A DNA stretch of 64,000 nucleotides from Oceanidesulfovibrio marinus. GTDB lineage: Bacteria > Desulfobacterota > Desulfovibrionia > Desulfovibrionales > Desulfovibrionaceae. Shown piece after piece: positions 1-64,000 of the stretch (position 1 is its first letter; every line of letters begins with the position of its first letter). The notes under the pieces are model-generated. The model saw only the letters and a program-made list of their open reading frames with translations, did no database searches and was not told where the DNA came from. The translations under genes and the position numbers were made by a program. The stretch covers positions 186,001 to 250,000 of the forward strand of contig NZ_CP039543.1 of NCBI RefSeq assembly GCF_013085545.1. The letters run 5' to 3'.

Positions 1-2
1 CG

Positions 3-1640
3 ATGAAGATAAAGTTTCTGGGCGCCGCGCAGACCGTCTCCGGTTCGTGCCACCTCATCGAGACCATGGGCCGGCGCTTTGCCGTGGACTGCGGCATGCA
101 TCAAGGCAACAAGGAGATTGACGAGCGAAATGAAGCCGTTGATCTCTACGATCCCAAAAATATAGATTTTTTCCTGATCACCCATGCGCACATAGACCAC
201 TCCGGCCTGCTGCCCAAGATGGTGAAGGAAGGGTTTACCGGCAAGATATACGCCACCGAGCCCACGCGCGACCTCCTGGAGATCATGCTGCTGGACTCCG
301 CCCACATCCAGGAGATGGAGGCCGAGTGGGAGAGCCGCAAGAAGCGCCGCCGGGGCAACACGCCGGTGGAGCCGCTCTACACCCAGGACGACGCCATGAA
401 GGCCATGGAGCTCTTCGAGGTGGTGGAGTACAACACGCTGTTCGAGCCGGTCGAAGGCGTGAAGGTGGTCTACTGCGACGCCGGCCACATCCTGGGCTCG
501 GCCTTTGTGGAAATGACCGTCATCGAGAAAAACGGCGGCGACAACGGCGAGGACACCCACTACCACCTGCTCTTTTCCGGCGACCTGGGCCGCCCCAACC
601 AGCTCATCATCCGCGATCCGGAGCAGCCCTCCGAGGACCGGCCCGTGGACTACCTGTTCATCGAGTCCACCTACGGCGACCGCGACCACAAGGATCAGCG
701 CAAGAGCCGGCAGGAGCTGGCCGAGGCCATCGAGTACAGCTACAAGCGCGGCGAGAAGGTCATCATCCCGGCATTCGCCGTGGAGCGCAGCCAGGAGATG
801 ATCTACAGCCTGTACCTGCTCGATCAGGAGGGCAAGCTGCCCAGGGACATGCCCGTGTTCCTGGACAGCCCCATGGCCATCCGCGCCACGGAGGTCTTCC
901 GCAAGCATCCCAGCTTCTTCGATGAGGACGCCAAGAAGATTATGGAGCAGGGGCACGACCCGCTGACCCTGCCGCAGTTCCAGTATACGCTGAAGACGCA
1001 GGAGTCCCAGGCGCTGAACACCATGAAGGGGCCGGCCGTGATCATCTCGGCTTCCGGCATGTGCAACGCCGGCCGCATCAAGCACCATCTGCGCCACAAC
1101 CTGTGGCGTCCGGGGGCGAGTGTTGTCTTTGTGGGATACCAGGCGCGGGGCACGCCCGGCCGCAAGATAGTGGACGGCGCCAAGTCCATCCGCATCTTCG
1201 GCGAGGACATTGCCGTGGCGGCCAAGATCTTCACCATCGGCGGTTTCTCGGCCCATGCCGGCCAGAGCCAGATTCTCGACTGGGTGGACAGCTTCGACCA
1301 GAAGGGCATGGAGGTCTTCCTGGTGCACGGCGAGCTGGAGAAGCAGGAGATCCTGGCCAAGCTGATGCGCGAGCGGTTCCAGCTCAAAGTGCGCATTCCG
1401 GCCTACCTGGAAGACGTCATTCTCAAGCCGGGCCGAGCCATGGACGTCATCGGCCACCCCGAGGTCGCGTACCCCTCCGTGGACTGGAACTACGTGCTGG
1501 GCGAGGCCGAGGCCAAGCTGACGGAGCTGCGCTCGCGCCTCACCGAGGTGGAGGCCAAGCCGTGGATCGATCAGTCCGAGCTGCGCGACCGTGTGCTGGA
1601 CACCACCAATGAGCTGTCGAAAATCGTCTCCGACCTCTAG
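3..1640 (+). CDS. MBL-fold beta-CASP RNA metallohydrolase
   Basis: A 545-residue protein of the metallo-beta-lactamase/beta-CASP family (archaeal CPSF/YSH1-like and RNase J relatives), which cut or trim RNA in the cytoplasm. The zinc motif HAHIDH is at residues 61-66. A further His lies in GHILGSA near residue 162 and an Asp in SGDLGR. The C-terminal RMMBL-type segment contains GFSAHAGQ. The middle carries the beta-CASP insertion with SASGMCNAGR. Length is normal for the family. The start ATG is 2 bases into the window, so the upstream signal is not visible. It is followed 3 bases later by rsmD in the same direction, suggesting co-transcription with RNA and cofactor genes. The exact RNA substrate cannot be told from sequence. 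Confidence 0.9.
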   Translation: MKIKFLGAAQTVSGSCHLIETMGRRFAVDCGMHQGNKEIDERNEAVDLYDPKNIDFFLITHAHIDHSGLLPKMVKEGFTGKIYATEPTRDLLEIMLLDSAHIQEMEAEWESRKKRRRGNTPVEPLYTQDDAMKAMELFEVVEYNTLFEPVEGVKVVYCDAGHILGSAFVEMTVIEKNGGDNGEDTHYHLLFSGDLGRPNQLIIRDPEQPSEDRPVDYLFIESTYGDRDHKDQRKSRQELAEAIEYSYKRGEKVIIPAFAVERSQEMIYSLYLLDQEGKLPRDMPVFLDSPMAIRATEVFRKHPSFFDEDAKKIMEQGHDPLTLPQFQYTLKTQESQALNTMKGPAVIISASGMCNAGRIKHHLRHNLWRPGASVVFVGYQARGTPGRKIVDGAKSIRIFGEDIAVAAKIFTIGGFSAHAGQSQILDWVDSFDQKGMEVFLVHGELEKQEILAKLMRERFQLKVRIPAYLEDVILKPGRAMDVIGHPEVAYPSVDWNYVLGEAEAKLTELRSRLTEVEAKPWIDQSELRDRVLDTTNELSKIVSDL

Positions 1641-1643
1641 ACC

Positions 1644-2213
1644 ATGCGCATAACAGCCGGTATATACAAAGGTCGCACCGTCCGCACGGTGGAAGGGCCG
1701 GGCTACCGTCCGGCCACGGCCAAGGTGCGCGAGGCGCTTTTCTCCATGCTGGAGGCGCGCGGCGTGGCCTGGAGTGATACGCGGGTGCTGGACCTCTTCG
1801 CCGGGTCCGGCTCCCTGGCGCTGGAGTCCCTCTCCCGCGGGGCGCAGCACGCCACCATGGTGGAGATGAACCGGTCTGCGGCGCGGACCATAGAAAAGAC
1901 CATGGCCGACCTGGGCATAGAGCCGGGCGTGGCCGTGGTGGCCTGCACAGACATTTTTCCCTGGCTGGGCAAGGGGCCCGGCAAAAAGGAACCGTTCAAC
2001 CTGGTCTTCGTAGACCCGCCGTATGGAGAGAACCTGGCGGGCAGGGCGCTGAACGCCCTTGGCCGCAAAGGCTGGCTCGCACCCGGAGCCGTCGTTGCGG
2101 CGGAGATAGAGAAGAACGCCGTCGTGCCGCAGCTGGCCGCGCCGTTTGATCTCGATGTGGACAGGACGTACGGTCAAACAAGGATAGTCATATGGAATAC
2201 GGCCCGCACCTAG
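1644..2213 (+). CDS. rsmD: 16S rRNA (guanine(966)-N(2))-methyltransferase RsmD
   Basis: A 189-residue SAM-dependent methyltransferase that methylates G966 of 16S rRNA during 30S assembly. The N-terminal MRITAGIYKG and the RPATAKVREALF segment are family hallmarks. SAM motif I is DLFAGSGSLALE around residues 50-61. The catalytic DPPY is at residues 124-127. The gene starts 3 bases after the RNA hydrolase gene, and its 3' end overlaps the coaD start by 22 bases. The rsmD-coaD pairing is common in bacteria. Confidence 0.95.
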   Translation: MRITAGIYKGRTVRTVEGPGYRPATAKVREALFSMLEARGVAWSDTRVLDLFAGSGSLALESLSRGAQHATMVEMNRSAARTIEKTMADLGIEPGVAVVACTDIFPWLGKGPGKKEPFNLVFVDPPYGENLAGRALNALGRKGWLAPGAVVAAEIEKNAVVPQLAAPFDLDVDRTYGQTRIVIWNTART

Positions 2214-2710
2214 CCATCTACCCCGGCACCTTCGACCCGCTGACCTTCGGTCATGTGGGCATCGTCAAGCGCGGCCTCAATGTGTTCGACAAGATAATTG
2301 TTGCCGTGGCGGTGAAGACTGCCAAGTCGCCGCTTTTCAACCTCAAAGAGCGTATCGCCCTGGCCAAGGAGAGCTTTGCCGGGGAGGACCGCATTACCGT
2401 GGAAAGCTTTGACGGCCTGCTGGTGGAGTACGCCATAGAGCGCGGGGCCAAGGCCATTCTCCGCGGGCTGCGCGCCGTCTCGGACTTCGAGTACGAGTTC
2501 CAGCTTGCGCTCATGAACCGCCATCTCAACCGGCAGGTGCAGACCGTCTTTCTGATGACAGACTACCGCTGGCTGTACATCAGCTCCACGATCATCAAGG
2601 AAGCGGCCCGGGCCGGCGGCGATGTGCGCGGCCTGGTGCCGGACCCGGTCTACTTCCGGCTGATGGAACGGCTGGGTCGGCAGGTGGATTCCACGGAAGG
2701 CATGATCTAG
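2192..2710 (+). CDS. coaD: Phosphopantetheine adenylyltransferase (PPAT)
   Basis: A 172-residue nucleotidyltransferase for the penultimate step of coenzyme A synthesis (4'-phosphopantetheine + ATP to dephospho-CoA). The N-terminus has YPGTFDPLTFGH, where TFGH (residues 18-21) is the HIGH-type ATP-binding motif. YISSTIIKEAA near residue 125 is the ISSTxxK motif. Length is a little above the typical 160 residues because of a short C-terminal tail. The start overlaps the end of rsmD, with a purine-rich AAGGAT upstream, so translation is probably coupled. Confidence 0.95.
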   Translation: MEYGPHLAIYPGTFDPLTFGHVGIVKRGLNVFDKIIVAVAVKTAKSPLFNLKERIALAKESFAGEDRITVESFDGLLVEYAIERGAKAILRGLRAVSDFEYEFQLALMNRHLNRQVQTVFLMTDYRWLYISSTIIKEAARAGGDVRGLVPDPVYFRLMERLGRQVDSTEGMI

Positions 2711-2897
2711 TGTCGCGTTCCATAAATACGCACGCCACTGCGACACGAACCCTCTACAGGCGGGTCGCCGCCAGGGGTGGCGTAGCGAGCCGGAAGCCGC
2801 GTTTTTCGGTGAAGCGATCCTTTCGCGAATGCGGGGGTTGGAAACAACCATGCATTTGCGGAACAGCACATTAGGACCGGTTACAGGAATTCTGCGA

Positions 2898-3818
2898 ATG
2901 GATGCCATGCCGGTTATCTGTCTGCTCGGCGTCACCGGCGCGGGCAAAACAGCCGCTTCCCTGGCCCTGGCCGAGGCCCTGCCCGGCTCGGTGGTCAATC
3001 TCGATTCCCGCCAGGTGTACCGGGAGTTTCCCGTCATCACGGCGCAGCCCTCCCCGGAGGAGCAGGCCGTGGCGCCGCACTATCTGTATGGTTTCCTGCC
3101 CTGCACGGAGCGCATCTCGGCCGGCGTGTTCGCGGAACGCGCGCACGAGGCATGCGCCGAGGTCCGCGCCTCGGGCCGGTATCCGTTGCTGGTGGGCGGG
3201 GCCGGGCTCTATCTGCGGGCGTTTCTGGAAGGCCTTGCGCCCATCCCGCCGGTGGACGAAGCTGTCCGCGAATCCCTGGAGCAGGCCCTGGACCGCTCGG
3301 GCCTGGCCCCGCTGCGAAAGCGGCTGGAGGAGGCGGACCCGGAGTACGCCGCGGCCATCCATCCCAACGATACGCAACGCACCCTGCGCGCCCTGGAGGT
3401 CTACGACTCCACGGGCAAGCCCCTGAGCTGGTGGCATGCGCAACCCACGCCCACGCCGCAGGTGCGGCCGCTCAAGCTCTTCCTGGAGGTGGAGCAGAAA
3501 GCGCTGCATCGCCGCCTGGACGAGCGCATCAGCCAGATGCTGGAGGCCGGGGCCGTGGATGAGGCGCGCAAGGCCATGGACTCCTGTCCCGACCCGGACG
3601 CGCCGGGCTGGTCCGGCATCGGCTGTGCCGAGTTGCACGCCTATCTGAGCGGCGGCTGTCCCCTGCCGGAGGCCAGGGCGCTGTGGCTGCGCAACACCAA
3701 GGCCTACGCCAAGCGGCAGATGACCTGGTTCCGCAAGGAATCGGACATGACGGCCGTGCCGGCGCAGGACGTGAACCGCATCGTGGCGTTGGCGTCGCGA
3801 TTTCTGGAGACTGTATGA
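2898..3818 (+). CDS. miaA: tRNA dimethylallyltransferase MiaA
   Basis: About 306 residues. Transfers a dimethylallyl group to N6 of A37 in tRNAs reading UNN codons. The P-loop GVTGAGKT is at residues 11-18. NLDSRQVYRE (substrate-binding Asp/Ser) and the PLLVGGAGLYLRAFLEG segment follow, with R-rich tRNA contacts in the C-terminal half. The reading frame is open further upstream (ATG at 2829 and 2850). ATG 2898 was chosen because AGGA sits about 10 bases before it and the usual family N-terminus begins there; ATG 2907 is also possible. It ends in an ATGA overlap with the next gene. Confidence 0.9.
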   Translation: MDAMPVICLLGVTGAGKTAASLALAEALPGSVVNLDSRQVYREFPVITAQPSPEEQAVAPHYLYGFLPCTERISAGVFAERAHEACAEVRASGRYPLLVGGAGLYLRAFLEGLAPIPPVDEAVRESLEQALDRSGLAPLRKRLEEADPEYAAAIHPNDTQRTLRALEVYDSTGKPLSWWHAQPTPTPQVRPLKLFLEVEQKALHRRLDERISQMLEAGAVDEARKAMDSCPDPDAPGWSGIGCAELHAYLSGGCPLPEARALWLRNTKAYAKRQMTWFRKESDMTAVPAQDVNRIVALASRFLETV

Positions 3819-5410
3819 ACCACGACCCGGCCCACGCGCGATTCACCGGTTGCCTCTGCGCCCTCATCGTGGGCGGGCTCCTTTGCGCCTCGCCGTGCAT
3901 CGCGCAGGACTCGGCCGGGAAATTCGATCCGGACCCCATGCTCCGGCGGGCGCACATGCTCTTTGACAGCGGCCAGATGCTCGAAAGCATCGCGCTGTAC
4001 GAGGACATCGCCCGCATGAGCGCCGACCCGGACTACACCGTGTACTGCTACGTGCGCGTGGCCGACGTGCTCGCCCTGTTCCTGGACCAGCGGGAGCTGG
4101 CGCTCACCTATTACGACAAAGTAATCCGCGAGTACCCCGGCAACTGGAATCTGGCCAACGCCTACTTCAACTCCGCCATGCTCCTTTTTGCCGAGCACCG
4201 CTACGAGGATGCGACCAAGCGTTTCCAGCGCTACCTGGAGCTCTTTCCCGAGGCCAGGAAGACGGCCACGGCGCGGTACATGATCGAGCGCATGCAGAAG
4301 GAGACGCCCGGACCGGCGCCTGTTCCCGGCGTGGACAAGACGCCCATGCCGGAGGCGGAGCCCATGGTTCGCGTGCTGCTCATCACCGCGGACAGCCTGC
4401 AACTGGAGTTTCCCCATAGCGTGGTCATGCACGCCGCGTCCGGCCGGCGGGACAAGCTGGCCCCAGGCACCTACAGGCTTCGCGTTCTGGACGGCGGCGT
4501 GAGCATGGAAGGCCGTGGCCTGGGCGAGGAGGTTTCCTTCGACGCCGGGCCGCACGGCTTCGCCCATGCAGGCAGGAGCTACGCCGGCGAGGCCGTGGTC
4601 AGCGTGCAGGGCGGCTCCATGACCCTGATCAACCGGCTGCCCATGGAGCAGTATCTGGAAGGGGTGGTGCCCTCGGAGATGCCGCCGTCGTTCGCCCCGG
4701 CCGCGTTGCGGGCCCAGGCCGTGGCGGCGCGGACCTTTGCCTGGCGGATCGTCACGCGCACCCGTGAGGCGGGCAAGCCGTACGATCTCTCGGCCGGCAT
4801 GATGGATCAGGCCTACCTGGGCATGGGCGTGGCCAACGTGGCCACGCAGGACGCGGTGCGCCTTACGCGCGGCCAGGTGCTGCTGTACCACGACGCGCCG
4901 GCGTTCACGGCGTTCCACGCCCACTCCGGCGGCGTGCTGGAGGACGACGCTGCGGTGTGGAGCGCGAACATGCCGTACCTCAAGGTGGCTGACGACGAGC
5001 GCAGCGAGGACTACAAATCACTGGACTGGGAGTATCGCATCGCTCCGTCCGAGCTGGCCCGGCTGCTGAAACGCAACGGTTTTTCTTTGAGCCGCGTGGA
5101 AGGCCTGCGCGTGGACGGCCGCAGCACCTCCGGCCGCATTGCGGAGGTGGCCGTCACCACGGACGACGGCGTGCTGCACATCCGCGGCAACAGCTTCCGC
5201 CTGCTGGTGGGGCCGGCGCGCATGCGCAGTCTGCTCTGCGACGTGAGCCGCGACGAGGACGGGCAGTTCGTCTTCAATGGCCGCGGCTACGGCCACGGGG
5301 TGGGCATGTCCCAGTGGGGCGCGCAGGCCATGGCCTACGCCGGCAAGGACTACAAGGACATCCTGAGCACCTACTATCCGGGCACAACGCTCCGAGCCCT
5401 CTACAACTGA
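3815..5410 (+). CDS. Secreted TPR-SpoIID/LytB domain protein
   Basis: A 531-residue exported protein. The N-terminus has a basic start followed by a hydrophobic stretch ending in SPCIAQ, a likely signal peptide. Residues about 40-160 form TPR-like helices (tandem MLESIALYEDIARM, ELALTYYDKVIREYP, YEDATKRFQRYLELFP). Residues about 190-531 are a SpoIID/LytB domain with VPSEMPPSFAPAALRAQAVAARTFA, FHAHSGG and GRGYGHGVGMSQWGA. SpoIID proteins are lytic transglycosylases acting on denuded peptidoglycan; in non-sporulating Gram-negatives they are probably envelope or division factors. The start ATG overlaps the miaA stop (ATGA), which argues for translational coupling. Confidence 0.85.
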   Translation: MNHDPAHARFTGCLCALIVGGLLCASPCIAQDSAGKFDPDPMLRRAHMLFDSGQMLESIALYEDIARMSADPDYTVYCYVRVADVLALFLDQRELALTYYDKVIREYPGNWNLANAYFNSAMLLFAEHRYEDATKRFQRYLELFPEARKTATARYMIERMQKETPGPAPVPGVDKTPMPEAEPMVRVLLITADSLQLEFPHSVVMHAASGRRDKLAPGTYRLRVLDGGVSMEGRGLGEEVSFDAGPHGFAHAGRSYAGEAVVSVQGGSMTLINRLPMEQYLEGVVPSEMPPSFAPAALRAQAVAARTFAWRIVTRTREAGKPYDLSAGMMDQAYLGMGVANVATQDAVRLTRGQVLLYHDAPAFTAFHAHSGGVLEDDAAVWSANMPYLKVADDERSEDYKSLDWEYRIAPSELARLLKRNGFSLSRVEGLRVDGRSTSGRIAEVAVTTDDGVLHIRGNSFRLLVGPARMRSLLCDVSRDEDGQFVFNGRGYGHGVGMSQWGAQAMAYAGKDYKDILSTYYPGTTLRALYN

Positions 5411-5885
5411 CGTCGGTTGCTTCCTCCGATCTGCGAATCTCCGCAGGAGCGGTGCCTCTTGCGCAGGCCGCCATCCGCGTGTTCCGGCCGTCTCGTCCCC
5501 TCCAATGGCACTTGGCGCCGCAGCTCTTTTGGCTTGTTCGCCATCTTCCGTGATTTCTGGTACTTGATATTCAAGACGTGCGAATGGGCTCGCCGGAATG
5601 CGTCCGCACAGGGGGCAGGGCGGAGCCTGAGGGAACAGGCCGATCTCCCGGAAAAGGGGCTGCTGCGGACCGGGATGGTCGGAAAACAAATGCGGGGGCG
5701 CGGCCACGGCCGCTTCCATCGCGCCCGGGAGTGTTTATTGTGAGGAAAGGGCTGCGCCGGCGGCTGGAGCTTTTTAACGACGCGGCCATCCGCTTTGTTG
5801 ACAGCACGGCCCCTCTGGACGCATTATCACCAATCTTTTCGCAAGAAAGCTATTCCAGACGGCGCTCGCGCCGCACAATGGATAC
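5411..5885. other. Intergenic region without convincing gene
   Basis: This 475-base gap between the SpoIID-type gene and the PSP1-type gene contains short open frames on both strands, but none has a recognisable product or a good ribosome site. The stretch just before 5886 presumably holds the promoter for the next gene, but I could not pick a clear -35/-10 pair. Confidence 0.4.
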
Positions 5886-7529
5886 ATGAGTCAGATACTT
5901 GGACTGAAATTTCGCGATTCCGGGTCGATATACTACTTTGACTCCGGGGCGTTCGTGGTCAAGCCGTTCGATCGCGTCATCGTGAACACCGATCAGGGCA
6001 TGGCCTTGGCCAAGGTCGTGCTGGTGCTCAGCGAGCCGCCCGATGATTTCGAGGGCGGGGAGATCAAGCCCATCTACCGGCTCGCCTCCGAGGAGGACCT
6101 CGTTCAGGAGCAGGAGAACGAGGCGCTCGCCCAAGAGGCATTCGAGTACTGCCGCAAGAGCATTGTCGAGCACGGTTTGGAGATGAAGCTCGTCGATGTG
6201 GACGTCTTCTTCGACCGCGGCAAGATCGTTTTCTACTTTACCGCGCCCAACCGCATCGACTTCCGCGAGTTGGTCAAGGACTTGGTGCGCAACTACCGCA
6301 CGCGCATCGAGCTGCGGCAGATAGGCGTGCGCCACGAGACGCAGATGACCGGCGCCGTGGGCAACTGCGGCCAGCTCTGCTGCTGCCGGCGGTTCCTGCG
6401 CAAGTTCGCTCCCGTGACCATCAAAATGGCCAAGGAGCAGAACCTGTTCCTCAATCCCACCAAGATTTCGGGCATCTGTGGCCGATTGCTCTGCTGCCTG
6501 GCCTACGAGCAGGAGAACTACGAGAAGTTCCACGCCAAGTGTCCGCGCGTGGGCAAGCGCTACATGACCGAGCGCGGCGGCATGAAGGTGCTGCGTGCCA
6601 ACTTCTTCCGCGACTCTCTCTCTGTATTGCCAGACGGCGGCGAGGAAGAGGAAATTTTCATCGACGAGTGGGGAGACCTCAACCCGCAACGGCCGGACCC
6701 CAACCAGCAGCCGCAGCAACGGAGTGAGGCCAACAACAGGCCCAAACGTGAGAAGCCGCCGCGCAAGCCGCGCGGCAAGGGCGAGGGCGAGACTCCCCCC
6801 AGGGACGAAGCCGCAGAGGCGCCGCAGCCTGTCGAGCCTGAGGCTGTGGAGACGGAGGAGCCGGCGGAGGATACACAGCAGGCCGCATCCGGCGGCAAGC
6901 CGGACCGGAAGCGCAAGGACCAGAAGCGCGGCCGTCGCGGCTCCCGCGGCCGCAAGCGCGATGCCGACGCCGAGAAGCAGGGCGGCGCGGCCGAGGATTC
7001 CGACGCTTCGGGCAAGGGTGGCCGGGATTCTTCAAGAAAGCCCGCCCCCAGGGACCAGCGCGGCGAAGAGCAGAAGCCCGAGGGCAAGGGCGCGGAGCCC
7101 AAAGAGGCCAAGGAGCCCAAGCAGCAGAAGACTCAGAACCTGCCGGCTGTACAGTCCAAGAGCACGTTCGGCATTTCGGGCATTGGCGCCAAGCTCCCGC
7201 CGGCGGAGAGCGAGGCTGAGCATTCGGCCGAGGCCAAACCCGCGCAGGAAGCCGCAGCACCTGCTCCGGAAGGCCAGCCCGCGCAGGAAGGCGACGCCCA
7301 GGCCAAGGAAGATGGTCAGAAGCCCAAGGGCAAGGGGCGGTCCCGCTCCTCCCGGCGGCGTCCCTCACGCCGTTCCGGCCGTGGCCGTGGAGGCGGCGGT
7401 GGAGGCGAGCAGAAAAGCGGAGAAGCCGGGCAGCAGCAGAAGGAGTCCGGCGGTTCGGAAGGCGGCCAGCGCAAGTCCAGGCCGCGCCGCAGACGCCGCA
7501 AGCCCAAGCAGGACAAACCCAAGGAATAG
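5886..7529 (+). CDS. PSP1/RicT (YaaT)-like protein with long charged tail
   Basis: A 547-residue protein. Residues about 1-260 are the PSP1/YaaT domain, with Cys clusters at 161, 165-167 (CGQLCCC) and 198, 203, 204 (CGRLLCC). In Bacillus the homologue RicT (YaaT) forms an iron-sulfur complex with RicA and RicF that tunes RNase Y-dependent mRNA maturation. Residues about 270-547 are low complexity: rich in Lys, Arg, Glu, Pro, Gly and Ala, with RRRP- and GRGRGGGGGG-type runs. This tail is probably disordered and RNA-binding. It lies immediately upstream of metG in the same direction. The tail makes this protein nearly twice as long as typical YaaT. The partner genes ricA and ricF are not seen here. 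Confidence 0.8.
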   Translation: MSQILGLKFRDSGSIYYFDSGAFVVKPFDRVIVNTDQGMALAKVVLVLSEPPDDFEGGEIKPIYRLASEEDLVQEQENEALAQEAFEYCRKSIVEHGLEMKLVDVDVFFDRGKIVFYFTAPNRIDFRELVKDLVRNYRTRIELRQIGVRHETQMTGAVGNCGQLCCCRRFLRKFAPVTIKMAKEQNLFLNPTKISGICGRLLCCLAYEQENYEKFHAKCPRVGKRYMTERGGMKVLRANFFRDSLSVLPDGGEEEEIFIDEWGDLNPQRPDPNQQPQQRSEANNRPKREKPPRKPRGKGEGETPPRDEAAEAPQPVEPEAVETEEPAEDTQQAASGGKPDRKRKDQKRGRRGSRGRKRDADAEKQGGAAEDSDASGKGGRDSSRKPAPRDQRGEEQKPEGKGAEPKEAKEPKQQKTQNLPAVQSKSTFGISGIGAKLPPAESEAEHSAEAKPAQEAAAPAPEGQPAQEGDAQAKEDGQKPKGKGRSRSSRRRPSRRSGRGRGGGGGGEQKSGEAGQQQKESGGSEGGQRKSRPRRRRRKPKQDKPKE

Positions 7530-7583
7530 GCGCGCCGCGCCCTCGTCACGTCCAGGATTCTGGACAAAAAACGGAGTGTTCTC

Positions 7584-9545
7584 GTGGAACGCTTTTACGT
7601 AACCACGCCCATTTACTACGTGAATGCCAAGCCCCATCTTGGCCATGCATACACCACTATTGTTGCCGACTGCCTGAACCGCTTCCACAAGGCGTTGGGT
7701 CAGGAGACATTTTTCCTCACCGGCACGGACGAGCACGGCGACAAGATCGTGCAGGCCGCGGAGGCCAATGGCGAATCGCCCAAGGCCTACGTGGACCGCA
7801 TCTCCGGAATGTTCCGCGATCTCTACCCCAGCCTGGGCGTGGAGTATGACCGCTTCGTGCGCACCACCGAGCCCCAGCACGTGGAAACCGTGCAGACAAT
7901 TCTGCAGAAGGTGTACGATTCCGGCGACATATACTTCGCCGAGTACACCGGCCTGTACTGCTACGGCTGCGAGCGTTTCTACACCGAGAAGGAGCTGGAG
8001 GACGGGCTCTGCCCGCAGCATCAGAAGGCCCCGGAGGAGATCAAGGAGTCCAACTACTTCTTCCGGATGTCCAAATATAAAGACTGGCTGGCCGAGTACA
8101 TCCGCGCCAATCCCCAGTTTATCCGGCCCACACGCTACGCCAAGGAGGTGCTCGCGCTGCTGGAGTCCGGCGAGCTGGAGGACCTCTGCATCTCCCGGCC
8201 CAAGCACCGCCTGGACTGGGGCATCGAGCTGCCCTTTGACAAGGACTACGTCTGCTACGTCTGGTTCGACGCGCTCATCAACTATCTGACCGGCGTGGAC
8301 TGGCCGGACGGCGAGAACTTCCCCAAGTTCTGGCCCGGCGTACAGCATTTCGTTGCCAAAGACATCCTCAAGCCCCACGCCGTGTTCTGGCCCACCATGC
8401 TCAAGGCGGCCGGTATCGACCTCTACAACAGCCTCAACGTGCACGGCTACTGGCTCGTGGATCACACCAAGATGTCCAAAAGTCTGGGCAACGTGATCTC
8501 GCCGCTGGACATGGTGGAGCGCTATGGCACCAGCGCCTTCCGCTACTACCTGATGCGCGAGATGCACTTTGGCAACGACGCGAGCTTCTCCGAGGAGGGG
8601 CTGGTGGCGCGGCTCAACGCCGACCTCGCCAACGACCTGGGCAACCTCTTCAGCCGCGTGCTTTCCATGGTGCACAAGTACCAGGGCGGCACGGTGCCAA
8701 CGCCCGGAGCGTTTACGGAGGAGGACGAGGCGCTGATGGAGCTGGGCCGCGAGTCCATGCAGAATTTTGTCCAGCTTTTTGAACACGTGGAGTTCTCCCG
8801 TGCCCTGGAATCGCTCTGGGAGTTCGTGCGCGCCATGAACAAGTACGTGGACGACATGAAGCCGTGGGCGCTGAACAAGGGCGGCGAGACAGAACGACTC
8901 GGCACCGTGATGTACGTGCTTCTGGAAGGCATGCGCAAAGCGGCGGCGTTCCTCTGGCCGGTCATGCCCGAGGCGTGCGAGCAGATGCTTGTGCAGCTGC
9001 AGGGCGCGTTCGACCCCATGACGTTGGACCTTGTCCAGGAGGCTACCCACTGGAAAGGCTTGGCGCCGGGGGGCGAGCTGGCCAAGGTCTCCAACCTCTT
9101 CCCGCGCGTGGACTGGGAGAAGAAGCAGGACGAGGCGCCCAAGTCCGAGCCCAAGCAGAAGAAGGCGAAGGACAGGAAAGAGTCCAAAAAAGTGGACGAA
9201 AAGAGCGCCGGGGACGAAGGCTTCATCGAGTTCGGCGACTTCCAGAAGCTGGACCTGCGCGTGGGCACCGTGACTAGCGGCGAGAAGCACCCGGACGCGG
9301 ACAAGCTGCTGCGGCTGGATGTGAACCTGGGCGAGATGGGGAAACGGCAGATTATCGCCGGTCTGGCCGAGTTCTTTACGCCTGAGGATCTGGCCGGCAA
9401 GCAGGTCGTGGTGGTGTCTAACCTCAAGCCGCGTAAGCTGCGCGGTCTGGAGTCGCAGGGCATGATCCTGGCCGTGCGCACGGACCAGGGCATGCGGCTG
9501 CTCACCCCCACGGACAGCGCGCCTGACGGCAGCAGGGTTTCCTGA
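7584..9545 (+). CDS. metG: Methionyl-tRNA synthetase
   Basis: A 653-residue class I aminoacyl-tRNA synthetase. The N-terminus YYVNAKPHLGH contains the HIGH-type motif. A zinc-knuckle region runs from CYGCERF to LCPQH. KMSKS is at residues 296-300. The anticodon-binding helical domain follows, then a Lys/Glu-rich linker near residues 515-545. A C-terminal tRNA-binding EMAP/Trbp111 domain (FIEFGDFQKLDLRVG) supports dimerisation. The start is GTG, with GGAG about 7 bases upstream. It is 54 bases downstream of the PSP1 gene. Confidence 0.95.
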   Translation: MERFYVTTPIYYVNAKPHLGHAYTTIVADCLNRFHKALGQETFFLTGTDEHGDKIVQAAEANGESPKAYVDRISGMFRDLYPSLGVEYDRFVRTTEPQHVETVQTILQKVYDSGDIYFAEYTGLYCYGCERFYTEKELEDGLCPQHQKAPEEIKESNYFFRMSKYKDWLAEYIRANPQFIRPTRYAKEVLALLESGELEDLCISRPKHRLDWGIELPFDKDYVCYVWFDALINYLTGVDWPDGENFPKFWPGVQHFVAKDILKPHAVFWPTMLKAAGIDLYNSLNVHGYWLVDHTKMSKSLGNVISPLDMVERYGTSAFRYYLMREMHFGNDASFSEEGLVARLNADLANDLGNLFSRVLSMVHKYQGGTVPTPGAFTEEDEALMELGRESMQNFVQLFEHVEFSRALESLWEFVRAMNKYVDDMKPWALNKGGETERLGTVMYVLLEGMRKAAAFLWPVMPEACEQMLVQLQGAFDPMTLDLVQEATHWKGLAPGGELAKVSNLFPRVDWEKKQDEAPKSEPKQKKAKDRKESKKVDEKSAGDEGFIEFGDFQKLDLRVGTVTSGEKHPDADKLLRLDVNLGEMGKRQIIAGLAEFFTPEDLAGKQVVVVSNLKPRKLRGLESQGMILAVRTDQGMRLLTPTDSAPDGSRVS

Positions 9546-9910
9546 TCGACACAACGGCAGAGGTGCCAAGCACACGGCGGCAGGATGCCGGAAAACAGCT
9601 TCCAGGCGCGCAGAAGGGAGCTGTCTCTGGCAGGATGCGGACACACGCGGAATAAAGCGGCAACCGGCGCAGGAAGCGGGCAATCCCATGGAGCACGCGC
9701 ATGGCCCTCGGGAGGACGCGAGGCCATATAGGGGCGAAGCAAGCAGCAACCAGGCCCTGAAGCCGGTGAACACCGGCCGGAATTGAGCAACGCCAAGCTG
9801 AAAATGGCGCTTTCCGATGTGGATGCAGCAGGATTTTTATGGAGAAATCAAGTAACCACGGGCCTTGCCAGGGTGATCTAAAAAAGTTTGAGAAAAAATG
9901 AGCCGAACGC
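9546..9910. other. Intergenic region between metG and tRNA promoter
   Basis: No supportable gene. Short frames here are shadows or lack ribosome sites. The right end becomes AT-rich just before the tRNA promoter. Confidence 0.4.
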
Positions 9911-9939
9911 TTGACGACCTGGGGCGAGAGGTCTATATA
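9911..9939 (+). promoter_or_regulatory. Sigma-70 type promoter for initiator tRNA
   Basis: TTGACG at 9911-9916 and TATATA at 9934-9939 are separated by exactly 17 bases. The tRNA 5' end lies 16 bases downstream of the -10 box. The consensus match and spacing make this a confident promoter. Confidence 0.8.
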
Positions 9940-9954
9940 TCTCAGCTCACGTGA

Positions 9955-10031
<77 letters not shown>

Positions 10032-10040
10032 AAGAATACA

Positions 10041-10076
10041 AGGGCTTACGGCCATAGTTGCCGTAAGTCCTTTTTT
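10041..10076 (+). terminator. Rho-independent terminator after tRNA-fMet
   Basis: An 11-bp stem (GGGCTTACGGC with GCCGTAAGTCC, one G-T wobble), a 7-base loop, then a run of six T. It sits 10 bases after the tRNA CCA end. Confidence 0.85.
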
Positions 10077-10275
10077 CTTTTTGCCCCCTATTTGCCCCCA
10101 TCCTGTCAAACTTCTACGACATTGAAGACAGGGAGCAGGGCTGCATCATCTCCGCCTCAAGTTTTTGCCCCTCACTTGCCCCCGGTGCGACGTCCCTGGC
10201 TGCGCTTCCGGGCCTTCCTGCTTTGTCGGCCTACGGTCCTGACCGCAGCCGCGCCCGCGGCTGCATCCGCAATCG
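10065..10275. repeat. Diverged direct repeat, copy A (left border of grd island)
   Basis: This stretch aligns with gaps to 23300-23540. Shared blocks include CTTTTTGCC followed by ATT(T/C)GC(C/T)CCCATCC, CTCC(T)GCCTCAA, TTGCCCCC before a CGACGT, and GCGGCTGCATCCG. Read on the minus strand, the part next to the tRNA keeps an open frame rich in Lys, Arg and Gly (RMGANRGQKEKR-like), resembling the C-terminal end of tRNA-targeting integrases; this last point is only an inference. No intact integrase is present. Its partner lies 13 kb away, so together they bracket the glycine-reductase genes. Confidence 0.55.
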
Positions 10276-10589
10276 GGTTCGCCCCTCGTCTTTCCCCCCA
10301 CACCCCCTCCTAAGAAAAAGCTGAGAAAAGGTCTAACGTCGACAGCCGGTTCGAGGCTGGACGCTTGGGTCCTCCCAGGGCCTTCCGGCTCACGGGTACT
10401 ATCGAGCGCGATTCTTGCGCGAAGTCTGACGTTTAATAATTTTACAACTTTACAATTCTTGCAGCGGCCGGCGCGAGATGCGCGAGAGGCCGGCCATGGA
10501 CGTTAGGCAAGAGGTGGAACAAGCCGTCGCGGAAGAGCGGGCGGCGCATCAAAAGCCGCCCGGGCAAGCAGAGCAGCCCACAGGTCAGG

Positions 10590-10836
10590 AATCCCAGCCC
10601 AGGACAAGGCCTACTATGACCTGCTGCGCAAGGAATTTGACGACAACCACATGGGGGACGCCGTTGTTTTTCGGGATGGTTCGACGGGAAGGGGGTGTTT
10701 GATTTCTATAAGACAAGGCGACGGTTTTCGCTTGTGGTGGCAAGACGATAAATATTTATCGAGGCCGAAGGCCAAAGAGGAGACTCCTCTGGCCGGACTG
10801 AAAAGGCGGCGTAGTCTGATGACCTGTCCTCTTTAG
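10590..10836 (+). pseudogene. Remnant ORF, possibly mobile-element debris
   Basis: The frame ending at 10836 reads AYYDLLRKEFDDNH then MGDAVVFRDGSTGRG without interruption, but has no proper start. An adjacent frame (from 10478) supplies a Glu/Gln-rich N-terminal-like part. The pattern suggests a frame-damaged small gene. The first ATG in frame is at 10651 (61 residues). No family is recognised. Confidence 0.3.
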
Positions 10837-10892
10837 AATCACCGCGAGTGGTCCGAAGAACCGGGGCCGCCTCTGTATGAGAACAAACACGT

Positions 10893-10923
10893 CGGAGCGG
10901 AATGCTGTTCGCATCCCGCTCCG
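10893..10923 (-). terminator. Putative terminator downstream of ykvI-like gene
   Basis: A 13-bp stem with one mismatch (CGGAGCGG.ATGC against GCAT.CCGCTCCG) and a 5-base loop. On the minus strand it is followed by a weakly T-rich tail. It sits 66 bases past the stop of the minus-strand membrane protein gene. Confidence 0.6.
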
Positions 10924-10988
10924 AGTGATAATTGCCGGGCTGTATGAGACAGCGCGTTCTTTCAGACTCCTATGGCCCCGGCGGCAGG

Positions 10989-12098
10989 CTATGGTTCAGA
11001 GAGGCTTTTTCCGACGGGCGCAGGGCTCGCGCCGAAGCGTAAGCGGACCATTTTGATGGCCATAAAGATGATAAGGAGTGCGCCCACGTAGCCGTTAAGC
11101 ACATAGATGTAGTTAACCAAGGTGTTGAAGGGAATTTTAAGTGCCACAAAGCAGCCCGCGATAGCGAGTATAACGGTCAATCCCTTGTATTCCTTGCTGC
11201 CTTGTTCCGTAAACCGTGCGCATACGGTCCAGAGAAGCGGGCAAGACGTCGTGTAAATACTCAGCACGATGATGGCGGCAAATACATGGGCGAGCACAGG
11301 CGCCAGCTTTTGCGCCAGAATCAGATTGGGCACCTGGGTTCCGGCAACGTCCCGGATGTCGGCAACTTGCGCCAAGCTCACGATGATGCAGGCGAAAACG
11401 AGCAGGGACACGCCGAGGATCTGCCCGAGTTGCAGCTCCTTGCCGTTATGCTCGTATTCAGAGCCAAGCTGGGCCATGAAGCCTGCGAGCCATACCAGGC
11501 AGAACCCGCCATACGAACACCCCGCAAAGAGCCAGTGTGTGGAGGCCTGCATGACTGTGACCTGCTTGGTTTTGATCAGCATGACTCCTTCGGCGAGCGA
11601 ACCCCATGAACGGGCAAGGGCACATATGCCGATCAGAATGGCCAGAATCATCAGGGCGGGGCCGATCTTACTGATAATGTTGACGATGGTATTCAGGCCG
11701 AAAATAACCGTCAATCCGGCGCAGATGGCAAGTCCGACCGCGCCGATCGCGCCGGGAATGCCGAACTGCTGTTCTACCGTGGCGCTAATGCCGCCGAGCA
11801 TGACCACGAAAGACATGTAACAGAAGATGGCAGCGAAATAGTCAAAGAGCCGCCCGAAAAACGGGCCGCAAAAATAGTTGAACACTTCGCTTCCCTTGGT
11901 GAATTTCTCACGGTTGCCGGCGTAGACAAAACAGTAGTTGGCAAAAGCGAGCACCAGAATAATAGTAATGCCCACAAGAATGCTTTGATATTGATACGCA
12001 GCGAAATACTGCAGAATTTCCTGGCCTGAAGCGAACCCAGAGCCTATCAGAAATGCAAGTATTGCCCCTGCTATGGTCAAGACCAAACCTTTGTTCAT
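10989..12098 (-). CDS. YkvI-family membrane transporter of the grd cluster
   Basis: A 369-residue integral membrane protein with about ten hydrophobic segments. The N-terminus reads TIAGAILAFLIGSGFASGQEI, which matches the YkvI family (APC/LeuT-like fold, substrates unproven). It is the last gene of the minus-strand unit grdE-grdB-grdX, 43 bases after grdX, so a role in importing glycine or an N-methylated glycine (sarcosine, betaine) is a reasonable inference. AGAGAGGAATGCGTA precedes the ATG and supplies the ribosome site. It is followed by a terminator-like hairpin. Confidence 0.75.
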   Translation of the reverse strand: MNKGLVLTIAGAILAFLIGSGFASGQEILQYFAAYQYQSILVGITIILVLAFANYCFVYAGNREKFTKGSEVFNYFCGPFFGRLFDYFAAIFCYMSFVVMLGGISATVEQQFGIPGAIGAVGLAICAGLTVIFGLNTIVNIISKIGPALMILAILIGICALARSWGSLAEGVMLIKTKQVTVMQASTHWLFAGCSYGGFCLVWLAGFMAQLGSEYEHNGKELQLGQILGVSLLVFACIIVSLAQVADIRDVAGTQVPNLILAQKLAPVLAHVFAAIIVLSIYTTSCPLLWTVCARFTEQGSKEYKGLTVILAIAGCFVALKIPFNTLVNYIYVLNGYVGALLIIFMAIKMVRLRFGASPAPVGKSLSEP

Positions 12099-12141
12099 TA
12101 CGCATTCCTCTCTGTTGGAGGTTCAAAGGTGCAACTTGCTT

Positions 12142-12564
12142 TTATGAAGGCGTAACTCCATCTTGTTCAATGCTGTATTCAAGTCGGGAACACAGGTCGA
12201 ATTCCTTCAATTGCCTGATGGCCAACAACAATTGATCCTTGTTGATGCATTCGAGATCGAATCGTGTGCGTCCAGTGTCATGAACGCCAACGATGGCTGT
12301 CCGTGCCTTGGCTTTCTCCAAGGTGATCAAGCCTTGCGCGTCGTACTTGCGCGAGTTTTTTTCCAGAATGACACTGCGGATCGGCGAACGGATCAAGGGC
12401 ACATTGGCTGGCAGCGGGGATGATACCAGGGCATAACCATTTTGCAGGTGATCGCTGATGGCCTCGTATATTGCTTCAATGCCACCAGGCACGTGGATTA
12501 CTGCGAAGTCTTGCAGGTCTGTCCCGATGATGCTGCCATTGTTGGTGAGAATGACGTACTCCAT
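12142..12564 (-). CDS. grdX: GrdX family protein
   Basis: A 140-residue protein starting MEYVILTNNGSI. It resembles GrdX, a small protein of unknown biochemical role found with glycine, sarcosine and betaine reductase operons in Clostridia and other anaerobes. The open frame extends 37 codons further upstream, but ATG 12564 fits the family start and has GAAGGA upstream. It lies 152 bases downstream of grdB, beyond a terminator-like hairpin, and 43 bases before the ykvI-like gene. It is predicted cytosolic; no metal or catalytic motif is evident. Confidence 0.8.
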   Translation of the reverse strand: MEYVILTNNGSIIGTDLQDFAVIHVPGGIEAIYEAISDHLQNGYALVSSPLPANVPLIRSPIRSVILEKNSRKYDAQGLITLEKAKARTAIVGVHDTGRTRFDLECINKDQLLLAIRQLKEFDLCSRLEYSIEQDGVTPS

Positions 12565-12673
12565 GAGTTGTCCTTCATAGCCACTGCAAGCCCGATGTTT
12601 CCACGCATGAAAACATGCGAAAGATGGCGGACCTGATGTGGGATGTCTTTTCATGAAACTGCACCTTTTACGC

Positions 12674-12706
12674 AAAACCCCCGGAACAGCACTGCCGTTC
12701 CGGGGG
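12674..12706 (-). terminator. Terminator or attenuator after grdB
   Basis: On the minus strand, GCCCCCGGAAC-type arms (10 perfect base pairs, 12678-12687 with 12697-12706), a 9-base loop, then TTTTGCG. It begins 11 bases after the grdB stop and would reduce transcription into grdX and the ykvI-like gene. Confidence 0.75.
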
Positions 12707-12716
12707 CTCGGGACTA

Positions 12717-14030
12717 TTAGAAAACGGTCTGCTCCGTAATTTCAGTCTGCATGGCTTCAAACGCCTTGAGCAGGAGGCTACGCCGAATGGAATGGTCTCT
12801 TTCCGGACCTTTCAGAGGATCTCCCACCGGATGAGGGATGGCGACCCCAGGGACGATCCTGTTTGCCCCAACAGTGAGCATGATGGGGACGATGGTGGCA
12901 ATCTGCACAACAGGAATGTCGGCAACACGTTCGATTTCCCGCGTCATCGATGCACCGCATCGAGTACAGGTTCCTCAAGTGGATGTGAGGATGGCGGCAT
13001 CCACCTCCGCGTTGCGCAGAAGCGCGCCAATGTCTTGCCCGAACTGTTCGGCGTTGTTGACGCTCGTGCCGGTACCCGTGGTGGTGTAAAAGAAGGGGTG
13101 GAGCTTCTTGAAAACGCCTTCCTTCTCCAGTTTGCGCAATTCATCAACGGGCACAATGCAGTCCGGATCGAGATTGGCCATGGCGCGGTCATACCCGCCG
13201 TGGATGGACTCAAAGTTTTCCGGAGTAAGATCATCCAGTTGTGAGATGTCATACTTGCCGAAACTATCTGCGGAAGACACCCGGATGTGGTCCGGGTTGC
13301 CAGTGGGCACCACACCGCCGGAACTGATGATGGCGATGGTTGCGTTTTTCATGTCCTTTATGGGAGCGGCCGGCGTGATTTTCTTGAAAACCGGCATCTC
13401 GTATTCCGTAAGGAACTGCTCGCCCTTCAAACGGGCCAGCATCATGTTCACGGCGCGGGCCGCGCCGCTTGCATCCTTGAAAAAACATTTGCGGATGTTT
13501 CGGGAGAAGTAGCCTTCTTCCCTGGCCGGCCCCATGGGCTCCTTTTTCAGAAGCTTGAGGCCAAGTGCTGTCATGGCCGCAAGATCCTTCTTCATCGAAC
13601 GGGCGCTTTCCGAGTTGGGCACGATGTAGCACCCCTTCCGATAGAGCTCCACGCCCGGGTTTTCCTCGAACATGCCCGCGACAGTGGGAATACCGAGTTC
13701 TTCGCCCACCGATACGGCTATGTCTCCGCTGGCCACGCCGTAGCGACCAGCATTGAACGCTGGTCCGGCAATGAGCAGGTCCGGTTTGAGTGCTTCTGCC
13801 ATGCCAAGACATGTGGCACGGGCTTCTTCGATGTGTTCACCATAGTAGGTGTCGCCGCAAATGACGGTGCCCACCAGTTCGGCCTCGTCGCCAAGTTCCC
13901 GAAGCAGGCGGCTGATTTCATTGCCCGGTCCCACAGGGTTGGGGACGGATTCAGGCTTGTAATCAGCTTTGTCCTCGCCGCCCTTGCCTGCATAGAACTG
14001 GTTGATATAATGCACTATACGGTATTTCAT
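12717..14030 (-). CDS. grdB: Glycine reductase component B gamma subunit, selenoprotein GrdB
   Basis: A 437-residue protein if the in-frame TGA at 12977-12975 is read as selenocysteine (residue 352). Upstream of it is DAAILTST and downstream GTCTRCGASMTREIER, the highly conserved GrdB active site U-x-x-C-x-x-C. Without recoding, the gene splits into a 351-residue part and an orphan 76-residue tail that lacks its own start signal. GrdB, with GrdE, binds the amino substrate; its Sec helps transfer the carboxymethyl group to Sec of GrdA. A hairpin with GGT loop lies 11 bases after the TGA. GAGG precedes ATG 14030, and grdE ends 10 bases upstream. Paralogues GrdF (sarcosine) and GrdH (betaine) are similar, so the substrate is not certain. 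Confidence 0.93.
12947..12963 (-). promoter_or_regulatory. Candidate bacterial SECIS hairpin in grdB
   Basis: A perfect 7-bp stem TCGATGC/GCATCGA closes a 3-base loop GGT (minus strand), starting 11 bases after the UGA codon. Bacterial SELB-binding SECIS elements are hairpins just downstream of UGA with a G-U in the apical loop, so position and loop both fit. Distances vary between species, so the fit is suggestive. Confidence 0.6.
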
Positions 14031-14040
14031 GCTTGCCTCG

Positions 14041-15324
14041 CTAAATGTCTTCGCAGCCAACGTTGCTGAAGCCGATTTCACACGTAGAGGCGATAATGGC
14101 CTGCAGCTCGATGAACATGGATCCGTCCTGGCGCAAACTTTCCTCCGCGCCACCGGAGAGGTTGGCAATGGCTCTGTCGTCGCCAATGACCTGGTCCATG
14201 GCCGGAACTTCAATCATTTCATTGACGTTTCCGGTTGAAACAAAGGACACGAGCTCAGGCGTGGAGTCTGCAATGCCTTGGCTTTTGCCATCGATGCCCG
14301 CTGCCTCGTCTGAGATGACAACGGCGACAATGCCCGCGTCCTCGTGCAGTTTTGCGTTCAGGCAAAAATCAGTGTCGGGGTTGCCGTAGCCTTCCTCCGT
14401 GATGATGACGGCGTTGGCTCCCAGCTCCTTGGACAAGGTGAGGTTCATCAGGGCCGAGCGCTGTTTACCTGCGAGGATGGTGCTCTCCAAGGTGGGGACC
14501 ATGCCGAGGAAGTTGATGTCTTTTCCGTGACGGGCAAAGAGCTCGGTCACCACGGGGTTGTGCACGTGGTGATAGGTTGTGTTCTTGTCACAGGCGGAAA
14601 CGCAATTGCCGGAGACAACTGCGCCGTCCAACACTTCACAGGGGTGCAGCAGAGTCGGCAAAGCCGGACGCAGATCCGCCGCGTAGACATAGGTGTCGTG
14701 CAGCAGGCCCTGGGTGATGGACATGCAGAGGTATAAGACCTTGGGCAAGTCCGGATACTTGGCGCTTTCCCGATCAATGGTGTCCTTTTCGTACACCTCG
14801 ACGACATCGGGCTTGGCGTCCATGCACTCCTTGGCGAGATACACGCTCAGACGGAGCCCTGTCTCTCGCAATGCCGCTTCGTATTCATGTGGATCGAGCT
14901 TATCAACGGGATCGACCACCATGACAATGTTCACGGTCTTGGAGAAGGGCGTATAGTCCGCCGCCGGACCCTTCATGTCGATGAAGCCTTCCTGGAACGC
15001 GACGATCGGGCCGCATGTAACGACGGCCGCGCCGTCCAGTACGAACGTCGCACCTTCCCCGGCTCTGGACATGGGGGCGCAAAAACCCGGGAAATAGCCG
15101 CTGCCGTCCATCTTGATGCGCGGTTCAATCGCATCCTTCACAGGAATGATGCGGATGCTTTCTCCAGGTCTCGCGATCACCAGATCCGCCGTTTTGAAGC
15201 GGCTGTCATTCATGATAATGGCGACAGCCTCTTCCTTGTTGATGTAGAGCACTCCGCCGTCGACATGGGTTCTGTCTCCCCATTGTGCATCCTTGACTGC
15301 AGCTTTGTGCAATTCGAGTTTCAT
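14041..15324 (-). CDS. grdE: Glycine reductase component B, GrdE proprotein
   Basis: A 427-residue protein. GrdE is cleaved after translation at an internal Cys to give two subunits, one carrying an N-terminal pyruvoyl group that forms a Schiff base with the substrate amine. Here the site is in VVSGNCVSACDKNTT, with Cys241, matching the processing Cys near 242 in Eubacterium acidaminophilum. The N-terminus MKLELHKAAVKDAQWG is typical. ATG 15324 was chosen because GGAGG lies 6 bases upstream; the frame extends 14 codons further. It is first in the minus-strand unit, preceded by a 0.37-kb leader with a terminator-like hairpin and a sigma-54 promoter. Homologues GrdG and GrdI serve sarcosine and betaine. 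Confidence 0.93.
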   Translation of the reverse strand: MKLELHKAAVKDAQWGDRTHVDGGVLYINKEEAVAIIMNDSRFKTADLVIARPGESIRIIPVKDAIEPRIKMDGSGYFPGFCAPMSRAGEGATFVLDGAAVVTCGPIVAFQEGFIDMKGPAADYTPFSKTVNIVMVVDPVDKLDPHEYEAALRETGLRLSVYLAKECMDAKPDVVEVYEKDTIDRESAKYPDLPKVLYLCMSITQGLLHDTYVYAADLRPALPTLLHPCEVLDGAVVSGNCVSACDKNTTYHHVHNPVVTELFARHGKDINFLGMVPTLESTILAGKQRSALMNLTLSKELGANAVIITEEGYGNPDTDFCLNAKLHEDAGIVAVVISDEAAGIDGKSQGIADSTPELVSFVSTGNVNEMIEVPAMDQVIGDDRAIANLSGGAEESLRQDGSMFIELQAIIASTCEIGFSNVGCEDI

Positions 15325-15419
15325 ATAACACCTCCAATAATAGTGATTGGAATTACGAATAGTCACTTACAATGTTCTAAATGGTGTCTTTCCCTCCTCG
15401 TATGTCGTCGCCAAACGCA

Positions 15420-15472
15420 AAGAGACTCCGGTGTTGCGGGAAAGCTTCCCACAAACGTCACCGGAGTCTCTT
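15420..15472 (-). terminator. Strong hairpin in grdE leader (possible attenuator)
   Basis: Perfect 14-bp arms (15420-15433 and 15459-15472) separated by 25 bases that contain a small inner hairpin (GGGAA/TTCCC). Read on the minus strand it is followed by TTTGCGTTTGG. That tail is almost identical to the one after the nitroreductase terminator at 61512. It lies between the sigma-54 promoter and grdE, about 100 bases before the start codon, so it could stop transcription before grdE unless relieved. Confidence 0.7.
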
Positions 15473-15710
15473 GCAATGGCGAGTTTACGCTGGATGTCGT
15501 CTATTTCGGTATGGAGTGCACCTGACAGGTGCTCGTGATCATTGAGTCAAGAAAATAGGCCTTCCAGAAAAGTAGCCCATTCCCTGTAATATAGAGCGAG
15601 CAGCCTGTTTTCTGCGGCCCTTGCAGAAGCTGCCCGCAGAAGTGGCAGACTGTATGGATGGGAATAGGTCTTCATGGCTTTCCTTGGCAGTTGCTATTTG
15701 TGAATAAAAT

Positions 15711-15726
15711 AGCAAGGCACATGCCA
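15711..15726 (-). promoter_or_regulatory. Sigma-54 promoter for grdE unit
   Basis: On the minus strand the sequence TGGCATG-TGCC-TTGCT matches the -24/-12 consensus TGGCAYR-N4-TTGCW at every position. Transcription would start near 15700 and run toward grdE. The adjacent sigma-54 activator gene supports it. Confidence 0.85.
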
Positions 15727-15838
15727 TGAAGAATCTTTGCCTTCTATTGTGCGGCTGGTTTATTTTTGATGCGTTATCTGAGTAGCTTAGAGAGTTGTCC
15801 TCAGAACAGATGGTAACCGGGCAAGCGTCCGCGGCACA

Positions 15839-15862
15839 ATTTTTTGTAGAAATACAAAAAAT
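15839..15862. promoter_or_regulatory. Palindrome, candidate activator site (left)
   Basis: 10-bp perfect arms ATTTTTTGTA / TACAAAAAAT with a 4-base centre. It lies about 115-135 bases upstream of the grdE -24 box, a usual distance for enhancer-binding-protein sites. A related motif occurs upstream of the trxB promoter (17694-17714). Confidence 0.55.
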
Positions 15863-15994
15863 ATATACGAAAGGAAAAAATTTTTTAATCTACGAATAGA
15901 GGACAGAGGCGTGAGAGAGGTCGAGAACTGGCAGAAGCGGCGTGGTGTGCAGCTCGTGTCCGCTTCTTTTCACCCGCTGTAGAAGGGGTGCCGG

Positions 15995-17671
15995 CTAAAG
16001 GCTGCCGGGTATGAATGCGTTTTTGGCAATGCCGTACTTTTTCATTTTATAATGCATGAGTTGGGGTGAGATGCCGAGCAGCCTGGCTGCCATGGCCACA
16101 TTGCCCGCCGAAGTTCGAAGCGCTTTTTCAATGGAAGAGGCTTCAACGGCTCGCGTTTGTTCGGAAAGAGTGAAGATGCCCCCTGTTTCATTCGTGGCCT
16201 GAGCGGGCGCGGGGACATTGGTCTCGGCAGCAGCCAGGGGCGCAGCCTCGTCAAAGGTCGCCAGGGGCGGATACGGCGCCTCCTGCGCCTGGCTTTCCGA
16301 AGCATCGGGCGATTGATTCACCATGTGAGAGTCTTGAAACGCGAGCCAAGGTGTTGTGGCTTCATCCGGATGGTTGATGGGGTTGAAGTCCGGGACGGCA
16401 CGGTAGAGATGAGAAGGTTCCAGGTGATCGCCCGCTTCAACAATAGACAGGCTGGCCTCGATGGCATGTTCCAGCTCGCGCACATTTCCAGGCCAGGTGT
16501 GGGAGTAGAAAATCGCCATGGCTTCCGGAGTGATGAGGGGGATGGGGATGCCGAGCCTTTCACTGTGCAGTTTGACAAAATGCTGCACTAGTAAGTGGAT
16601 GTCCTCCGGTCTGGAACGAAGCGGAGGAATCTGGATTTTAACCACACCAAGCCGGTAATAAAAATCCCGGCGCAGCAACCCGTCCTCTACAAGGGTCACA
16701 GGGTTTGTGCCCACGGAGCTGATGATACGCACATCTATGGAGCGCTCCTTTCCCTCTCCGACCCGTCGTACCTTCCTTTCCTGGAGGACCCGAAGCAGTT
16801 TGTTCTGCAGGGAAATAGGCATGGAGTCTATTTCGTCCAAATAGAGTGTGCCTCCATTGGTGGCCTCGAAAAGACCCTGCCTGTTCACGGCTCCGGTGAA
16901 TGCCCCTTTGGTCGTACCGAATAAAATGCCCTCCAGCAGTGTTTCCGGCAAGGCGGAGCAGTTTATCGCCGTATAGGGCTTGGAACGCCGGTACCCTTCG
17001 TAATGAATGGCCTGGGCGAATATCTCCTTGCCCACGCCTGTCTCGCCTACCAGCATGACAGAAGACGACGACTGGCAGACTTTTTGGGCCAGCTTTGCAG
17101 CCTCCAGCAGCAGGGGGCTCTCTCCGATCAGCGAAGAAAACATGTAATGCGATCTCTCGGAGGTCTGCTGCTGGAGGAGCGAGGTCTCCGGAGGGGTGGA
17201 TTCGTCCGACTCCTGCAGGAACCCTACGTGCCTCCCAATGACGCTGTAGCTTTGAATAAAGCAGATGGCGCCCAGAAGAACGCCGTTCGACCACAGCGGG
17301 TAGATGGAGTTGGCTGAGTTTACCAGCCTGCCGTGTCTGGTGCGGTAGTAATGAACGCTGTCAAAGACGGGTTCTCCGGTAGTCGTCGCCCGCATGGTGG
17401 GGCTGTGTCCGGGCGTAAAATTGTAAACATCGCAAATGGCCTTGCCCAGGGTGTCCTTGGGCGAGAGCCCGTCGAGACGTGCCTGGGCATCATTATAGTA
17501 GATGATCGTCCCATCGGTCCGAATGATGGTGATACCCACCTGGTTGGCGTCGAAAAGCATGTGGAAAACATCCAGCAACTGGGACAGATCACTGCAGTTA
17601 TCTAATATTTTCCCAAGCACCAGGAGCTCCAGATGGTTTTGCGTGGGGTGTTTGCGTCGAGAAATATCCAT
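15995..17671 (-). CDS. Sigma-54-dependent transcriptional activator with PAS domain
   Basis: A 558-residue enhancer-binding protein. Residues about 35-150 are a PAS-type sensor. The AAA+ domain has Walker A GETGVGKE (209-216), the sigma-54 contact loop GAFTGA (256-261) and Walker B GGTLYLDEID (273-282). A variable Ala/Pro-rich linker runs about 440-500. A Fis-type helix-turn-helix ends the protein (NVAMAARLLGISPQ...MKKYGI). It lies between two divergent grd units that both carry sigma-54 promoters, so it very likely activates them in response to a metabolite or redox signal sensed by the PAS domain. The N-terminal ATG 17671 overlaps no other gene. Confidence 0.9.
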   Translation of the reverse strand: MDISRRKHPTQNHLELLVLGKILDNCSDLSQLLDVFHMLFDANQVGITIIRTDGTIIYYNDAQARLDGLSPKDTLGKAICDVYNFTPGHSPTMRATTTGEPVFDSVHYYRTRHGRLVNSANSIYPLWSNGVLLGAICFIQSYSVIGRHVGFLQESDESTPPETSLLQQQTSERSHYMFSSLIGESPLLLEAAKLAQKVCQSSSSVMLVGETGVGKEIFAQAIHYEGYRRSKPYTAINCSALPETLLEGILFGTTKGAFTGAVNRQGLFEATNGGTLYLDEIDSMPISLQNKLLRVLQERKVRRVGEGKERSIDVRIISSVGTNPVTLVEDGLLRRDFYYRLGVVKIQIPPLRSRPEDIHLLVQHFVKLHSERLGIPIPLITPEAMAIFYSHTWPGNVRELEHAIEASLSIVEAGDHLEPSHLYRAVPDFNPINHPDEATTPWLAFQDSHMVNQSPDASESQAQEAPYPPLATFDEAAPLAAAETNVPAPAQATNETGGIFTLSEQTRAVEASSIEKALRTSAGNVAMAARLLGISPQLMHYKMKKYGIAKNAFIPGSL

Positions 17672-17693
17672 GGCGCAGGGCCCCCCACTTGTC

Positions 17694-17714
17694 TTTTTTG
17701 TATTTATAAAAAAA
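17694..17714. promoter_or_regulatory. AT-rich inverted repeat, candidate activator site (right)
   Basis: TTTTTTGTA followed by TT then TATAAAAAA, so the arms match at 8 of 9 positions. It shares the half-site TTTTTTGTA with 15839-15862. It lies about 130-150 bases upstream of the trxB sigma-54 promoter and just upstream of the activator's own start. Chance similarity of AT-rich DNA cannot be excluded. Confidence 0.45.
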
Positions 17715-17844
17715 TTATGAAATTCGTCAAAATATTTGTTTTTTCCAATATGAAGTATGCCGTTTGTCGATCGAAGCCATTATGTATATCGATACATTTC
17801 CTTGTAGAGATAGGTTTTTGGGGCGTTTAGAGGGAGCTCCTCAA

Positions 17845-17860
17845 TGGCATGGCATTTGCT
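17845..17860 (+). promoter_or_regulatory. Sigma-54 promoter for trxB-grdCD-trxA-grdA unit
   Basis: TGGCATG-GCAT-TTGCT fits the -24/-12 consensus at every position with correct spacing. The expected start is near 17872, giving a leader of about 250 bases before trxB, in which I see no further strong hairpin. Confidence 0.85.
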
Positions 17861-18119
17861 CTAAATTTCACATGTTCTTGTTTTACGCCACTGTAGATGA
17901 TCAGCCGGCTGGCATACAGCGTGATGCGTAACTCTGGAAGCATGTGCGCAAAATGTGTGTTCCGCATTGTAGTGATCTGTATAGCGCTATTGCATGGAGA
18001 TATAGTGGCGAATTTATGCTGAGGATTGCTGGCTGACGCGACGTCCGGAACTGTTGGGTGTGCTGCGTTCGTTGAAAAATTGTTTTTAACTATAGGCAAT
18101 AAACACTCTGAGAAATGTT

Positions 18120-19040
18120 ATGGAAGAACGTGAACTTGTAATAATCGGCGGAGGGCCAGCTGGAATGGCTGCTGCTGTGTATGGCAAGCGCGCCGGATTG
18201 GATCTCGTGGTCCTGGAAAAGGGAATTTGCGGAGGGCAAATCCTGATTACCAGTGAGATCGAAAACTATATCGGCCAGAAACACATCAGCGGACCGGAGT
18301 TGGCAAAGTCATTTCGCGAGCATGCAGAGTATTTCAACGCGGAATTCCGTAAGAGCACGGTGAAGGCGATTGTTCCCCGGGACGGCGCATTCACGGTTGT
18401 CTCGTCCGAAGGTGAAATCGCGGCCAAGGCCGTTATCGTGGCCACTGGCGCGGCCTTTCGCCGTCTCGGCGTGAAGGGTGAAAAGGAGTTTACAGGCGCT
18501 GGCGTAAGCTACTGCGCGGTCTGCGATGGCGCGTTTTACCAGGACAGCGTCATAGCGGTTATCGGGGGCGGCAACACGGCGGTTGAAGAGGCCTGCTACC
18601 TGACTCAGTTCGCGTCAAAGGTCTACATCGTGCATCGCCGCGACGAGTTCCGCGCAGACAAGATGGCCTGTGAGCGTGCGGCCTGCAACGACAAGGTCGA
18701 GCCGGTCTGGAACTCCGTGCTGGAAAGCATCAATGGCTCCGAGCTCGTGGAAAGCATCACCGTGAAAAACGTAAAAAGCGGCGAGCTGAAAGATATCGAA
18801 GTCGAAGGTGTCTTCGTGTTTGTCGGGGTTCTTCCCATCACCAAATGCCTGGGAGAGCTGTGCGAACGGGAGGAGGGCGGATGGGTCAAAACGGATGCAA
18901 AAATGCAGACATCCATTCCCGGTCTCTTCGCTGCCGGGGATGTGCGCGTAACACCATTGCGCCAGGTGATCACCGCCGTGTCCGATGGAGCCATAGCCGC
19001 CATGTCCGCATACCATTGGATAACTGCCGGTCAATGTTGA
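18120..19040 (+). CDS. trxB: Thioredoxin reductase of the glycine reductase system
   Basis: A 306-residue FAD/NADPH flavoprotein. The N-terminal dinucleotide motif is GGGPAGMAAA (residues 10-19). The redox centre CAVC is at residues 132-135. The NADPH motif GGGNTAVEEA follows, and the C-terminal FAD segment contains GLFAAGDVR. It reduces the thioredoxin encoded 3 kb downstream, which in turn re-reduces the selenoprotein GrdA after each catalytic cycle. trxB and trxA genes are standard members of grd operons. It is the first gene after the sigma-54 promoter. The ribosome site is weak (GAGAAATG overlaps the usual spacing). Confidence 0.93.
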   Translation: MEERELVIIGGGPAGMAAAVYGKRAGLDLVVLEKGICGGQILITSEIENYIGQKHISGPELAKSFREHAEYFNAEFRKSTVKAIVPRDGAFTVVSSEGEIAAKAVIVATGAAFRRLGVKGEKEFTGAGVSYCAVCDGAFYQDSVIAVIGGGNTAVEEACYLTQFASKVYIVHRRDEFRADKMACERAACNDKVEPVWNSVLESINGSELVESITVKNVKSGELKDIEVEGVFVFVGVLPITKCLGELCEREEGGWVKTDAKMQTSIPGLFAAGDVRVTPLRQVITAVSDGAIAAMSAYHWITAGQC

Positions 19041-19211
19041 CCTGTTGCATTGACTCTACCCTTTGTCAGGCAAGGGCGAGCTCTGGTTTTGCATTGAGGA
19101 TGCCCGGAAGGGTGTGGGCTCGCGAGGTTATAGACATGAACGCAGATCCCGTTCCCTCCGGGGGAGACCATGAATTCGCCTGCCAACGGCCTATTAATCA
19201 AGGAGAACACC
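19041..19211 (+). other. Spacer between trxB and grdC
   Basis: 171 bases with no gene. It ends in AAGGAGAACACC, a clear ribosome site for grdC. Confidence 0.5.
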
Positions 19212-20747
19212 ATGGCAACTGTGGCCGTCAAAGCTACTGCCTATTGCCTTAATTACGCCCAGGAGATCGGACTGCGTTATGGGTCCACGCCGTACCAGGA
19301 ACGGCATGCGACCCCGGATTCTCCCTTTCTCGCTGGTCTGGAAGAAGCAATCGTGCCGTACGACATGGTCTGCAGCTACGCGCCGAACCTGACGTATATC
19401 GGGGTGTTGAGCACGGAGGAGTTGGCGGTCCACGCCAAGCCGTGTCTTGAGAATCTGGAAACAGAACCCGTCCGTTTCGGCAAGTACGGCGAGATCATGC
19501 CGGAAGACGAATTTCTCGGTCTCCTGGATATCTGCGACGTCTTCGATTTGATCTGGCTGGAGCAGAGCTTTGCCGCGTCCGTACGCGCGAAGCTGGAAGC
19601 CCATCCCCTGATGAACGAGGTCCAGCTGAAGCGACTGGAGCAAGGCCATGATCCGGCGGAAGTCGAAAAGGAAGTATCGGAGAATGGGGCGCTGCCGTTG
19701 TATTTCAACGGGAATGTCATCGGCTGCTGTCGCAAGGGGCATGATGTCGACGAGAATCTTACCGCACATGTGCTGCTCGAAAACATCGCATCCAAGGCCG
19801 GCGCCACGCTTTCGCTCATGCACCTGATCCGAAACGCGGGCCTGCAGCCTTCGGATATAGATTTTGTGGTGGATTGTTCCGAAGAGGCCGCCGGCGACAT
19901 CAATCAGCGCGGCGGCGGCAACATTGCCAAGGCCATTGCGGAAAGCGCCGGATGCGTGAATGCCAGCGGATTCGACCTGCGCGCGTTCTGTGCGGCTCCG
20001 GTGGCCGCCATTATCGCCGCCGGGAGCATGGTCGCGGCAGGCGCCCGTAAGAATGTGGCCGTTGTCAGCGGCGGTTCCATCCCGAAGCTCTACATGAACG
20101 CGCGCGAGCACGTGAAAAAGAAAGTCCCTCCCATGGAAAACGTCATGGGGTGTTTCGCGTTGCTGCTTACCGAGGATGACGGTCAGACCCCTGTTATCCG
20201 GCTGGATGCGCTCGGCAAGCACACGGTGGGAGCCGGCGCTTCCCCGCAGGCCGTAACCATGGCCCTGGTGTGGAATCCGCTGCAGGCCGCAGGTCTGACG
20301 TTTACGGATGTGGATAAGTACGCCCCGGAACTGCACGACCCGGAAGTAACGGTTCCCGCCGGGGCGGGCAATGTCCCGGAGGCCAACTACAAGATGATCG
20401 CGGCGCTGGCGGTGATGAAAGGCCAGTACGAAAAGGCCGAAATCCCGACCTTTGTGAAAAAGCACGGGCTGATCGGATTTGCACCCACGCAGGGGCATAT
20501 ACCATCCGGGGTGCCTTTTCTGGGCCACGCCGTTGATGCGATTAAGGCCGGTACGTTGAACCGGGCCATGATCATTGGCAAGGGAAGCCTGTTTCTCGGC
20601 CGCATGACCAATCTGGCGGATGGCGCTTCCTTTATGGTGGAAAAGCCTACGGGCAAGAAGGCAGGCGTGGCTTCTGTTTCTCGAGAAGAGGTTGAAAGCG
20701 TTCTCCTCGACGTCTTGGGCGAACTCGCGGTCAAACTCAAGGAGTAA
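19212..20747 (+). CDS. grdC: Glycine reductase component C beta subunit GrdC
   Basis: A 511-residue protein, the usual GrdC length. Component C (GrdC with GrdD) takes the carboxymethyl-selenoether from GrdA, forms an acetyl thioester and releases acetyl phosphate with phosphate. The fold is related to the FabH/PlsX-type acyl transferases, seen here in VDCSEEAAGD, DLRAFCAAPVAAIIAAGSMV and GHIPSGVPFLGHA. The frame is open from 19170, but ATG 19212 has AAGGAGAA 6 bases upstream. grdD follows after 4 bases, indicating tight coupling. Confidence 0.93.
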   Translation: MATVAVKATAYCLNYAQEIGLRYGSTPYQERHATPDSPFLAGLEEAIVPYDMVCSYAPNLTYIGVLSTEELAVHAKPCLENLETEPVRFGKYGEIMPEDEFLGLLDICDVFDLIWLEQSFAASVRAKLEAHPLMNEVQLKRLEQGHDPAEVEKEVSENGALPLYFNGNVIGCCRKGHDVDENLTAHVLLENIASKAGATLSLMHLIRNAGLQPSDIDFVVDCSEEAAGDINQRGGGNIAKAIAESAGCVNASGFDLRAFCAAPVAAIIAAGSMVAAGARKNVAVVSGGSIPKLYMNAREHVKKKVPPMENVMGCFALLLTEDDGQTPVIRLDALGKHTVGAGASPQAVTMALVWNPLQAAGLTFTDVDKYAPELHDPEVTVPAGAGNVPEANYKMIAALAVMKGQYEKAEIPTFVKKHGLIGFAPTQGHIPSGVPFLGHAVDAIKAGTLNRAMIIGKGSLFLGRMTNLADGASFMVEKPTGKKAGVASVSREEVESVLLDVLGELAVKLKE

Positions 20748-20751
20748 GGCC

Positions 20752-21906
20752 ATGAATGCATCCCAAAGACATCTCATAGCCGAGGCGCTTGCCTCCGTCG
20801 TGGATAAGGCGCGGCATGGCGGTCCGGTTGTCAAAATCGGTCTTATGGCGACGGGGAGCGAGCTTGGGCAGGAGGAAATCCTGCGCGGCGGCCGCATGGC
20901 GCAAGAAGACAACGCCGGTCTGCGCGTCGTGGCTATCGGTCCACGCATGCCCGGGTTCGACGATCTCGAATGGATTGAAACCCCGGACAGCGAGGCGGAG
21001 CTCAATGCCGGTGTGGAAAAAGCATTGAGCGATGGCGCAGTCTCCGGCCTGGTCGCCATGCATTTTCCCTTTCCCATTGGTGTCGCTACCATCGGACGCT
21101 CAATGACGCCCGGCAGAGGCAAGCCCATGTTTATCGCCTCTTGCACCGGCACCACTGCGCACTCGCGGGGAGAGAGCCTGCTGCGCAACGCGGTGTACGG
21201 CATAGCCGTTGCCAAGGCCTGCGGCGTTGCGGAACCCTCGCTGGCCTTTCTGAACATAGACGGCGCGGGACCGGTGCTGCGTGCGTTTTCCCGCATGAAG
21301 GACAGGGGCTATGCCGTGTCCTTCGGGACGAGCGGACGCGGTGACGGGGGATCGCTGCTGCGCGGTAACGACCTGGTTGCAGGGAGCGTGGATGTGCTGG
21401 TTTGCGACACGCTTACCGGAAACGTGCTGTCCAAGGTCTTTTCCACCTTCACCACTGCCGGCCAATACGAGACCACAGGGTGGGGGTATGGCCCCTCCGT
21501 TGGAGAGGGCTGGAACAAGATCGTTTCCATTGTCTCCCGTGCTTCTGGTGCGCCTGTCATCGCCGGCGCGCTCGCCCTCACCGCCAGAGCCGCCAAGGGC
21601 GGGCTTCCGGATGTCGTGGCTGCGGAGCTCAAGGCTGCGCGAGCCGCTGGATTTGATGAAGAGCAGGAAGCCTTGAAGCCAAAGGCCGCCGCTGCGGAGC
21701 AGATTCCGGAAAAACCACCAGTGGTCCCAGTCGATGAGGAAATCGCCGGCGTTGATGTCCTGGACATGGAAGCCGCCATGTACTCGTTATGGAAGGAAAA
21801 AATCTATGCGGAAACGGCCATGGGCTGCACTGGCCCTGTGGTTCGCATTCAACGCGCGGTCAAGGATGCTGCCATCGGCGTTCTGAAGAAGGCTGGGTAT
21901 CTGTAG
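20752..21906 (+). CDS. grdD: Glycine reductase component C alpha subunit GrdD
   Basis: A 384-residue partner of GrdC. The C-terminal motif GCTGPVVRI contains Cys359, the position reported as the acetyl-thioester-forming residue in Eubacterium acidaminophilum GrdD. A second conserved segment is ASCTGTTAHSRGES (Cys131). An Ala/Pro/Lys-rich linker lies about residues 305-330. ATG 20752 has GGAG 10 bases upstream, inside the grdC end region. It produces acetyl phosphate, from which acetate kinase could make ATP; no ackA lies in the window. Confidence 0.93.
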   Translation: MNASQRHLIAEALASVVDKARHGGPVVKIGLMATGSELGQEEILRGGRMAQEDNAGLRVVAIGPRMPGFDDLEWIETPDSEAELNAGVEKALSDGAVSGLVAMHFPFPIGVATIGRSMTPGRGKPMFIASCTGTTAHSRGESLLRNAVYGIAVAKACGVAEPSLAFLNIDGAGPVLRAFSRMKDRGYAVSFGTSGRGDGGSLLRGNDLVAGSVDVLVCDTLTGNVLSKVFSTFTTAGQYETTGWGYGPSVGEGWNKIVSIVSRASGAPVIAGALALTARAAKGGLPDVVAAELKAARAAGFDEEQEALKPKAAAAEQIPEKPPVVPVDEEIAGVDVLDMEAAMYSLWKEKIYAETAMGCTGPVVRIQRAVKDAAIGVLKKAGYL

Positions 21907-21978
21907 GACGCAGACGTTGTTCCATTCCGGCGGCAAGCATTGAGTCGGGTAATCCTCTTATAGTCAAGGAGAGTACAA

Positions 21979-22296
21979 ATGCTGGAGCTAGATAAGGACA
22001 ATTTTGAGGCGGAAGTGACGCAAAGTGATCGTCCAACAGTGCTTGATTTCTGGGGCCCGCAGTGTGGACCCTGCCTGGCGCTTATGCCGGACGTGGAAAA
22101 GCTGGCGGAAGGGTATGATGGCAAGATCAAGTTCTGCAAGGTGAACGTGGCGGGCAACCGGCGTCTGTGCATTTCACTTAAGGTCATAAGCGTTCCCACC
22201 TTTCTTTTCTACAAGGGCGGAGAGTGCGTGCAACGTCTTGTTGGCGACGACGTCTCTATTGAATCCATCAAGGAAAATGCAGATACGATGCTCTAG
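21979..22296 (+). CDS. trxA: Thioredoxin of the glycine reductase system
   Basis: A 105-residue thioredoxin fold with active site WGPQCGPC (Cys29, Cys32). The usual WCGPC tryptophan-cysteine spacing is altered: WGPQ replaces WA.W before CGPC, as is typical of grd-linked thioredoxins. The cis-Pro is in ISVPTFLFYKGGE. It carries electrons from TrxB to GrdA. AAGGAGAG sits 8 bases before the ATG. It is followed after 244 bases by grdA. Confidence 0.9.
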   Translation: MLELDKDNFEAEVTQSDRPTVLDFWGPQCGPCLALMPDVEKLAEGYDGKIKFCKVNVAGNRRLCISLKVISVPTFLFYKGGECVQRLVGDDVSIESIKENADTML

Positions 22297-22540
22297 GAGG
22301 CTGTCATAGAACGTTACGCCCAAAGTGCTGGATCATAGAGACACAAAAGCAGGACAATCAGAAATTGTACAGGAGGTGTGCACGCCCGTTGATGATTGTT
22401 GTCCATATGCAAGAAACGCTGTGGTCGCTTTGGCAAGATGTCCGCATGCAATCCCCTGCTTTTTGCGGACCTGACGGAACAGGATGATGAAAGATCATGG
22501 TGGGTCCGACGATAACCAATAACATCGCGAGGTAAGAATT

Positions 22541-23017
22541 GTGAGTAAATTGACCGGTAAGAAACTGATCCTTATGGGCGAACGGGATGGAGTTCCCAGC
22601 CCAGCCATGGAGAGCGTTTTCGCCGGCAGTGGAGCCGAGGTGGCCTTTTCCGCCACCGAATGCTTCGTCTGAACGGCGGCAGGCGCCATGGATCTGCAAA
22701 ACCAGCAACGCATCAAGGACGCCGCCGAAAAGTTCGGCGTTGACAATCTGATTGTCATCATTGGCGCATCCGATGCGGAAGGTGCAAGCATTTATGCGGA
22801 AACCGTCACCGCTGGTGACCCTACGTTTGCAGGTCCCTTGGCTGGAGTCTCGTTGGGACTCCCAGTGTACCACATTCTGGACCCGCTTCTGAAAGCTGAA
22901 GCCGATCCGCAGATCTGGGAAGATCAGATCAGCATGATGGAAATGGTTCTGGATGGTGACGCTCTTACTGCTGCCGTTGCCGAAATGCGCGAACAACATG
23001 GTAAAAGCGTCTTGTAA
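22541..23017 (+). CDS. grdA: Glycine reductase selenoprotein A, GrdA
   Basis: A 158-residue protein when the in-frame TGA at 22670-22672 is read as selenocysteine. Sec is residue 44 in ATECFVU-TAAG, the same position and motif CxxU as GrdA of known glycine reducers (CFVUTAAGAMDL). Standard calling would start at ATG 22688 and lose the redox centre. The start is GTG 22541 with GCGAGG upstream, giving MSKLTGKKLILMGERDG, the typical N-terminus. GrdA is the shared carrier: Sec accepts the carboxymethyl group from component B and hands it to component C, then the mixed selenide-sulfide is reduced by thioredoxin. A terminator follows. A separate conventional SECIS stem after the UGA is not obvious. 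Confidence 0.95.
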
Positions 23018-23033
23018 TACGGAATATTGCCGC

Positions 23034-23080
23034 CACGCGGGCGTCTTTTCCCAGGAGGTGCCCGCGTGTGATTTTTTTTC
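23034..23080 (+). terminator. Rho-independent terminator after grdA
   Basis: Perfect 9-bp arms CACGCGGGC / GCCCGCGTG with a 17-base loop, followed by TGATTTTTTTTC. It begins 16 bases after the grdA stop and closes the trxB-grdCD-trxA-grdA unit. Confidence 0.85.
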
Positions 23081-23112
23081 ACCGCAGACAGCAGATTGTG
23101 TGCTGCACCGCA

Positions 23113-23151
23113 AGTGATTCGTTGCGACAACGGCCCTGAATACTCACACGG
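23113..23151 (+). pseudogene. IS3-type transposase fragment
   Basis: The plus-strand frame reads VIRCDNGPEYS, matching the DNGPEF/Y signature around a catalytic Asp of IS3-family transposases. Nothing else of the transposase is recognisable and no terminal repeats were found. It is taken as decayed element debris at the right edge of the grd island. Confidence 0.45.
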
Positions 23152-23194
23152 GCCGCGCAAGCCACAGGGCTCCGGTCCTTCTCTTGGGAAGCTA

Positions 23195-23290
23195 TCAAGC
23201 GCCGTTATACCCGCAGTACGGCGCGGTATTGTTCCCAGGTAGCGCGCTCTTCTTGGGTCAGAGGAGAGTCTGACAGGCATTCGCTAAGGT
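23195..23290 (-). pseudogene. Phage tail-type protein fragment
   Basis: The minus-strand frame reads DSPLTQEERATWEQYRAVLR, close to the C-terminal LTxEERxxWxxYRxALR pattern of phage tail-fibre or assembly-type proteins, then a stop. The fragment is isolated, so it is read as prophage debris; the assignment rests on this short motif only. Confidence 0.35.
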
Positions 23291-23299
23291 AATTCCTTA

Positions 23300-23545
23300 G
23301 GAATGCCTTTTCTTTTTGCCTCAGTATTCGCTCCCATCCCAGTAGCCTGGCTGCATTTTCGCTCCACGCTCCTGCCTCAATTTTAGCACCCTCAGTTGAC
23401 CATCAAGCGATGTCCCGGATGTCTTTTCCGGGGCTTCGTATTTTGCCCCCTTCGACGTTCTGGATGCACTTCCTGGCCCTGCGTCTTGCCTCCTGCGGTT
23501 GTGAACGAAGCCACGCTAGCGGCTGCATCCGGAGGAGAGGAGTTC
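23300..23545. repeat. Diverged direct repeat, copy B (right border of grd island)
   Basis: This stretch aligns with gaps to 10065-10275 in the same orientation (see copy A for shared blocks). It has an extra segment relative to copy A and lower identity, as expected of old, unselected DNA. No tRNA fragment accompanies it. Confidence 0.5.
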
Positions 23546-23645
23546 TTCTTCTGTCTTGATAGTATCCTGTAATTAAAGAATTATTTGCGAGGATTGGTTG
23601 TCGCGCCTAGCCACTGTTCAGTATAATAAACTTTGATTCTGTATA

Positions 23646-23673
23646 TTGACCAAGGGGCGGATCAGAGTATCTT
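23646..23673 (+). promoter_or_regulatory. Candidate promoter of the sugar-acid cluster
   Basis: TTGACC (23646-23651) and TATCTT (23668-23673) with 16-base spacing, 75 bases upstream of the aldolase start. This is a moderate match to sigma-70 consensus; the flanking AT-rich DNA offers alternatives. Confidence 0.4.
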
Positions 23674-23748
23674 CGCCATAAATCACTTCAAAACGTGCCT
23701 GCCATGGGCGCTTGGATGTGAACACATCATCAAGGAGAAAATATCGTT

Positions 23749-24666
23749 ATGTTTCGACCAGAAGGCGTTTATCCGGCTCTGTTGACGCCGTTTTCCGCCG
23801 ACCTTCGCGTGAACGAGGCCGAGCTGCGAAAACTCGTGGAGTTCTGCATCGGGAAGGGCGTGCACGGAATTTTTCCGGTCAGTTCCGTGGGCGAAGGGCT
23901 GCATATGGATCACGATGAAAAATGCCGCTGCATGGACATCGTGGTCGACCAGGTCGCAGGGCGCATTCCGGTAACGCCCGGTGTGGTGGGCTCGTACCCG
24001 CAGGAGTGCATTCGTCTTGCCAAGCACGCCGCATCCCTCGGCTGCGCAGCTGTGGTGGTCACGCCGCCATATTACTTCAAGCCCTCGCCTTCCATGGTTC
24101 AGCGGTTCTTCGAAACCATTGGCGAGGAGAGCGGTATTCCTTTGATTCTCTACAACATTCCGCTGTTCACCCAGCCGCTGGACTACGCAACCGCCGCCAG
24201 CCTGAGCACCAAGGACTACGTGGTGGGGATGAAGGACTCCAGCGGTAGCATGGTTGACTTCCTGCACTTCACGGACGCCATCCAGCGCGCCGGCGGCGAA
24301 GTGCAGATGCTCACGGGCCGGGAAGAAAACCTCATCCCAAGCCTTCTCATGGGAGCCAAGGGCTGCATCACCGCATCGTCGGGCATTTTCCCCGAGATCA
24401 TGGTCGGCGCCTACGACGCCTGGATGGACGGAAACGTCGAGGAAGCCAAGGCGCTGCAGCGGGAGATTCTCATCCTCGTGCGCACCATGTTTGCAGCTCC
24501 TTTCCCCGTGGGATTCAAGCTTGCGCTCGAACTTCGCGGCTTCGAGATGGGCCCGCCGCTGCTGCCTCTGGGCACAACGGACGAGGAAAAGCTTGAGTCT
24601 GTGAAGCAGGAGCTCAAGCCGCTGATGGAGAAGGCCCTGAAACGCTTCGAGGGCGTTTCGGCTTAA
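23749..24666 (+). CDS. DHDPS/N-acetylneuraminate-lyase family aldolase
   Basis: A 305-residue TIM-barrel class I aldolase. The Schiff-base Lys162 lies in VVGMKDSSG and the catalytic Tyr135 in LILYNIP. FPVSSVGEG replaces the GTTGE substrate loop of true DapA, arguing against a lysine-biosynthetic role. In sugar-acid clusters such enzymes cleave 2-keto-3-deoxy acids to pyruvate plus an aldehyde; Campylobacter jejuni carries a DapA-like gene (Cj0481) at the same place in its fucose locus. AAGGAG sits 11 bases before ATG. It is followed after 23 bases by an IclR gene and opens a cluster reaching to about 33.6 kb. Confidence 0.85.
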   Translation: MFRPEGVYPALLTPFSADLRVNEAELRKLVEFCIGKGVHGIFPVSSVGEGLHMDHDEKCRCMDIVVDQVAGRIPVTPGVVGSYPQECIRLAKHAASLGCAAVVVTPPYYFKPSPSMVQRFFETIGEESGIPLILYNIPLFTQPLDYATAASLSTKDYVVGMKDSSGSMVDFLHFTDAIQRAGGEVQMLTGREENLIPSLLMGAKGCITASSGIFPEIMVGAYDAWMDGNVEEAKALQREILILVRTMFAAPFPVGFKLALELRGFEMGPPLLPLGTTDEEKLESVKQELKPLMEKALKRFEGVSA

Positions 24667-24689
24667 ACCGCAAATTCGGGGGGCTCGTC

Positions 24690-25466
24690 ATGGCAGAAAA
24701 CAAATACCAGGTGCCGGCGCTCATTCGCGCCAACAAGATACTGGACTATCTCAGCAAGCACGAAGCGGATATGGCCGAGATCATGTCCGCGTTGGGTCTG
24801 CCCAAGAGTACGGTGTACTCGCTGCTGCTGACACTTGAAGAGATCGGCTTTGTAAGGCGCCTGCCCGGCGGGCAGAAGTTCACGCTTGGGTTCCGGCTTT
24901 TCGAGCTGGGCACCATCACCGTGTCCAAGGTCTCCATTCGCGATCAGGCGATCTCACGTCTGCAGCAGCTCTCGCAGCAGGAAAAGGTAACCTGCCATCT
25001 CGGCGCCCTGGACGGCAACGAGGCCGTGTATCTGCTCAAGGTCGATCCGCATGACGACATCCTTATCAACTCCTGGGAAGGCAAGCGCCTGACCCTGAAC
25101 CGTTCGGCCATGGGCAAGGTTCTCCTGGCCTGGCTGCCACGGGAGCGTCAGGACGAGCTCATCGAGTCCCTCGAATTCCTGCCGATCACGCCCAAGTCCT
25201 TTGTGGACAAGGACCAGTTCCGGAACCACCTGGCCGACGTCAAGCATCAGCAATGGGCCATGGATGATGAGGAAGACATCATCGGGATTCGCTGTCTGGC
25301 CGCGCCCATTTTTGTCCCGGACGGCTCGGTTCGCTACTCGCTGAGCGTTTCGAGCGTGGTCCAGAAAATCGGTGACGACCGCGTCGAACTGCTGCGCCAA
25401 CGCGTGGTGGAAACTGCGCGAAACATTTCGAGGGCCCTGGGCACCTCGGAGGACGTATGGAGCTAG
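24690..25466 (+). CDS. IclR-family transcriptional regulator
   Basis: A 258-residue regulator. The N-terminal winged helix (about residues 8-70: MAEIMSALGLPKSTVYSLL) is followed by the IclR effector-binding domain (about 80-250) with CHLGALDGNEAVYL, RSAMGKVLLAWL and IGIRCLAAPIF. IclR proteins commonly repress sugar-acid catabolic operons and are released by a pathway intermediate. Placement between the aldolase and the TRAP transporter suggests it controls this cluster and perhaps itself. Confidence 0.9.
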   Translation: MAENKYQVPALIRANKILDYLSKHEADMAEIMSALGLPKSTVYSLLLTLEEIGFVRRLPGGQKFTLGFRLFELGTITVSKVSIRDQAISRLQQLSQQEKVTCHLGALDGNEAVYLLKVDPHDDILINSWEGKRLTLNRSAMGKVLLAWLPRERQDELIESLEFLPITPKSFVDKDQFRNHLADVKHQQWAMDDEEDIIGIRCLAAPIFVPDGSVRYSLSVSSVVQKIGDDRVELLRQRVVETARNISRALGTSEDVWS

Positions 25467-25651
25467 AAGCCGTCGCGCACATGCCCGTATTTCCCGTGGC
25501 CTCGTCAGGTTCGTCCCGTCTGGCGGCCGGATAATACCCCCTCCGCGCGGAGCGCGCCTTTCCAGCCACGGAACAAGGCACGCGTGAGCGGATGGCTTCG
25601 GGTGTGCGCGATTAGAGGGTTGTCCAAACATTCTTGCAATGGAGGTTTGCA
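25467..25651 (+). other. Spacer between iclR-type gene and dctP-type gene
   Basis: 185 bases without a gene. It ends in GGAGGTTTGCA, the ribosome site for the TRAP binding protein. No clear terminator. Confidence 0.4.
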
Positions 25652-26647
25652 ATGTCTCTTCGGAAGTCTGCCGTCGTCTCTCTCCTCTCACTGGCCGTCT
25701 GTTGTCTCTGCTTCAGCGGCGCCGCCATGGCGAAAACCGTGGTCAAGCTGGCATACGAAAACAACCCGGGCGAGCCCTTCGACGTTGTCGCCCACAAATG
25801 GGCGGACCTGGTGAAGGAGCGCAGCAACGGCGAGGTCGAGCTCGAACTCTACCCCAGCTCCCAGCTCGGCAGCAAAAAGGACGTGCTGGAGATGGCCATG
25901 ATGGGGGTCAACGTCATCACCATCACCGACGCCGGCTTTCTCGCGGATTACGTCCCGGACTTCGGCATCCTCGTCGGCCCCTACCTGGCCAAGGACGCGA
26001 AGGACATCTTCAAGCTCTTCAAGACAGATTGGTTCAAGGGCCTCGACGAACAACTGCAGCAGAAGGGCCTGCACATCGTCACGCCCAACTGGATGTTCGG
26101 CGTTCGCCATCTGCTGACCACGAAACCCGTGGAAAAGCCTGAAGATCTGCACGGCTTGAAGATTCGCGTGCCCAACAACAGGATGCAGATCGCCACCCTC
26201 AAGGCCATGGGCGCAACGCCGACTCCCATGCCCCTGAGCGAGGTCTACCCGGGCCTGACGCAGGGCGTCATCGACGGCGCGGAGAATACATTGCCTGTCA
26301 TCTACGGGCAGAAGTTCTTCGAGCCTGCCCGTTATCTCGATCTCGTCGGGTACATGACCATGACGGCGCAGTGGGTCGGCGGCCAGGCCTTCTTCGACAC
26401 CCTTCCTCCTGAGACGGTGCAGCTCCTGCACGAGACCGGCGACGAGGCCGGCGACATCAGCAAGCAGCTGCTGGCTGCTGACGGTAAGGAGGACATGGCG
26501 ATCATCGAGAAGATGAAAAACGAGGGCGTCACCGTGGTCGAGGTTGACACCACACCGTTCCGGGAAGCCACCAAGTCCGTCTACGACGAGTTCCCTGAAT
26601 GGACGCCTGGTCTGTACGACAAGGTTCAGAAACTCCTGGAACAATAG
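25652..26647 (+). CDS. TRAP transporter solute-binding protein (DctP family)
   Basis: A 331-residue periplasmic binding protein. The signal peptide ends at SGAAMA (about residue 26). The mature protein starts KTVVKLAYENNPGEPF and contains the DctP-type ligand segment LKIRVPNNRMQIATLKAMGATPTP, whose Arg normally binds a substrate carboxylate. This implies an organic acid such as a sugar acid. ATG 25652 was chosen over an in-frame ATG at 25634 because GGAGG lies 8 bases upstream. The membrane subunits follow after a strong hairpin. Confidence 0.9.
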   Translation: MSLRKSAVVSLLSLAVCCLCFSGAAMAKTVVKLAYENNPGEPFDVVAHKWADLVKERSNGEVELELYPSSQLGSKKDVLEMAMMGVNVITITDAGFLADYVPDFGILVGPYLAKDAKDIFKLFKTDWFKGLDEQLQQKGLHIVTPNWMFGVRHLLTTKPVEKPEDLHGLKIRVPNNRMQIATLKAMGATPTPMPLSEVYPGLTQGVIDGAENTLPVIYGQKFFEPARYLDLVGYMTMTAQWVGGQAFFDTLPPETVQLLHETGDEAGDISKQLLAADGKEDMAIIEKMKNEGVTVVEVDTTPFREATKSVYDEFPEWTPGLYDKVQKLLEQ

Positions 26648-26665
26648 TCAGCGTGAGGCTTGACA

Positions 26666-26687
26666 GGGCCGGCCTTCGGGCCGGCCC
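26666..26687 (+). promoter_or_regulatory. GC-rich hairpin with UUCG loop between dctP and dctQ
   Basis: Perfect 9-bp arms GGGCCGGCC / GGCCGGCCC closed by TTCG. No T-run follows directly, so it is probably an mRNA-stabilising or partial-termination element that keeps the binding protein more abundant than the permease. Confidence 0.7.
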
Positions 26688-26720
26688 CACATAACCTTTT
26701 GGCGCACGAGGAAAAGACGC

Positions 26721-27206
26721 ATGCGGCGTACTGATCTTCTCAAGATATTCGATGTCGTCTCGGCCACGCTGTTGGGAGCCATAATGATCTTGACCGTGGC
26801 TGCCGTGTTTCAGCGCTACATCATGTCCAGCCCCATACAATGGGCGGAGGAAGTAAACGGCATACTCTTCCTCTGGTCGATCATGCTGGGCTGCGCATCG
26901 GCAAAGCGGACGAACTCCCATCTGACCATCAACATACTCTCTTCGCATCTTTCGGGCCGAGCCAGAAGCATTCTGCAGATCTTCCTGGAGCTAATGACCA
27001 TCGCCGTCATGGCCCTGCTGAGCTGGTACGGCGCGCAGCTCGCCCTCCAGGTGAAGTTCAAGATCACCAACGTTCTCGGCTTTTCCTTCGCGTACTACGA
27101 CTACGCCATTCCCGTGGGAGCCGCAGGCGTGGCGCTTTTCTCCATCATGAACATCTACAGCATCATGAAGCACGGTGACATAGAGAACAAGGAGCTGGCC
27201 CAATGA
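26721..27206 (+). CDS. TRAP transporter small membrane subunit (DctQ family)
   Basis: A 161-residue protein with four hydrophobic helices and the family-typical segment QWAEEVNGILFLWSIMLGCA. With DctM it forms the sodium- or proton-driven TRAP permease that accepts substrate from DctP. The last bases overlap the dctM start (ATGA), so translation is coupled. Confidence 0.9.
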   Translation: MRRTDLLKIFDVVSATLLGAIMILTVAAVFQRYIMSSPIQWAEEVNGILFLWSIMLGCASAKRTNSHLTINILSSHLSGRARSILQIFLELMTIAVMALLSWYGAQLALQVKFKITNVLGFSFAYYDYAIPVGAAGVALFSIMNIYSIMKHGDIENKELAQ

Positions 27207-28486
27207 CGATTGGTATCATCTGCGCAGCCATGCTGTTGGGCTTCGCCATCGACCTCCCCATCTTTGTCGCCGTCATCGGCGCCGTATTTCTGTACTTCCT
27301 GACGAACAACGGCGCGCCGCCAACGATCGCCGTGCAACGTCTCGTCGGCTCGTCGCAAAACCTGTCCCTGCTCGCCGTGCCGTTCTTCATCATGCTCGGC
27401 ACCGTGATGAACCACACCGGCATTACAAGGCGGCTGCTGGGGCTGGCAGAGATGCTGGTGGGCCGGTACCGCGGCGGTCTTGCCCAGGCCAACATCCTGC
27501 TGAGCACCATGATGGGCGGTCTTTCCGCGTCCAACCTCGCAGACTGCGCCATGCTCACCAAGATGCTGCTGCCAGAGATGGAGCGCTGCGGCTACAGCCG
27601 GTCGTTCGCTGCTGCAGTCACAGCGTCGGGCTCGCTCATCACGCCTATTATTCCTCCGGGCATCGCGCTCATCATTTACGGCTTTCTCGCGGATGTCTCC
27701 ATCGGCAAGATGTTCATGGCCGGCATCCTGCCCGGGCTGCTGTGCGCCATTGCTCTGATGTTCACCGCGTACCTCGTGTCCGTAAAGAAAGGATACGCCC
27801 CGTCCCGGTGCGAGCGCGTCACGTCCCAGGAGTTCTTCACGACCCTGAAGAACGCCGTGCCCGCGCTGACCCTGGTGGTGGTGATCATCGGCGGTATCCG
27901 GTTCGGCGTGTTCACGCCCACGGAGGCCGGCGCCGTGGCCGTGGCCTACGTCATCGGCATCGGCCTGTTCGTCTACAAGGAGATGCGGCCGCGGCACATC
28001 CTCGAAGCGCTCATGGAGACGACCCGCTCCACGGCGTCGGTCATGATCATCATCATGGCCTGCTCGGCGCTGGCCTGGATCTTCTCGTGGGAGCAGGTGG
28101 CCCAGAACATGGCCACGGCCATTACCCATGTGACCACGAGCCCGGTCCTCTTCCTGCTGATGATCAACGCCATCTTCCTGGTCATGGGCATGTTCCTGGA
28201 GGGCAACGCCATCCTCATCGTGTTGGTGCCCTTGCTGAAGCCCACGGTGGAGGCGCTGGGTATCGACCTGATCCACTTCGGCCTGGTGATCATTCTGAAC
28301 CTGTCTATCGGCACGCTTACACCCCCAGTCGGAACAGTAATGCTTCTTGTAACCGGTCTCAGCGGCACCAGTGTGCTGGAGTTCTTCAAGACGGCGCTGC
28401 CTTTTTACATCGCACTCATCGTATGCCTTCTGCTGCTGTCGTTCTTTCCGCAGATAACGCTGCTGCTGCCGAACATGATGAACTAG
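27203..28486 (+). CDS. TRAP transporter large permease (DctM family)
   Basis: A 427-residue membrane protein with about twelve helices. Family motifs include PFFIMLGTVMNHTGI, MMGGLSASNLADCAM, SGSLITPIIPPGIALIIYG and LSIGTLTPPVGTVM. It is the translocating subunit. The start overlaps dctQ by 4 bases. The split dehydratase follows within 45 bases, so transporter and enzyme genes are probably one transcript. Confidence 0.93.
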   Translation: MTIGIICAAMLLGFAIDLPIFVAVIGAVFLYFLTNNGAPPTIAVQRLVGSSQNLSLLAVPFFIMLGTVMNHTGITRRLLGLAEMLVGRYRGGLAQANILLSTMMGGLSASNLADCAMLTKMLLPEMERCGYSRSFAAAVTASGSLITPIIPPGIALIIYGFLADVSIGKMFMAGILPGLLCAIALMFTAYLVSVKKGYAPSRCERVTSQEFFTTLKNAVPALTLVVVIIGGIRFGVFTPTEAGAVAVAYVIGIGLFVYKEMRPRHILEALMETTRSTASVMIIIMACSALAWIFSWEQVAQNMATAITHVTTSPVLFLLMINAIFLVMGMFLEGNAILIVLVPLLKPTVEALGIDLIHFGLVIILNLSIGTLTPPVGTVMLLVTGLSGTSVLEFFKTALPFYIALIVCLLLLSFFPQITLLLPNMMN

Positions 28487-28530
28487 TGCCGGAAAAACAA
28501 ATGCAACAAGACCAAGACAGGAAGACGACA

Positions 28531-28857
28531 ATGCTTTGTCTCAAGATACATGAGGACGACAACATCGCCATAGCGACGCAGCATCTGAGCCCTGGAAAGC
28601 GTGTCGAGATGGGCGGGAGTGAAATTGAAGTGCGCGATGATATCGCACCGTTTCACAAGATGGCGCTCCGCAGAATTGGCGCGAACGAAGAGATCATCAG
28701 ATATGGCGTACCGATCGGCAGAAGCACCCAGGACATAGAGCCAGGCGCCCATGTGCATCTTCACAACATGAAGAGCAGCTATATCCCGACGTATCTCAGA
28801 AGCACGAATGGATTCGACGCGACCCCGTGCGAGGTGGAAGAGCATGATCATAGGTAA
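28531..28857 (+). CDS. UxaA-family dehydratase, small (SAF-domain) subunit
   Basis: A 108-residue protein corresponding to the N-terminal SAF domain of altronate/galactarate-type dehydratases, with EEIIRYGVPIGRSTQDIEPGAHVHLHN. In many species this domain is fused to the catalytic part; here it is a separate gene overlapping the next by 14 bases, as in Campylobacter jejuni Cj0482/Cj0483 and in SuyA/SuyB sulfolactate sulfo-lyase. ATG 28531 has AGGA upstream; ATG 28501 in frame is an alternative. Neighbours favour a sugar-acid dehydratase over SuyA. Confidence 0.8.
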   Translation: MLCLKIHEDDNIAIATQHLSPGKRVEMGGSEIEVRDDIAPFHKMALRRIGANEEIIRYGVPIGRSTQDIEPGAHVHLHNMKSSYIPTYLRSTNGFDATPCEVEEHDHR

Positions 28858-30049
28858 CGGGTTTGTCCGCAAGGATGGCAGAAAGGGAATTCGCAATCGT
28901 GTCGTTGTCGCCAACCTGGTGAAGTGCTCGTCCCACATAGCGCATGAGATCGCCAAAGACGCCGGGGACGACGTCCACGAGATCAGCTTCAACGGCTGCT
29001 ACCCGAACGAGCACGCCAATCGCATGATGCGTCAACTCTGCACCCACCCCAACGTGGGTGGGGTGATCATCGTTTCCCTGGGATGCGAGAGCTTCCCGCG
29101 GGACTCCCTTTACGCAGCCGTCAAGAGCTCCGGCCGGCCGGTGGAGATGATCGTGGTTCAGGAATCCGGCGGCACTGCCAGCAGCGTCGCCAAGGGGCGC
29201 GCCGCGCTCTCGGCCATGCTTGAAGAGATCCGGCAGACTCCCAGGGCGCCCATGCATCTGGACGAGCTGGTGGTGGGCACGGTCTGCGGCGGCTCCGACG
29301 CCACCAGCGGCGTCACGGCCAACCCGGCTGTGGGGCTGTTCTTCGACCGCTTCATCGCCGAAGGCGGCACGGGCGTCTTCGAGGAAACCGGCGAGCTCAT
29401 CGGCTGTGAGGAGACCATGCGCCAGCGCAGTGTAACTCCGGCGCTGGGCGAGGCGGTTGTCGAGTCGGTGCACAAGGCCGCCCGGTACTACACCATCATG
29501 GGCCATGGCAGCTTCGCCCCGGGCAACGCCGAAGGCGGCCTGACCACCCAGGAGGAGAAGTCCATGGGGGCGTACGCCAAGAGTGGTTCCTGCGCCATCA
29601 GCGGCATCATCAAGCCCGGCCAGATACCTGCCGGCAAAGGGCTGTACCTGCTGGACGTGGTGCCGGACGGCGAGCCCCGCTTCGGGTTCCCGAACCTCAA
29701 CGACGTTACGGAAATACTGGAGATGGCCGCCTGCGGCTGCCACCTGATGCTGTACACCACGGGGCGCGGCTCGGTAGCCGGCAGCGCCATCATCCCCACC
29801 ATCAAGGTCTGCGCCAACCCACTGACATACCGAAACTTGTCGAATGACATGGATGTCGACGCCGGACGCGTGCTGGAGGGACGCGGCACACTCCAGGAGG
29901 TGGGAAACGAGATATTCGAGCGGGTGGTTGCCGTGGCTGGAGGGAAGCCTTCCAAGCCCGAGGCCCTGGGCCATCGCGAGTTCGATCTACCCTACAAGTA
30001 CTTCGACGTGGATGAGGATACGTGCGCCAACCAGTGCGCGTGCTCGTGA
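28844..30049 (+). CDS. UxaA-family dehydratase, large catalytic subunit
   Basis: A 401-residue protein beginning MIIGNGFVRKDGRKGIRN, typical of the D-galactarate/altronate dehydratase C-terminal family (also SuyB). Conserved parts include SLGCESFPRD, VQESGGTAS, VVGTVCGGSDATSGVTANPA and a Cys-ended tail (CANQCACS). These enzymes are iron-dependent and remove water from sugar acids to give 2-keto-3-deoxy acids. Overlap with the small subunit implies a stoichiometric complex. Likely substrate: the aldonate made by the dehydrogenase and lactonase encoded downstream. (R)-sulfolactate is a second possibility. Confidence 0.82.
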   Translation: MIIGNGFVRKDGRKGIRNRVVVANLVKCSSHIAHEIAKDAGDDVHEISFNGCYPNEHANRMMRQLCTHPNVGGVIIVSLGCESFPRDSLYAAVKSSGRPVEMIVVQESGGTASSVAKGRAALSAMLEEIRQTPRAPMHLDELVVGTVCGGSDATSGVTANPAVGLFFDRFIAEGGTGVFEETGELIGCEETMRQRSVTPALGEAVVESVHKAARYYTIMGHGSFAPGNAEGGLTTQEEKSMGAYAKSGSCAISGIIKPGQIPAGKGLYLLDVVPDGEPRFGFPNLNDVTEILEMAACGCHLMLYTTGRGSVAGSAIIPTIKVCANPLTYRNLSNDMDVDAGRVLEGRGTLQEVGNEIFERVVAVAGGKPSKPEALGHREFDLPYKYFDVDEDTCANQCACS

Positions 30050-30106
30050 GGTGGTGCACCACCTGTCACGGCCATGCGCGCCCGTGGAAAGCGTATATCG
30101 AGTGAC

Positions 30107-30143
30107 TTCTTTGCCGGGAACGAACGTCGTTCCCGGCAAAGAA
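30107..30143. repeat. 37-bp near-perfect palindrome before rhaT-like gene
   Basis: Perfect 17-bp arms (30107-30123 and 30127-30143) around ACG. No T-run follows on either strand, so it is not a standard terminator. It sits between the dehydratase and the permease genes, 60 bases before the latter. It could be an operator, a processing site or a stabilising stem. Confidence 0.7.
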
Positions 30144-30202
30144 AAAAGGCCAGACGTAGACAAGAGATTGGGCATCGTAATCTCCAAGAGGAGGCGATCA
30201 AG

Positions 30203-31213
30203 ATGATTTCAGGTTTCTTCGTACTCTTAGTCGCAAGTGGCTTCCAGGGAAGCTTTGGCTTGGGCATGAAAAACTACAGGCCATTTTCCTGGGAAGCGTT
30301 CTGGGTCGTATTTTCCGTGATCGGTATCTTGTGCTTTCCCATCCTGTGGACATCCCTTGAGGTGCCCCACTTCGCCACATACATCTGGGCGACGCCTTCC
30401 AGCGTGCTCTGGGTCGCCGCGGCATGCGGTTTCCTGTGGGGCGTCAGCGCCATCTGGTACGGCAAGTCCATCGATTACATCGGCCTCTCGCTCACCGTGG
30501 GCATCAACACGGGCGTGGGCTGCTCTCTGGGCGCGCTCATCCCCCTGTTCATCCTCAACGACCTGCCGTCAACGAACTCGATGGTCATCCTCCTGCTCGG
30601 CATGGCCGTCATGCTCGTGGGTGTGGGCGTGATCACCAAGGCCGGTCTGCTCAAGGACAAGCAGGGCAAGACCGACGCCAGCGTGACCCTGAACGAGAAG
30701 TTCATGGTGGGTCTGCTCTTCGCCCTGATCTCGGGCTTTGGAACGGCTGCCATCAACGTGGGATATTCCTATGCGCACACGGCGAGCGACCTGGCCGTGG
30801 CCGCCGGGGTCAATCCCGTGAGCGCCAGCCTCATCGCCTACGTCATCGTTTTTGCCTCGGGCGGCTTCCTGGCCAACGTGATCTATGCCCTCTACATCCT
30901 TTTCAAGAACAAGTCGTACGATGATTTCACCAAAAAGGGCGCCGGGTTCGCCTACTTCAAGGCGATTCTGACCGGTGCCCTCTGGTTCGCCGCCCTTGGG
31001 CTCTACGGCAAGTCCGCCGCGTTGCTCGGCGATCTCGGAACGGTCATCGGCTGGATCGTGTTCCTGTCCCTGGCCCTGGTCATCAGCAACTTCTGGGGCA
31101 TCAAGACCGGCGAGTGGAAGGGCTTCAAGAAGCCGTTGCGGGTGATGAACATCGGCAACGCCATCCTGCTTATATCCGTCATCATAGTCGGTTACGCCAA
31201 CAGCCTCGCCTAA
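30203..31213 (+). CDS. RhaT-family sugar:proton symporter-like permease
   Basis: A 336-residue membrane protein with about ten helices, related to the L-rhamnose:proton symporter RhaT (drug/metabolite transporter superfamily). Seen segments: VASGFQGSFGLGMKNYRPFSWEAFW, GVSAIWYGKSIDYIGLSLTVGINTGVG and NFWGIKTGEWKG. It probably takes up a 6-deoxyhexose such as L-fucose or L-rhamnose, giving the cluster a second transporter besides TRAP. AAGAGGAGG lies 8-16 bases before ATG 30203. Confidence 0.82.
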   Translation: MISGFFVLLVASGFQGSFGLGMKNYRPFSWEAFWVVFSVIGILCFPILWTSLEVPHFATYIWATPSSVLWVAAACGFLWGVSAIWYGKSIDYIGLSLTVGINTGVGCSLGALIPLFILNDLPSTNSMVILLLGMAVMLVGVGVITKAGLLKDKQGKTDASVTLNEKFMVGLLFALISGFGTAAINVGYSYAHTASDLAVAAGVNPVSASLIAYVIVFASGGFLANVIYALYILFKNKSYDDFTKKGAGFAYFKAILTGALWFAALGLYGKSAALLGDLGTVIGWIVFLSLALVISNFWGIKTGEWKGFKKPLRVMNIGNAILLISVIIVGYANSLA

Positions 31214-31237
31214 AAGCGCCATATAAGGAGAAAGGAA

Positions 31238-32326
31238 ATGCATACTCATCCTGCAGATGTAGGCGTCAGCACCTTGCCTCCCATGCCCGAAAAGCCGCGC
31301 CCCGTGGTCAGCATCGGCGGCGGTGGAATCGTGAACGATGCGCATCTGCCTGCCTGGAAAAAAGCCGGTTTCCCTGTCCTGGCCATGTACGACGTCAATG
31401 CCGACAAGGCCCGCAGCACTGCAGAGAAGTGGGGCATCCCCAGCGTATATGAGGACCTCGATGACCTTGTGAAGGCAGGCGAAAAGGAAGGGGCCGTGTT
31501 CGACATAGCCGTGCCCGCCTCGGAGATCATGGGCATCCTGACACACCTGCCCGAGGGCGCCGGCGTGCTCATCCAGAAGCCCATGGGGGAGAGCATCGAG
31601 GAGGCCCGGGAAATCCTCATGACCTGCCGGGAACGCAAGCTCGTGGCCGGTATCAACTTCCAGCTCCGCCAGGCCCCGTTCATGGTGGCGGCCAAACAGA
31701 TGGCGGAGAAAGGGCTGCTCGGCGAGGTGCATGATGTGGAGATGCGCGTTGTCTGCCAAACGCCGTGGAACCTCTGGAGCTTCCTCTTCGAGAAGGAGCG
31801 CATGGAGATCAACTACCACAGCATCCATTACATAGACGCCGTGCGCAACATCCTGGGCGATCCCTCGGGCGTGTGGTGCAAGACCATGAAGCACCCCAAG
31901 ATGATGGAGCTGGCGCAGACCCGCTCGTCCATAATCATGGACTACGGGGATGTGGTCAGGGCGAATATCTCCACCAACCACGGCCACGACTATGCCCCGG
32001 ATCAGCAGGAGTGCTTCTTCAAGATCGAGGGGACCAAGGGTGCGGTCAAGATCCAGATCGGCGTCATCCTCAACTATCCCAAGGGTTCGGTGGACCAGTT
32101 CCTGTACGTGCTGGACGACGGCAAGGGCTGGCGCACCATGGAGATCGAGGGCTCCTGGTTCCCCGAGGCCTTCATGGGCCCCATGGGCGGCCTGCAGAAA
32201 AAGCTGGAGGACCCCTCCTTCAACTACACCAATAGCGTGGAAGACGCCTGGAAGACCATGTGCGTGGTGGAAGCCTGCTACGAGTCTTCGGCCTCCGGCG
32301 CGACGCCGGTCGATTACACCGCGTAG
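31238..32326 (+). CDS. Gfo/Idh/MocA-family oxidoreductase
   Basis: A 362-residue NAD(P)-dependent dehydrogenase. The Rossmann segment is VVSIGGGGIVNDAHLPAWKKAG; Lys114 in LIQKPMGES is the family catalytic Lys of the EKP-type motif (Glu replaced by Gln). INYHSIHYID holds the active-site His. It could oxidise the C1 hydroxyl of a pyranose to an aldonolactone, a step done by an unrelated SDR enzyme in the Campylobacter fucose pathway. AAGGAGAAAGG precedes the ATG. Confidence 0.8.
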   Translation: MHTHPADVGVSTLPPMPEKPRPVVSIGGGGIVNDAHLPAWKKAGFPVLAMYDVNADKARSTAEKWGIPSVYEDLDDLVKAGEKEGAVFDIAVPASEIMGILTHLPEGAGVLIQKPMGESIEEAREILMTCRERKLVAGINFQLRQAPFMVAAKQMAEKGLLGEVHDVEMRVVCQTPWNLWSFLFEKERMEINYHSIHYIDAVRNILGDPSGVWCKTMKHPKMMELAQTRSSIIMDYGDVVRANISTNHGHDYAPDQQECFFKIEGTKGAVKIQIGVILNYPKGSVDQFLYVLDDGKGWRTMEIEGSWFPEAFMGPMGGLQKKLEDPSFNYTNSVEDAWKTMCVVEACYESSASGATPVDYTA

Positions 32327-32363
32327 CCCGGCTATTGCCACGTAACCATAAGAGCTTGATACG

Positions 32364-33251
32364 ATGAGACATATCACCGACGTACACGTACACGTCTGGG
32401 ATCTGTCCAGGTTCTCTCTGCCCTGGCTGGACGACGTTCCCGCGCTGAAGAAGAGCATCAGCGAGGATGACTACATGCGGGATATGGGGCAGGGACCTGG
32501 CTGGCGAATCGAGAAGGCCGTTTATGTGGAAGTGGATGTGGCTCCGGAGCAGCGGGAGCAGGAGGCCGAGTACATCGCCCGGGTCTGCCGGGACCAAGAA
32601 TCGGCCTTCGAGGCGGCGGTTATCTCGGCGGACCTGGCCTTGCCCGAGGCGGCCCGGCGGCTCGGCGCGTATCGCGACCATCCGTGCATCCGCGGCGTGC
32701 GCCATGTGCTGCACGTGGATTCGAGTCTCAAGGGAGCCTGCCTGGACACGACCTTTGTGCGCAACGTCCGCATACTGGGAGAGCAGGGCATGCTCTTCGA
32801 GGGCTGCCTGCGCACTTCCGAGCTGTCGGACCTTGTCCAGCTGGCAAAGCAGTGCCCGGACACGTCCGTTGTGCTGGACCACATGGGCAACGTGGACCCC
32901 GTGAGCATTGCCGCGAAGAACCCGCCCCCTGGGCAGGCCACCTATGCCGATCAGTGGAAGAGGGACATCGAGGCCCTGGGTGCGCTGTCCAACGTGAGCT
33001 GCAAGATCTCGGGCCTCAACGTGTTCGGCGACTGGAGCAGCGAAACCCTGGCCCCGGCTCTGGAGCATTGCTTCGATGTGTTCGGTGAGGACAGGATCAT
33101 GTTCGCCTCCAACTACCCGGTCTGCCAGCTCTCTCTCGGAGCCCGGCCCTGGGTCGAGGCCCTGCTGTCCATCACGGCGGCGCGGTCCGAGTCCTTCCAG
33201 GAAAAACTCTTCTCCGGCAACGCTGCCCGGATCTATCAACTGCAACGATAA
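32364..33251 (+). CDS. Amidohydrolase-2 family lactonase-like enzyme
   Basis: A 295-residue TIM-barrel hydrolase of the amidohydrolase family that includes L-fuconolactonase and L-rhamnono-lactonase. The metal motif HxH is in DVHVHVWD (His8, His10), and VVLDHMGN holds a further His. At the position of the usual catalytic Asp the sequence reads FASNYPV, so Asn replaces Asp, as in several family members. It probably opens the lactone made by the Gfo/Idh enzyme. The mutarotase gene follows after 22 bases. Confidence 0.8.
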   Translation: MRHITDVHVHVWDLSRFSLPWLDDVPALKKSISEDDYMRDMGQGPGWRIEKAVYVEVDVAPEQREQEAEYIARVCRDQESAFEAAVISADLALPEAARRLGAYRDHPCIRGVRHVLHVDSSLKGACLDTTFVRNVRILGEQGMLFEGCLRTSELSDLVQLAKQCPDTSVVLDHMGNVDPVSIAAKNPPPGQATYADQWKRDIEALGALSNVSCKISGLNVFGDWSSETLAPALEHCFDVFGEDRIMFASNYPVCQLSLGARPWVEALLSITAARSESFQEKLFSGNAARIYQLQR

Positions 33252-33273
33252 CCTGACGCAGGAGGATACGCAT

Positions 33274-33606
33274 ATGTCCAACGTCATGCGCATAGGTGGA
33301 GTCATCAAGGCCAAGCCCGATAAGATCGACTACTACAAGCAGCTGCACGCCGCCCCGTGGCCCGAGATCAACGACATGATCAAGCAGTGCAACATCCAGA
33401 ACTACTCGATCTATTTCAAGGACGATTACCTCTTCTCCTATTTCGAGTACACGGGCGACGACTTCGAGGCCGATATGGCCAAAATGGCCGCCGACCCCAA
33501 GACCCAGGAGTGGTGGGCCGAGTGCGTTCCCTGCCTCACCCCGCTGGAGACGCGTAAGGAAGGCGAGCTCTGGGCCTCCATGGAAGAGGTCTATCATCTG
33601 GACTAG
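33274..33606 (+). CDS. L-rhamnose/L-fucose mutarotase-type protein
   Basis: A 110-residue protein of the RhaM/FucM-like family (ferredoxin-like dimeric fold) that interconverts sugar anomers. Seen: MRIGGVIKAKPDKIDYYKQLHAAPWPE with the His of LHAAPWP, NYSIYFKDDYLFSYFEY, and the C-terminal WWAECVPC. ATG 33274 has CAGGAGGA 8 bases upstream. Its presence is the strongest hint that the cluster works on a 6-deoxyhexose. Confidence 0.85.
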   Translation: MSNVMRIGGVIKAKPDKIDYYKQLHAAPWPEINDMIKQCNIQNYSIYFKDDYLFSYFEYTGDDFEADMAKMAADPKTQEWWAECVPCLTPLETRKEGELWASMEEVYHLD

Positions 33607-33904
33607 AGCCGCTGACAAAACCTTGTCTGCGTGTGCACGGCTTGCCCGGATTCCGGCTTCGTCAACCTGCATCGACGTAGGGCCCACTACGTCTGTTCCG
33701 GTTTCCTTGCCCGAATCCGACCCGCTCGTGCTCGGCGCGACGACCGGTTTTGTGAGAGATTCTGATCCCGCCAGACTGCGAGTGACGGGTTGTTGATACG
33801 ACAGGTGCGCTTCGCATGCGGGGCGCACCTTGATGAATTTGCCGGAGCGGTGCAAGACAGCCGCCCCCACGGTTGTAAACACTTAACCATCAGGTGAAAC
33901 GATA
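33607..33904. other. Intergenic region before CoA-transferase gene
   Basis: 298 bases, no supportable gene. The G+A-rich end CAGGTGAAACGATA supplies a modest ribosome site for the next gene. No clear terminator or promoter pair was identified. Confidence 0.35.
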
Positions 33905-35056
33905 ATGGCCACATTGCCTTTGCAAGGACTGCTTGTTCTTGATTTCAGTCAGTTTCTGGCCGGACCCTCCGCTGCGTTGCGCTTGGCCGACCTTGGCGCC
34001 ACGGTGGTCAAGGTCGAGCGTCCTGGAACAGGCGAGTTGGGCAGAAGTCTGTATATTTCCGATCAGGAGTTCGACGGGGAGAGTGCGCTCTTCCATACCA
34101 TCAACCGCAACAAGAAGAGCTACGCCGCCAACCTCAAGGACCCCGAAGACCTGACCCGGGTCAGGAAGCTGGTGACCAGGGCCGACGTGCTCATCGAAAA
34201 CTTCCGGCCCGGCGTCATGCAGCGCTTCGGTCTGGACTACGACTCGGTCAGGGAGCTCAACCCCGGGCTCGTGTACGGCACGGTCACCGGCTACGGCACC
34301 GAGGGCCCCTGGAAGAACCTGCCCGGCCAGGACCTGCTCATCCAGGCGCGCTCCGGCCTGGCCTGGCTCAGCGGAGAAGCCGAGCAGGGCCCTGTGCCCA
34401 TCGGTCTGTCCGTCTCCGACATCATCACCGGCGCCCACCTGGTGCAGGGCATCCTCGCCTGCCTCGTCCGCCGTGGCGTCACAGGCGAGGGCGGCCGCGT
34501 GGAGGTCAACCTGCTGGAGTCTACCCTGGACATGCAGTTCGAGCTCCTCACCTGCCACCTCAACGACGGCGGCAAGCAGCCGCAGCGCTCGGCCGTGAAC
34601 AACGCCAACGCCTATCTGGGCGCTCCCTACGGCGTGTACCAGACCGCGGACGGGCACTTGGCCCTGTCCATGGGCGACATTCCCAAGCTCGGCGAGATCG
34701 TGGAGTGTCCCAAGCTGGCCCAATACACCGACAACAAGCAGTGGTTCGTGAAGCGCGACGAGATCAAGGCCGTGCTCGCCAAACACCTCACCTCCCAGAC
34801 CACCCAGTACTGGCTGGATCGCCTCGTACCCATGGACTACTGGTGCGCGCCGGTCCTGAGCTGGAGCGAGCTGCGCGACGAAGCCGGCTTCCAGGCGCTG
34901 GAGTTCGTGCAGACCCTCACCAGAGAGAGCGGGGCTGAGATGGACACGACCCGCTGCCCCATCCGGATCAACTGCGACAAGATCTACTCCGGCCAGGCCG
35001 CTCCCAGGCCCGGCGAGCACACGGACGAGATCAACACCACGTACAACCTCACATAA
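33905..35056 (+). CDS. CaiB/BaiF family (class III) CoA-transferase
   Basis: A 383-residue enzyme that moves CoA between carboxylic acids. The N-terminus [31 protein letters not shown] is typical. The expected catalytic Asp is Asp143 in [18 protein letters not shown]- and ENFRPG-type segments are present. At 383 residues it is slightly shorter than formyl-CoA transferase (about 425). It precedes a MaoC dehydratase by 20 bases, so a CoA-ester hydration or dehydration pathway is implied. The acid substrate cannot be named. Confidence 0.88.
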
Positions 35057-35076
35057 GTGGCGCGAGGAGCGACACC

Positions 35077-35523
35077 ATGTTCATCGACAAGTATTACGAA
35101 GAGTACGAGATCGGCGAGAGCCGCGAGAGCTACGGCCGTACCATCACCGAGTCCGACATCGTCATCCACGCGGGCCAGACCGGTGATTTCTACCCCCACC
35201 ACATGGATGCGGAGTGGTGCAAGACCCAGCCCTTTGGCCAGCGCATGGCCCACGGCACGCTCACCTTCGCCATCGCCGCCGGCCTGGGCGCAGGGGACAT
35301 CAACAACAAAAGCATGACCTACGGCTACGAGCGGCTGCGCTTCCCCCGGCCTGTGTTCATCGGCGACACGGTCCACGGCGTCTTCAGCATTACCGAGAAG
35401 AAGCCCCACCCGCGCAAACCGGGCTACGGCCTCGTCACCGAACGCGTGGAGCTCAAGAACCAGAACGACGAAACCGTGCTGGTCTGCGACCACGTCCACT
35501 TCGTGGAATGCCGCGAGAAGTAA
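35077..35523 (+). CDS. MaoC-like (R)-specific enoyl-CoA hydratase/dehydratase
   Basis: A 148-residue hot-dog-fold protein. The active-site signature is [15 protein letters not shown] (Asp37 and His42), with the downstream [15 protein letters not shown]. Family members hydrate enoyl-CoA or dehydrate 3-hydroxyacyl-CoA. It probably acts on the CoA ester formed by the preceding transferase. Length is normal for a single hot-dog unit. The ribosome site GAGGAG lies 9 bases upstream. Confidence 0.88.
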
Positions 35524-35544
35524 CAGCTCGTGGCATTGGCTGGA

Positions 35545-35696
35545 ATTCAAGGGGCTCCGCCCCTCGAACTCCCCGCAAGGGGCCACTGGCCCCTTGACCC
35601 CGATCTGGGGGTCTGGGGGAACAGTGTTCCCCCTGGCCGCCGGAGGCATTGTTTGTCTCTGCAAACATAATCATTTCAGCCAATTCTATTGGCTGA
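35545..35696. repeat. Cluster of GC-rich palindromes
   Basis: Four hairpins in 150 bases: AGGGGC-TCC-GCCCCT near 35550; CAAGGGGCC-ACT-GGCCCCTTG near 35577; GGGGGAACA-G-TGTTCCCCC near 35615; and TCAGCCAAT-TCT-ATTGGCTGA at 35676-35696. This style resembles intergenic REP-like elements of Desulfovibrio-type genomes, but no second copy was noticed in the window. They may insulate the MaoC gene from the next gene. Confidence 0.6.
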
Positions 35697-35722
35697 GATG
35701 TTTCACGATGGAGTATGCGACA

Positions 35723-36874
35723 ATGATCACGTTGAAGGGTATGACCTGGGACCATCCCCGCGGGTACGCGCCGCTGGAGAAGGCGTCCGAGCTGTACCGC
35801 GAGCGGCATCCCGAGGTGGAGATCTCCTGGACCAGGCGTTCGTTGCAGGCCTTTGCGGACCGGCCTTTGTCCCTCATGACCAAGGAGTACGACCTGCTCA
35901 TCATCGACCACCCCCATGTGGGCGAGGCCGAGCGGGATCAGTCACTGCTGCCGCTCAACGGCCAGGGCTACGACGACATGCTGGAGGAGTTCTCCAGGCG
36001 CACGGTGGGCCCCTCCTATGCGAGCTACGATTACCACGGCTCGGTGTGGGCCCTGCCTGTGGACGCGGCTGCCCAGGTGGCCTGCTGGCGGCCGGATCTT
36101 CTGGACGCGCCGCCCCGGACCTGGGACGAGGTCGTGGCCCTGGCCGAGAAAGGGCAGGTGACCATGCCGCTCAAGCCTATCGACGCAATGGCCAGCTTCT
36201 GCACCCTGTCCGCCAACATTGGCCATCCCGTGGCCAGGGACGAGGGACGCCTGCTGGACATGGACGCCGGCCGCGAGGTCTTTGAGGCGCTGCTGGCCGT
36301 GGCCCGGCACATGGAAGAGCAGTGCTTTTCGAACAATCCCATCGAGGTGCTGGAGCGCATGTCCCGTACCACCCAGTTCGCCTACTGCCCGCTGCTGTAT
36401 GGCTACAACAGCTACAGCCGGGAGGACGTGCCCAACGCCCGCATCGCGTTCAACGACATTCCGGCGCTCGGCGACAACGGGCCCTGCGGCTCCATGATCG
36501 GCGGCGCGGGCATTGCCGTCTCATCGAGCTGTGAGCGCCGCGACGTGGCCCTGGACTTCGCCTTTTTCATCATGAGCGGGGAAGCCCAGAGCGGCTTCTA
36601 CTTTGACGCCCAGGGCCAGCCCGGCCACCTGGACGCCTGGGAGAGCGACCGCACCAACAGGCTGAGCCTGGACTTTTTCCGGAATACCCGCAAAACCATG
36701 GACACCTGCTGGCTGCGGCCCCGGTACGACGGCTTCCTCGGCTTCATGGACAAGGCCGGCAACCTGGTCAACGCGACCCTGCGCGGCCAGGGCGACGTGG
36801 ACGAGACGCTGAAGCAGCTTGAGGAGCTGTACCAGGCCAGTCGAGGCACCCGCCTGGATCGCGACTACGACTGA
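35723..36874 (+). CDS. Solute-binding-protein-like protein lacking signal peptide
   Basis: About 383 residues, related to family 1 (sugar/multiple) ABC solute-binding proteins: ASELYRERHPEVEISWTRR, YDLLIIDHPHVGEA, GSVWALPVDAAAQVACWRPDLL and SCERRDVALDFAFFIMSGEAQSGFY. No hydrophobic N-terminus exists at ATG 35723 or at in-frame ATG 35708, so export looks unlikely. GGAG is 10 bases before ATG 35723. No sugar ABC permease accompanies it; the ABC genes downstream have their own binding protein. It may be an intracellular ligand sensor or binding factor for the CoA pathway. Function unknown. Confidence 0.7.
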   Translation: MITLKGMTWDHPRGYAPLEKASELYRERHPEVEISWTRRSLQAFADRPLSLMTKEYDLLIIDHPHVGEAERDQSLLPLNGQGYDDMLEEFSRRTVGPSYASYDYHGSVWALPVDAAAQVACWRPDLLDAPPRTWDEVVALAEKGQVTMPLKPIDAMASFCTLSANIGHPVARDEGRLLDMDAGREVFEALLAVARHMEEQCFSNNPIEVLERMSRTTQFAYCPLLYGYNSYSREDVPNARIAFNDIPALGDNGPCGSMIGGAGIAVSSSCERRDVALDFAFFIMSGEAQSGFYFDAQGQPGHLDAWESDRTNRLSLDFFRNTRKTMDTCWLRPRYDGFLGFMDKAGNLVNATLRGQGDVDETLKQLEELYQASRGTRLDRDYD

Positions 36875-36898
36875 GTGAGCGAAGAAGGAAAGGAAATG

Positions 36899-36933
36899 AA
36901 GCCGGGTCTGGATGGTATCCAGGTCCGGCTTTT
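36899..36933 (+). terminator. Rho-independent terminator after binding-protein-like gene
   Basis: A stem AGCCGG..CTGGAT with ATCCAG..CCGGCT (12 pairs plus a symmetric GT/GT bulge), loop GGT, then TTTTCT. It ends the CaiB-MaoC unit. Confidence 0.8.
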
Positions 36934-37300
36934 CTAATGGGAAAAGACCTTCCGCCAGACAGGGGGAGTATTGTGAGGCTATTTGGTGGAGAGCCGGGAA
37001 CCGGCGCGGAAGCCGGGGCATACATTCCTGAACGCCCGCTGCAGCCCTTGCAGAGCGTAATCAGACAGCTCTTGAAGAGACCGCTCCTGATTTGTATGAC
37101 GTACATACATGCCATTCCCGACAGCGCAGTGGGGTGGCGTCTCGATTGACCTGAGCTACAGTACGTTTGGGCATGCCTTCTGGGGTTGCGTGGATTGAGC
37201 GTTGCCCGGGCCCGGTGAACGACACGGATCTTGCCAACTCTCCGGACTCCGGGTATTGAGCAGCGCTTGGGAAAAAAATCACAACATGGAGGGAGAGAGA
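36934..37300. other. Intergenic region upstream of ABC importer
   Basis: No supportable gene. It ends in a strong GGAGGGAG ribosome site at 37288-37295. It must hold the promoter of the NitT/TauT-type operon, but no convincing -35/-10 or -24/-12 pair was found. Confidence 0.4.
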
Positions 37301-38275
37301 GTGAAACGCCTGACAATACTTCTGTTCTGCGTGTTCGCCGCGGTGTCCGCTTTCGCCGCGACCGCAAAGGCTGAGACCTCGATGAAAATCGCCCATGCAA
37401 CATGGGTTGGGTACGGACCGCTCTACATCGCCAGCGAAAACGGCTACTTCGAGAAGCTCGGCCTGGATGTTGAGCTCATAATCATCGAAGACGAATCGCA
37501 ATACGCCGCCGCTCTTGCTTCCGGCAACATAGACGGCCTGGGCAACGTCCTCGACCGCGAGATCATCCACTACGCCAAAGGCACGCCCGAGACCGTCATC
37601 CTTGGCATGGACGAGTCCGCCGGTGGGGATGGCATCGTGGCGTCCGCCGAGATCAAGAGCCTCGCCGACCTCGAGGGCAAGACCGTTGCTCTGGACAAGT
37701 CGTCCACATCCTACTTCTTCTTCCTCACGGCCATCGAGTCCGCGGGCCTGGACGAGAAGAATATCAATATTACGGAGATGGGCGCATCCGACGCCGGCGC
37801 TGCATTCGTTGCCGGCAGGGTCGACGCCGCCGTGACCTGGGAGCCCTGGCTGACCAACGCGAATCAGCGTGAAGGCGGCCACGTCCTGGTTTCGTCCAAG
37901 GACTTCCCCAAGACCATTGTCGACGTGCTTGTGCTGCGCAACGACTTTATCGAGAAGAACCCTGGCGCCCCGCTGGCGTTGACCAAAGCCTGGAACGAGG
38001 CCGTGGCCTGGTACAACGAGCACCCTGACGAGGGCAACGAGATCATGGGTAAAGCCATGGGGCTGGATGCCTCCGAAATGGCCGATATGGCCTCAGGCGT
38101 GCGGTTCATCGGCGGCTCCGACAACCAGGACTTTTTTGATAAGTCCAAGGCCGGCAACATCTACGAAGTTGCCGCGCGCGCTGCAAAGTTCTGGGAGGAG
38201 AAGGGCATCATCGACGCAGGCACGGATATCGATGCGCTCATTACCGATCAATACGTGAAAGAAGCCACCCAATAG
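37301..38275 (+). CDS. NitT/TauT-family ABC transporter substrate-binding protein
   Basis: A 324-residue periplasmic binding protein. The GTG start has GGAGGGAG 6-13 bases upstream; in-frame ATG 37286 would overlap that site, so GTG is preferred. The signal peptide MKRLTILLFCVFAAVSAFA is followed by KIAHATWVGYGPLYIASENGYFEKLGLDVEL, the hallmark of SsuA/TauA/NrtA-like proteins. Such systems import sulfonates, taurine, nitrate, cyanate or aromatic acids; sequence alone does not decide. The permease follows after 6 bases. Confidence 0.88.
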   Translation: MKRLTILLFCVFAAVSAFAATAKAETSMKIAHATWVGYGPLYIASENGYFEKLGLDVELIIIEDESQYAAALASGNIDGLGNVLDREIIHYAKGTPETVILGMDESAGGDGIVASAEIKSLADLEGKTVALDKSSTSYFFFLTAIESAGLDEKNINITEMGASDAGAAFVAGRVDAAVTWEPWLTNANQREGGHVLVSSKDFPKTIVDVLVLRNDFIEKNPGAPLALTKAWNEAVAWYNEHPDEGNEIMGKAMGLDASEMADMASGVRFIGGSDNQDFFDKSKAGNIYEVAARAAKFWEEKGIIDAGTDIDALITDQYVKEATQ

Positions 38276-38281
38276 CTGAAG

Positions 38282-39070
38282 ATGGCATCAGACAAGGAAA
38301 CAGGAAGCCGGCTGGCGGCGCGTTCGGTGTTGTCGGCCGGCTCCTTTGCCGCGATCATCGCGATCTGGTGCGTGGCTGCGTACGGCGGCTTCGTCAAGGA
38401 TCTCTTTCTGCCCAAGCCCCACGCCGTTCTCATGGCCTTCAAGGAGATGTGGGAGGAGGGCATTCTGCTGTCCTACACCTGGGATTCCACCTACCGCGTC
38501 CTGGTGGGCTGGGCGCTGGCCGTGGTGGTGTCGCTGCCGTTCGGCATGATCATCGCCACGTCGAAGCGCTTCGAGGCCCTCTGCGAGCCCATCGTGGATT
38601 TTGCGCGCTATCTGCCCGTGGTGGCCATGGTGCCGCTCACGCTCTTGTATTTCGGCATCGGCGACGTGCAGAAGTTCGCGGTCATCTTCCTGGGGACATT
38701 CTTTCAGCTCGTACTCATGGTGGCCGACACGGTCTCCAGGGTCGATCGCGATCTTTTGCGGGCCGCACGAACCCTGGGCGCAGGCCGTCGCCAGGCATAC
38801 ACGCTGGTGCTTCTGCCGGGCTCGCTGCCTGGGATCATGGACGACCTGCGGATCACCATCGGCTGGGCCTGGACCTATCTCGTGGTGGCCGAGCTGGTGG
38901 CCGCCAACTCGGGCCTGGGCTACCTGATCCTGCGCGCCCAGCGATTCCTCGCCATCGACCGTATCTTTGCCGGGCTCATCATTATCGGACTTCTCGGGCT
39001 CGCCACCGATGCGCTCTTCAAGTGGCTGACGAAAATCGTCGTTCCCTGGAGCGATAAGGTGGGCGGCTAG
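38282..39070 (+). CDS. NitT/TauT-family ABC transporter permease
   Basis: A 262-residue membrane protein with about six helices. The EAA loop reads LLRAARTLGAGRRQAYTLVLLPGSLPGIMDDLRI, typical of SsuC/TauC. It pairs with the ATPase encoded directly downstream (stop and start adjacent). No second permease gene is present, so the channel is a homodimer, as usual in this family. Confidence 0.9.
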   Translation: MASDKETGSRLAARSVLSAGSFAAIIAIWCVAAYGGFVKDLFLPKPHAVLMAFKEMWEEGILLSYTWDSTYRVLVGWALAVVVSLPFGMIIATSKRFEALCEPIVDFARYLPVVAMVPLTLLYFGIGDVQKFAVIFLGTFFQLVLMVADTVSRVDRDLLRAARTLGAGRRQAYTLVLLPGSLPGIMDDLRITIGWAWTYLVVAELVAANSGLGYLILRAQRFLAIDRIFAGLIIIGLLGLATDALFKWLTKIVVPWSDKVGG

Positions 39071-39832
39071 ATGGCTATGCTCGAAGTCTCACAGCTTTCA
39101 AAGGTGTTTCCGTCAAAGGCCGGCGACGTTGTGGCCATGCAGGATGTGGAAATGATGGTCGAGGAGGGCGAGCTCGCCGTGGTGGCCGGGCCGTCGGGCT
39201 GCGGCAAGTCCACGCTTTTGAACATCGTGGCCGGGCTCGAAGCGCCGACGTCGGGCCGTGTGGTCATGGACGGCAGCGAGATCACCGCCCCTGGCGCAGA
39301 ACGCGGCATGGTCTTCCAGGGGTATACGCTCTTCCCCTGGCTGAACGTGCAAAAGAATGTGGAATTCGGACTGCGCATCAAGGGCATGCCGGCTGCAGAG
39401 CGCGCGGACCGCGCCATGCACTACCTGGAGCTGGTCGGGCTTGCGGGCTTCTCCAAGGCTCTGCCCAAGGAGCTCTCGGGGGGGATGAAGCAGCGCGTGG
39501 CCATTGCGCGGGTGCTGGCCAACTCGCCGCGCATGCTGCTCATGGACGAACCGTTCGGCGCGCTGGACGCCCAGACGCGGCTTCTGCTCCAGGATCTGTT
39601 GCTCGAAATCTGGGCCAGTGAACGCACGACCATCCTGTTCATTACCCACGATATCGATGAGGCGATCCTCCTGGGCGACACGATCCGCATCATGTCCAAG
39701 CGCCCGGGCCGCATCATCGAACGCATCGAAGTGGACATTCCGCGCCCCCGCGACCATACCACCACAACGAGCCCCGAGTTTTCCTTGCTCAAACGCACGA
39801 TCATGGACCGCTTGTGGAACGAAATCAGGTAA
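39071..39832 (+). CDS. NitT/TauT-family ABC transporter ATPase
   Basis: A 253-residue nucleotide-binding subunit: Walker A GPSGCGKST, Q-loop in MVFQGYTLFPW, signature LSGGMKQRVAIARV, Walker B MLLMDEPFGALD and H-loop FITHDIDEA. Homologous to SsuB/TauB. The ATG immediately follows the permease stop. Confidence 0.93.
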   Translation: MAMLEVSQLSKVFPSKAGDVVAMQDVEMMVEEGELAVVAGPSGCGKSTLLNIVAGLEAPTSGRVVMDGSEITAPGAERGMVFQGYTLFPWLNVQKNVEFGLRIKGMPAAERADRAMHYLELVGLAGFSKALPKELSGGMKQRVAIARVLANSPRMLLMDEPFGALDAQTRLLLQDLLLEIWASERTTILFITHDIDEAILLGDTIRIMSKRPGRIIERIEVDIPRPRDHTTTTSPEFSLLKRTIMDRLWNEIR

Positions 39833-40679
39833 GGATGCGTATCCGGTTGTAAACGTCTTCGAACAGGTTGATTTCGTCGGACTACAGGACGTGTACGGCG
39901 GGCAACAGCGGGGATGGGGAGCAGCGCTGCTCGTCCATACATGCCTGCAGCTCCAGGCAGCGGCCGTTGAGCGGCGGAGCTGACGCCGCAGTGGCCGTGG
40001 CCGGGCTCAGCAGTCCGCCTCGTTCTCGAAAACTTGTCTGCGGTCGCTAACTGTTTGACTATTCATGCACATGCATGGTTTGTGCGAAATGGGCTCATAA
40101 GATTTTGTTGAAAAGTATACAATTTTTTTGTCTATTTTTATATTGAAAAAATCCGGAAGCTGCCTAATTGTACATTGCGGAGGGAGAGTGGAGCGGCCTT
40201 TTGGTGGCGCTTTGGGGGAGGCAGTCCCCCATTTTCCGGGCAGGCGCCTGCACACCGAGGACGTGTTTAGACACGCATTGCCCAAAGGCCGATAAGATTC
40301 CCGTCTTTTCCCTAAAGCAGCGGACAAAGCCTCTTCGGGCTCGGACGCCCGCCGCGACGGCTCAGCTTTATTACGGACCTATGCAAGCAATTTCAGTAGC
40401 TTGAGCGACCAATGTTTCGAGCGCCCCGGGCCGTGGAGCAGGCGCCCTCGTGATGAATTGCGTTTTGAGCCTGGCGCCGCTCGGACCGGCAATGGCTGTG
40501 TTATGGTGTTGTGCATCAAGGTGTAAAAGTATATTCTTTGGCCGATGATGCGAGGAGAAGAATCGATCGTAAAGGGCTTTGCCTTTTGAGCAGCCTGGCG
40601 GGCGCAGGAGCCCTGCGTACGGCATGGCGCTTACAGAGAGTGATCATGATAGACACGCCGTCGAACTGGCGGCGCGAAA
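39833..40679. other. Long intergenic region between ABC operon and gntR-type gene
   Basis: About 850 bases. It contains a 14-bp perfect palindrome at 39919-39932, an AT-rich patch at about 40090-40155, and short frames on both strands with no recognisable product. No terminator with T-run was found after the ATPase gene. Confidence 0.4.
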
Positions 40680-40691
40680 GGTTGTACAACC
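40680..40691. promoter_or_regulatory. Candidate GntR operator
   Basis: GGTTGTACAACC, a perfect 12-bp palindrome, lies 22 bases before the gntR start codon. FCD-type GntR regulators often bind TTGT-ACAA-like palindromes and repress themselves. Assignment is inferred. Confidence 0.45.
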
Positions 40692-40713
40692 GGAATAAAA
40701 GGTGACTGTGTTG

Positions 40714-41355
40714 ATGAAAATATTGGGCGTTGCTGACAGTACAGCGTGTTTTTTGCGGCACGAAATCATTACAGGCAAAATACCTCCCGGATCGAAACTC
40801 AACGAGGTGGAGCTGGCCAACAGATACGGCGTCAGTCGGCCGCCTCTCCGCGAGGCCTTTCGGAAGCTGGAGTATGAAAAGCTGGTCAACAACATTCCCA
40901 GAAGGGGAACGTTCGTGACCGAGCTTTCCTTTGACGATTGCAGGGAGGTCTACTTCACGCGGCGTACGCTGGAATGCGCGGCCGTGGATCTGCTCGCCAA
41001 AAGCGGCAATCGGGATTTCACCAAGTTGAGCGAGTCTGTCGAGAACCTGGAGCATTTCGCCATGCCCAGGAACTCGGACACCACAGACCTTGCCGATTAT
41101 TACGGCGAGATCGCAGGGTTCCACTGGGATCTGGTCAAGGATGCGGGCAACCGCTGGCTGACTCACTGTTACCAGAGTATTGCCTCCACACTGAGCCGTT
41201 ATCAACTGATATATTTAAGTATCTTGAGCAAACGCTCCATTGAGGACCACAAGATCGTCGTGGAGTGCATGCAGGAAGGGCGGTTCGAGGAAGCCAAAAA
41301 GCAGTTGGCCGAACACATCTCCCGCGTCCTCAACGAAATGCTCGACAATATCTGA
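40714..41355 (+). CDS. GntR-family (FCD/FadR-type) transcriptional regulator
   Basis: A 213-residue regulator. The N-terminal winged helix contains IPPGSKLNEVELANRYGVSRPPLREAFRKLE; the C-terminal all-helical FCD ligand domain has FHWDLVKDAGN and EDHKIVVECMQEG with metal-binding Asp/His positions. The frame can start at GTG 40702; ATG 40714 is preferred because AGGTG is 9 bases upstream. It lies convergent to the ETF/hydroxyacid operon and downstream of the ABC operon. LldR-type members control lactate utilisation, so the ETF operon is a plausible target. Confidence 0.88.
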   Translation: MKILGVADSTACFLRHEIITGKIPPGSKLNEVELANRYGVSRPPLREAFRKLEYEKLVNNIPRRGTFVTELSFDDCREVYFTRRTLECAAVDLLAKSGNRDFTKLSESVENLEHFAMPRNSDTTDLADYYGEIAGFHWDLVKDAGNRWLTHCYQSIASTLSRYQLIYLSILSKRSIEDHKIVVECMQEGRFEEAKKQLAEHISRVLNEMLDNI

Positions 41356-41434
41356 CAGGCTGAAGGCGGCAGGGATCTCCGCCTTGGCAAAGTCCAGCCC
41401 TCCGGATCAGTGCACGCGGCGGGTGACGTGATAT

Positions 41435-41473
41435 AAAAAAGTGACGCCGGGCCCCTCCAGGGAGCTCGGCGTC
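41435..41473 (-). terminator. Terminator of the etf operon
   Basis: GACGCCG/CGGCGTC outer stem with GGCC-type inner pairing; on the minus strand it is followed by CACTTTTTTATA. It sits 25 bases past the etfA stop and 80 bases past the convergent gntR gene. Confidence 0.8.
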
Positions 41474-41497
41474 GTTCATTCAGAGGGATTCCTACAG

Positions 41498-42463
41498 CTA
41501 TTCGCCGTTGATCGCCTCGGTCAATTCCGGGAGAAAATCCAGGATGTCGGCCACGATTCCCACGTCGGCCGCCTGGAAGATGGGGGCCTTGGGGTTCGTG
41601 TTGATCGCCACGATGAAGGGCGAGCCTTTGATCCCGCCCAGGTGCTGGAATGAGCCGCTGATGCCGCAGGCCAGGTAGACCTTGGGCTTGACGGTCTGCC
41701 CGGAGGTGCCCACCTGGCGGGACCTGTTCATCCATCTGGCGTCGACGATGGGTCGGGAGCAGGCCACCACGCCGCCCATGGCCTCGGCCAGCTCTTGCGC
41801 GATCTCGATGTTCTCCTCGTCGCCGATGCCACGGCCGATGGACACCAGGACGTCCTCCTTGGAGATGTCCACGTCGTCCACCTCGGCGGCGGCCATCTCC
41901 AGGAAGACCCGTCGCATGGCCGGCTCGCCGATCTCGCCGGACTTGTCCACAATCTGGCCGGAGCCTGCGCCTTCGGCCGGGGCAAAGCTGCCGGCCCTGA
42001 GCGTCAGCACGGCGCCGCCGGCCACGTTCGTCTGCACATGCGCGCTCACCTGGCCGCCATACTCCTGGCGGACGAGCGTGAGAACGTCCCCGGCCAGGCC
42101 GTCTACGCCCACCACGTCGGAGACAAAGGGCACGTCCCGCTTGATGGACAGGCCGGGCGCCATGTCCATGGCGAACGTGTCGTGGCCCATGAGCACGATG
42201 GAGCCGGCGGGCAGGGCGGACGCCAGGACAGGCCGGATGATTTCTGCGTTGGGCTGGGCCAGGCTGTCGCTGCTGAACTTCCAGACCTCGGCAAAGCCCT
42301 GGGCCAAGGCTTCGGCCACAGCGTCCAGTTGTGGGGCGTTGCCGGCGACGATGGCCGTCACCGGTGCGTTGGGGGCGATGGCCGCGGCCGCGGTGAGCAG
42401 CTCCAGGGCCGTGTCATCGGCCACGCCGTCCTTGTGGGCGATATATGCGAAGATCTGCGTCAT
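41498..42463 (-). CDS. etfA: Electron transfer flavoprotein alpha subunit
   Basis: A 321-residue FixB/EtfA protein. The C-terminal FAD-binding domain contains RQVGTSGQTVKPKVYLACGISGSFQHLGGI, the strongest family motif. It takes electrons from a flavoprotein dehydrogenase and passes them to a membrane acceptor. The start overlaps the etfB stop by one base. It is the last gene of the minus-strand operon. Confidence 0.95.
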   Translation of the reverse strand: MTQIFAYIAHKDGVADDTALELLTAAAAIAPNAPVTAIVAGNAPQLDAVAEALAQGFAEVWKFSSDSLAQPNAEIIRPVLASALPAGSIVLMGHDTFAMDMAPGLSIKRDVPFVSDVVGVDGLAGDVLTLVRQEYGGQVSAHVQTNVAGGAVLTLRAGSFAPAEGAGSGQIVDKSGEIGEPAMRRVFLEMAAAEVDDVDISKEDVLVSIGRGIGDEENIEIAQELAEAMGGVVACSRPIVDARWMNRSRQVGTSGQTVKPKVYLACGISGSFQHLGGIKGSPFIVAINTNPKAPIFQAADVGIVADILDFLPELTEAINGE

Positions 42464-43245
42464 TACTTCATCCCTCCTTTGGCCTGGAGCATCTCGATCA
42501 GCTTGGCGACCATTTCTTCGGTGGAGCCTTCGAGCATCTCGGCCCCTGCGCCCACCTCCGGCGTAAAGTAGTCCAGGCGCTCCACCTGGGGGGCCAGGGC
42601 TTCAGCGGTGAGCCCCAGAGCGGCCGCGTCCATGGTGGGAATTTCCACCGAGGCCACCTTGCGGATGCCGCGGACGCCTACATAACGGGGCTCGTTGATG
42701 CCAGTCTGAATGGACAGCACACAGGGCAGCTCGATGCGGCTGATCTCCTGCTCGCCGCCTTCGACCTCGCGGCCGATCTTCAGTGTCTTGTCGCTCTCGA
42801 CCTCGATCATGTTGACCAGCGAGGCGAAAGGCTGGTCGAGCATGGCTGCCAGCATGCCGCCAACCTGGGCGCAGCCGTCATCGGCCTGGGCGCCGGTGAG
42901 TATCAGGTCGATGCCCTTGGTTTTGGCGGCGGCCTGGAGGACCGTGGCCACACCGCGGCCGTCGAGCCCGGCAAAGGCGTCGCCGGAAAGGAGCATGGCG
43001 TTTTCCACACCCATGGCCATGGCCCGGCGCAGTACTTCATCTGACTCGTCGTCGCCCACGGCGGCCACGGTGACGGAGCCGCCGACCCGGTCCACTATCT
43101 GCAGCGCTTCCTCCACGGCGTAGTTGTCCCATTCATTGATCGAGTAGACCAGATCGTCACGTTCGATGTCGGTTCCCGCGTCATTCACCTCGATCTCGTT
43201 GGTCGAGGTGTCGGGGACCCGTTTGACGCAAACCAGGATGTCCAT
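42463..43245 (-). CDS. etfB: Electron transfer flavoprotein beta subunit
   Basis: A 260-residue FixA/EtfB protein: MDILVCVKRVPDTS at the N-terminus, INEWDNYAVEEALQI, and DLILTGAQADDGCAQVGGMLA. It forms a heterodimer with EtfA. It lies 2 bases after the membrane iron-sulfur protein gene, consistent with direct electron transfer between them. Whether it is a bifurcating ETF (with a second FAD) cannot be settled by eye. Confidence 0.95.
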   Translation of the reverse strand: MDILVCVKRVPDTSTNEIEVNDAGTDIERDDLVYSINEWDNYAVEEALQIVDRVGGSVTVAAVGDDESDEVLRRAMAMGVENAMLLSGDAFAGLDGRGVATVLQAAAKTKGIDLILTGAQADDGCAQVGGMLAAMLDQPFASLVNMIEVESDKTLKIGREVEGGEQEISRIELPCVLSIQTGINEPRYVGVRGIRKVASVEIPTMDAAALGLTAEALAPQVERLDYFTPEVGAGAEMLEGSTEEMVAKLIEMLQAKGGMK

Positions 43246-43247
43246 AA

Positions 43248-45395
43248 TCAGTCTCCCATGCTCGTTTGTGTGTCTTTGCCCGTGTCGGGCGCCTCGGAGA
43301 AGGTCGCCGCGCCGGGCCGATCGGCCAGGCGTCCGTCAATCAGCTCGGCCAGGTCCATGGCCTCCATCGTGTCTTCAAGCCCGGCCACCTTGATCGCATC
43401 CTCGATGTTCACCAGGCAGAACGGGCAGGCGGTCACGATAACGTTGGCCCCGGCCTCGGCCGCCATCTGCACCCGCAGCACGCCCATGCGCTGCTCTTCT
43501 TCCGGTTCGTAGAACAGCATCAGTCCGCCGCCCCCGCAGCAGAAGCTCCGGTCGCGGTTGCGGGCCATCTCCACCCGGCGCAGGCCCGGCACGGCGTCCA
43601 GCGCGGCCCGCGGATCGTCGTACAGCCCGTTGTGGCGTCCCAGGTAGCAGGGGTCGTGGTAGACGTAGACCTTGCCAGGGTTCTCGACGGGCTTCAGCCG
43701 CAGGTCGCCTTCATGAACTTTGCGGGCGATGAGCTGGCTGATGTGCTCCACCGGCGGCAGGCCCTCGTAGTCCTTGAGCAGCGCGTTGTAGGTGTGCGGG
43801 TCGGCCGTGATGATGCGCCGGGCCCCGGATTTCCGGATCATCTCGGTGTTGTGGTCCCGCAGGTCCTGGAAAAGCAGCTCCTCGCCGAAGCGGCGCACCT
43901 CGTGCCCGCAGTCCTTTTCCTCTTTGCCCAGGATGGCGAAGTCCACGCCGGCTGCCGCGAGCACCCGGGCCGTGGCCTGGGCGATGCGCTGCATGCGGTC
44001 GTCGTAGGAGGTGATGCTGTCCACGAAGTAGAGGGTGTCGGCGGAGTCGCCGTCCTCTACAGACTTGACCGCAAGCTCGGCGGCGAAGGCTTTGTCCCTG
44101 GCCCAGGCGCCGCGCTTCTTCTCCATCTTGCCCCAGGGGTTGCCCCGTTTCTCCAGCGCCTTCAGCGGCTTTTGCAGGCTCGGGGGCACGTTGCCCTCGT
44201 CGATCATGCCCCGGCGGAGGTCCACCATCTTGTTGATGTACTCGATGCCCAGGGGGCACTCCTCCTCGCAGGCCCCGCAGGTGGTGCAGGACCAAATCTC
44301 GTCCTCGGAATAGATGCCGCCGATGAGGGGCCCCTCTTCGGGCTGCTCCTTGTTGTGCTGGAACACCGGGTAGCGCCTGAAGATCAGGTCGCGGGCCTTG
44401 ATGGTGATGAAGCGGGGCGAAAGCGGGCGGCCCACGGCGTTGGCCGGGCAGTTGTCGGAGCAGCGGCCGCAGTCGGCGCAGCTGTAGAAGTCCAGAATGT
44501 GCTTCCAGGTGAAATCTTCGAGCATCTTGACGCCGAAGGAATCGAGCTCGGTGAGCTCCTCGTCGGACACGCCGTAGCGCACGGGTTTGACGTCCCCCTT
44601 GCGCAACCGCATGAAGAAAACGTTGAAGAAGGACGTCACCACGTGGAAATGCTTGCCCAGGGGCAGGAAGCACAGGAAGAAAAAGAAGGTCAGGTCGTGA
44701 ACGTAGTAGGCCGCCAGGTGGATGGTCTGCAGCGCCTCCACAGAGACGCCGTGGAGCAGATGCTCGAATATCCAGGGCAGGGTCAGGATCACGGCGGTCT
44801 CCGCAGGCAGGCCCCGGGCCTGGGCCGCGGCGGTCAGCGAGGCGTCGAAGAGCCCCTCGCTGATCATCAGCAGGGAGATCAAGCCGAGCACGAACACGGC
44901 CTCCGCGGTGTGGTCATGGCCATACTTGGCCGGCACGGCGTAGCGGGCCGGCTTGATGACCGCCCGTCTGTACATGGCCGCCAGGGCAGCAATCAGCACG
45001 GCCATGGCCATGATCTGGCGCAGTACGAGGTAGACCTGGCCCGGCGCGCCGCTCAGGCCGGGAATGGTGAAGCCGTCCACGACGCCCAGGATGACCATCT
45101 GGATAGAGCGCAGGGACAGACACAGGAACCCGGCGAAGATGACGATGTGCAGCAGGCCGGCGGCCATGTAGCGAGGCTGGCGCCACTGGGCCAGCCATAT
45201 TTTGAGCACCTTGGCGATGCGTTCGGGGATGTTGTCGAAACGCCGGTCCGGGGCGGCCAGCCGCATGGGCGCCAGACGGCGCGCGATCAGGTAGCCGAAG
45301 ACCCCGATTCCGGCGAGTGTGATGGCCAGAGAGAAGCTCCAGGCCGGTAGAAAGAACAGGTGCGCCTTGGCGGGCGAGATCAAAGCGATTTCCAT
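43248..45395 (-). CDS. Membrane iron-sulfur ETF:menaquinone oxidoreductase-like protein
   Basis: A 715-residue protein. The N-terminal half has six or so helices of NarI-like type with spaced His residues. Two 4Fe-4S motifs follow: CADCGRCSDNCP near residue 305 and CTTCGACEEECP near 368. The C-terminal half has CCG (DUF224/HdrD) domains with YHDPCYLGRHNG and FCCGGGG. This is the architecture of the ETF:menaquinone oxidoreductases known from mycobacteria (Rv0338c) and Syntrophomonas. ATG 45395 was chosen because GGGA precedes it and upstream residues are not family-like. It would pass electrons from EtfAB to menaquinone. Confidence 0.85.
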   Translation of the reverse strand: MEIALISPAKAHLFFLPAWSFSLAITLAGIGVFGYLIARRLAPMRLAAPDRRFDNIPERIAKVLKIWLAQWRQPRYMAAGLLHIVIFAGFLCLSLRSIQMVILGVVDGFTIPGLSGAPGQVYLVLRQIMAMAVLIAALAAMYRRAVIKPARYAVPAKYGHDHTAEAVFVLGLISLLMISEGLFDASLTAAAQARGLPAETAVILTLPWIFEHLLHGVSVEALQTIHLAAYYVHDLTFFFFLCFLPLGKHFHVVTSFFNVFFMRLRKGDVKPVRYGVSDEELTELDSFGVKMLEDFTWKHILDFYSCADCGRCSDNCPANAVGRPLSPRFITIKARDLIFRRYPVFQHNKEQPEEGPLIGGIYSEDEIWSCTTCGACEEECPLGIEYINKMVDLRRGMIDEGNVPPSLQKPLKALEKRGNPWGKMEKKRGAWARDKAFAAELAVKSVEDGDSADTLYFVDSITSYDDRMQRIAQATARVLAAAGVDFAILGKEEKDCGHEVRRFGEELLFQDLRDHNTEMIRKSGARRIITADPHTYNALLKDYEGLPPVEHISQLIARKVHEGDLRLKPVENPGKVYVYHDPCYLGRHNGLYDDPRAALDAVPGLRRVEMARNRDRSFCCGGGGLMLFYEPEEEQRMGVLRVQMAAEAGANVIVTACPFCLVNIEDAIKVAGLEDTMEAMDLAELIDGRLADRPGAATFSEAPDTGKDTQTSMGD

Positions 45396-45508
45396 CCGTG
45401 GTCCCTTTGCGTTGTCGTAATGGAGAGTTCCAGCGCGCCTTGGCCGGCCGCAGCCCGAAGTCCGCTCCCTCGCCATGCATCCGGCCCGGAGGCGGATGGT
45501 GTTGTTGG

Positions 45509-45551
45509 CGCCGGACGGTTCAAGGTGAGGACGGGTCTGAACCGTCCGGCG
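45509..45551 (-). promoter_or_regulatory. Intercistronic hairpin in etf operon
   Basis: Perfect 14-bp arms (45509-45522 with 45538-45551) and a 15-base loop between the GlcF-type and membrane oxidoreductase genes. No T-run follows, so it probably adjusts mRNA stability or partial readthrough. Confidence 0.65.
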
Positions 45552-45637
45552 TCAGAGGGGAGAAGCGGTGAACCCCTGTATTGGCGGAAGTGGTTCACCA
45601 CACGGTTAAAGACTGCGGAACCGCGATGCCGCGCCGG

Positions 45638-46822
45638 CTACAGAGCCATGGCGCAGAGCTCGGCCAGGCTGAGAACCTCCAGCTTGTCCGCGGCGTTGGT
45701 GACTTTGACGCCGTCATTCATGTTGATGAAGCACCAGGGACAGGCGGTCACCAGCACCTCGGCGCCTTTCTCCACGGCCTCGGTGACGCGGATGTTGGCC
45801 AGCCGGTTGGTCTCGGCCTCGAAGTCGGCCCACATGCGGCCGCCTCCGCCTCCGCAGCACAGGCTGTCGGCGCGGTTGTCCTTGAACTCCATGAGCTCGA
45901 CGCCGCCGATGCTCTTGATGACCTCGCGGGGCTCTTCGCACACGTTCTGGTATTTCGAGAGGTAGCAGGGGTCGTGGTAGACGACCTTCTTGTCCACCGT
46001 GTTGGGGAAGGTGAGCTTCTTTTCCTGCACCAGGTCGTACAGAAGCTGGGTGTAGTGGCGCACCTTGATCCCCTGCATGTCGGCTTCGGGATACTTTGAA
46101 GAGAAGGTCTCGAAGCAGTGGGGCGAGAGCGTGACGATGGATTGCACGCCGTTGTCCTTGAACAGGTCGATGTTCTTCTCGGACAGCATCTCGAAGAGCC
46201 CGACTTCGCCCATCTTCAGGGACGGCTCGCCGCAGCAGGCCTCGTCCAGCAGAATGCCGTAGGAGACGCCCGCGTGATCCAGAATTTTTGCCAGCGCCTT
46301 GACGGTGTTCTGCACGTCCTCGTCCACGGCGGTGGAGCAGCCCAGGTAGAGCAGGATCTCGGTCTGGTCTGTATACTCCTTGAGCCCCAAGGCCTTGACG
46401 GCTTCCTTCCGCTTGCGGGCGGTCACCATGTAGGGGTTGCCGTTCTTCAGCAGCGAATCGAGCACCTTCTTCTGCTCGGGCATGGGGCCGACCTGCATTT
46501 CAATCAATAGCTCGCGGCCCATCTCGATGGCGTCCAGCAGCTTGGTGCCGGTGCTCAGGGACTTGCAGGCGATTTCGCAGCTCTTGCAGGTGGTGCAGCC
46601 GAAAACGATGTCCCGCAGCTCCTGCAGGGCTTGTTTATCCTCTTCTCCCCACTTGACGGCGTAGTACAGCGAGCGGGTGACGCCCGAAGCGCCCTGGCTC
46701 ACCTCGCCGGAGGTGATTTCGAAACGCGGACAGCTCGGCAGGCAGAAGCGGCAGTTGATGCAATAGCTCAGGATACCCAGAATCCCGTCTTTTAGTTCGG
46801 TTTGAACGTCTGTGCTGGTCAT
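45638..46822 (-). CDS. GlcF/CCG-domain iron-sulfur oxidoreductase subunit
   Basis: A 394-residue soluble protein. Ferredoxin-type motifs: CINCRFCLPSCP (residues 21-32) and CTTCKSCEIACKS (near 75). Two CCG domains follow: EACCGEP near residue 195 and SLCCGGGGG near 325, with YHDPCYLSKYQN. It resembles GlcF of glycolate oxidase and the LutA/HdrD relatives. It probably relays electrons from the GlcD-type flavoprotein encoded just upstream. It begins 30 bases after that gene's stop. Confidence 0.9.
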   Translation of the reverse strand: MTSTDVQTELKDGILGILSYCINCRFCLPSCPRFEITSGEVSQGASGVTRSLYYAVKWGEEDKQALQELRDIVFGCTTCKSCEIACKSLSTGTKLLDAIEMGRELLIEMQVGPMPEQKKVLDSLLKNGNPYMVTARKRKEAVKALGLKEYTDQTEILLYLGCSTAVDEDVQNTVKALAKILDHAGVSYGILLDEACCGEPSLKMGEVGLFEMLSEKNIDLFKDNGVQSIVTLSPHCFETFSSKYPEADMQGIKVRHYTQLLYDLVQEKKLTFPNTVDKKVVYHDPCYLSKYQNVCEEPREVIKSIGGVELMEFKDNRADSLCCGGGGGRMWADFEAETNRLANIRVTEAVEKGAEVLVTACPWCFINMNDGVKVTNAADKLEVLSLAELCAMAL

Positions 46823-46852
46823 TTCGCACTCCTTCGTGGCAGCGGTTTGCGG

Positions 46853-48283
46853 TTAGTCTCTGAAGACGTCGGGGTTCAGGATGGAGTTCGGGTCAAAAAC
46901 CTTCTTCACGTCCTTGACCAGACCGTAGACAGTGTCGCCGTACCGTTTGCGGTAAAACGGAGTCCGCTTGGCGAACTGTCCCCACTCGCCGCCGCAGGTT
47001 CCATACTTCTCGTTGATCTGCGCTTCCTTGAAGAACATCTCCTCGATGCCCTTGTTCTTTTCCTCGGCGCTCCAGTCGGCCGGGAAGATGTACACCGGGT
47101 GCAGTGACAACGCGCCCAGATGGCCCATGATGTAGGGCTTGCCGAGCTTGCTGAGCGTGGGCATGCCCTCGTCCATGTTGATGGTGTCCTCCATGCAGTC
47201 CACCAGACCGCGGACCGAGGAAGCGATTTCGGACAGGCCGAAGACGCCCTTGCCGCCCTGGCAGATGAAGGGCAGGGCGGACTCGCGGGCGAGCCAGATC
47301 TTGTGCCACTCGTCCATGTCCGTGATGCGCTTGGCCTCGATGACCGGCTCCTTGCTGATGGCTTCCACCAGCTTGTTGACCTTGTGCACGGCCTCTTCCT
47401 CGGTCTGGCCGATGGAGTGGAACATGATCAGCGAGCCGGGAGGTTCGGGCAGGTTCTGGATGGCGAAGCTCATCCTGGCCACCCGTTCGTCCAGGTACTC
47501 CATGAACAGCGGCATGGGCGCCTTTTCCATATAGATGCGCTGGACCGCCTTGGCCGAGGAGAGCTCGTTGTGGAAGTAGGCCACGCCATAGGCGCTGGCG
47601 AACATCGGGACGAGCTGCATCCGGATGCCGGTGATGACGCCGAGCAGACCGTCGCCGCCGACAAAGTACTGGGTCAGGTCCGTTCCTGCGGGCCGCCGCA
47701 GGCTCTTGGTCCCCGTCTCGATGACCTCGCCGCTGGGCAGGACCACCTGGAGGCCCAGGATGTAGTCGCGGGGCTTGCCGATGCACGAGTCGACCGCGTG
47801 GGCGCTGGTGTTGTTGCTGATGATGCCGCCGATGCTGGCCACCCGGATGCTGCCGGGGACCAGGGGCAGGAAGTAGCCTTCCTCTTCGAGCATCTGCTTG
47901 ACCTTGAGCACGCGGTGGCCGGGGCCGAACTCGACGTAGCCGTTGTCTTTCTCGATGCTGAAGTGCTTGAGCCGGCCCACGTTGAGCACGATGCCGGAGT
48001 GGCGGTATTTGGAAGCGCCGTGCAGGCTGGTGCCGGAGCCGCGCACGAACACTGGGATATTCTTTGTGTTTGCGTACTTCATCACCTGGCTGACCTCCTC
48101 GGTGGAGCTCGGCCAGACCACGGCGTAGGGAACCATGCCACGGTCGATGTCGTCCGAGGACGTGTACGGATCCAGCGCGTTGTTGATTCGTTCGAAAAGG
48201 CCTTTGGATATGGCCTCTTCGGGCAATATCTCACGCAATTCCCGCTGGATGTCTTCAGGGTTATAGTCAGGATAGTTCGCCAT
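46853..48283 (-). CDS. GlcD-type FAD-binding 2-hydroxyacid dehydrogenase
   Basis: A 476-residue flavoprotein of the FAD-linked oxidase (PCMH/VAO) family. The N-terminal FAD domain has VFVRGSGTSLHGASKYRHSGIVL and PGSIRVASIGGIISNNTSAHAV; the C-terminal substrate domain ends in KVFDPNSILNPDVF. Relatives oxidise D-lactate, glycolate or D-2-hydroxyglutarate. Start MANYPDYN at 48283 was chosen because GGAG lies 9 bases upstream; the earlier ATG 48292 abuts that site. The operon context (GlcF, ETF, membrane oxidoreductase) suggests ETF-coupled hydroxyacid oxidation. Confidence 0.9.
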   Translation of the reverse strand: MANYPDYNPEDIQRELREILPEEAISKGLFERINNALDPYTSSDDIDRGMVPYAVVWPSSTEEVSQVMKYANTKNIPVFVRGSGTSLHGASKYRHSGIVLNVGRLKHFSIEKDNGYVEFGPGHRVLKVKQMLEEEGYFLPLVPGSIRVASIGGIISNNTSAHAVDSCIGKPRDYILGLQVVLPSGEVIETGTKSLRRPAGTDLTQYFVGGDGLLGVITGIRMQLVPMFASAYGVAYFHNELSSAKAVQRIYMEKAPMPLFMEYLDERVARMSFAIQNLPEPPGSLIMFHSIGQTEEEAVHKVNKLVEAISKEPVIEAKRITDMDEWHKIWLARESALPFICQGGKGVFGLSEIASSVRGLVDCMEDTINMDEGMPTLSKLGKPYIMGHLGALSLHPVYIFPADWSAEEKNKGIEEMFFKEAQINEKYGTCGGEWGQFAKRTPFYRKRYGDTVYGLVKDVKKVFDPNSILNPDVFRD

Positions 48284-48420
48284 GACATTCATCTCCAGAT
48301 AATAGCTTTGTGTCGTTGCCCGTTCTTTGAGCGATGACGTTTTTAAATCACTGCGGATTCAGTCAGGCGCCGGTCCGGGGGCTTTTGAATCCCGGCTCGT
48401 CCGGCCGTCGCCATTTCCGG

Positions 48421-49023
48421 TCATGCCATCTTGACCAAGGCTCCCGGCATGGGAAGGATTGTTCGTTTGAACTCGTTGTTCATGACGATGGCCGCGGCGA
48501 TGTACAGCCCCAGGATGCCGGCTGTCAGGAAGGCGAAGGAAGCGATCTGCAACTGGGCGTGGCCGAAGATGCCTAGGTCGTGCAGGGCGACGATGGGCAC
48601 GCCGATGTCGATGCAGAGCACCAGTACGAACAGGAGAAACGGCGATTTGAGGTAGCCCAGAGTCATGGTCCAGATGAAAATCCAGAGGGCAATCCAGGCA
48701 AAGCCGTCTATGGTGTGGTCCAGCGGGAGCCAGCCGAATGCGGTGACGAGGTACTTGAAGATCAGCTCAAGGCCGCTCACCATCATGAAAAAGGCGGCAA
48801 AGATGTGGAACACATTGCCGCCGACCAGTGCGCCTTCTTTGTATTCGAGAATGCACACGGTGTACTGCACCAGGGCGCCGCCGAGCAGCCACAGCCCCAG
48901 CAGGGGAATGCTGGTCGGCTCTACATGTCCTCCCAGGTATGCGTAGAAACAAAAACACGCCACAGCCAGAGCTCCCAGTCCGGCGGGAGCGCTATTCGCC
49001 CACTTCACAGGTTGTTCAGCCAT
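48421..49023 (-). CDS. GPR1/FUN34/YaaH (AceTr) family permease
   Basis: A 200-residue membrane protein with six helices. NSAPAGLGALAVACF corresponds to the NPAPLGL family motif, and GGNVFHIFAAFFMMVSGLELI to the later conserved part. Family members such as SatP move acetate, succinate or lactate-size acids. It is the first gene of the minus-strand hydroxyacid operon, 137 bases before the GlcD-type gene, so it may bring in the substrate or export acetate. Confidence 0.85.
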   Translation of the reverse strand: MAEQPVKWANSAPAGLGALAVACFCFYAYLGGHVEPTSIPLLGLWLLGGALVQYTVCILEYKEGALVGGNVFHIFAAFFMMVSGLELIFKYLVTAFGWLPLDHTIDGFAWIALWIFIWTMTLGYLKSPFLLFVLVLCIDIGVPIVALHDLGIFGHAQLQIASFAFLTAGILGLYIAAAIVMNNEFKRTILPMPGALVKMA

Positions 49024-49313
49024 CCGGCACCTCCACTGGTTTATTGTGTTGAACTCGAAACCACGTCCTCCACTATGGGCAAATGCAAACGATTACTTCC
49101 TTGAATGTCTCACTCGGCAGTGCGGGCTGATATTTCCGCGTCGCCGTTGCAAAGCGCTGCTTTTGTCTGGTGCGTATCGGGCGCAGTCTGAGCACACACA
49201 TGCTGCTTTCTGCTGTCTGGCTGCAGTGGCCTCCACAGCGTGAGCGGCATTTTGCTCCGCAACCGGATCAAATCTCGGTGGGGCGCGTGCGCGTCTCGAT
49301 TGCTACAGCCACG

Positions 49314-49662
49314 GCTTACTGTTTATTGTCTACAATAGTCAAGAAGATTTTACTTCAGTTCCGAAATGCTCCCGGGGGGCGCGCACCAGGGCGGCTTCCG
49401 TCTCGCAGCAGAGGGAACCAGTTCGGCGCTCCTGCTGCGTGCGGAGCCGGGCACTCCTGCCGTGGCGGAGTTGTTTAAGATTAGCTATTAACGCAGTTGG
49501 TTGTGTCAATGTGAACGGAGACGGGCGGCAGCTGGGGTGAGGATCGCTTTGGCGTACGCGCTACGTTTTTGCCGGCAGAGGACGCCCGCGATTTGAGGCG
49601 AATGGTGCCTGGGTGGAGAGAGAATTTTTCGGACTGACTGTTGTAGACAATAAACAGTAGGC
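49314..49662. repeat. 349-bp segment bounded by 28-bp inverted repeats
   Basis: The ends 49314-49341 and 49635-49662 are inverted copies matching at 26 of 28 positions (GCYTACTGTTTATTGTCTAC...). Each holds the palindrome-like core ATTGTCTACAA. The inside has no gene. It could be a small non-autonomous transposable element, or two long operators for a regulator such as the GntR protein. No target-site duplication is apparent. Confidence 0.6.
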
Positions 49663-49815
49663 AAAACAGGTGGGAATGGTGCTGATACTCGGCACGCTAA
49701 TCATGCAGGACCCCAAGACGCTGGGGCGGTGGGCGATTAAGCTGGAGACGTCCGTGCCGAGTATATTCGCCGCCGGAAAAAGGCGTCCGCCTGCGCTGCA
49801 TCGAACAGTAACCCC

Positions 49816-49857
49816 GTGCCCCGGCCTTGTGCGTCACGGCGCATGGGGCCGGGGCAC
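49816..49857. repeat. GC-rich hairpin upstream of arsR-type gene
   Basis: Perfect 11-bp arms GTGCCCCGGCC / GGCCGGGGCAC with a 20-base loop. Only a mixed pyrimidine tract follows on the plus strand. Role unclear; a terminator for an unseen transcript is possible. Nothing gene-like lies between 49663 and 49988. Confidence 0.5.
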
Positions 49858-49988
49858 GACTCGTCTTTCTGTTCCTTTTCCCAGACAGGAGACCGGGATG
49901 CGGGTTTCCCAACCCTCTTCATTTATCGCTCTTGACTCTCATGTTTGATAAGTATATTCGCAGTGACTAAAATGGATGGTGGTGATTC

Positions 49989-50276
49989 ATGAGCGATTCG
50001 CAAAAACAGGCCCGGATATTCAAGGTGCTCTCCGTGACCACGCGTGTTCGGATGGTCGAGCTGCTGAAGTGCCGGCCCTTGTGCGTCAACGCTTTGGCCA
50101 GGCGGATGGACATTACGCCGTCTGCCGTGTCGCAGCATTTGCGAGTGTTGCGGGATGCCGAGATCGTCACTGCGGACAAGCAGGGCTACTTCGTTCATTA
50201 CAAGGTCAACGAGGAGACGCTGGCGGAGTGGGAGGAGATCACGCGGCGTTTGTTCCGCATGGGCGACGAACATTGA
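49989..50276 (+). CDS. ArsR-family transcriptional regulator
   Basis: A 95-residue winged-helix protein: RVRMVELLKCRPLCVNALARRMDITPSAVSQHLRVLRDAEIVTADKQG. Cys43-type (LKCRPLCV) residues near the helix alpha-3 region could bind metal or act in redox sensing, but the full ELCVCDL metal motif is absent. It probably regulates the ABC exporter genes that follow. GGTGG lies 8 bases before ATG. Confidence 0.88.
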   Translation: MSDSQKQARIFKVLSVTTRVRMVELLKCRPLCVNALARRMDITPSAVSQHLRVLRDAEIVTADKQGYFVHYKVNEETLAEWEEITRRLFRMGDEH

Positions 50277-50334
50277 ACCGTTTTTTTCACCAATTGAAAA
50301 CAGTATCCGCGCAGGTACTTTGCCAAATACCATA

Positions 50335-50565
50335 ATGCATCACAACAAATCGTGCTGTAGCCAGGAACTTGAGAACACGCCACAGGGGGACTTCAGGAGC
50401 GGATCAAAACATGCCCCCGGCGACGCGCATCAGCTCTGTCTCCCTGAGAGCTATCTGAAAAAGCGGCGGATTCCCGATGCACCGGCCTGCGGCGCGCCAT
50501 CTCCGGGGACACGGAAGCCTGGCAGTGATTCCAGAGCGCCGCGAGCGCAAGGAGCGTTCCGATGA
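50335..50565 (+). CDS. Small Cys-containing hypothetical protein
   Basis: A 76-residue frame starting MHHNKSCCSQELEN, with further LCLPESYLKKRRIP and ACGAPSPG. It ends in an ATGA overlap with the ABC ATPase start, which argues for translation. The ribosome site is poor and no family is recognised, so it may be spurious. The CC pair near the N-terminus and the adjacent ArsR gene make a metal-related role conceivable. Confidence 0.35.
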   Translation: MHHNKSCCSQELENTPQGDFRSGSKHAPGDAHQLCLPESYLKKRRIPDAPACGAPSPGTRKPGSDSRAPRAQGAFR

Positions 50566-51542
50566 CAGACGAAGCCGTGGTCGTGAAAAACCTGACCAAA
50601 CGGTTCGACGAGGTGCAGGCGGTCAAAGGGATCTCCTTCGATATCCACCGTGGAGAGCTGTTCGGGCTACTCGGCCCCAACGGCGCAGGTAAGACAACAA
50701 CCATCAACATGCTCACCGGTCTGGCTCGCCCGGAATCCGGGGTGTTCCGTATATGCGGCGTTGATTGCACGAGGAAAACCAGGTCGGCTCAGCATCTCAT
50801 GGGCGTGGTTCCCGACGAGAGCAACCTGTACCCCGAGCTGACTGGGTTCGAGAACCTGTGCTTCTGCGCGGCGTTGTACGGTATGCGCAGGGAAGAGCGG
50901 CAGGAGCGGGCGTGGTCGCTTCTGAAGGACTTCGGTCTGAAAGAGGCCGCGGAGCGCAGGTTCGGCGGGTACTCCAAGGGGATGAAGCGCAAGCTGACCA
51001 TAGCGGCCGGGATCATCCACAAGCCGGAGATTCTTTTCCTCGACGAGCCCACCACCGGCATCGATGTGGCGAGTGCCAGACAGCTACGCCAACTCATATC
51101 CGATCTGCATGACTCCGGTACGACGATCCTGCTGACGACGCACTACATCGAGGAGGCGGAACGGTTGTGCGACCGCATCGCCTTCATCGTGTCCGGCCGG
51201 ATCGTACGCATTGACTCGGTCGAGAACCTGGTACAGCCGCTCCAGTCCAGCCACGTGCTCGAGATAAGCTGCGAGGAAACGCTGCCCGGCGAACTGCAGC
51301 AGGCGCTCGCCGCGAGCTTTCCACAGCTCGTGGTTTTGCCGCCGGGGCACGGCACGGTCCGGGTGGAATCGAATGGGCCCATTCGTGTGGCGCCGCTGGT
51401 GCGGTTTCTGGAGGAAGGGGGCTACACGGTCTCCGAGGCGCGGCGGGTGCGCACCTCCCTCGAAGACGTGTTCGTGCGGGTAACGGGCATCGAGACAAAG
51501 CAAATGCGCGCGGAAAAGAACATGAGGAGTGGGCGGCCATGA
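50562..51542 (+). CDS. ABC-2 type transporter ATPase (DrrA-like)
   Basis: A 326-residue ATPase: Walker A GPNGAGKTT, Walker B EILFLDEPTTGID, a signature of the YSKGMKRKL type (variant of LSGGQ, common in DrrA/CcmA-like proteins), H-loop TTHYIEEAERLC. The C-terminal 90 residues form the accessory domain of multidrug/antibiotic exporters (DUF4162-like). The stop overlaps the permease start (ATGA). It probably exports a drug, lipid or peptide. Confidence 0.92.
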   Translation: MTDEAVVVKNLTKRFDEVQAVKGISFDIHRGELFGLLGPNGAGKTTTINMLTGLARPESGVFRICGVDCTRKTRSAQHLMGVVPDESNLYPELTGFENLCFCAALYGMRREERQERAWSLLKDFGLKEAAERRFGGYSKGMKRKLTIAAGIIHKPEILFLDEPTTGIDVASARQLRQLISDLHDSGTTILLTTHYIEEAERLCDRIAFIVSGRIVRIDSVENLVQPLQSSHVLEISCEETLPGELQQALAASFPQLVVLPPGHGTVRVESNGPIRVAPLVRFLEEGGYTVSEARRVRTSLEDVFVRVTGIETKQMRAEKNMRSGRP

Positions 51543-52276
51543 AGCGCTGGATCGCGTATTGGAATATTCTGGCTAAGGACATGCGGACATATTACCTGAA
51601 GCCGCCGAACGTGAGCTGGGGGCTGATTTTTCCTCTGGCGTGGACCGGGATGTTCTTTATCCGCTCGGGCAGCGGCCTGGAAAGTGTTCCCCAGATACTG
51701 CCAGGGGTTGTGGCGATTTCCATACTGTTCGGTACGACTTCCATGCTCGCGGTGACGGTGACCTTCGAGAAGAAGAACCGTTCTTTTGAGCGGTTGTTGC
51801 TGGCGCCGATTCCCTTCGAACTCCTGATGCTGGCCAAAACCAGCGGGGCCATTCTGTTCGGTATTGTCAACGCCATGGTGCCGGTGGCGATGGCGTTGTT
51901 CCTGACTGACCTCGCACAGGTGAACTGGTGGGTGTTCGCGCCGGCCGTTATCCTCATCGCCGTGACCTCGACGTTCATGGGGTTGTTCATCGCAGTCGCT
52001 GTCAGCGAGGTTTTTGAGGCGCAGACATTTTCCAACTTCTTTCGTTTCCCCATGATCTTTCTGTGCGGGCTCTTCTTTCCCATAGAGAAGCTGCCCGTCG
52101 TGCTGCAGCCGTTTTCCTATGTTTTACCTCTAACATACGGGGCCGACCTCCTCCATGGATCGGTGCATGGCTCTCACGCCATGCCGTTTTTGTTTGATCT
52201 TCTTATCCTGAGTGTGTTCTGCGCTGGCCTGTTCATGGCGAGCCTGTGCAACATCAGGAAGCGCTGGATTGCGTGA
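51539..52276 (+). CDS. ABC-2 type transporter permease
   Basis: A 245-residue membrane protein with six helices. The ABC-2 signature lies in NFFRFPMIFLCGLFFPIEKLPVVLQPFSYVLPLTYGADLLHG. With the preceding ATPase it forms an exporter of unknown substrate, likely controlled by the ArsR-family protein upstream. Confidence 0.92.
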   Translation: MKRWIAYWNILAKDMRTYYLKPPNVSWGLIFPLAWTGMFFIRSGSGLESVPQILPGVVAISILFGTTSMLAVTVTFEKKNRSFERLLLAPIPFELLMLAKTSGAILFGIVNAMVPVAMALFLTDLAQVNWWVFAPAVILIAVTSTFMGLFIAVAVSEVFEAQTFSNFFRFPMIFLCGLFFPIEKLPVVLQPFSYVLPLTYGADLLHGSVHGSHAMPFLFDLLILSVFCAGLFMASLCNIRKRWIA

Positions 52277-52847
52277 CTAGATTGAGCAGCAATGATTCCT
52301 ACGTCGTGAAAGCAGTCAGGTACTTCCGGTGTAGTGATTCTCCAGCCGACGCATCTCTACCGCTCGACTGGGGGGCGACCCGACACGATAAAACCAATCA
52401 GCTTAAAAAACACTTGGTCGCGATAAGACGGCCACCTCGGCCAGCCGGCAGCCGGGCCTTGCGCTGTACTTGCCCGAGATCGGCCAGCGCTCAATACCGT
52501 TGCGCGACAGGCACCCAGTAAGGCCGGTGTTCTCCATCCCCGAAAAATCACCAACATATCATCACGCTTGGGGTGGTTGGGGCCGTGTGAAAAATACCTG
52601 TGAATTCAGAGTATTGTGCAGTTTTTGAGGATGCGCACACACGGCTTGGCCAATCTCCGCTACGGCCTGACAACCATTGAAAGAAGGTAGTCATGTAAGG
52701 GTGTTGAATAGGGAAAACCATTTTCCAAATGATGTGTCAGGTGTTGGTGTGCCTCGATTTGTTGACCAAAACTTTTCAGGCGTGCTAGGGTGGCGGCAGT
52801 TCTCTGAACCCTGTTTTGTTCAAAAAACACACTAAGGAGTGTTGCCA
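52277..52847. other. Intergenic region upstream of catalase gene
   Basis: 571 bases with no supportable gene. It ends in TAAGGAGTGTTGCCA, a good ribosome site. The promoter for katA must lie here; no strong consensus pair was chosen. No Fur- or PerR-like palindrome was recognised with confidence. Confidence 0.4.
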
Positions 52848-54299
52848 ATGAGTGATGATCGCAAAGTATTGACCAACGATGCCGGAATCCCTGTAGCCAG
52901 TGACGAGTACTCGCTGACTGTGGGTCCGGATGGTCCCATCCTCCTGCAGGATCACTACCTGCTGGAGCAGATGGCCAACTTTAACCGCGAGCGTATTCCC
53001 GAGCGCCAGCCCCACGCCAAGGGCTCCGGCGCTTTCGGCTACTTCGAGGTCACCCAGGACGTGAGCGCCTACACTAAGGCCGCGGTGTTCCAGCCGGGCG
53101 TCAAGACGGACGTCTTCATCCGGTTTTCCACCGTGGCCGGCGAGCGCGGCAGCCCAGACACTTGGCGTGACCCCCGCGGCTTCGCCCTCAAGTTCTACAC
53201 CACCGAGGGTAACTTCGACATGGTGGGCAACAACACCCCCGTGTTCTTCGTGCGCGACCCCATGAAGTTCCAGCACTTCATCCGCTCGCAGAAACGCCGG
53301 GCCGACAACGGCCTGCGCGACCACGACATGCAGTGGGACTTCTGGACCCTCTCGCCCGAGTCCGCCCACCAGGTGACGTGGCTCATGGGCGACCGCGGCA
53401 TCCCCAAAACGTGGCGCCACATGAACGGCTACTCGAGCCACACCTATATGTGGGTCAATGCCAAGGGCGAGCGGTTCTGGGTCAAGTACCACTTCAAGAC
53501 CGACCAGGGCATCGAGTTCCTCACGCAGGAAGAGGCCGACCGCATTGCCGGCCAGGACGGCGACTACCATCGTCGTGATCTGCACATGGCCATCAAGGAG
53601 GGCAACTATCCGAGCTGGACTCTGCAGATGCAGATCATGCCCTTCGAGGAAGCGCAGAACTATCGCTTCAATCCCTTTGACCTCACCAAGGTCTGGCCGC
53701 ATTCGGACTACCCGCTGCACGAGGTGGGCAAGCTGGTGCTCAACCGCAACCCCACCGACTTCCACACCGAGGTCGAGCAGGCTGCCTTCGAGCCCAACAG
53801 CTTCGTGCCCGGCACCGGTCCCAGCCCGGACAAGATGCTGCTCGGACGCCTGTTCTCCTATGCGGACGCCCACCGCGCCCGCCTCGGCGTCAACTACAAG
53901 CAGATCCCGGTCAACAAGCCCAAGAGCCCGGTGCACAGCTACAGCAAGGACGGCGCCATGCGCGTGGAGAACGTGAGCGATCCTGTGTACGCGCCCAACT
54001 CCAAGGGCGGCCCGGCAGCGGATACCGAACGCTACTCCGAGGCGGCAATCTGGAGCGCCAGCGGCGAGTTCATGCGTTCGGCGTACACCCCGCACAAGGA
54101 TGACGACGACTTTGTGCAGGCCAACACCATGGTCAACAAGGTCCTGGACGACGCCGCGCGCGACCGCCTGGTCTCCAACGTGGTGGGTCACCTCAAGCAG
54201 GGCGTGAGCGAGCCCGTGCTGGAGCGCGCTTTCCAGTACTGGAAGAACATCGACCAGACCATCGGCGAGCGCATCGAGAAAGGCGTGCGGGGAAGCTAG
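52848..54299 (+). CDS. katA: Monofunctional heme catalase (small subunit, clade 3)
   Basis: A 483-residue catalase that breaks down hydrogen peroxide. The active-site His56 lies in [18 protein letters not shown]; Asn is in [15 protein letters not shown]. The heme-ligand Tyr338 is in [36 protein letters not shown] is typical. Length matches clade 3 enzymes. ATG 52848 has AAGGAG 9 bases upstream. It is monocistronic, ending in a clear terminator. Expected in an anaerobe exposed to oxygen. Confidence 0.95.
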
Positions 54300-54399
54300 G
54301 TTTCCCGGTGCGTAGGTTGTTCGAGCCGCGCCATGGGTAGCTGTGGCCGGTCAGGACATGTGCGTATGATCTAAGGGCCTTTAACCGTGGATACTTTGT
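54300..54399. other. 3' region of catalase transcript
   Basis: Untranslated stretch between the katA stop and its terminator; no gene. Confidence 0.4.
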
Positions 54400-54439
54400 G
54401 GAAGGGGCGGTCATTGTTAATGACTGTCCCTTTCCTTTT
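54400..54439 (+). terminator. Rho-independent terminator after katA
   Basis: A long stem GGAA.GGGC.GTCATT / AATGAC.GTCCC.TTCC with two mismatches, loop GTT, then CTTTTG. It ends the catalase transcript. The remaining 260 bases up to the autotransporter hold no gene and probably its promoter. Confidence 0.75.
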
Positions 54440-54700
54440 GTGCTCCTGGCTGTTGGTTACTGTTCGACATCATTCATCAATTTATGTATGGGAAAGCGTT
54501 TTGAAGTTGGCAGCAAATGAAGCATCACCGGGCCAATCCGCACAACAGATTCGCGTTTGAAGCAGCTTTTGCCCTTCTGTATTAACGTTCGGCTGGTAGA
54601 CGCAGGCGCAGTACTTTCGCATCCCTTGCATGGCAGGTGGACGTCGTCACCCCTTGCAGAATAGCAAGCGTGCCATGTACTTCCCGGAGGGGACCAATAC

Positions 54701-57700
54701 TTGGGGACGACGAGAATGGACGCAACTACATCGTATTCAGTACACGGATGCCTGCGCCTTGCAATAGCCTGCCTTGCCATCTGGTGTCTGGGCGTCGGAA
54801 CTTCGTTCGCCCAGAGCGTAAACGCCTACGATGACAGGTCATACAGCGACGCCATCGACGACGTGAACAGTGGCGGTGCGGACATCATTTCGTTCACCCC
54901 CGCCGCCGACACCACCATCACGCCGCCGGCCACTACTCTGAGCAACGCCGCCTCGTTCATCAACGACTCCGGGTATGCGGTGCGGCTCTTTGATACGACG
55001 AATGAATACTCCCTCAGCGCGGCATCGGGCGTCACGCTGGATTTCAGCGGCGCATCCCCGTTGTCCATCTCTGCCTCAGGGGCAGGTGATACCTCTGGCG
55101 TGTATGGCGCAGGGGCTTTGAATATAACATCCCTGGGCCTCAACACCACGCTGAGCGCTTCGAGTTCCGGTGTCTCTGGAAACGCCAGGGCCGTGTCTGC
55201 AAATAATGGCCTGGATATCGGCTTGCTGTCCGGCACGGTAAGCGCCGTGGAGACAGGCAGCTCTGGCTACGCCTGTGGGCTGTATTCGTCTTCAGGTGAC
55301 ATCAACATAACGACGCAGTCCGGGGCTGTGAGCGCTTCAAGCGACTCCAGCTATGCCTATGGCCTGAATTCGGATCACGGCAATATCGCCATCGGCACGC
55401 TGTCCGGGGCTGTGAGCGCCACGAGTACCGAAGACGACGCCTGTGGGCTGTATTCGTCTTCAGGTGACATCAACATAACGACGCTGTCCGGGGCTGTGAG
55501 CGCCACGAGTACCGGCAGTACGGCATACGGCATGTGGGCATTTGGCGGCGACATCGCTGTGGATCGGCTGTCCGGTGCAGTCATGGCGTCCTCTGTCAGT
55601 GATGATGCAGTCGGACTGTATGGCGGGCTTGGTGTCAACGTGGAGCGATTCAGCGGATCCATCACCGCGACCAGCTCGGACAGTGACGCGCTGGGCATCT
55701 ATGCCGAGCAGAATCTCGACATTGACCAGCTCCTTGGGTCTATCACTGCCAGCGGCAACGTCGAAACATACGGTTTGAATGCGGATACGGCCACCATCGG
55801 CACACTGTCCGGATCGATAATGTCGCGAAGCTCCTTCTTGTATGCATCCGGTCTGTACGCTGATTCTGGATTGACGATCGATACATTCTCAGGGTCCATA
55901 TACGCGAACAATAAAGGTGTGTTTGCAGAGGGAATCTCTTCAGGTGGGCAGAGCATCATCGGAACTCTTTCCGGAAATATTGCCGTGGAGTCCGGTGGAC
56001 TTGCGACGGGGTTGATATCGTCAGGAGATCTGTCAATCAACCAGTTGTCCGGTTCCATCGTGGCGCGAAGCTATGGCGAGGCCGTGGGCATAGACGCATA
56101 TGGGGATACGGTAATACGAGAGCTGTCAGGGGCAATTGTCGCGGAAAGCTCCAGGGACGCAGCATTTGGTTTATACTCCGCCGGTACGCTCAATGGTGGT
56201 GATGCAAGCACACCAGCCCGCATTACCGGTACAATCTCCATTGCCGGAGAGCACGGCGGGCCCGCTGTCATGAGTGACAAGGAAATGAACCTCTATGTGT
56301 CGGGTGCTCTCTCAGCCGTGGATACGTCCGGTCTCGGAGATGGGTTCGCCGTGTACTCCTCGGATCTTGACGACCTCCTGACCCTGGATTCGGCGCGGAT
56401 TATCGGTAAGGTGGACATGGCCGCGGGCTCGGACCTCTTGACTTTGCTCGGCTCCGGAACCGCCACGGACCAGTTCCTGAACATCGAAGATCTGGTGGTG
56501 GGCAACGGCGCCACACCCACGCGCTGGGAGTGGGGAACGGGCACGGGAACCACACACTTCGATGCCGTGGACATCCTGTCCAACGCGGCGCTGCAGGTGG
56601 GGGCTGGCGCGGTTATCGACAGCCCGGTTTCTGTCCATGCCGGCGGCACCCTGGGTGGCTACGGCACCGTGGCCGGCAACGTAGTGAACTCGGGCACGGT
56701 GAGCCCTGGCGGCTCTATCGGCACCCTGACCATCAATGGCGACTACACCCAGACCGCCGGCGGCGCGCTGTTCATGGAGCTGGGCACATACACCCAGGAC
56801 CAGCTCGTCGTGACCGGCGTGGCGAACCTGGATGGAACCCTGGTTGTCGTGCCCGAAGCCGGCGGTCTGTTCCGCTCCGGTTCGAGCTGGACCGTGCTCA
56901 CAGCGGGCGGCGGCATCAACGGCGGGTTTTCCTCGACGCTTACGACTCAGTACTCGCCGACGCTGACCTTTCTGAGCACGCGAACCGGCGGCGTCCTCAG
57001 CGTGAGCGCCTATCGCTCGACGCCGTACACGGCCTTTGCCCTGGGCGAGCGCACCATGGGGCTGGCCCAGTTGCTGACCTCGGCAGCGGGCGATGCCACG
57101 GGCGAGATGGCCGAGATGCTGGCCGGGCTGGACTTCTCCTCCGAGGCCGAAATCAGCTACGCCATGGAGTCGCTCTCGGCCGAGTCCTACGGCGCCTTCA
57201 GCCAGAGCGCCCTGGAAGGCGGCCGGGCCTTGACCGCGGCCCAACGCGCCGGCCTGCGCAGCGGCGGCGTGGCCCCGGGCCGCACCTACGTCGGCGACCT
57301 GAATCAGGGCGGCGGCACCAGCAATGCGCTCAAGAATGTGGGGGATTCCACCGGCTTGGCCGCGGACGAGGCGCCCGGTTCGGCAGATTCGCCCGAGCTC
57401 ACCGTGTTCCTGGAACCCTTCGGCATGCACGCCAACCAGGGCTCCAGCAGCGACCGCGTAGGCTACGACGCCATGACCTGGGGCCTTGCCGCCGGGTTCC
57501 TCTACCATCCGACAGAGAGCTGGACCCTGGGCATCGCGCCGGGCTTCTTCTCTCAAAGCCTGCAGGAAGACGGCCCGGGCGACGGCGAGGGCAGCGTGGT
57601 GGAGTGGTCCATCGCGGCCCTGATCGGCTACCACACGGATGATCTCTACCTCGATGGTATGGCCCGCCTCGGGTTCGACAGCTTTCGCTCCAACAAGGAT

Positions 57701-58231
57701 CTGGTGCTGCCGGGTATGCCGCGCACAGCCGACGCGCGGTGGAATGGTACCAACCTGACCGTTGCGGTCGGTGGCGGCTATGACTTCCACGTCGGCGGCT
57801 TCACCTTCGGCCCGGTCGGCTCCCTGGCCTGGAGCAATCTGCACGAGGATGGCTTTGAGGAAACCGACGCCGGCCTGCTGGGCCAGCACATCCGCGCGCG
57901 GAACTCGCAGTCTTTGAACACGGAGCTCGGTGCGCGCATCACCCGGACCTTCGAGAGCGAGTACGGCGATATCACGCCGGAGCTGCGCATGGTCTGGAAC
58001 GCCGAGTGGCTGGACGGCGGCCGCTCCATTTCCTCGTCCTTCATCGGCTACGCCGGGGGCAGGTACTCGGCGCAGCTGGCCGACCAGCGCTACCACGCCG
58101 GCCTGCTGGACGCCGGGCTCACGTGGGCCGTGACCGACCGGTTCAGCATCGTGGCCCGCAGCAGCGTGGAGCTTTTCCGGCCGGACCACGACTCCCTGTC
58201 CGGCAGCCTGCGCCTGCAGTACACGTTCTAG
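54701..58231 (+). CDS. Autotransporter with repetitive passenger and beta-barrel domain
   Basis: A 1176-residue type Va secreted or surface protein. The signal peptide is about residues 15-38 (LRLAIACLAIWCLGVGTSFAQ). The passenger (about 40-700) is rich in Gly, Ser, Thr with repeated LSGxIxAxS and ASGLYSSSGDINI units, a likely beta-helix. GTVSPGGSIGTLTINGDYTQTAGG marks the junction segment. The C-terminal barrel (about 890-1176) ends LRLQYTF, with terminal Phe as BAM signal. TTG 54701 has GGAGGGG 8 bases upstream; ATG 54716 is the alternative start. A terminator follows. Function probably adhesion; no protease motif was seen. Confidence 0.9.
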   Translation: MGTTRMDATTSYSVHGCLRLAIACLAIWCLGVGTSFAQSVNAYDDRSYSDAIDDVNSGGADIISFTPAADTTITPPATTLSNAASFINDSGYAVRLFDTTNEYSLSAASGVTLDFSGASPLSISASGAGDTSGVYGAGALNITSLGLNTTLSASSSGVSGNARAVSANNGLDIGLLSGTVSAVETGSSGYACGLYSSSGDINITTQSGAVSASSDSSYAYGLNSDHGNIAIGTLSGAVSATSTEDDACGLYSSSGDINITTLSGAVSATSTGSTAYGMWAFGGDIAVDRLSGAVMASSVSDDAVGLYGGLGVNVERFSGSITATSSDSDALGIYAEQNLDIDQLLGSITASGNVETYGLNADTATIGTLSGSIMSRSSFLYASGLYADSGLTIDTFSGSIYANNKGVFAEGISSGGQSIIGTLSGNIAVESGGLATGLISSGDLSINQLSGSIVARSYGEAVGIDAYGDTVIRELSGAIVAESSRDAAFGLYSAGTLNGGDASTPARITGTISIAGEHGGPAVMSDKEMNLYVSGALSAVDTSGLGDGFAVYSSDLDDLLTLDSARIIGKVDMAAGSDLLTLLGSGTATDQFLNIEDLVVGNGATPTRWEWGTGTGTTHFDAVDILSNAALQVGAGAVIDSPVSVHAGGTLGGYGTVAGNVVNSGTVSPGGSIGTLTINGDYTQTAGGALFMELGTYTQDQLVVTGVANLDGTLVVVPEAGGLFRSGSSWTVLTAGGGINGGFSSTLTTQYSPTLTFLSTRTGGVLSVSAYRSTPYTAFALGERTMGLAQLLTSAAGDATGEMAEMLAGLDFSSEAEISYAMESLSAESYGAFSQSALEGGRALTAAQRAGLRSGGVAPGRTYVGDLNQGGGTSNALKNVGDSTGLAADEAPGSADSPELTVFLEPFGMHANQGSSSDRVGYDAMTWGLAAGFLYHPTESWTLGIAPGFFSQSLQEDGPGDGEGSVVEWSIAALIGYHTDDLYLDGMARLGFDSFRSNKDLVLPGMPRTADARWNGTNLTVAVGGGYDFHVGGFTFGPVGSLAWSNLHEDGFEETDAGLLGQHIRARNSQSLNTELGARITRTFESEYGDITPELRMVWNAEWLDGGRSISSSFIGYAGGRYSAQLADQRYHAGLLDAGLTWAVTDRFSIVARSSVELFRPDHDSLSGSLRLQYTF
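55271..55510 (+). repeat. Tandem 168-bp duplication in autotransporter passenger
   Basis: A block beginning GCCTGTGGGCTGTATTCG at 55271 recurs at 55439 nearly unchanged over about 65 bases, an offset of exactly 56 codons. The duplicated peptide is ACGLYSSSGDINITT(Q/L)SGAVSA. It suggests recent repeat expansion and variable passenger length. Confidence 0.8.
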
Positions 58232-58280
58232 GACAGGGCGGACGTCACAACAGCGCGGACTGCTCAACAGAATCAAAGAG

Positions 58281-58316
58281 AAAGGGGATGGTCGATTGGC
58301 CATCCCCTTTGTTTTT
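58281..58316. terminator. Bidirectional terminator between convergent genes
   Basis: 11-bp arms AAAGGGGATGG / CCATCCCCTTT with an 8-base loop; GTTTTTGG follows on the plus strand and CTCTTTG on the minus strand. It separates the autotransporter from the convergent Cache-like gene. Confidence 0.8.
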
Positions 58317-58347
58317 GGAGCGTATTGCGCAGGCGGTGGGGGGCGGA

Positions 58348-60471
58348 TCAAAGCGGTACAAAGATGAGACAGACGATGTCGTTGTCGTAGCCGTCGCTGC
58401 ACTTGTACTCGCGGTAGCCGGAGGATATCTGCCGGCCCACGGCGTAGCTGCTGCCGTCCATCTGGACCACGCTGGAGGAGCGCTCGCTGTTGGCCCCGCT
58501 GAAGAGCGCGTCCGGAAGACGCAAGGTTGTCCCCGGCTGAAAAGCGTCGCTGGTGGAGGCGATGACCATCTTGTGCCTGTCGGCAAAGACGCCGAAGCTG
58601 CCGTCGAGGATGCGCTTTTTCTCGTCGCGGGGCAGGATGTCGCTGAGCATGCTCATGAACTGCGGCTCGGCGTCGAAGACGATCTGGATGACACCCACGA
58701 CGCGGTCGGCCACCTCCGGATGGCGCACGGCCGTGGTGTAGACATACGTGGGCCGGCCGCCGTAGAGGGGCGTGGGCTCGAAGCAGGAGACCGCGTACTC
58801 CTTGCTGGACTTGAGCTCCAGCGCTCGCTTGACCAGCCCTCGTTCCAGCTGCGTGCCCACGAGCTCCTGCCCTGTGGGCAGCCCGTCCTTGACCAGCCGC
58901 TCCTCCAACTCCTCGGGCGGGTTGGACACGGCAACCACCGTACCGTTGGTGTCAGCCAGGACCAGCCGCAGGTATGGCGTGTACAGGTTGTTGATATACT
59001 GAAGATTCGCCGTCAGACTGTGGCGCTCGCCATCGTTTAGGCTCTGGTCCGCATGCCTGGTCAGGAGCTGGCGGAACAGGGGCGTCAACGCCCACCAGCA
59101 CACGTCGTTGGCGCGCTCGTACAGGTTTCGGTCCGCAATGTTGTTGCCCTGGAAGGCCCGGAACTCCAGCTCGCCGAAAAGGGACGTGACCACGGTCTTC
59201 TGCAGGTTGCGGATGGCCTCGGAGAAAAGGTCGTCTATCTCGTCGCCGATCCAGTCCACAAAGCGGAGCACCTCCACAAAGCCGTCGGCCATGTGCCTGG
59301 CCGCCTTCACCTGGCCGTTGATGCTGTCCAGCTTCATGTCGGCCAAAAGATCGTCGGACTCGTCTTTGATGATGCTCAGCTCGCCGGAAAAGCTGTGCAG
59401 GTTTTGGAGAAACGCCTGCTCCAGGCCGAACTCCGAATGCTCCTGCCGGAAGGCGGCGGAGACATCCATCATGGCCAGGCCGTACCATGTAAGCCCGTAG
59501 AATCCCTGATATCCGTCAGTGGCTACGGTGCTTACAATGTACGACTTCCCCTGGAACGGCATGATCCGGAAGTCGGCCTTGATATCCACGTCCACGCGGG
59601 AGCCTTTGGGCAGGATGCCGGTCTCGCTGGAGCTGAGCACAGCGCCGTTTTCGTTCAGGATGGCGACGACCATCTGCTCGTTGCCCTGGCTCAGGTCCTT
59701 GAAGATGCCGGCCATCTCGTCGTCAAAGGAGAAGCACAGGCAAAGCGTGCCCAGCGCGGCATGGGTGTTCGGGTCCTCGATTTTCTGGGCGTAGACTAGG
59801 GTATCGCCGCGGCCGGGCTTCAGGTCCGTGGGCCGGAAAAATTCGATGTACTTGTCCTCGTCGTGCCGGCTGTGCAGGTCGATGGCCTGCGCCTCGGACA
59901 GACACGGATCGTTGGAGCGTGCAATGCGGTTGTTCGGGTCCAGGTTGGCCTGGACGACGCCGTTCCGGTCCACGATAACAATCTCGTCATACACGGTATA
60001 TTCGTACTGGTACTCGGCCAGCCGCGCCCGGATACGCTCGCGTTGCCCGTCGAGCTCCTGGCTGTCCGCACTATCCAACGCCATGCGCAGCAGATTGACT
60101 ATCTCGGCATCGGTGGCCAGGTATCCGACATCGGCAGTTCTTTCAAAGAGGTTACGTTTGAGGATATTGATCGCGAATTTAGCGGCGTCCGTGACTTCAA
60201 AAACGGTTTTCTTGGCCATCTCAAACAGTATGGCATCGACAAGGCTTTCCTGGATGCCGATATACTTCTCTTTGGTTGCGCCCATGTCGTTGATGAGCGG
60301 TGCAAATAGCCGCGCAGCAACATCTTCCATGCGTCCGGCCTCGATCATGCCGGCTGTTATGGCGCCATCCCAACGTTTGTTAATGGAGCGAAAGGACGAG
60401 ATATATCCATGCACGACAGGTATGGACCCTATCAGTGCGTCTTTATAGGTTGTGATTGCGCTGCTATCCAA
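58348..60471 (-). CDS. Soluble protein with Cache/PDC-like sensor modules
   Basis: A 707-residue protein without signal peptide or transmembrane helix. Two PDC/Cache-like modules are suggested: residues about 150-350 (EIVIVDRNGVVQANLDPNNRIA, QMVVAILNENGAVLSSSETG, YGLTWYGLAMMD) and about 510-700 (LRLVLADTNGTVVAVSNPPEE, YAVSCFEPTPLYGGRPTYVYTTAV). Between them are helices resembling a methyl-accepting protein's signalling or dimerisation region but without the conserved MCP hairpin tip. Cache modules normally sense ligands outside the cell; here they appear cytosolic. Partners are not evident. Function unknown. Confidence 0.65.
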   Translation of the reverse strand: MDSSAITTYKDALIGSIPVVHGYISSFRSINKRWDGAITAGMIEAGRMEDVAARLFAPLINDMGATKEKYIGIQESLVDAILFEMAKKTVFEVTDAAKFAINILKRNLFERTADVGYLATDAEIVNLLRMALDSADSQELDGQRERIRARLAEYQYEYTVYDEIVIVDRNGVVQANLDPNNRIARSNDPCLSEAQAIDLHSRHDEDKYIEFFRPTDLKPGRGDTLVYAQKIEDPNTHAALGTLCLCFSFDDEMAGIFKDLSQGNEQMVVAILNENGAVLSSSETGILPKGSRVDVDIKADFRIMPFQGKSYIVSTVATDGYQGFYGLTWYGLAMMDVSAAFRQEHSEFGLEQAFLQNLHSFSGELSIIKDESDDLLADMKLDSINGQVKAARHMADGFVEVLRFVDWIGDEIDDLFSEAIRNLQKTVVTSLFGELEFRAFQGNNIADRNLYERANDVCWWALTPLFRQLLTRHADQSLNDGERHSLTANLQYINNLYTPYLRLVLADTNGTVVAVSNPPEELEERLVKDGLPTGQELVGTQLERGLVKRALELKSSKEYAVSCFEPTPLYGGRPTYVYTTAVRHPEVADRVVGVIQIVFDAEPQFMSMLSDILPRDEKKRILDGSFGVFADRHKMVIASTSDAFQPGTTLRLPDALFSGANSERSSSVVQMDGSSYAVGRQISSGYREYKCSDGYDNDIVCLIFVPL

Positions 60472-60804
60472 GGCTTTCCCCCCTTGCTACACCTGCAGCC
60501 AATATATAAATTACAAATATGTGAAGACATAATATTGATTACATAGCGAGGTCAAGAGGGAATTTACAATGATGGCTATTTCGGGCCAGCTCCCTACGGC
60601 ATTCCCAATGGGTGTTGGTGCGGCACTGTATTGATCACTGTCGTGGATGCATTCGACAAAGGGCATAGACAGAGACCAGGACCGCGGCGTCCTGGTGGTC
60701 AGAGGACGCGGTGCCGGAGGGGCGATACGGCCGAGAGCGCCGTCAGGGGAGGGGGAGAGGAGAAAGCGCCGCCGCAGATGGTGTCAGCGGCGGCGCAGTT
60801 GCTA
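60472..60804. other. Intergenic region between Cache-like and ABM genes
   Basis: 333 bases. The part next to 60472 is AT-rich (TATATAAATTACAAATATG) and probably holds the Cache-like gene promoter, read leftward. The part near 60766-60796 holds the terminator of the monooxygenase gene. No gene. Confidence 0.45.
60766..60796 (-). terminator. Terminator of ABM monooxygenase gene
   Basis: Perfect 10-bp arms GCGCCGCCGC / GCGGCGGCGC with an 11-base loop; on the minus strand followed by TTTCTCCTC. It lies 9 bases after the stop. Confidence 0.6.
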
Positions 60805-61107
60805 TTAAAGTGCAGACTTCCAGAGGGTCACATCGAGATCGGCGGCAAGGTGGGGGCCGGCGACCTCAACGAGTTTTTGCAGGTGGGGCGTCTTCAGATG
60901 GATGTCCAGGTCTTCCTTGCTCCGCCAGCTTTCATGCAGGTAGATCTGGTCGGCCTCGCCATCCATGGGCACGTGGGGGACGTAACTGTTGCAACCTTCC
61001 TCGGCGCGAGTCTTGGCCACAACCTCGGGCAGATAATCGAGCACGCTCTGGGGGATAGGTCCCTTGAACTTCAGCATTGCCAGCACGATAACGGGTTCAT
61101 TGCTCAT
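60805..61107 (-). CDS. ABM-domain (YgiN-like) quinol monooxygenase family protein
   Basis: A 100-residue dimeric alpha/beta-barrel protein: MSNEPVIVLAMLKFKGP, NSYVPHVPMDGEADQIYLHESWRSKEDLDIHLKTPHLQKL. The segment ExWxSxEDLxxHxxTPHxQxL is diagnostic of the antibiotic-biosynthesis monooxygenase family, which includes quinol monooxygenase YgiN. AAGGAGACC precedes ATG 61107; a longer upstream frame is ignored. It is monocistronic. Possibly an oxidative or electrophile stress function, in keeping with the neighbouring nitroreductase. Confidence 0.88.
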   Translation of the reverse strand: MSNEPVIVLAMLKFKGPIPQSVLDYLPEVVAKTRAEEGCNSYVPHVPMDGEADQIYLHESWRSKEDLDIHLKTPHLQKLVEVAGPHLAADLDVTLWKSAL

Positions 61108-61511
61108 CAATGGTCTCCTTGTCGCGTGTTCTTTGGCATGGCTGTGTGCCGCGCGCACCAACCGACGCTGCCAGAGCGAGTGCCACACAATCATGCCTGG
61201 CCTGCTGCAGGCCACTCCGTGTGCTGTGCGTCCGCATGCAGCGGAATCAGGGTGATGCTGTCCGGTGCAGCGGTCTGGCGCATTGCCAAGCTGTACGCGG
61301 GCTTTCGCCTGCCGCGCGCCAGTCCGCACAATCCATTTTGCGGCAGGGTACCGTATACGCCCTTGCGGAGCCAGTGCAGAGTGCGCCGATGATGGGAATT
61401 GTGCCGCCGGGGCGGCTTTATGAACGCATTCCGGGGCGGTGACTATCGCGGTGCCTGCCATGGGTCTGAATCTTTCACAGAACATACTGTATTTCTTGAC
61501 CAAAACGCAAA
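61108..61511. other. Intergenic region upstream of ABM gene
   Basis: About 400 bases with only shadow frames. It presumably contains the promoter of the monooxygenase gene (read leftward). Confidence 0.35.
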
Positions 61512-61531
61512 GAGCCCGCCGAAGCGGGCTC
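61512..61531 (-). terminator. Terminator of nitroreductase gene
   Basis: Perfect 8-bp arms GAGCCCGC / GCGGGCTC closed by CGAA (TTCG on the minus strand), then TTTGCGTTTTGG. It lies 47 bases past the stop. Confidence 0.8.
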
Positions 61532-61577
61532 CCTGTGCTGCTCAACCAAAAGGGCGCGGTCTGCACCGCGGTGGGGA

Positions 61578-62414
61578 TCAGAAGGTATTGATGACGTTGA
61601 TGTTGGCCGGCGAGTGCTGCACCGTGCGGTGGTACCGGACGGCCGGCGCGCCAAAGGCCATGGCGTAGCCGATTTTATGATCCTCCGGGATGCCGAGGCG
61701 TGCGGCTAAATCCGGAGAGGAGTCGCGCACGCACCAGGTGAGCATACCGTTCCAGACCGTGCCCACTCCCCAGGACTGAGCAAGAAGATCGAAGTAGCTC
61801 AGCGCGATGAGGCTGTCCTTGTCGTAGCTGGGGGCTTTGGTGGACGAGCTGGCGATGAGGACATGCGGGGCGCCGCGGAGGATGAAATCCGTCGCATACT
61901 CCGGGTCCGCGTCACGGAGCCGCCGCATGTACCGGCTGAGCATGGTGTCCTCTTCCGGCGGGATGGAGGACAGGAGCTCTTCGAGTCTCTTGTACAGCGC
62001 GGTTCGGAGCGCGTTGGTCGCTTCCATGGTCCGGGTGACGGTGAACAGAACCTGCCGCGCGTTTACGCCGGTGGGCGCGTGCAAGGCGGTTTCCAGAAGA
62101 GTGTTCAGGGTTGTCTCGTCCAGACTTTTCTGCTTGTAGCGGCGGACCGAGCGGCGGCCCTTGATGAGCGTGGACATGGACTCGGCAGTGGGGAACGCGT
62201 CCTTGATGGCAAGGCTTTCGTCCGGATTCTTTCCCAAAATTGAAATCGCGGCCGTCGGGCATACGGCCAGGCAATGCTGGCAGCCTATGCAGTTGTTTTC
62301 GGCGATTATGGAAGGATAGCCGCCGTCCTCCATGGCGATAACCTGGACGGGACAGTCTGCCACACACTCGCCGCACTGGATGCAGCGATCCTGATTCAAT
62401 TTGAAATCGATCAT
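61578..62414 (-). CDS. Ferredoxin-nitroreductase fusion protein
   Basis: A 278-residue protein. The N-terminal two-[4Fe-4S] ferredoxin has CIQCGECVADCP (residues 11-22) and CIGCQHCLAVCP (42-53). The C-terminal FMN nitroreductase fold (about 80-278) has RRSVRRYKQKSLD, APTGVNARQ and WGVGTVWNGML. Such fusions draw electrons directly from iron-sulfur clusters rather than NAD(P)H and reduce nitro or quinone compounds, or act in unknown anaerobic reductions. It is divergent from a TetR gene 157 bases away that probably regulates it. Confidence 0.9.
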   Translation of the reverse strand: MIDFKLNQDRCIQCGECVADCPVQVIAMEDGGYPSIIAENNCIGCQHCLAVCPTAAISILGKNPDESLAIKDAFPTAESMSTLIKGRRSVRRYKQKSLDETTLNTLLETALHAPTGVNARQVLFTVTRTMEATNALRTALYKRLEELLSSIPPEEDTMLSRYMRRLRDADPEYATDFILRGAPHVLIASSSTKAPSYDKDSLIALSYFDLLAQSWGVGTVWNGMLTWCVRDSSPDLAARLGIPEDHKIGYAMAFGAPAVRYHRTVQHSPANINVINTF

Positions 62415-62571
62415 GCGTTTCTCCGGGGGATCTTTTAATAAAACAGGGTGTTGGGCGACAAGTGCGCCATAGCTGGCTTTTTCAATACGAACCGTCTCGT
62501 AATATTATTCGGACGGGCTTGTCAACAGCCAGGGAATCGATCATGCTTCGGTCGCGAAGGAGATGATTTTC

Positions 62572-63162
62572 ATGACGAAACCAACGGCCGGCAGGCCGCG
62601 TAGCGAAGAATCACTGGCAGCAATCCTCAGGGCAACCAATGAGTTGTTGCGGGAACAAGGCCCCTGCGCCATGACTGTGGAGGGCATCGCCCGCCGCGCC
62701 GGCGTGGGCAAGCAGACCATCTACCGCTGGTGGCCCTCCAAGGCGGACGTCGTGCTGGAAGCGATCATGAAGCACGAGGATATGGCCATCATCGCGCCGG
62801 ATACCGGATCACTGCACGATGACCTGCACGAGTGTTTGCGACGGGTTGTCGCGACCTTCAGCGGTTGGGCGGGGTGCTACTTGCGATGCCTCATCGTCCA
62901 CGCTCAGATGGACGAGGCGTTCCGTGATCGCTTCCAGGACAACTTCGTCCAGCTGCAGCGCACGGTGCTGGACTCCGTCTTCGCCAAGGCAGGGGAGCGC
63001 GGCGAGATAAATCCCGAGGCAGACCTCGGCTTTGCGGACGACATGGTCTTCGGAATGGTGTGGTATAGGCTGCTCAACGGCCACGCCCCGCTCGACGATG
63101 GTTTTGCCGCCGAGCTTGCGACAGCAGTCCTTGCCTACATTCTTGGCTGTCCGTCGTCCTGA
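62572..63162 (+). CDS. TetR-family transcriptional regulator
   Basis: A 196-residue regulator. The N-terminal helix-turn-helix is in AMTVEGIARRAGVGKQTIYRWWPSKADVVLEAI; the C-terminal ligand domain has SGWAGCYLRCLIVHAQMDEAFRDRF. ATG 62572 was chosen over 62563, because GGAG lies 9 bases before it and directly abuts the earlier ATG. It probably represses the divergent nitroreductase gene in response to an aromatic or quinone-type ligand. Confidence 0.9.
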   Translation: MTKPTAGRPRSEESLAAILRATNELLREQGPCAMTVEGIARRAGVGKQTIYRWWPSKADVVLEAIMKHEDMAIIAPDTGSLHDDLHECLRRVVATFSGWAGCYLRCLIVHAQMDEAFRDRFQDNFVQLQRTVLDSVFAKAGERGEINPEADLGFADDMVFGMVWYRLLNGHAPLDDGFAAELATAVLAYILGCPSS

Positions 63163-63208
63163 TCCTGCAGAAGACGTCTTCCGTCGGTATTTCCCGATCA
63201 AACAAAAA

Positions 63209-63230
63209 GAGCCCGCCTTTCGGCGGGCTC
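63209..63230 (-). terminator. Terminator of cstA gene
   Basis: Perfect 9-bp arms GAGCCCGCC / GGCGGGCTC with a 4-base loop; on the minus strand followed by TTTTTGTTTG. It also lies downstream of the convergent TetR gene. Confidence 0.85.
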
Positions 63231-63258
63231 TCGTGCTTGCGATGGTTGCGCAGTGTCC

Positions 63259-64000
63259 CTACGCTGGGCTGCTGGGCACGCCGTTGCGGCAGCAGCGTCC
63301 CACATAAACCAGGAACAGGATGAGCGACGCGACGCCCGAGGCAACGCCGACTCCATTGGACAGCGCCGCGGGCAGATTGAGGCCGATGGGCGCCTGCAGG
63401 ATGAAGCTCACCACCACGGCGGTCATGAACACGGCCGGGATTGTGGCTATCCAGTGGAAGCGCTGGTTCTGGGCGAAGTAGATGGCCGAAGCCCACAGCA
63501 CCAGGGTCGCCAGGGTCTGGTTGGACCAGCCGAAGTAGCGCCAGATGATCGCGAAGTCCTGCGTGGAGATGACGAACGCGATGACGAACAGCGGGATGGC
63601 GATGAGCAGGCGCTTGGCTGCCTTGACCTGCGGGATGTTGAACGCGTCCGCCAGGATGAGGCGGGTGGAGCGGAACGCGGTGTCGCCGCTGGTGATGGGC
63701 AGCACGACAACGCCGAGGATGGCCAGGAAGCCGCCCACGTGGCCCAGCAGGGAGTTGCAGACCTCGTTGACCACGCCGGCCGGGGAGGCGGCGGCGATCA
63801 CGGACTGCATGGCGGCCGGGTTGTCATAGAAGGAGAGGCCGGCCGTGGCCCAGATCAGGGCGATGATGCCTTCCACGATCATGGCACCGTAGAACACCAT
63901 GCGGCCGCGGTTCTCATTCTGGATGCAGCGCGCCATAAGCGGCGACTGCGTGGAGTGGAAGCCGCTGATGGCGCCGCAGGACAGGGTGATGAACAGCAGC
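63259..64000 (-). CDS. cstA: Carbon starvation protein CstA, 3' part (runs off window)
   Basis: The C-terminal 246 codons of a membrane protein. The frame stays open to the window end: SGFHSTQSP precedes MARCIQNENRGRMVFYGAMIVEG, both CstA signatures. LPITSGDTAFRSTRLILADAFN and FGWSNQTLATLVLWA follow, with about five helices. CstA-family proteins take up peptides or pyruvate under carbon limitation. The start and the first half are beyond position 64000. Confidence 0.93.
   Translation of the reverse strand, partial: LLFITLSCGAISGFHSTQSPLMARCIQNENRGRMVFYGAMIVEGIIALIWATAGLSFYDNPAAMQSVIAAASPAGVVNEVCNSLLGHVGGFLAILGVVVLPITSGDTAFRSTRLILADAFNIPQVKAAKRLLIAIPLFVIAFVISTQDFAIIWRYFGWSNQTLATLVLWASAIYFAQNQRFHWIATIPAVFMTAVVVSFILQAPIGLNLPAALSNGVGVASGVASLILFLVYVGRCCRNGVPSSPA

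Follow-up and report, generated by a model that had tools for sequence, protein, structure and literature searches.

The grd locus and its genes

We analyzed a 64,000-nucleotide stretch of the Oceanidesulfovibrio marinus genome (hereafter the window) and identified a locus encoding a glycine/sarcosine/betaine-type reductase (Table 1). The grdA frame runs on the forward strand from GTG 22541 to TAA 23015–23017 and contains a single internal stop, TGA 22670–22672, at codon 44. Translation of the frame with this TGA taken as selenocysteine (Sec) yields a 158-residue GrdA with the sequence CFVU at residues 41–44, and a plain list of open reading frames yields for grdA just the 109-residue ORF 22688–23017 (+). 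The start codon at the same position is ATG in all eight relatives whose upstream DNA was inspected. Using profile searches, we found that the full-length product matches the NCBIfam model for selenoprotein A of glycine/sarcosine/betaine reductase (NF040748, cut-off 130 bits) over residues 4–153 and the Pfam GRDA family (PF04723, cut-off 22 bits), with no second family at E ≤ 0.001 in NCBIfam or Pfam and no solved-structure relative by sequence at E ≤ 0.01. The Pfam GrdA family search identified one place in the genome and no match in any of 14 control genomes. The stretch 22297–22540 between trxA and grdA contains, by eye, just a possible short frame, and we claim no gene there.

Partner genes of grdA encoding component C, component B and the thioredoxin system lie within about 12 kb, with trxA assigned by its best model only. 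The component B selenoprotein carries its own Sec at residue 352 (TGA 12975–12977, minus strand) in a UxxCxxC motif with the sequence UGTCTRC. The complete reductase therefore requires UGA to be read as Sec in two genes, grdA and that of the B selenoprotein. The GrdX family protein has no Pfam match, and the membrane protein beside it has no match in either NCBIfam or Pfam.

Base composition sets this region apart, with a G+C fraction of 0.554 over positions 10032–23017 compared to 0.641 before and 0.609 after. The G+C-poor block starts just past a tRNA-Met gene (9955–10031), and it is plausible that the block represents an island gained horizontally. Neither GrdA nor the B component has a match in the one congener searched (G001, a draft genome), leaving no congeneric copy of GrdA to compare. 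A neighboring cluster at 23749–35056 encodes a DHDPS-family protein, a TRAP-type solute-binding protein (DctP), an altronate/galactarate dehydratase-like protein, a RhaT-like transporter, a Gfo/Idh/MocA oxidoreductase, an amidohydrolase and a CoA-transferase of family III, a gene content that perhaps serves sugar-acid catabolism.

Table 1. Features of the grd locus, with positions in the window and the evidence for each assignment
Feature	Position	Strand	Evidence
Membrane protein, possibly substrate permease	10989..12098	-	Hydrophobic translation and position
GrdX family protein (true start probably later)	12142..12675	-	NF038093 40.5 bits, cut-off 40, residues 42-122
Component B selenoprotein subunit (GrdB/GrdF type), 437 residues	12717..14030	-	TIGR01918 569.7 bits, cut-off 65.45
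Component B proprotein subunit (GrdE/GrdG type)	14041..15366	-	PF09338 605.6 bits; NF040793 499.1 bits, under cut-off 780
Sigma-54 dependent regulator containing a PAS domain, closest to PrdR	15995..17671	-	PF00158 197.2 bits; PrdR model 329.7 bits, under cut-off 795
trxB, thioredoxin reductase	18120..19040	+	TIGR01292 361.7 bits, cut-off 343.45
grdC, component C subunit beta	19170..20747	+	NF040746 711.2 bits, cut-off 450
grdD, component C subunit alpha (true start probably later)	20620..21906	+	NF040747 493.7 bits, cut-off 350, residues 50-428
trxA, thioredoxin	21979..22296	+	Best model NF047697, 129.3 bits, under cut-off 140
Shine-Dalgarno-like GAGGT, 7 bases upstream of GTG start	22529..22533	+	Sequence
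grdA, selenoprotein A, 158 residues, GTG start, TAA stop	22541..23017	+	NF040748 245.6 bits; PF04723 241.7 bits; 48 loci
In-frame TGA read as Sec, residue 44, CxxU motif	22670..22672	+	TGA at the aligned codon in 48/48 loci

Component B and the substrate of the reductase

Glycine, sarcosine and betaine reductases all use GrdA, and a single B selenoprotein is encoded in the genome. This subunit scores 549.1 bits against the glycine model TIGR01917 (cut-off 602.2), 596.2 bits against the sarcosine model NF040794 (cut-off 800), the best of the three substrate models, and 489.8 bits against the betaine model NF040795 (cut-off 775), and the B proprotein subunit likewise lies below the sarcosine GrdG cut-off. 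Because GrdA is shared by three reductases and the only B component falls under each cut-off, the name glycine reducer is not established for this genome. The original prediction had placed the Sec of grdA at the site known in glycine reducers, a name that for this organism goes further than the data, as its substrate-binding B component cannot clearly be assigned to the glycine type.

The low scores raise a further reading, compatible with grdA as a selenoprotein gene and altering only the name of the pathway, in which a divergent B component sets a substrate beyond glycine, sarcosine and betaine for the reductase that GrdA serves. We consider this reading rather unlikely. Besides the three missed cut-offs of the sole B selenoprotein, the placement of the subunit in a tree of 37 B subunits speaks in its favor, where it groups with three sequences, all from Synergistota (L033, L034 and L058), at 100/100 and apart from the other Desulfovibrionaceae, on a long branch (0.47) that makes its exact place less sure. 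However, the models for sarcosine and betaine have a narrow reach and a missed cut-off is weak evidence, as none of 10 other B subunits, drawn from the 36 relatives in the tree, passes either one. Five of these 10 subunits (L048, L019, L025, L021 and L056) pass the glycine cut-off, the three Synergistota sequences score like the B subunit of the window, and the remaining two (L031 and L022) score best with the betaine model. Four of the subunits that pass the glycine cut-off (L048, L019, L025 and L021) nonetheless score slightly higher with the sarcosine model, and the best-scoring model is thus a poor guide to substrate. As a weak guess from these scores, the substrate may be sarcosine or another N-substituted glycine.

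GrdA itself has a different placement from the B subunit, since in a tree of 71 GrdA sequences the GrdA of the window falls among Desulfovibrionaceae and near kin, with 95/88 for a set of eight rows. The pairing of a Desulfovibrionaceae GrdA with a B component from a Synergistota-type clade suggests that the substrate module may have been swapped, and paralogy and loss would also explain the discord between the two trees. If the locus is such a mosaic, its Synergistota-like B component may give the GrdA/GrdC core a substrate beyond glycine, sarcosine and betaine, a proposal that we hold to be doubtful.

Conservation of the UGA codon

Returning to the reading of grdA as a selenoprotein gene, we collected 48 homologous loci, 43 from a search of named genomes and five from four relatives in a profile search in which 5 of 99 genomes matched GrdA, the genome of the window included. 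These loci span Desulfovibrio relatives, Synergistota and Bacillota at 59–86% identity, except for one paralogue (L013) at 45%, and two pairs among them (L010/L021 and L012/L023) each look like one contig found by both searches. All 48 loci have TGA at the codon aligned to residue 44, match on both sides of it and keep the upstream half, so the reading of one continuous gene is not refuted by the relatives, and 46 of the 48 retain ECFV-TGA-TAAGAMD around the codon. Because the named genomes were searched with short peptides, ATECFVCT among them, that search favors relatives having this motif; the profile searches are free of this bias, and it was there that cysteine forms of GrdA appeared. A profile search across the phylum identified GrdA in 24 of 395 genomes, again including the window's own, with 26 loci besides that of the window: TGA is present in 22 of these, including the fragment L082 with 43 residues aligned; L086 has TGT, the fragment L087 stops short of the codon, and L083 and L084 are weak matches without alignment.

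Several relatives vary around the conserved codon. Locus L075:1498-1965 (+) keeps the TGA with changed flanking residues (TECMG-TGA-SSVEMLD). In two genomes of the same family, second GrdA paralogues at L013:1501-1941 (-) and L085:1501-1941 (-) keep the UGA and have Leu or Phe in place of the Cys of CxxU, and L013 adjoins, by eye, apparent trxA and trxB genes.

The 158-residue GrdA is not a product of chance, because the profile match extends over residues 4–153 and both halves, like the TGA, are conserved in relatives. That the TGA is a sequencing error, or a nonsense change of a former sense codon in a pseudogene, fits the splitting of grdA by plain ORF calling but is refuted by the conservation of the TGA and of both halves from Desulfovibrio relatives to Bacillota, runs counter to the selenocysteine genes kept in the genome, and deserves practically no credence. 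Conservation likewise rejects a pair of short proteins of 43 and 109 residues with the UGA as a true stop, for although an ATG at 22688, 15 bases past the TGA, opens the 109-residue ORF and could allow reinitiation, the profile match is unbroken through both halves and the motif spanning the codon is retained, and we give this arrangement a vanishingly small chance. The original prediction that the in-frame TGA, read as Sec, joins two half-frames into a 158-residue GrdA with Sec44 in a CxxU motif is borne out by frame, profile and conservation alike. The feature is almost certainly grdA, the gene for selenoprotein A of a reductase of the glycine/sarcosine/betaine type, with its internal UGA read as selenocysteine 44.

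The original prediction had further claimed that standard annotation would give only a truncated protein, which holds in part. According to the 2026 review (PMC13188914, in the portion drawn on here), pipelines relying on standard stops often truncate selenoproteins, but a substantial number are nonetheless annotated in RefSeq and GenBank, and a dedicated equivalog model (NF040748) exists for GrdA. Where plain ORF calling is used, GrdA is left without its redox centre and the B selenoprotein encoded in this locus is cut as well, and the reductase of this genome could look broken though whole.

Selenocysteine machinery and TGA usage

Profile searches of the genome identified each component of a selenocysteine-decoding system: selA (610.4 bits, cut-off 267.9), selB (370.8 bits, cut-off 242.25), selD (331.4 bits, cut-off 125) and a tRNA-Sec at position 1415085 (81.8 bits, anticodon TCA). 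The original prediction thus also withstands the check for this machinery. The cut-off is reached in one of 14 control genomes for selA and in two of 14 each for selB and selD, and weak control matches occur in 14 of 14 controls for the selB and selD searches and in four of 14 for selA. A second match to the tRNA-Sec model RF01852, at 47.1 bits against a gathering score of 47, is a tRNA-Ser. The selD gene (L006:1501-2436) contains one in-frame TGA and is probably itself a selenoprotein gene.

TGA also serves as an ordinary stop in this genome, ending for example trxB and the dehydratase-like gene 28808–30049, and a general reassignment of the codon is therefore unlikely. TGA ends 20 of the 47 long ORFs in a mechanical list, a count that includes spurious ORFs and in which one of the 20 TGA ends is the Sec codon of the B selenoprotein.

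Bacterial SECIS elements are variable in sequence. Single-sequence folding, alifold, comparison of folding energies with synonymous shuffles and analysis of synonymous-codon conservation revealed no convincing SECIS hairpin after the UGA of grdA. The fold around the UGA in the window has a z-score of 0.12, and codons 44–57 in 16 sequences fold no better than synonymous shuffles (mean z +0.22). In a scan over nine close sequences, the segments starting from codons 33 and 41 have the two lowest mean z values of 19 (-1.23 and -0.84), a weak hint in the other direction. Synonymous codon identity in 34 sequences gives a second weak hint, with 0.404 over codons 45–50, 0.609 over codons 51–60 (the highest block) and 0.602 over codons 101–120, and the GTC directly before the UGA is well conserved at 0.89. 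Apart from one tRNA, the window has no Rfam match at gathering scores.

GrdA homologues with cysteine at the selenocysteine site

Two loci, L086:1465-1983 (-) and L089:1492-1953 (-), encode GrdA homologues with CSLC replacing CxxU. They belong to two genomes of one distant genus in another family of the phylum and share 61% identity with one another and 31–35% with the GrdA of the window. Each is found on one contig with a TGA-type grdA locus. L089 scores 131.7 bits and L086 115.4 bits with NF040748 (cut-off 130). Near L089 are a component B proprotein gene (NF040793, 260.9 bits, under the cut-off) and, by eye, thioredoxin-, GrdC- and GrdB-like genes. In the order of genome G453, 2 of 21 genomes have a match, comprising the two G453 loci, L088 (a single TGA, regardless of position) and L089 (no stop).

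In excerpts, a 2006 survey (PMC1794560) describes GrdA as without known cysteine homologues, and a 2005 paper (PMC1242214) states that GrdA homologues do not carry cysteine at the Sec site. A passage of the 2026 review (PMC13188914) describes Sec-to-Cys changes as rare and documented mainly for FdhA and SelD. We found no description of a cysteine GrdA in the portions consulted of the literature on GrdA and Cys-containing homologs, which is not proof of its absence from print.

Proposed mechanism and comparison with known systems

In the chemistry of this reductase family, which yields energy from glycine-like compounds, component B binds the amine, the GrdA selenol takes the carboxymethyl group, component C converts it to acetyl phosphate and the thioredoxin system reduces GrdA. 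For the locus described here, SelB and tRNA-Sec would decode the internal UGA as selenocysteine 44, producing a single polypeptide of 158 residues that contains a CxxU redox pair. The B component would bind an amine substrate, the selenol of GrdA would accept the carboxymethyl group, component C (GrdC/GrdD) would release this group as acetyl phosphate, and thioredoxin with thioredoxin reductase would re-reduce GrdA. The open frame, the family membership, the conserved UGA, the partner genes and the selenocysteine genes are shown directly here; selenium insertion, catalysis and the substrate we infer.

Excerpts of the 2006 survey (PMC1794560) list GrdA for Syntrophus and Desulfuromonas and show no such entry for either Desulfovibrio species in its tables. 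For Desulfovibrio desulfuricans 27774, a portion of one report (PMC5701242) names Ddes_0112-0114, with neighboring gene numbers, as a sarcosine reductase, a member of the glycine/betaine/sarcosine/D-proline reductase family and a thioredoxin reductase; these sarcosine reductase-like genes were compared with the locus in the window by their listed names. Known GrdA proteins (PF04723, NF040748) share with the GrdA of the window the near whole-length profile match, the UGA-encoded Sec in CxxU, a motif given for GrdA in the excerpted 2026 review (PMC13188914), and the same partner genes. GrdA selenoproteins are long known, and the grdA gene described here is not novel but a real, complete, textbook selenoprotein gene that differs from the family in nothing essential and whose product groups with Desulfovibrionaceae, not with clostridia.
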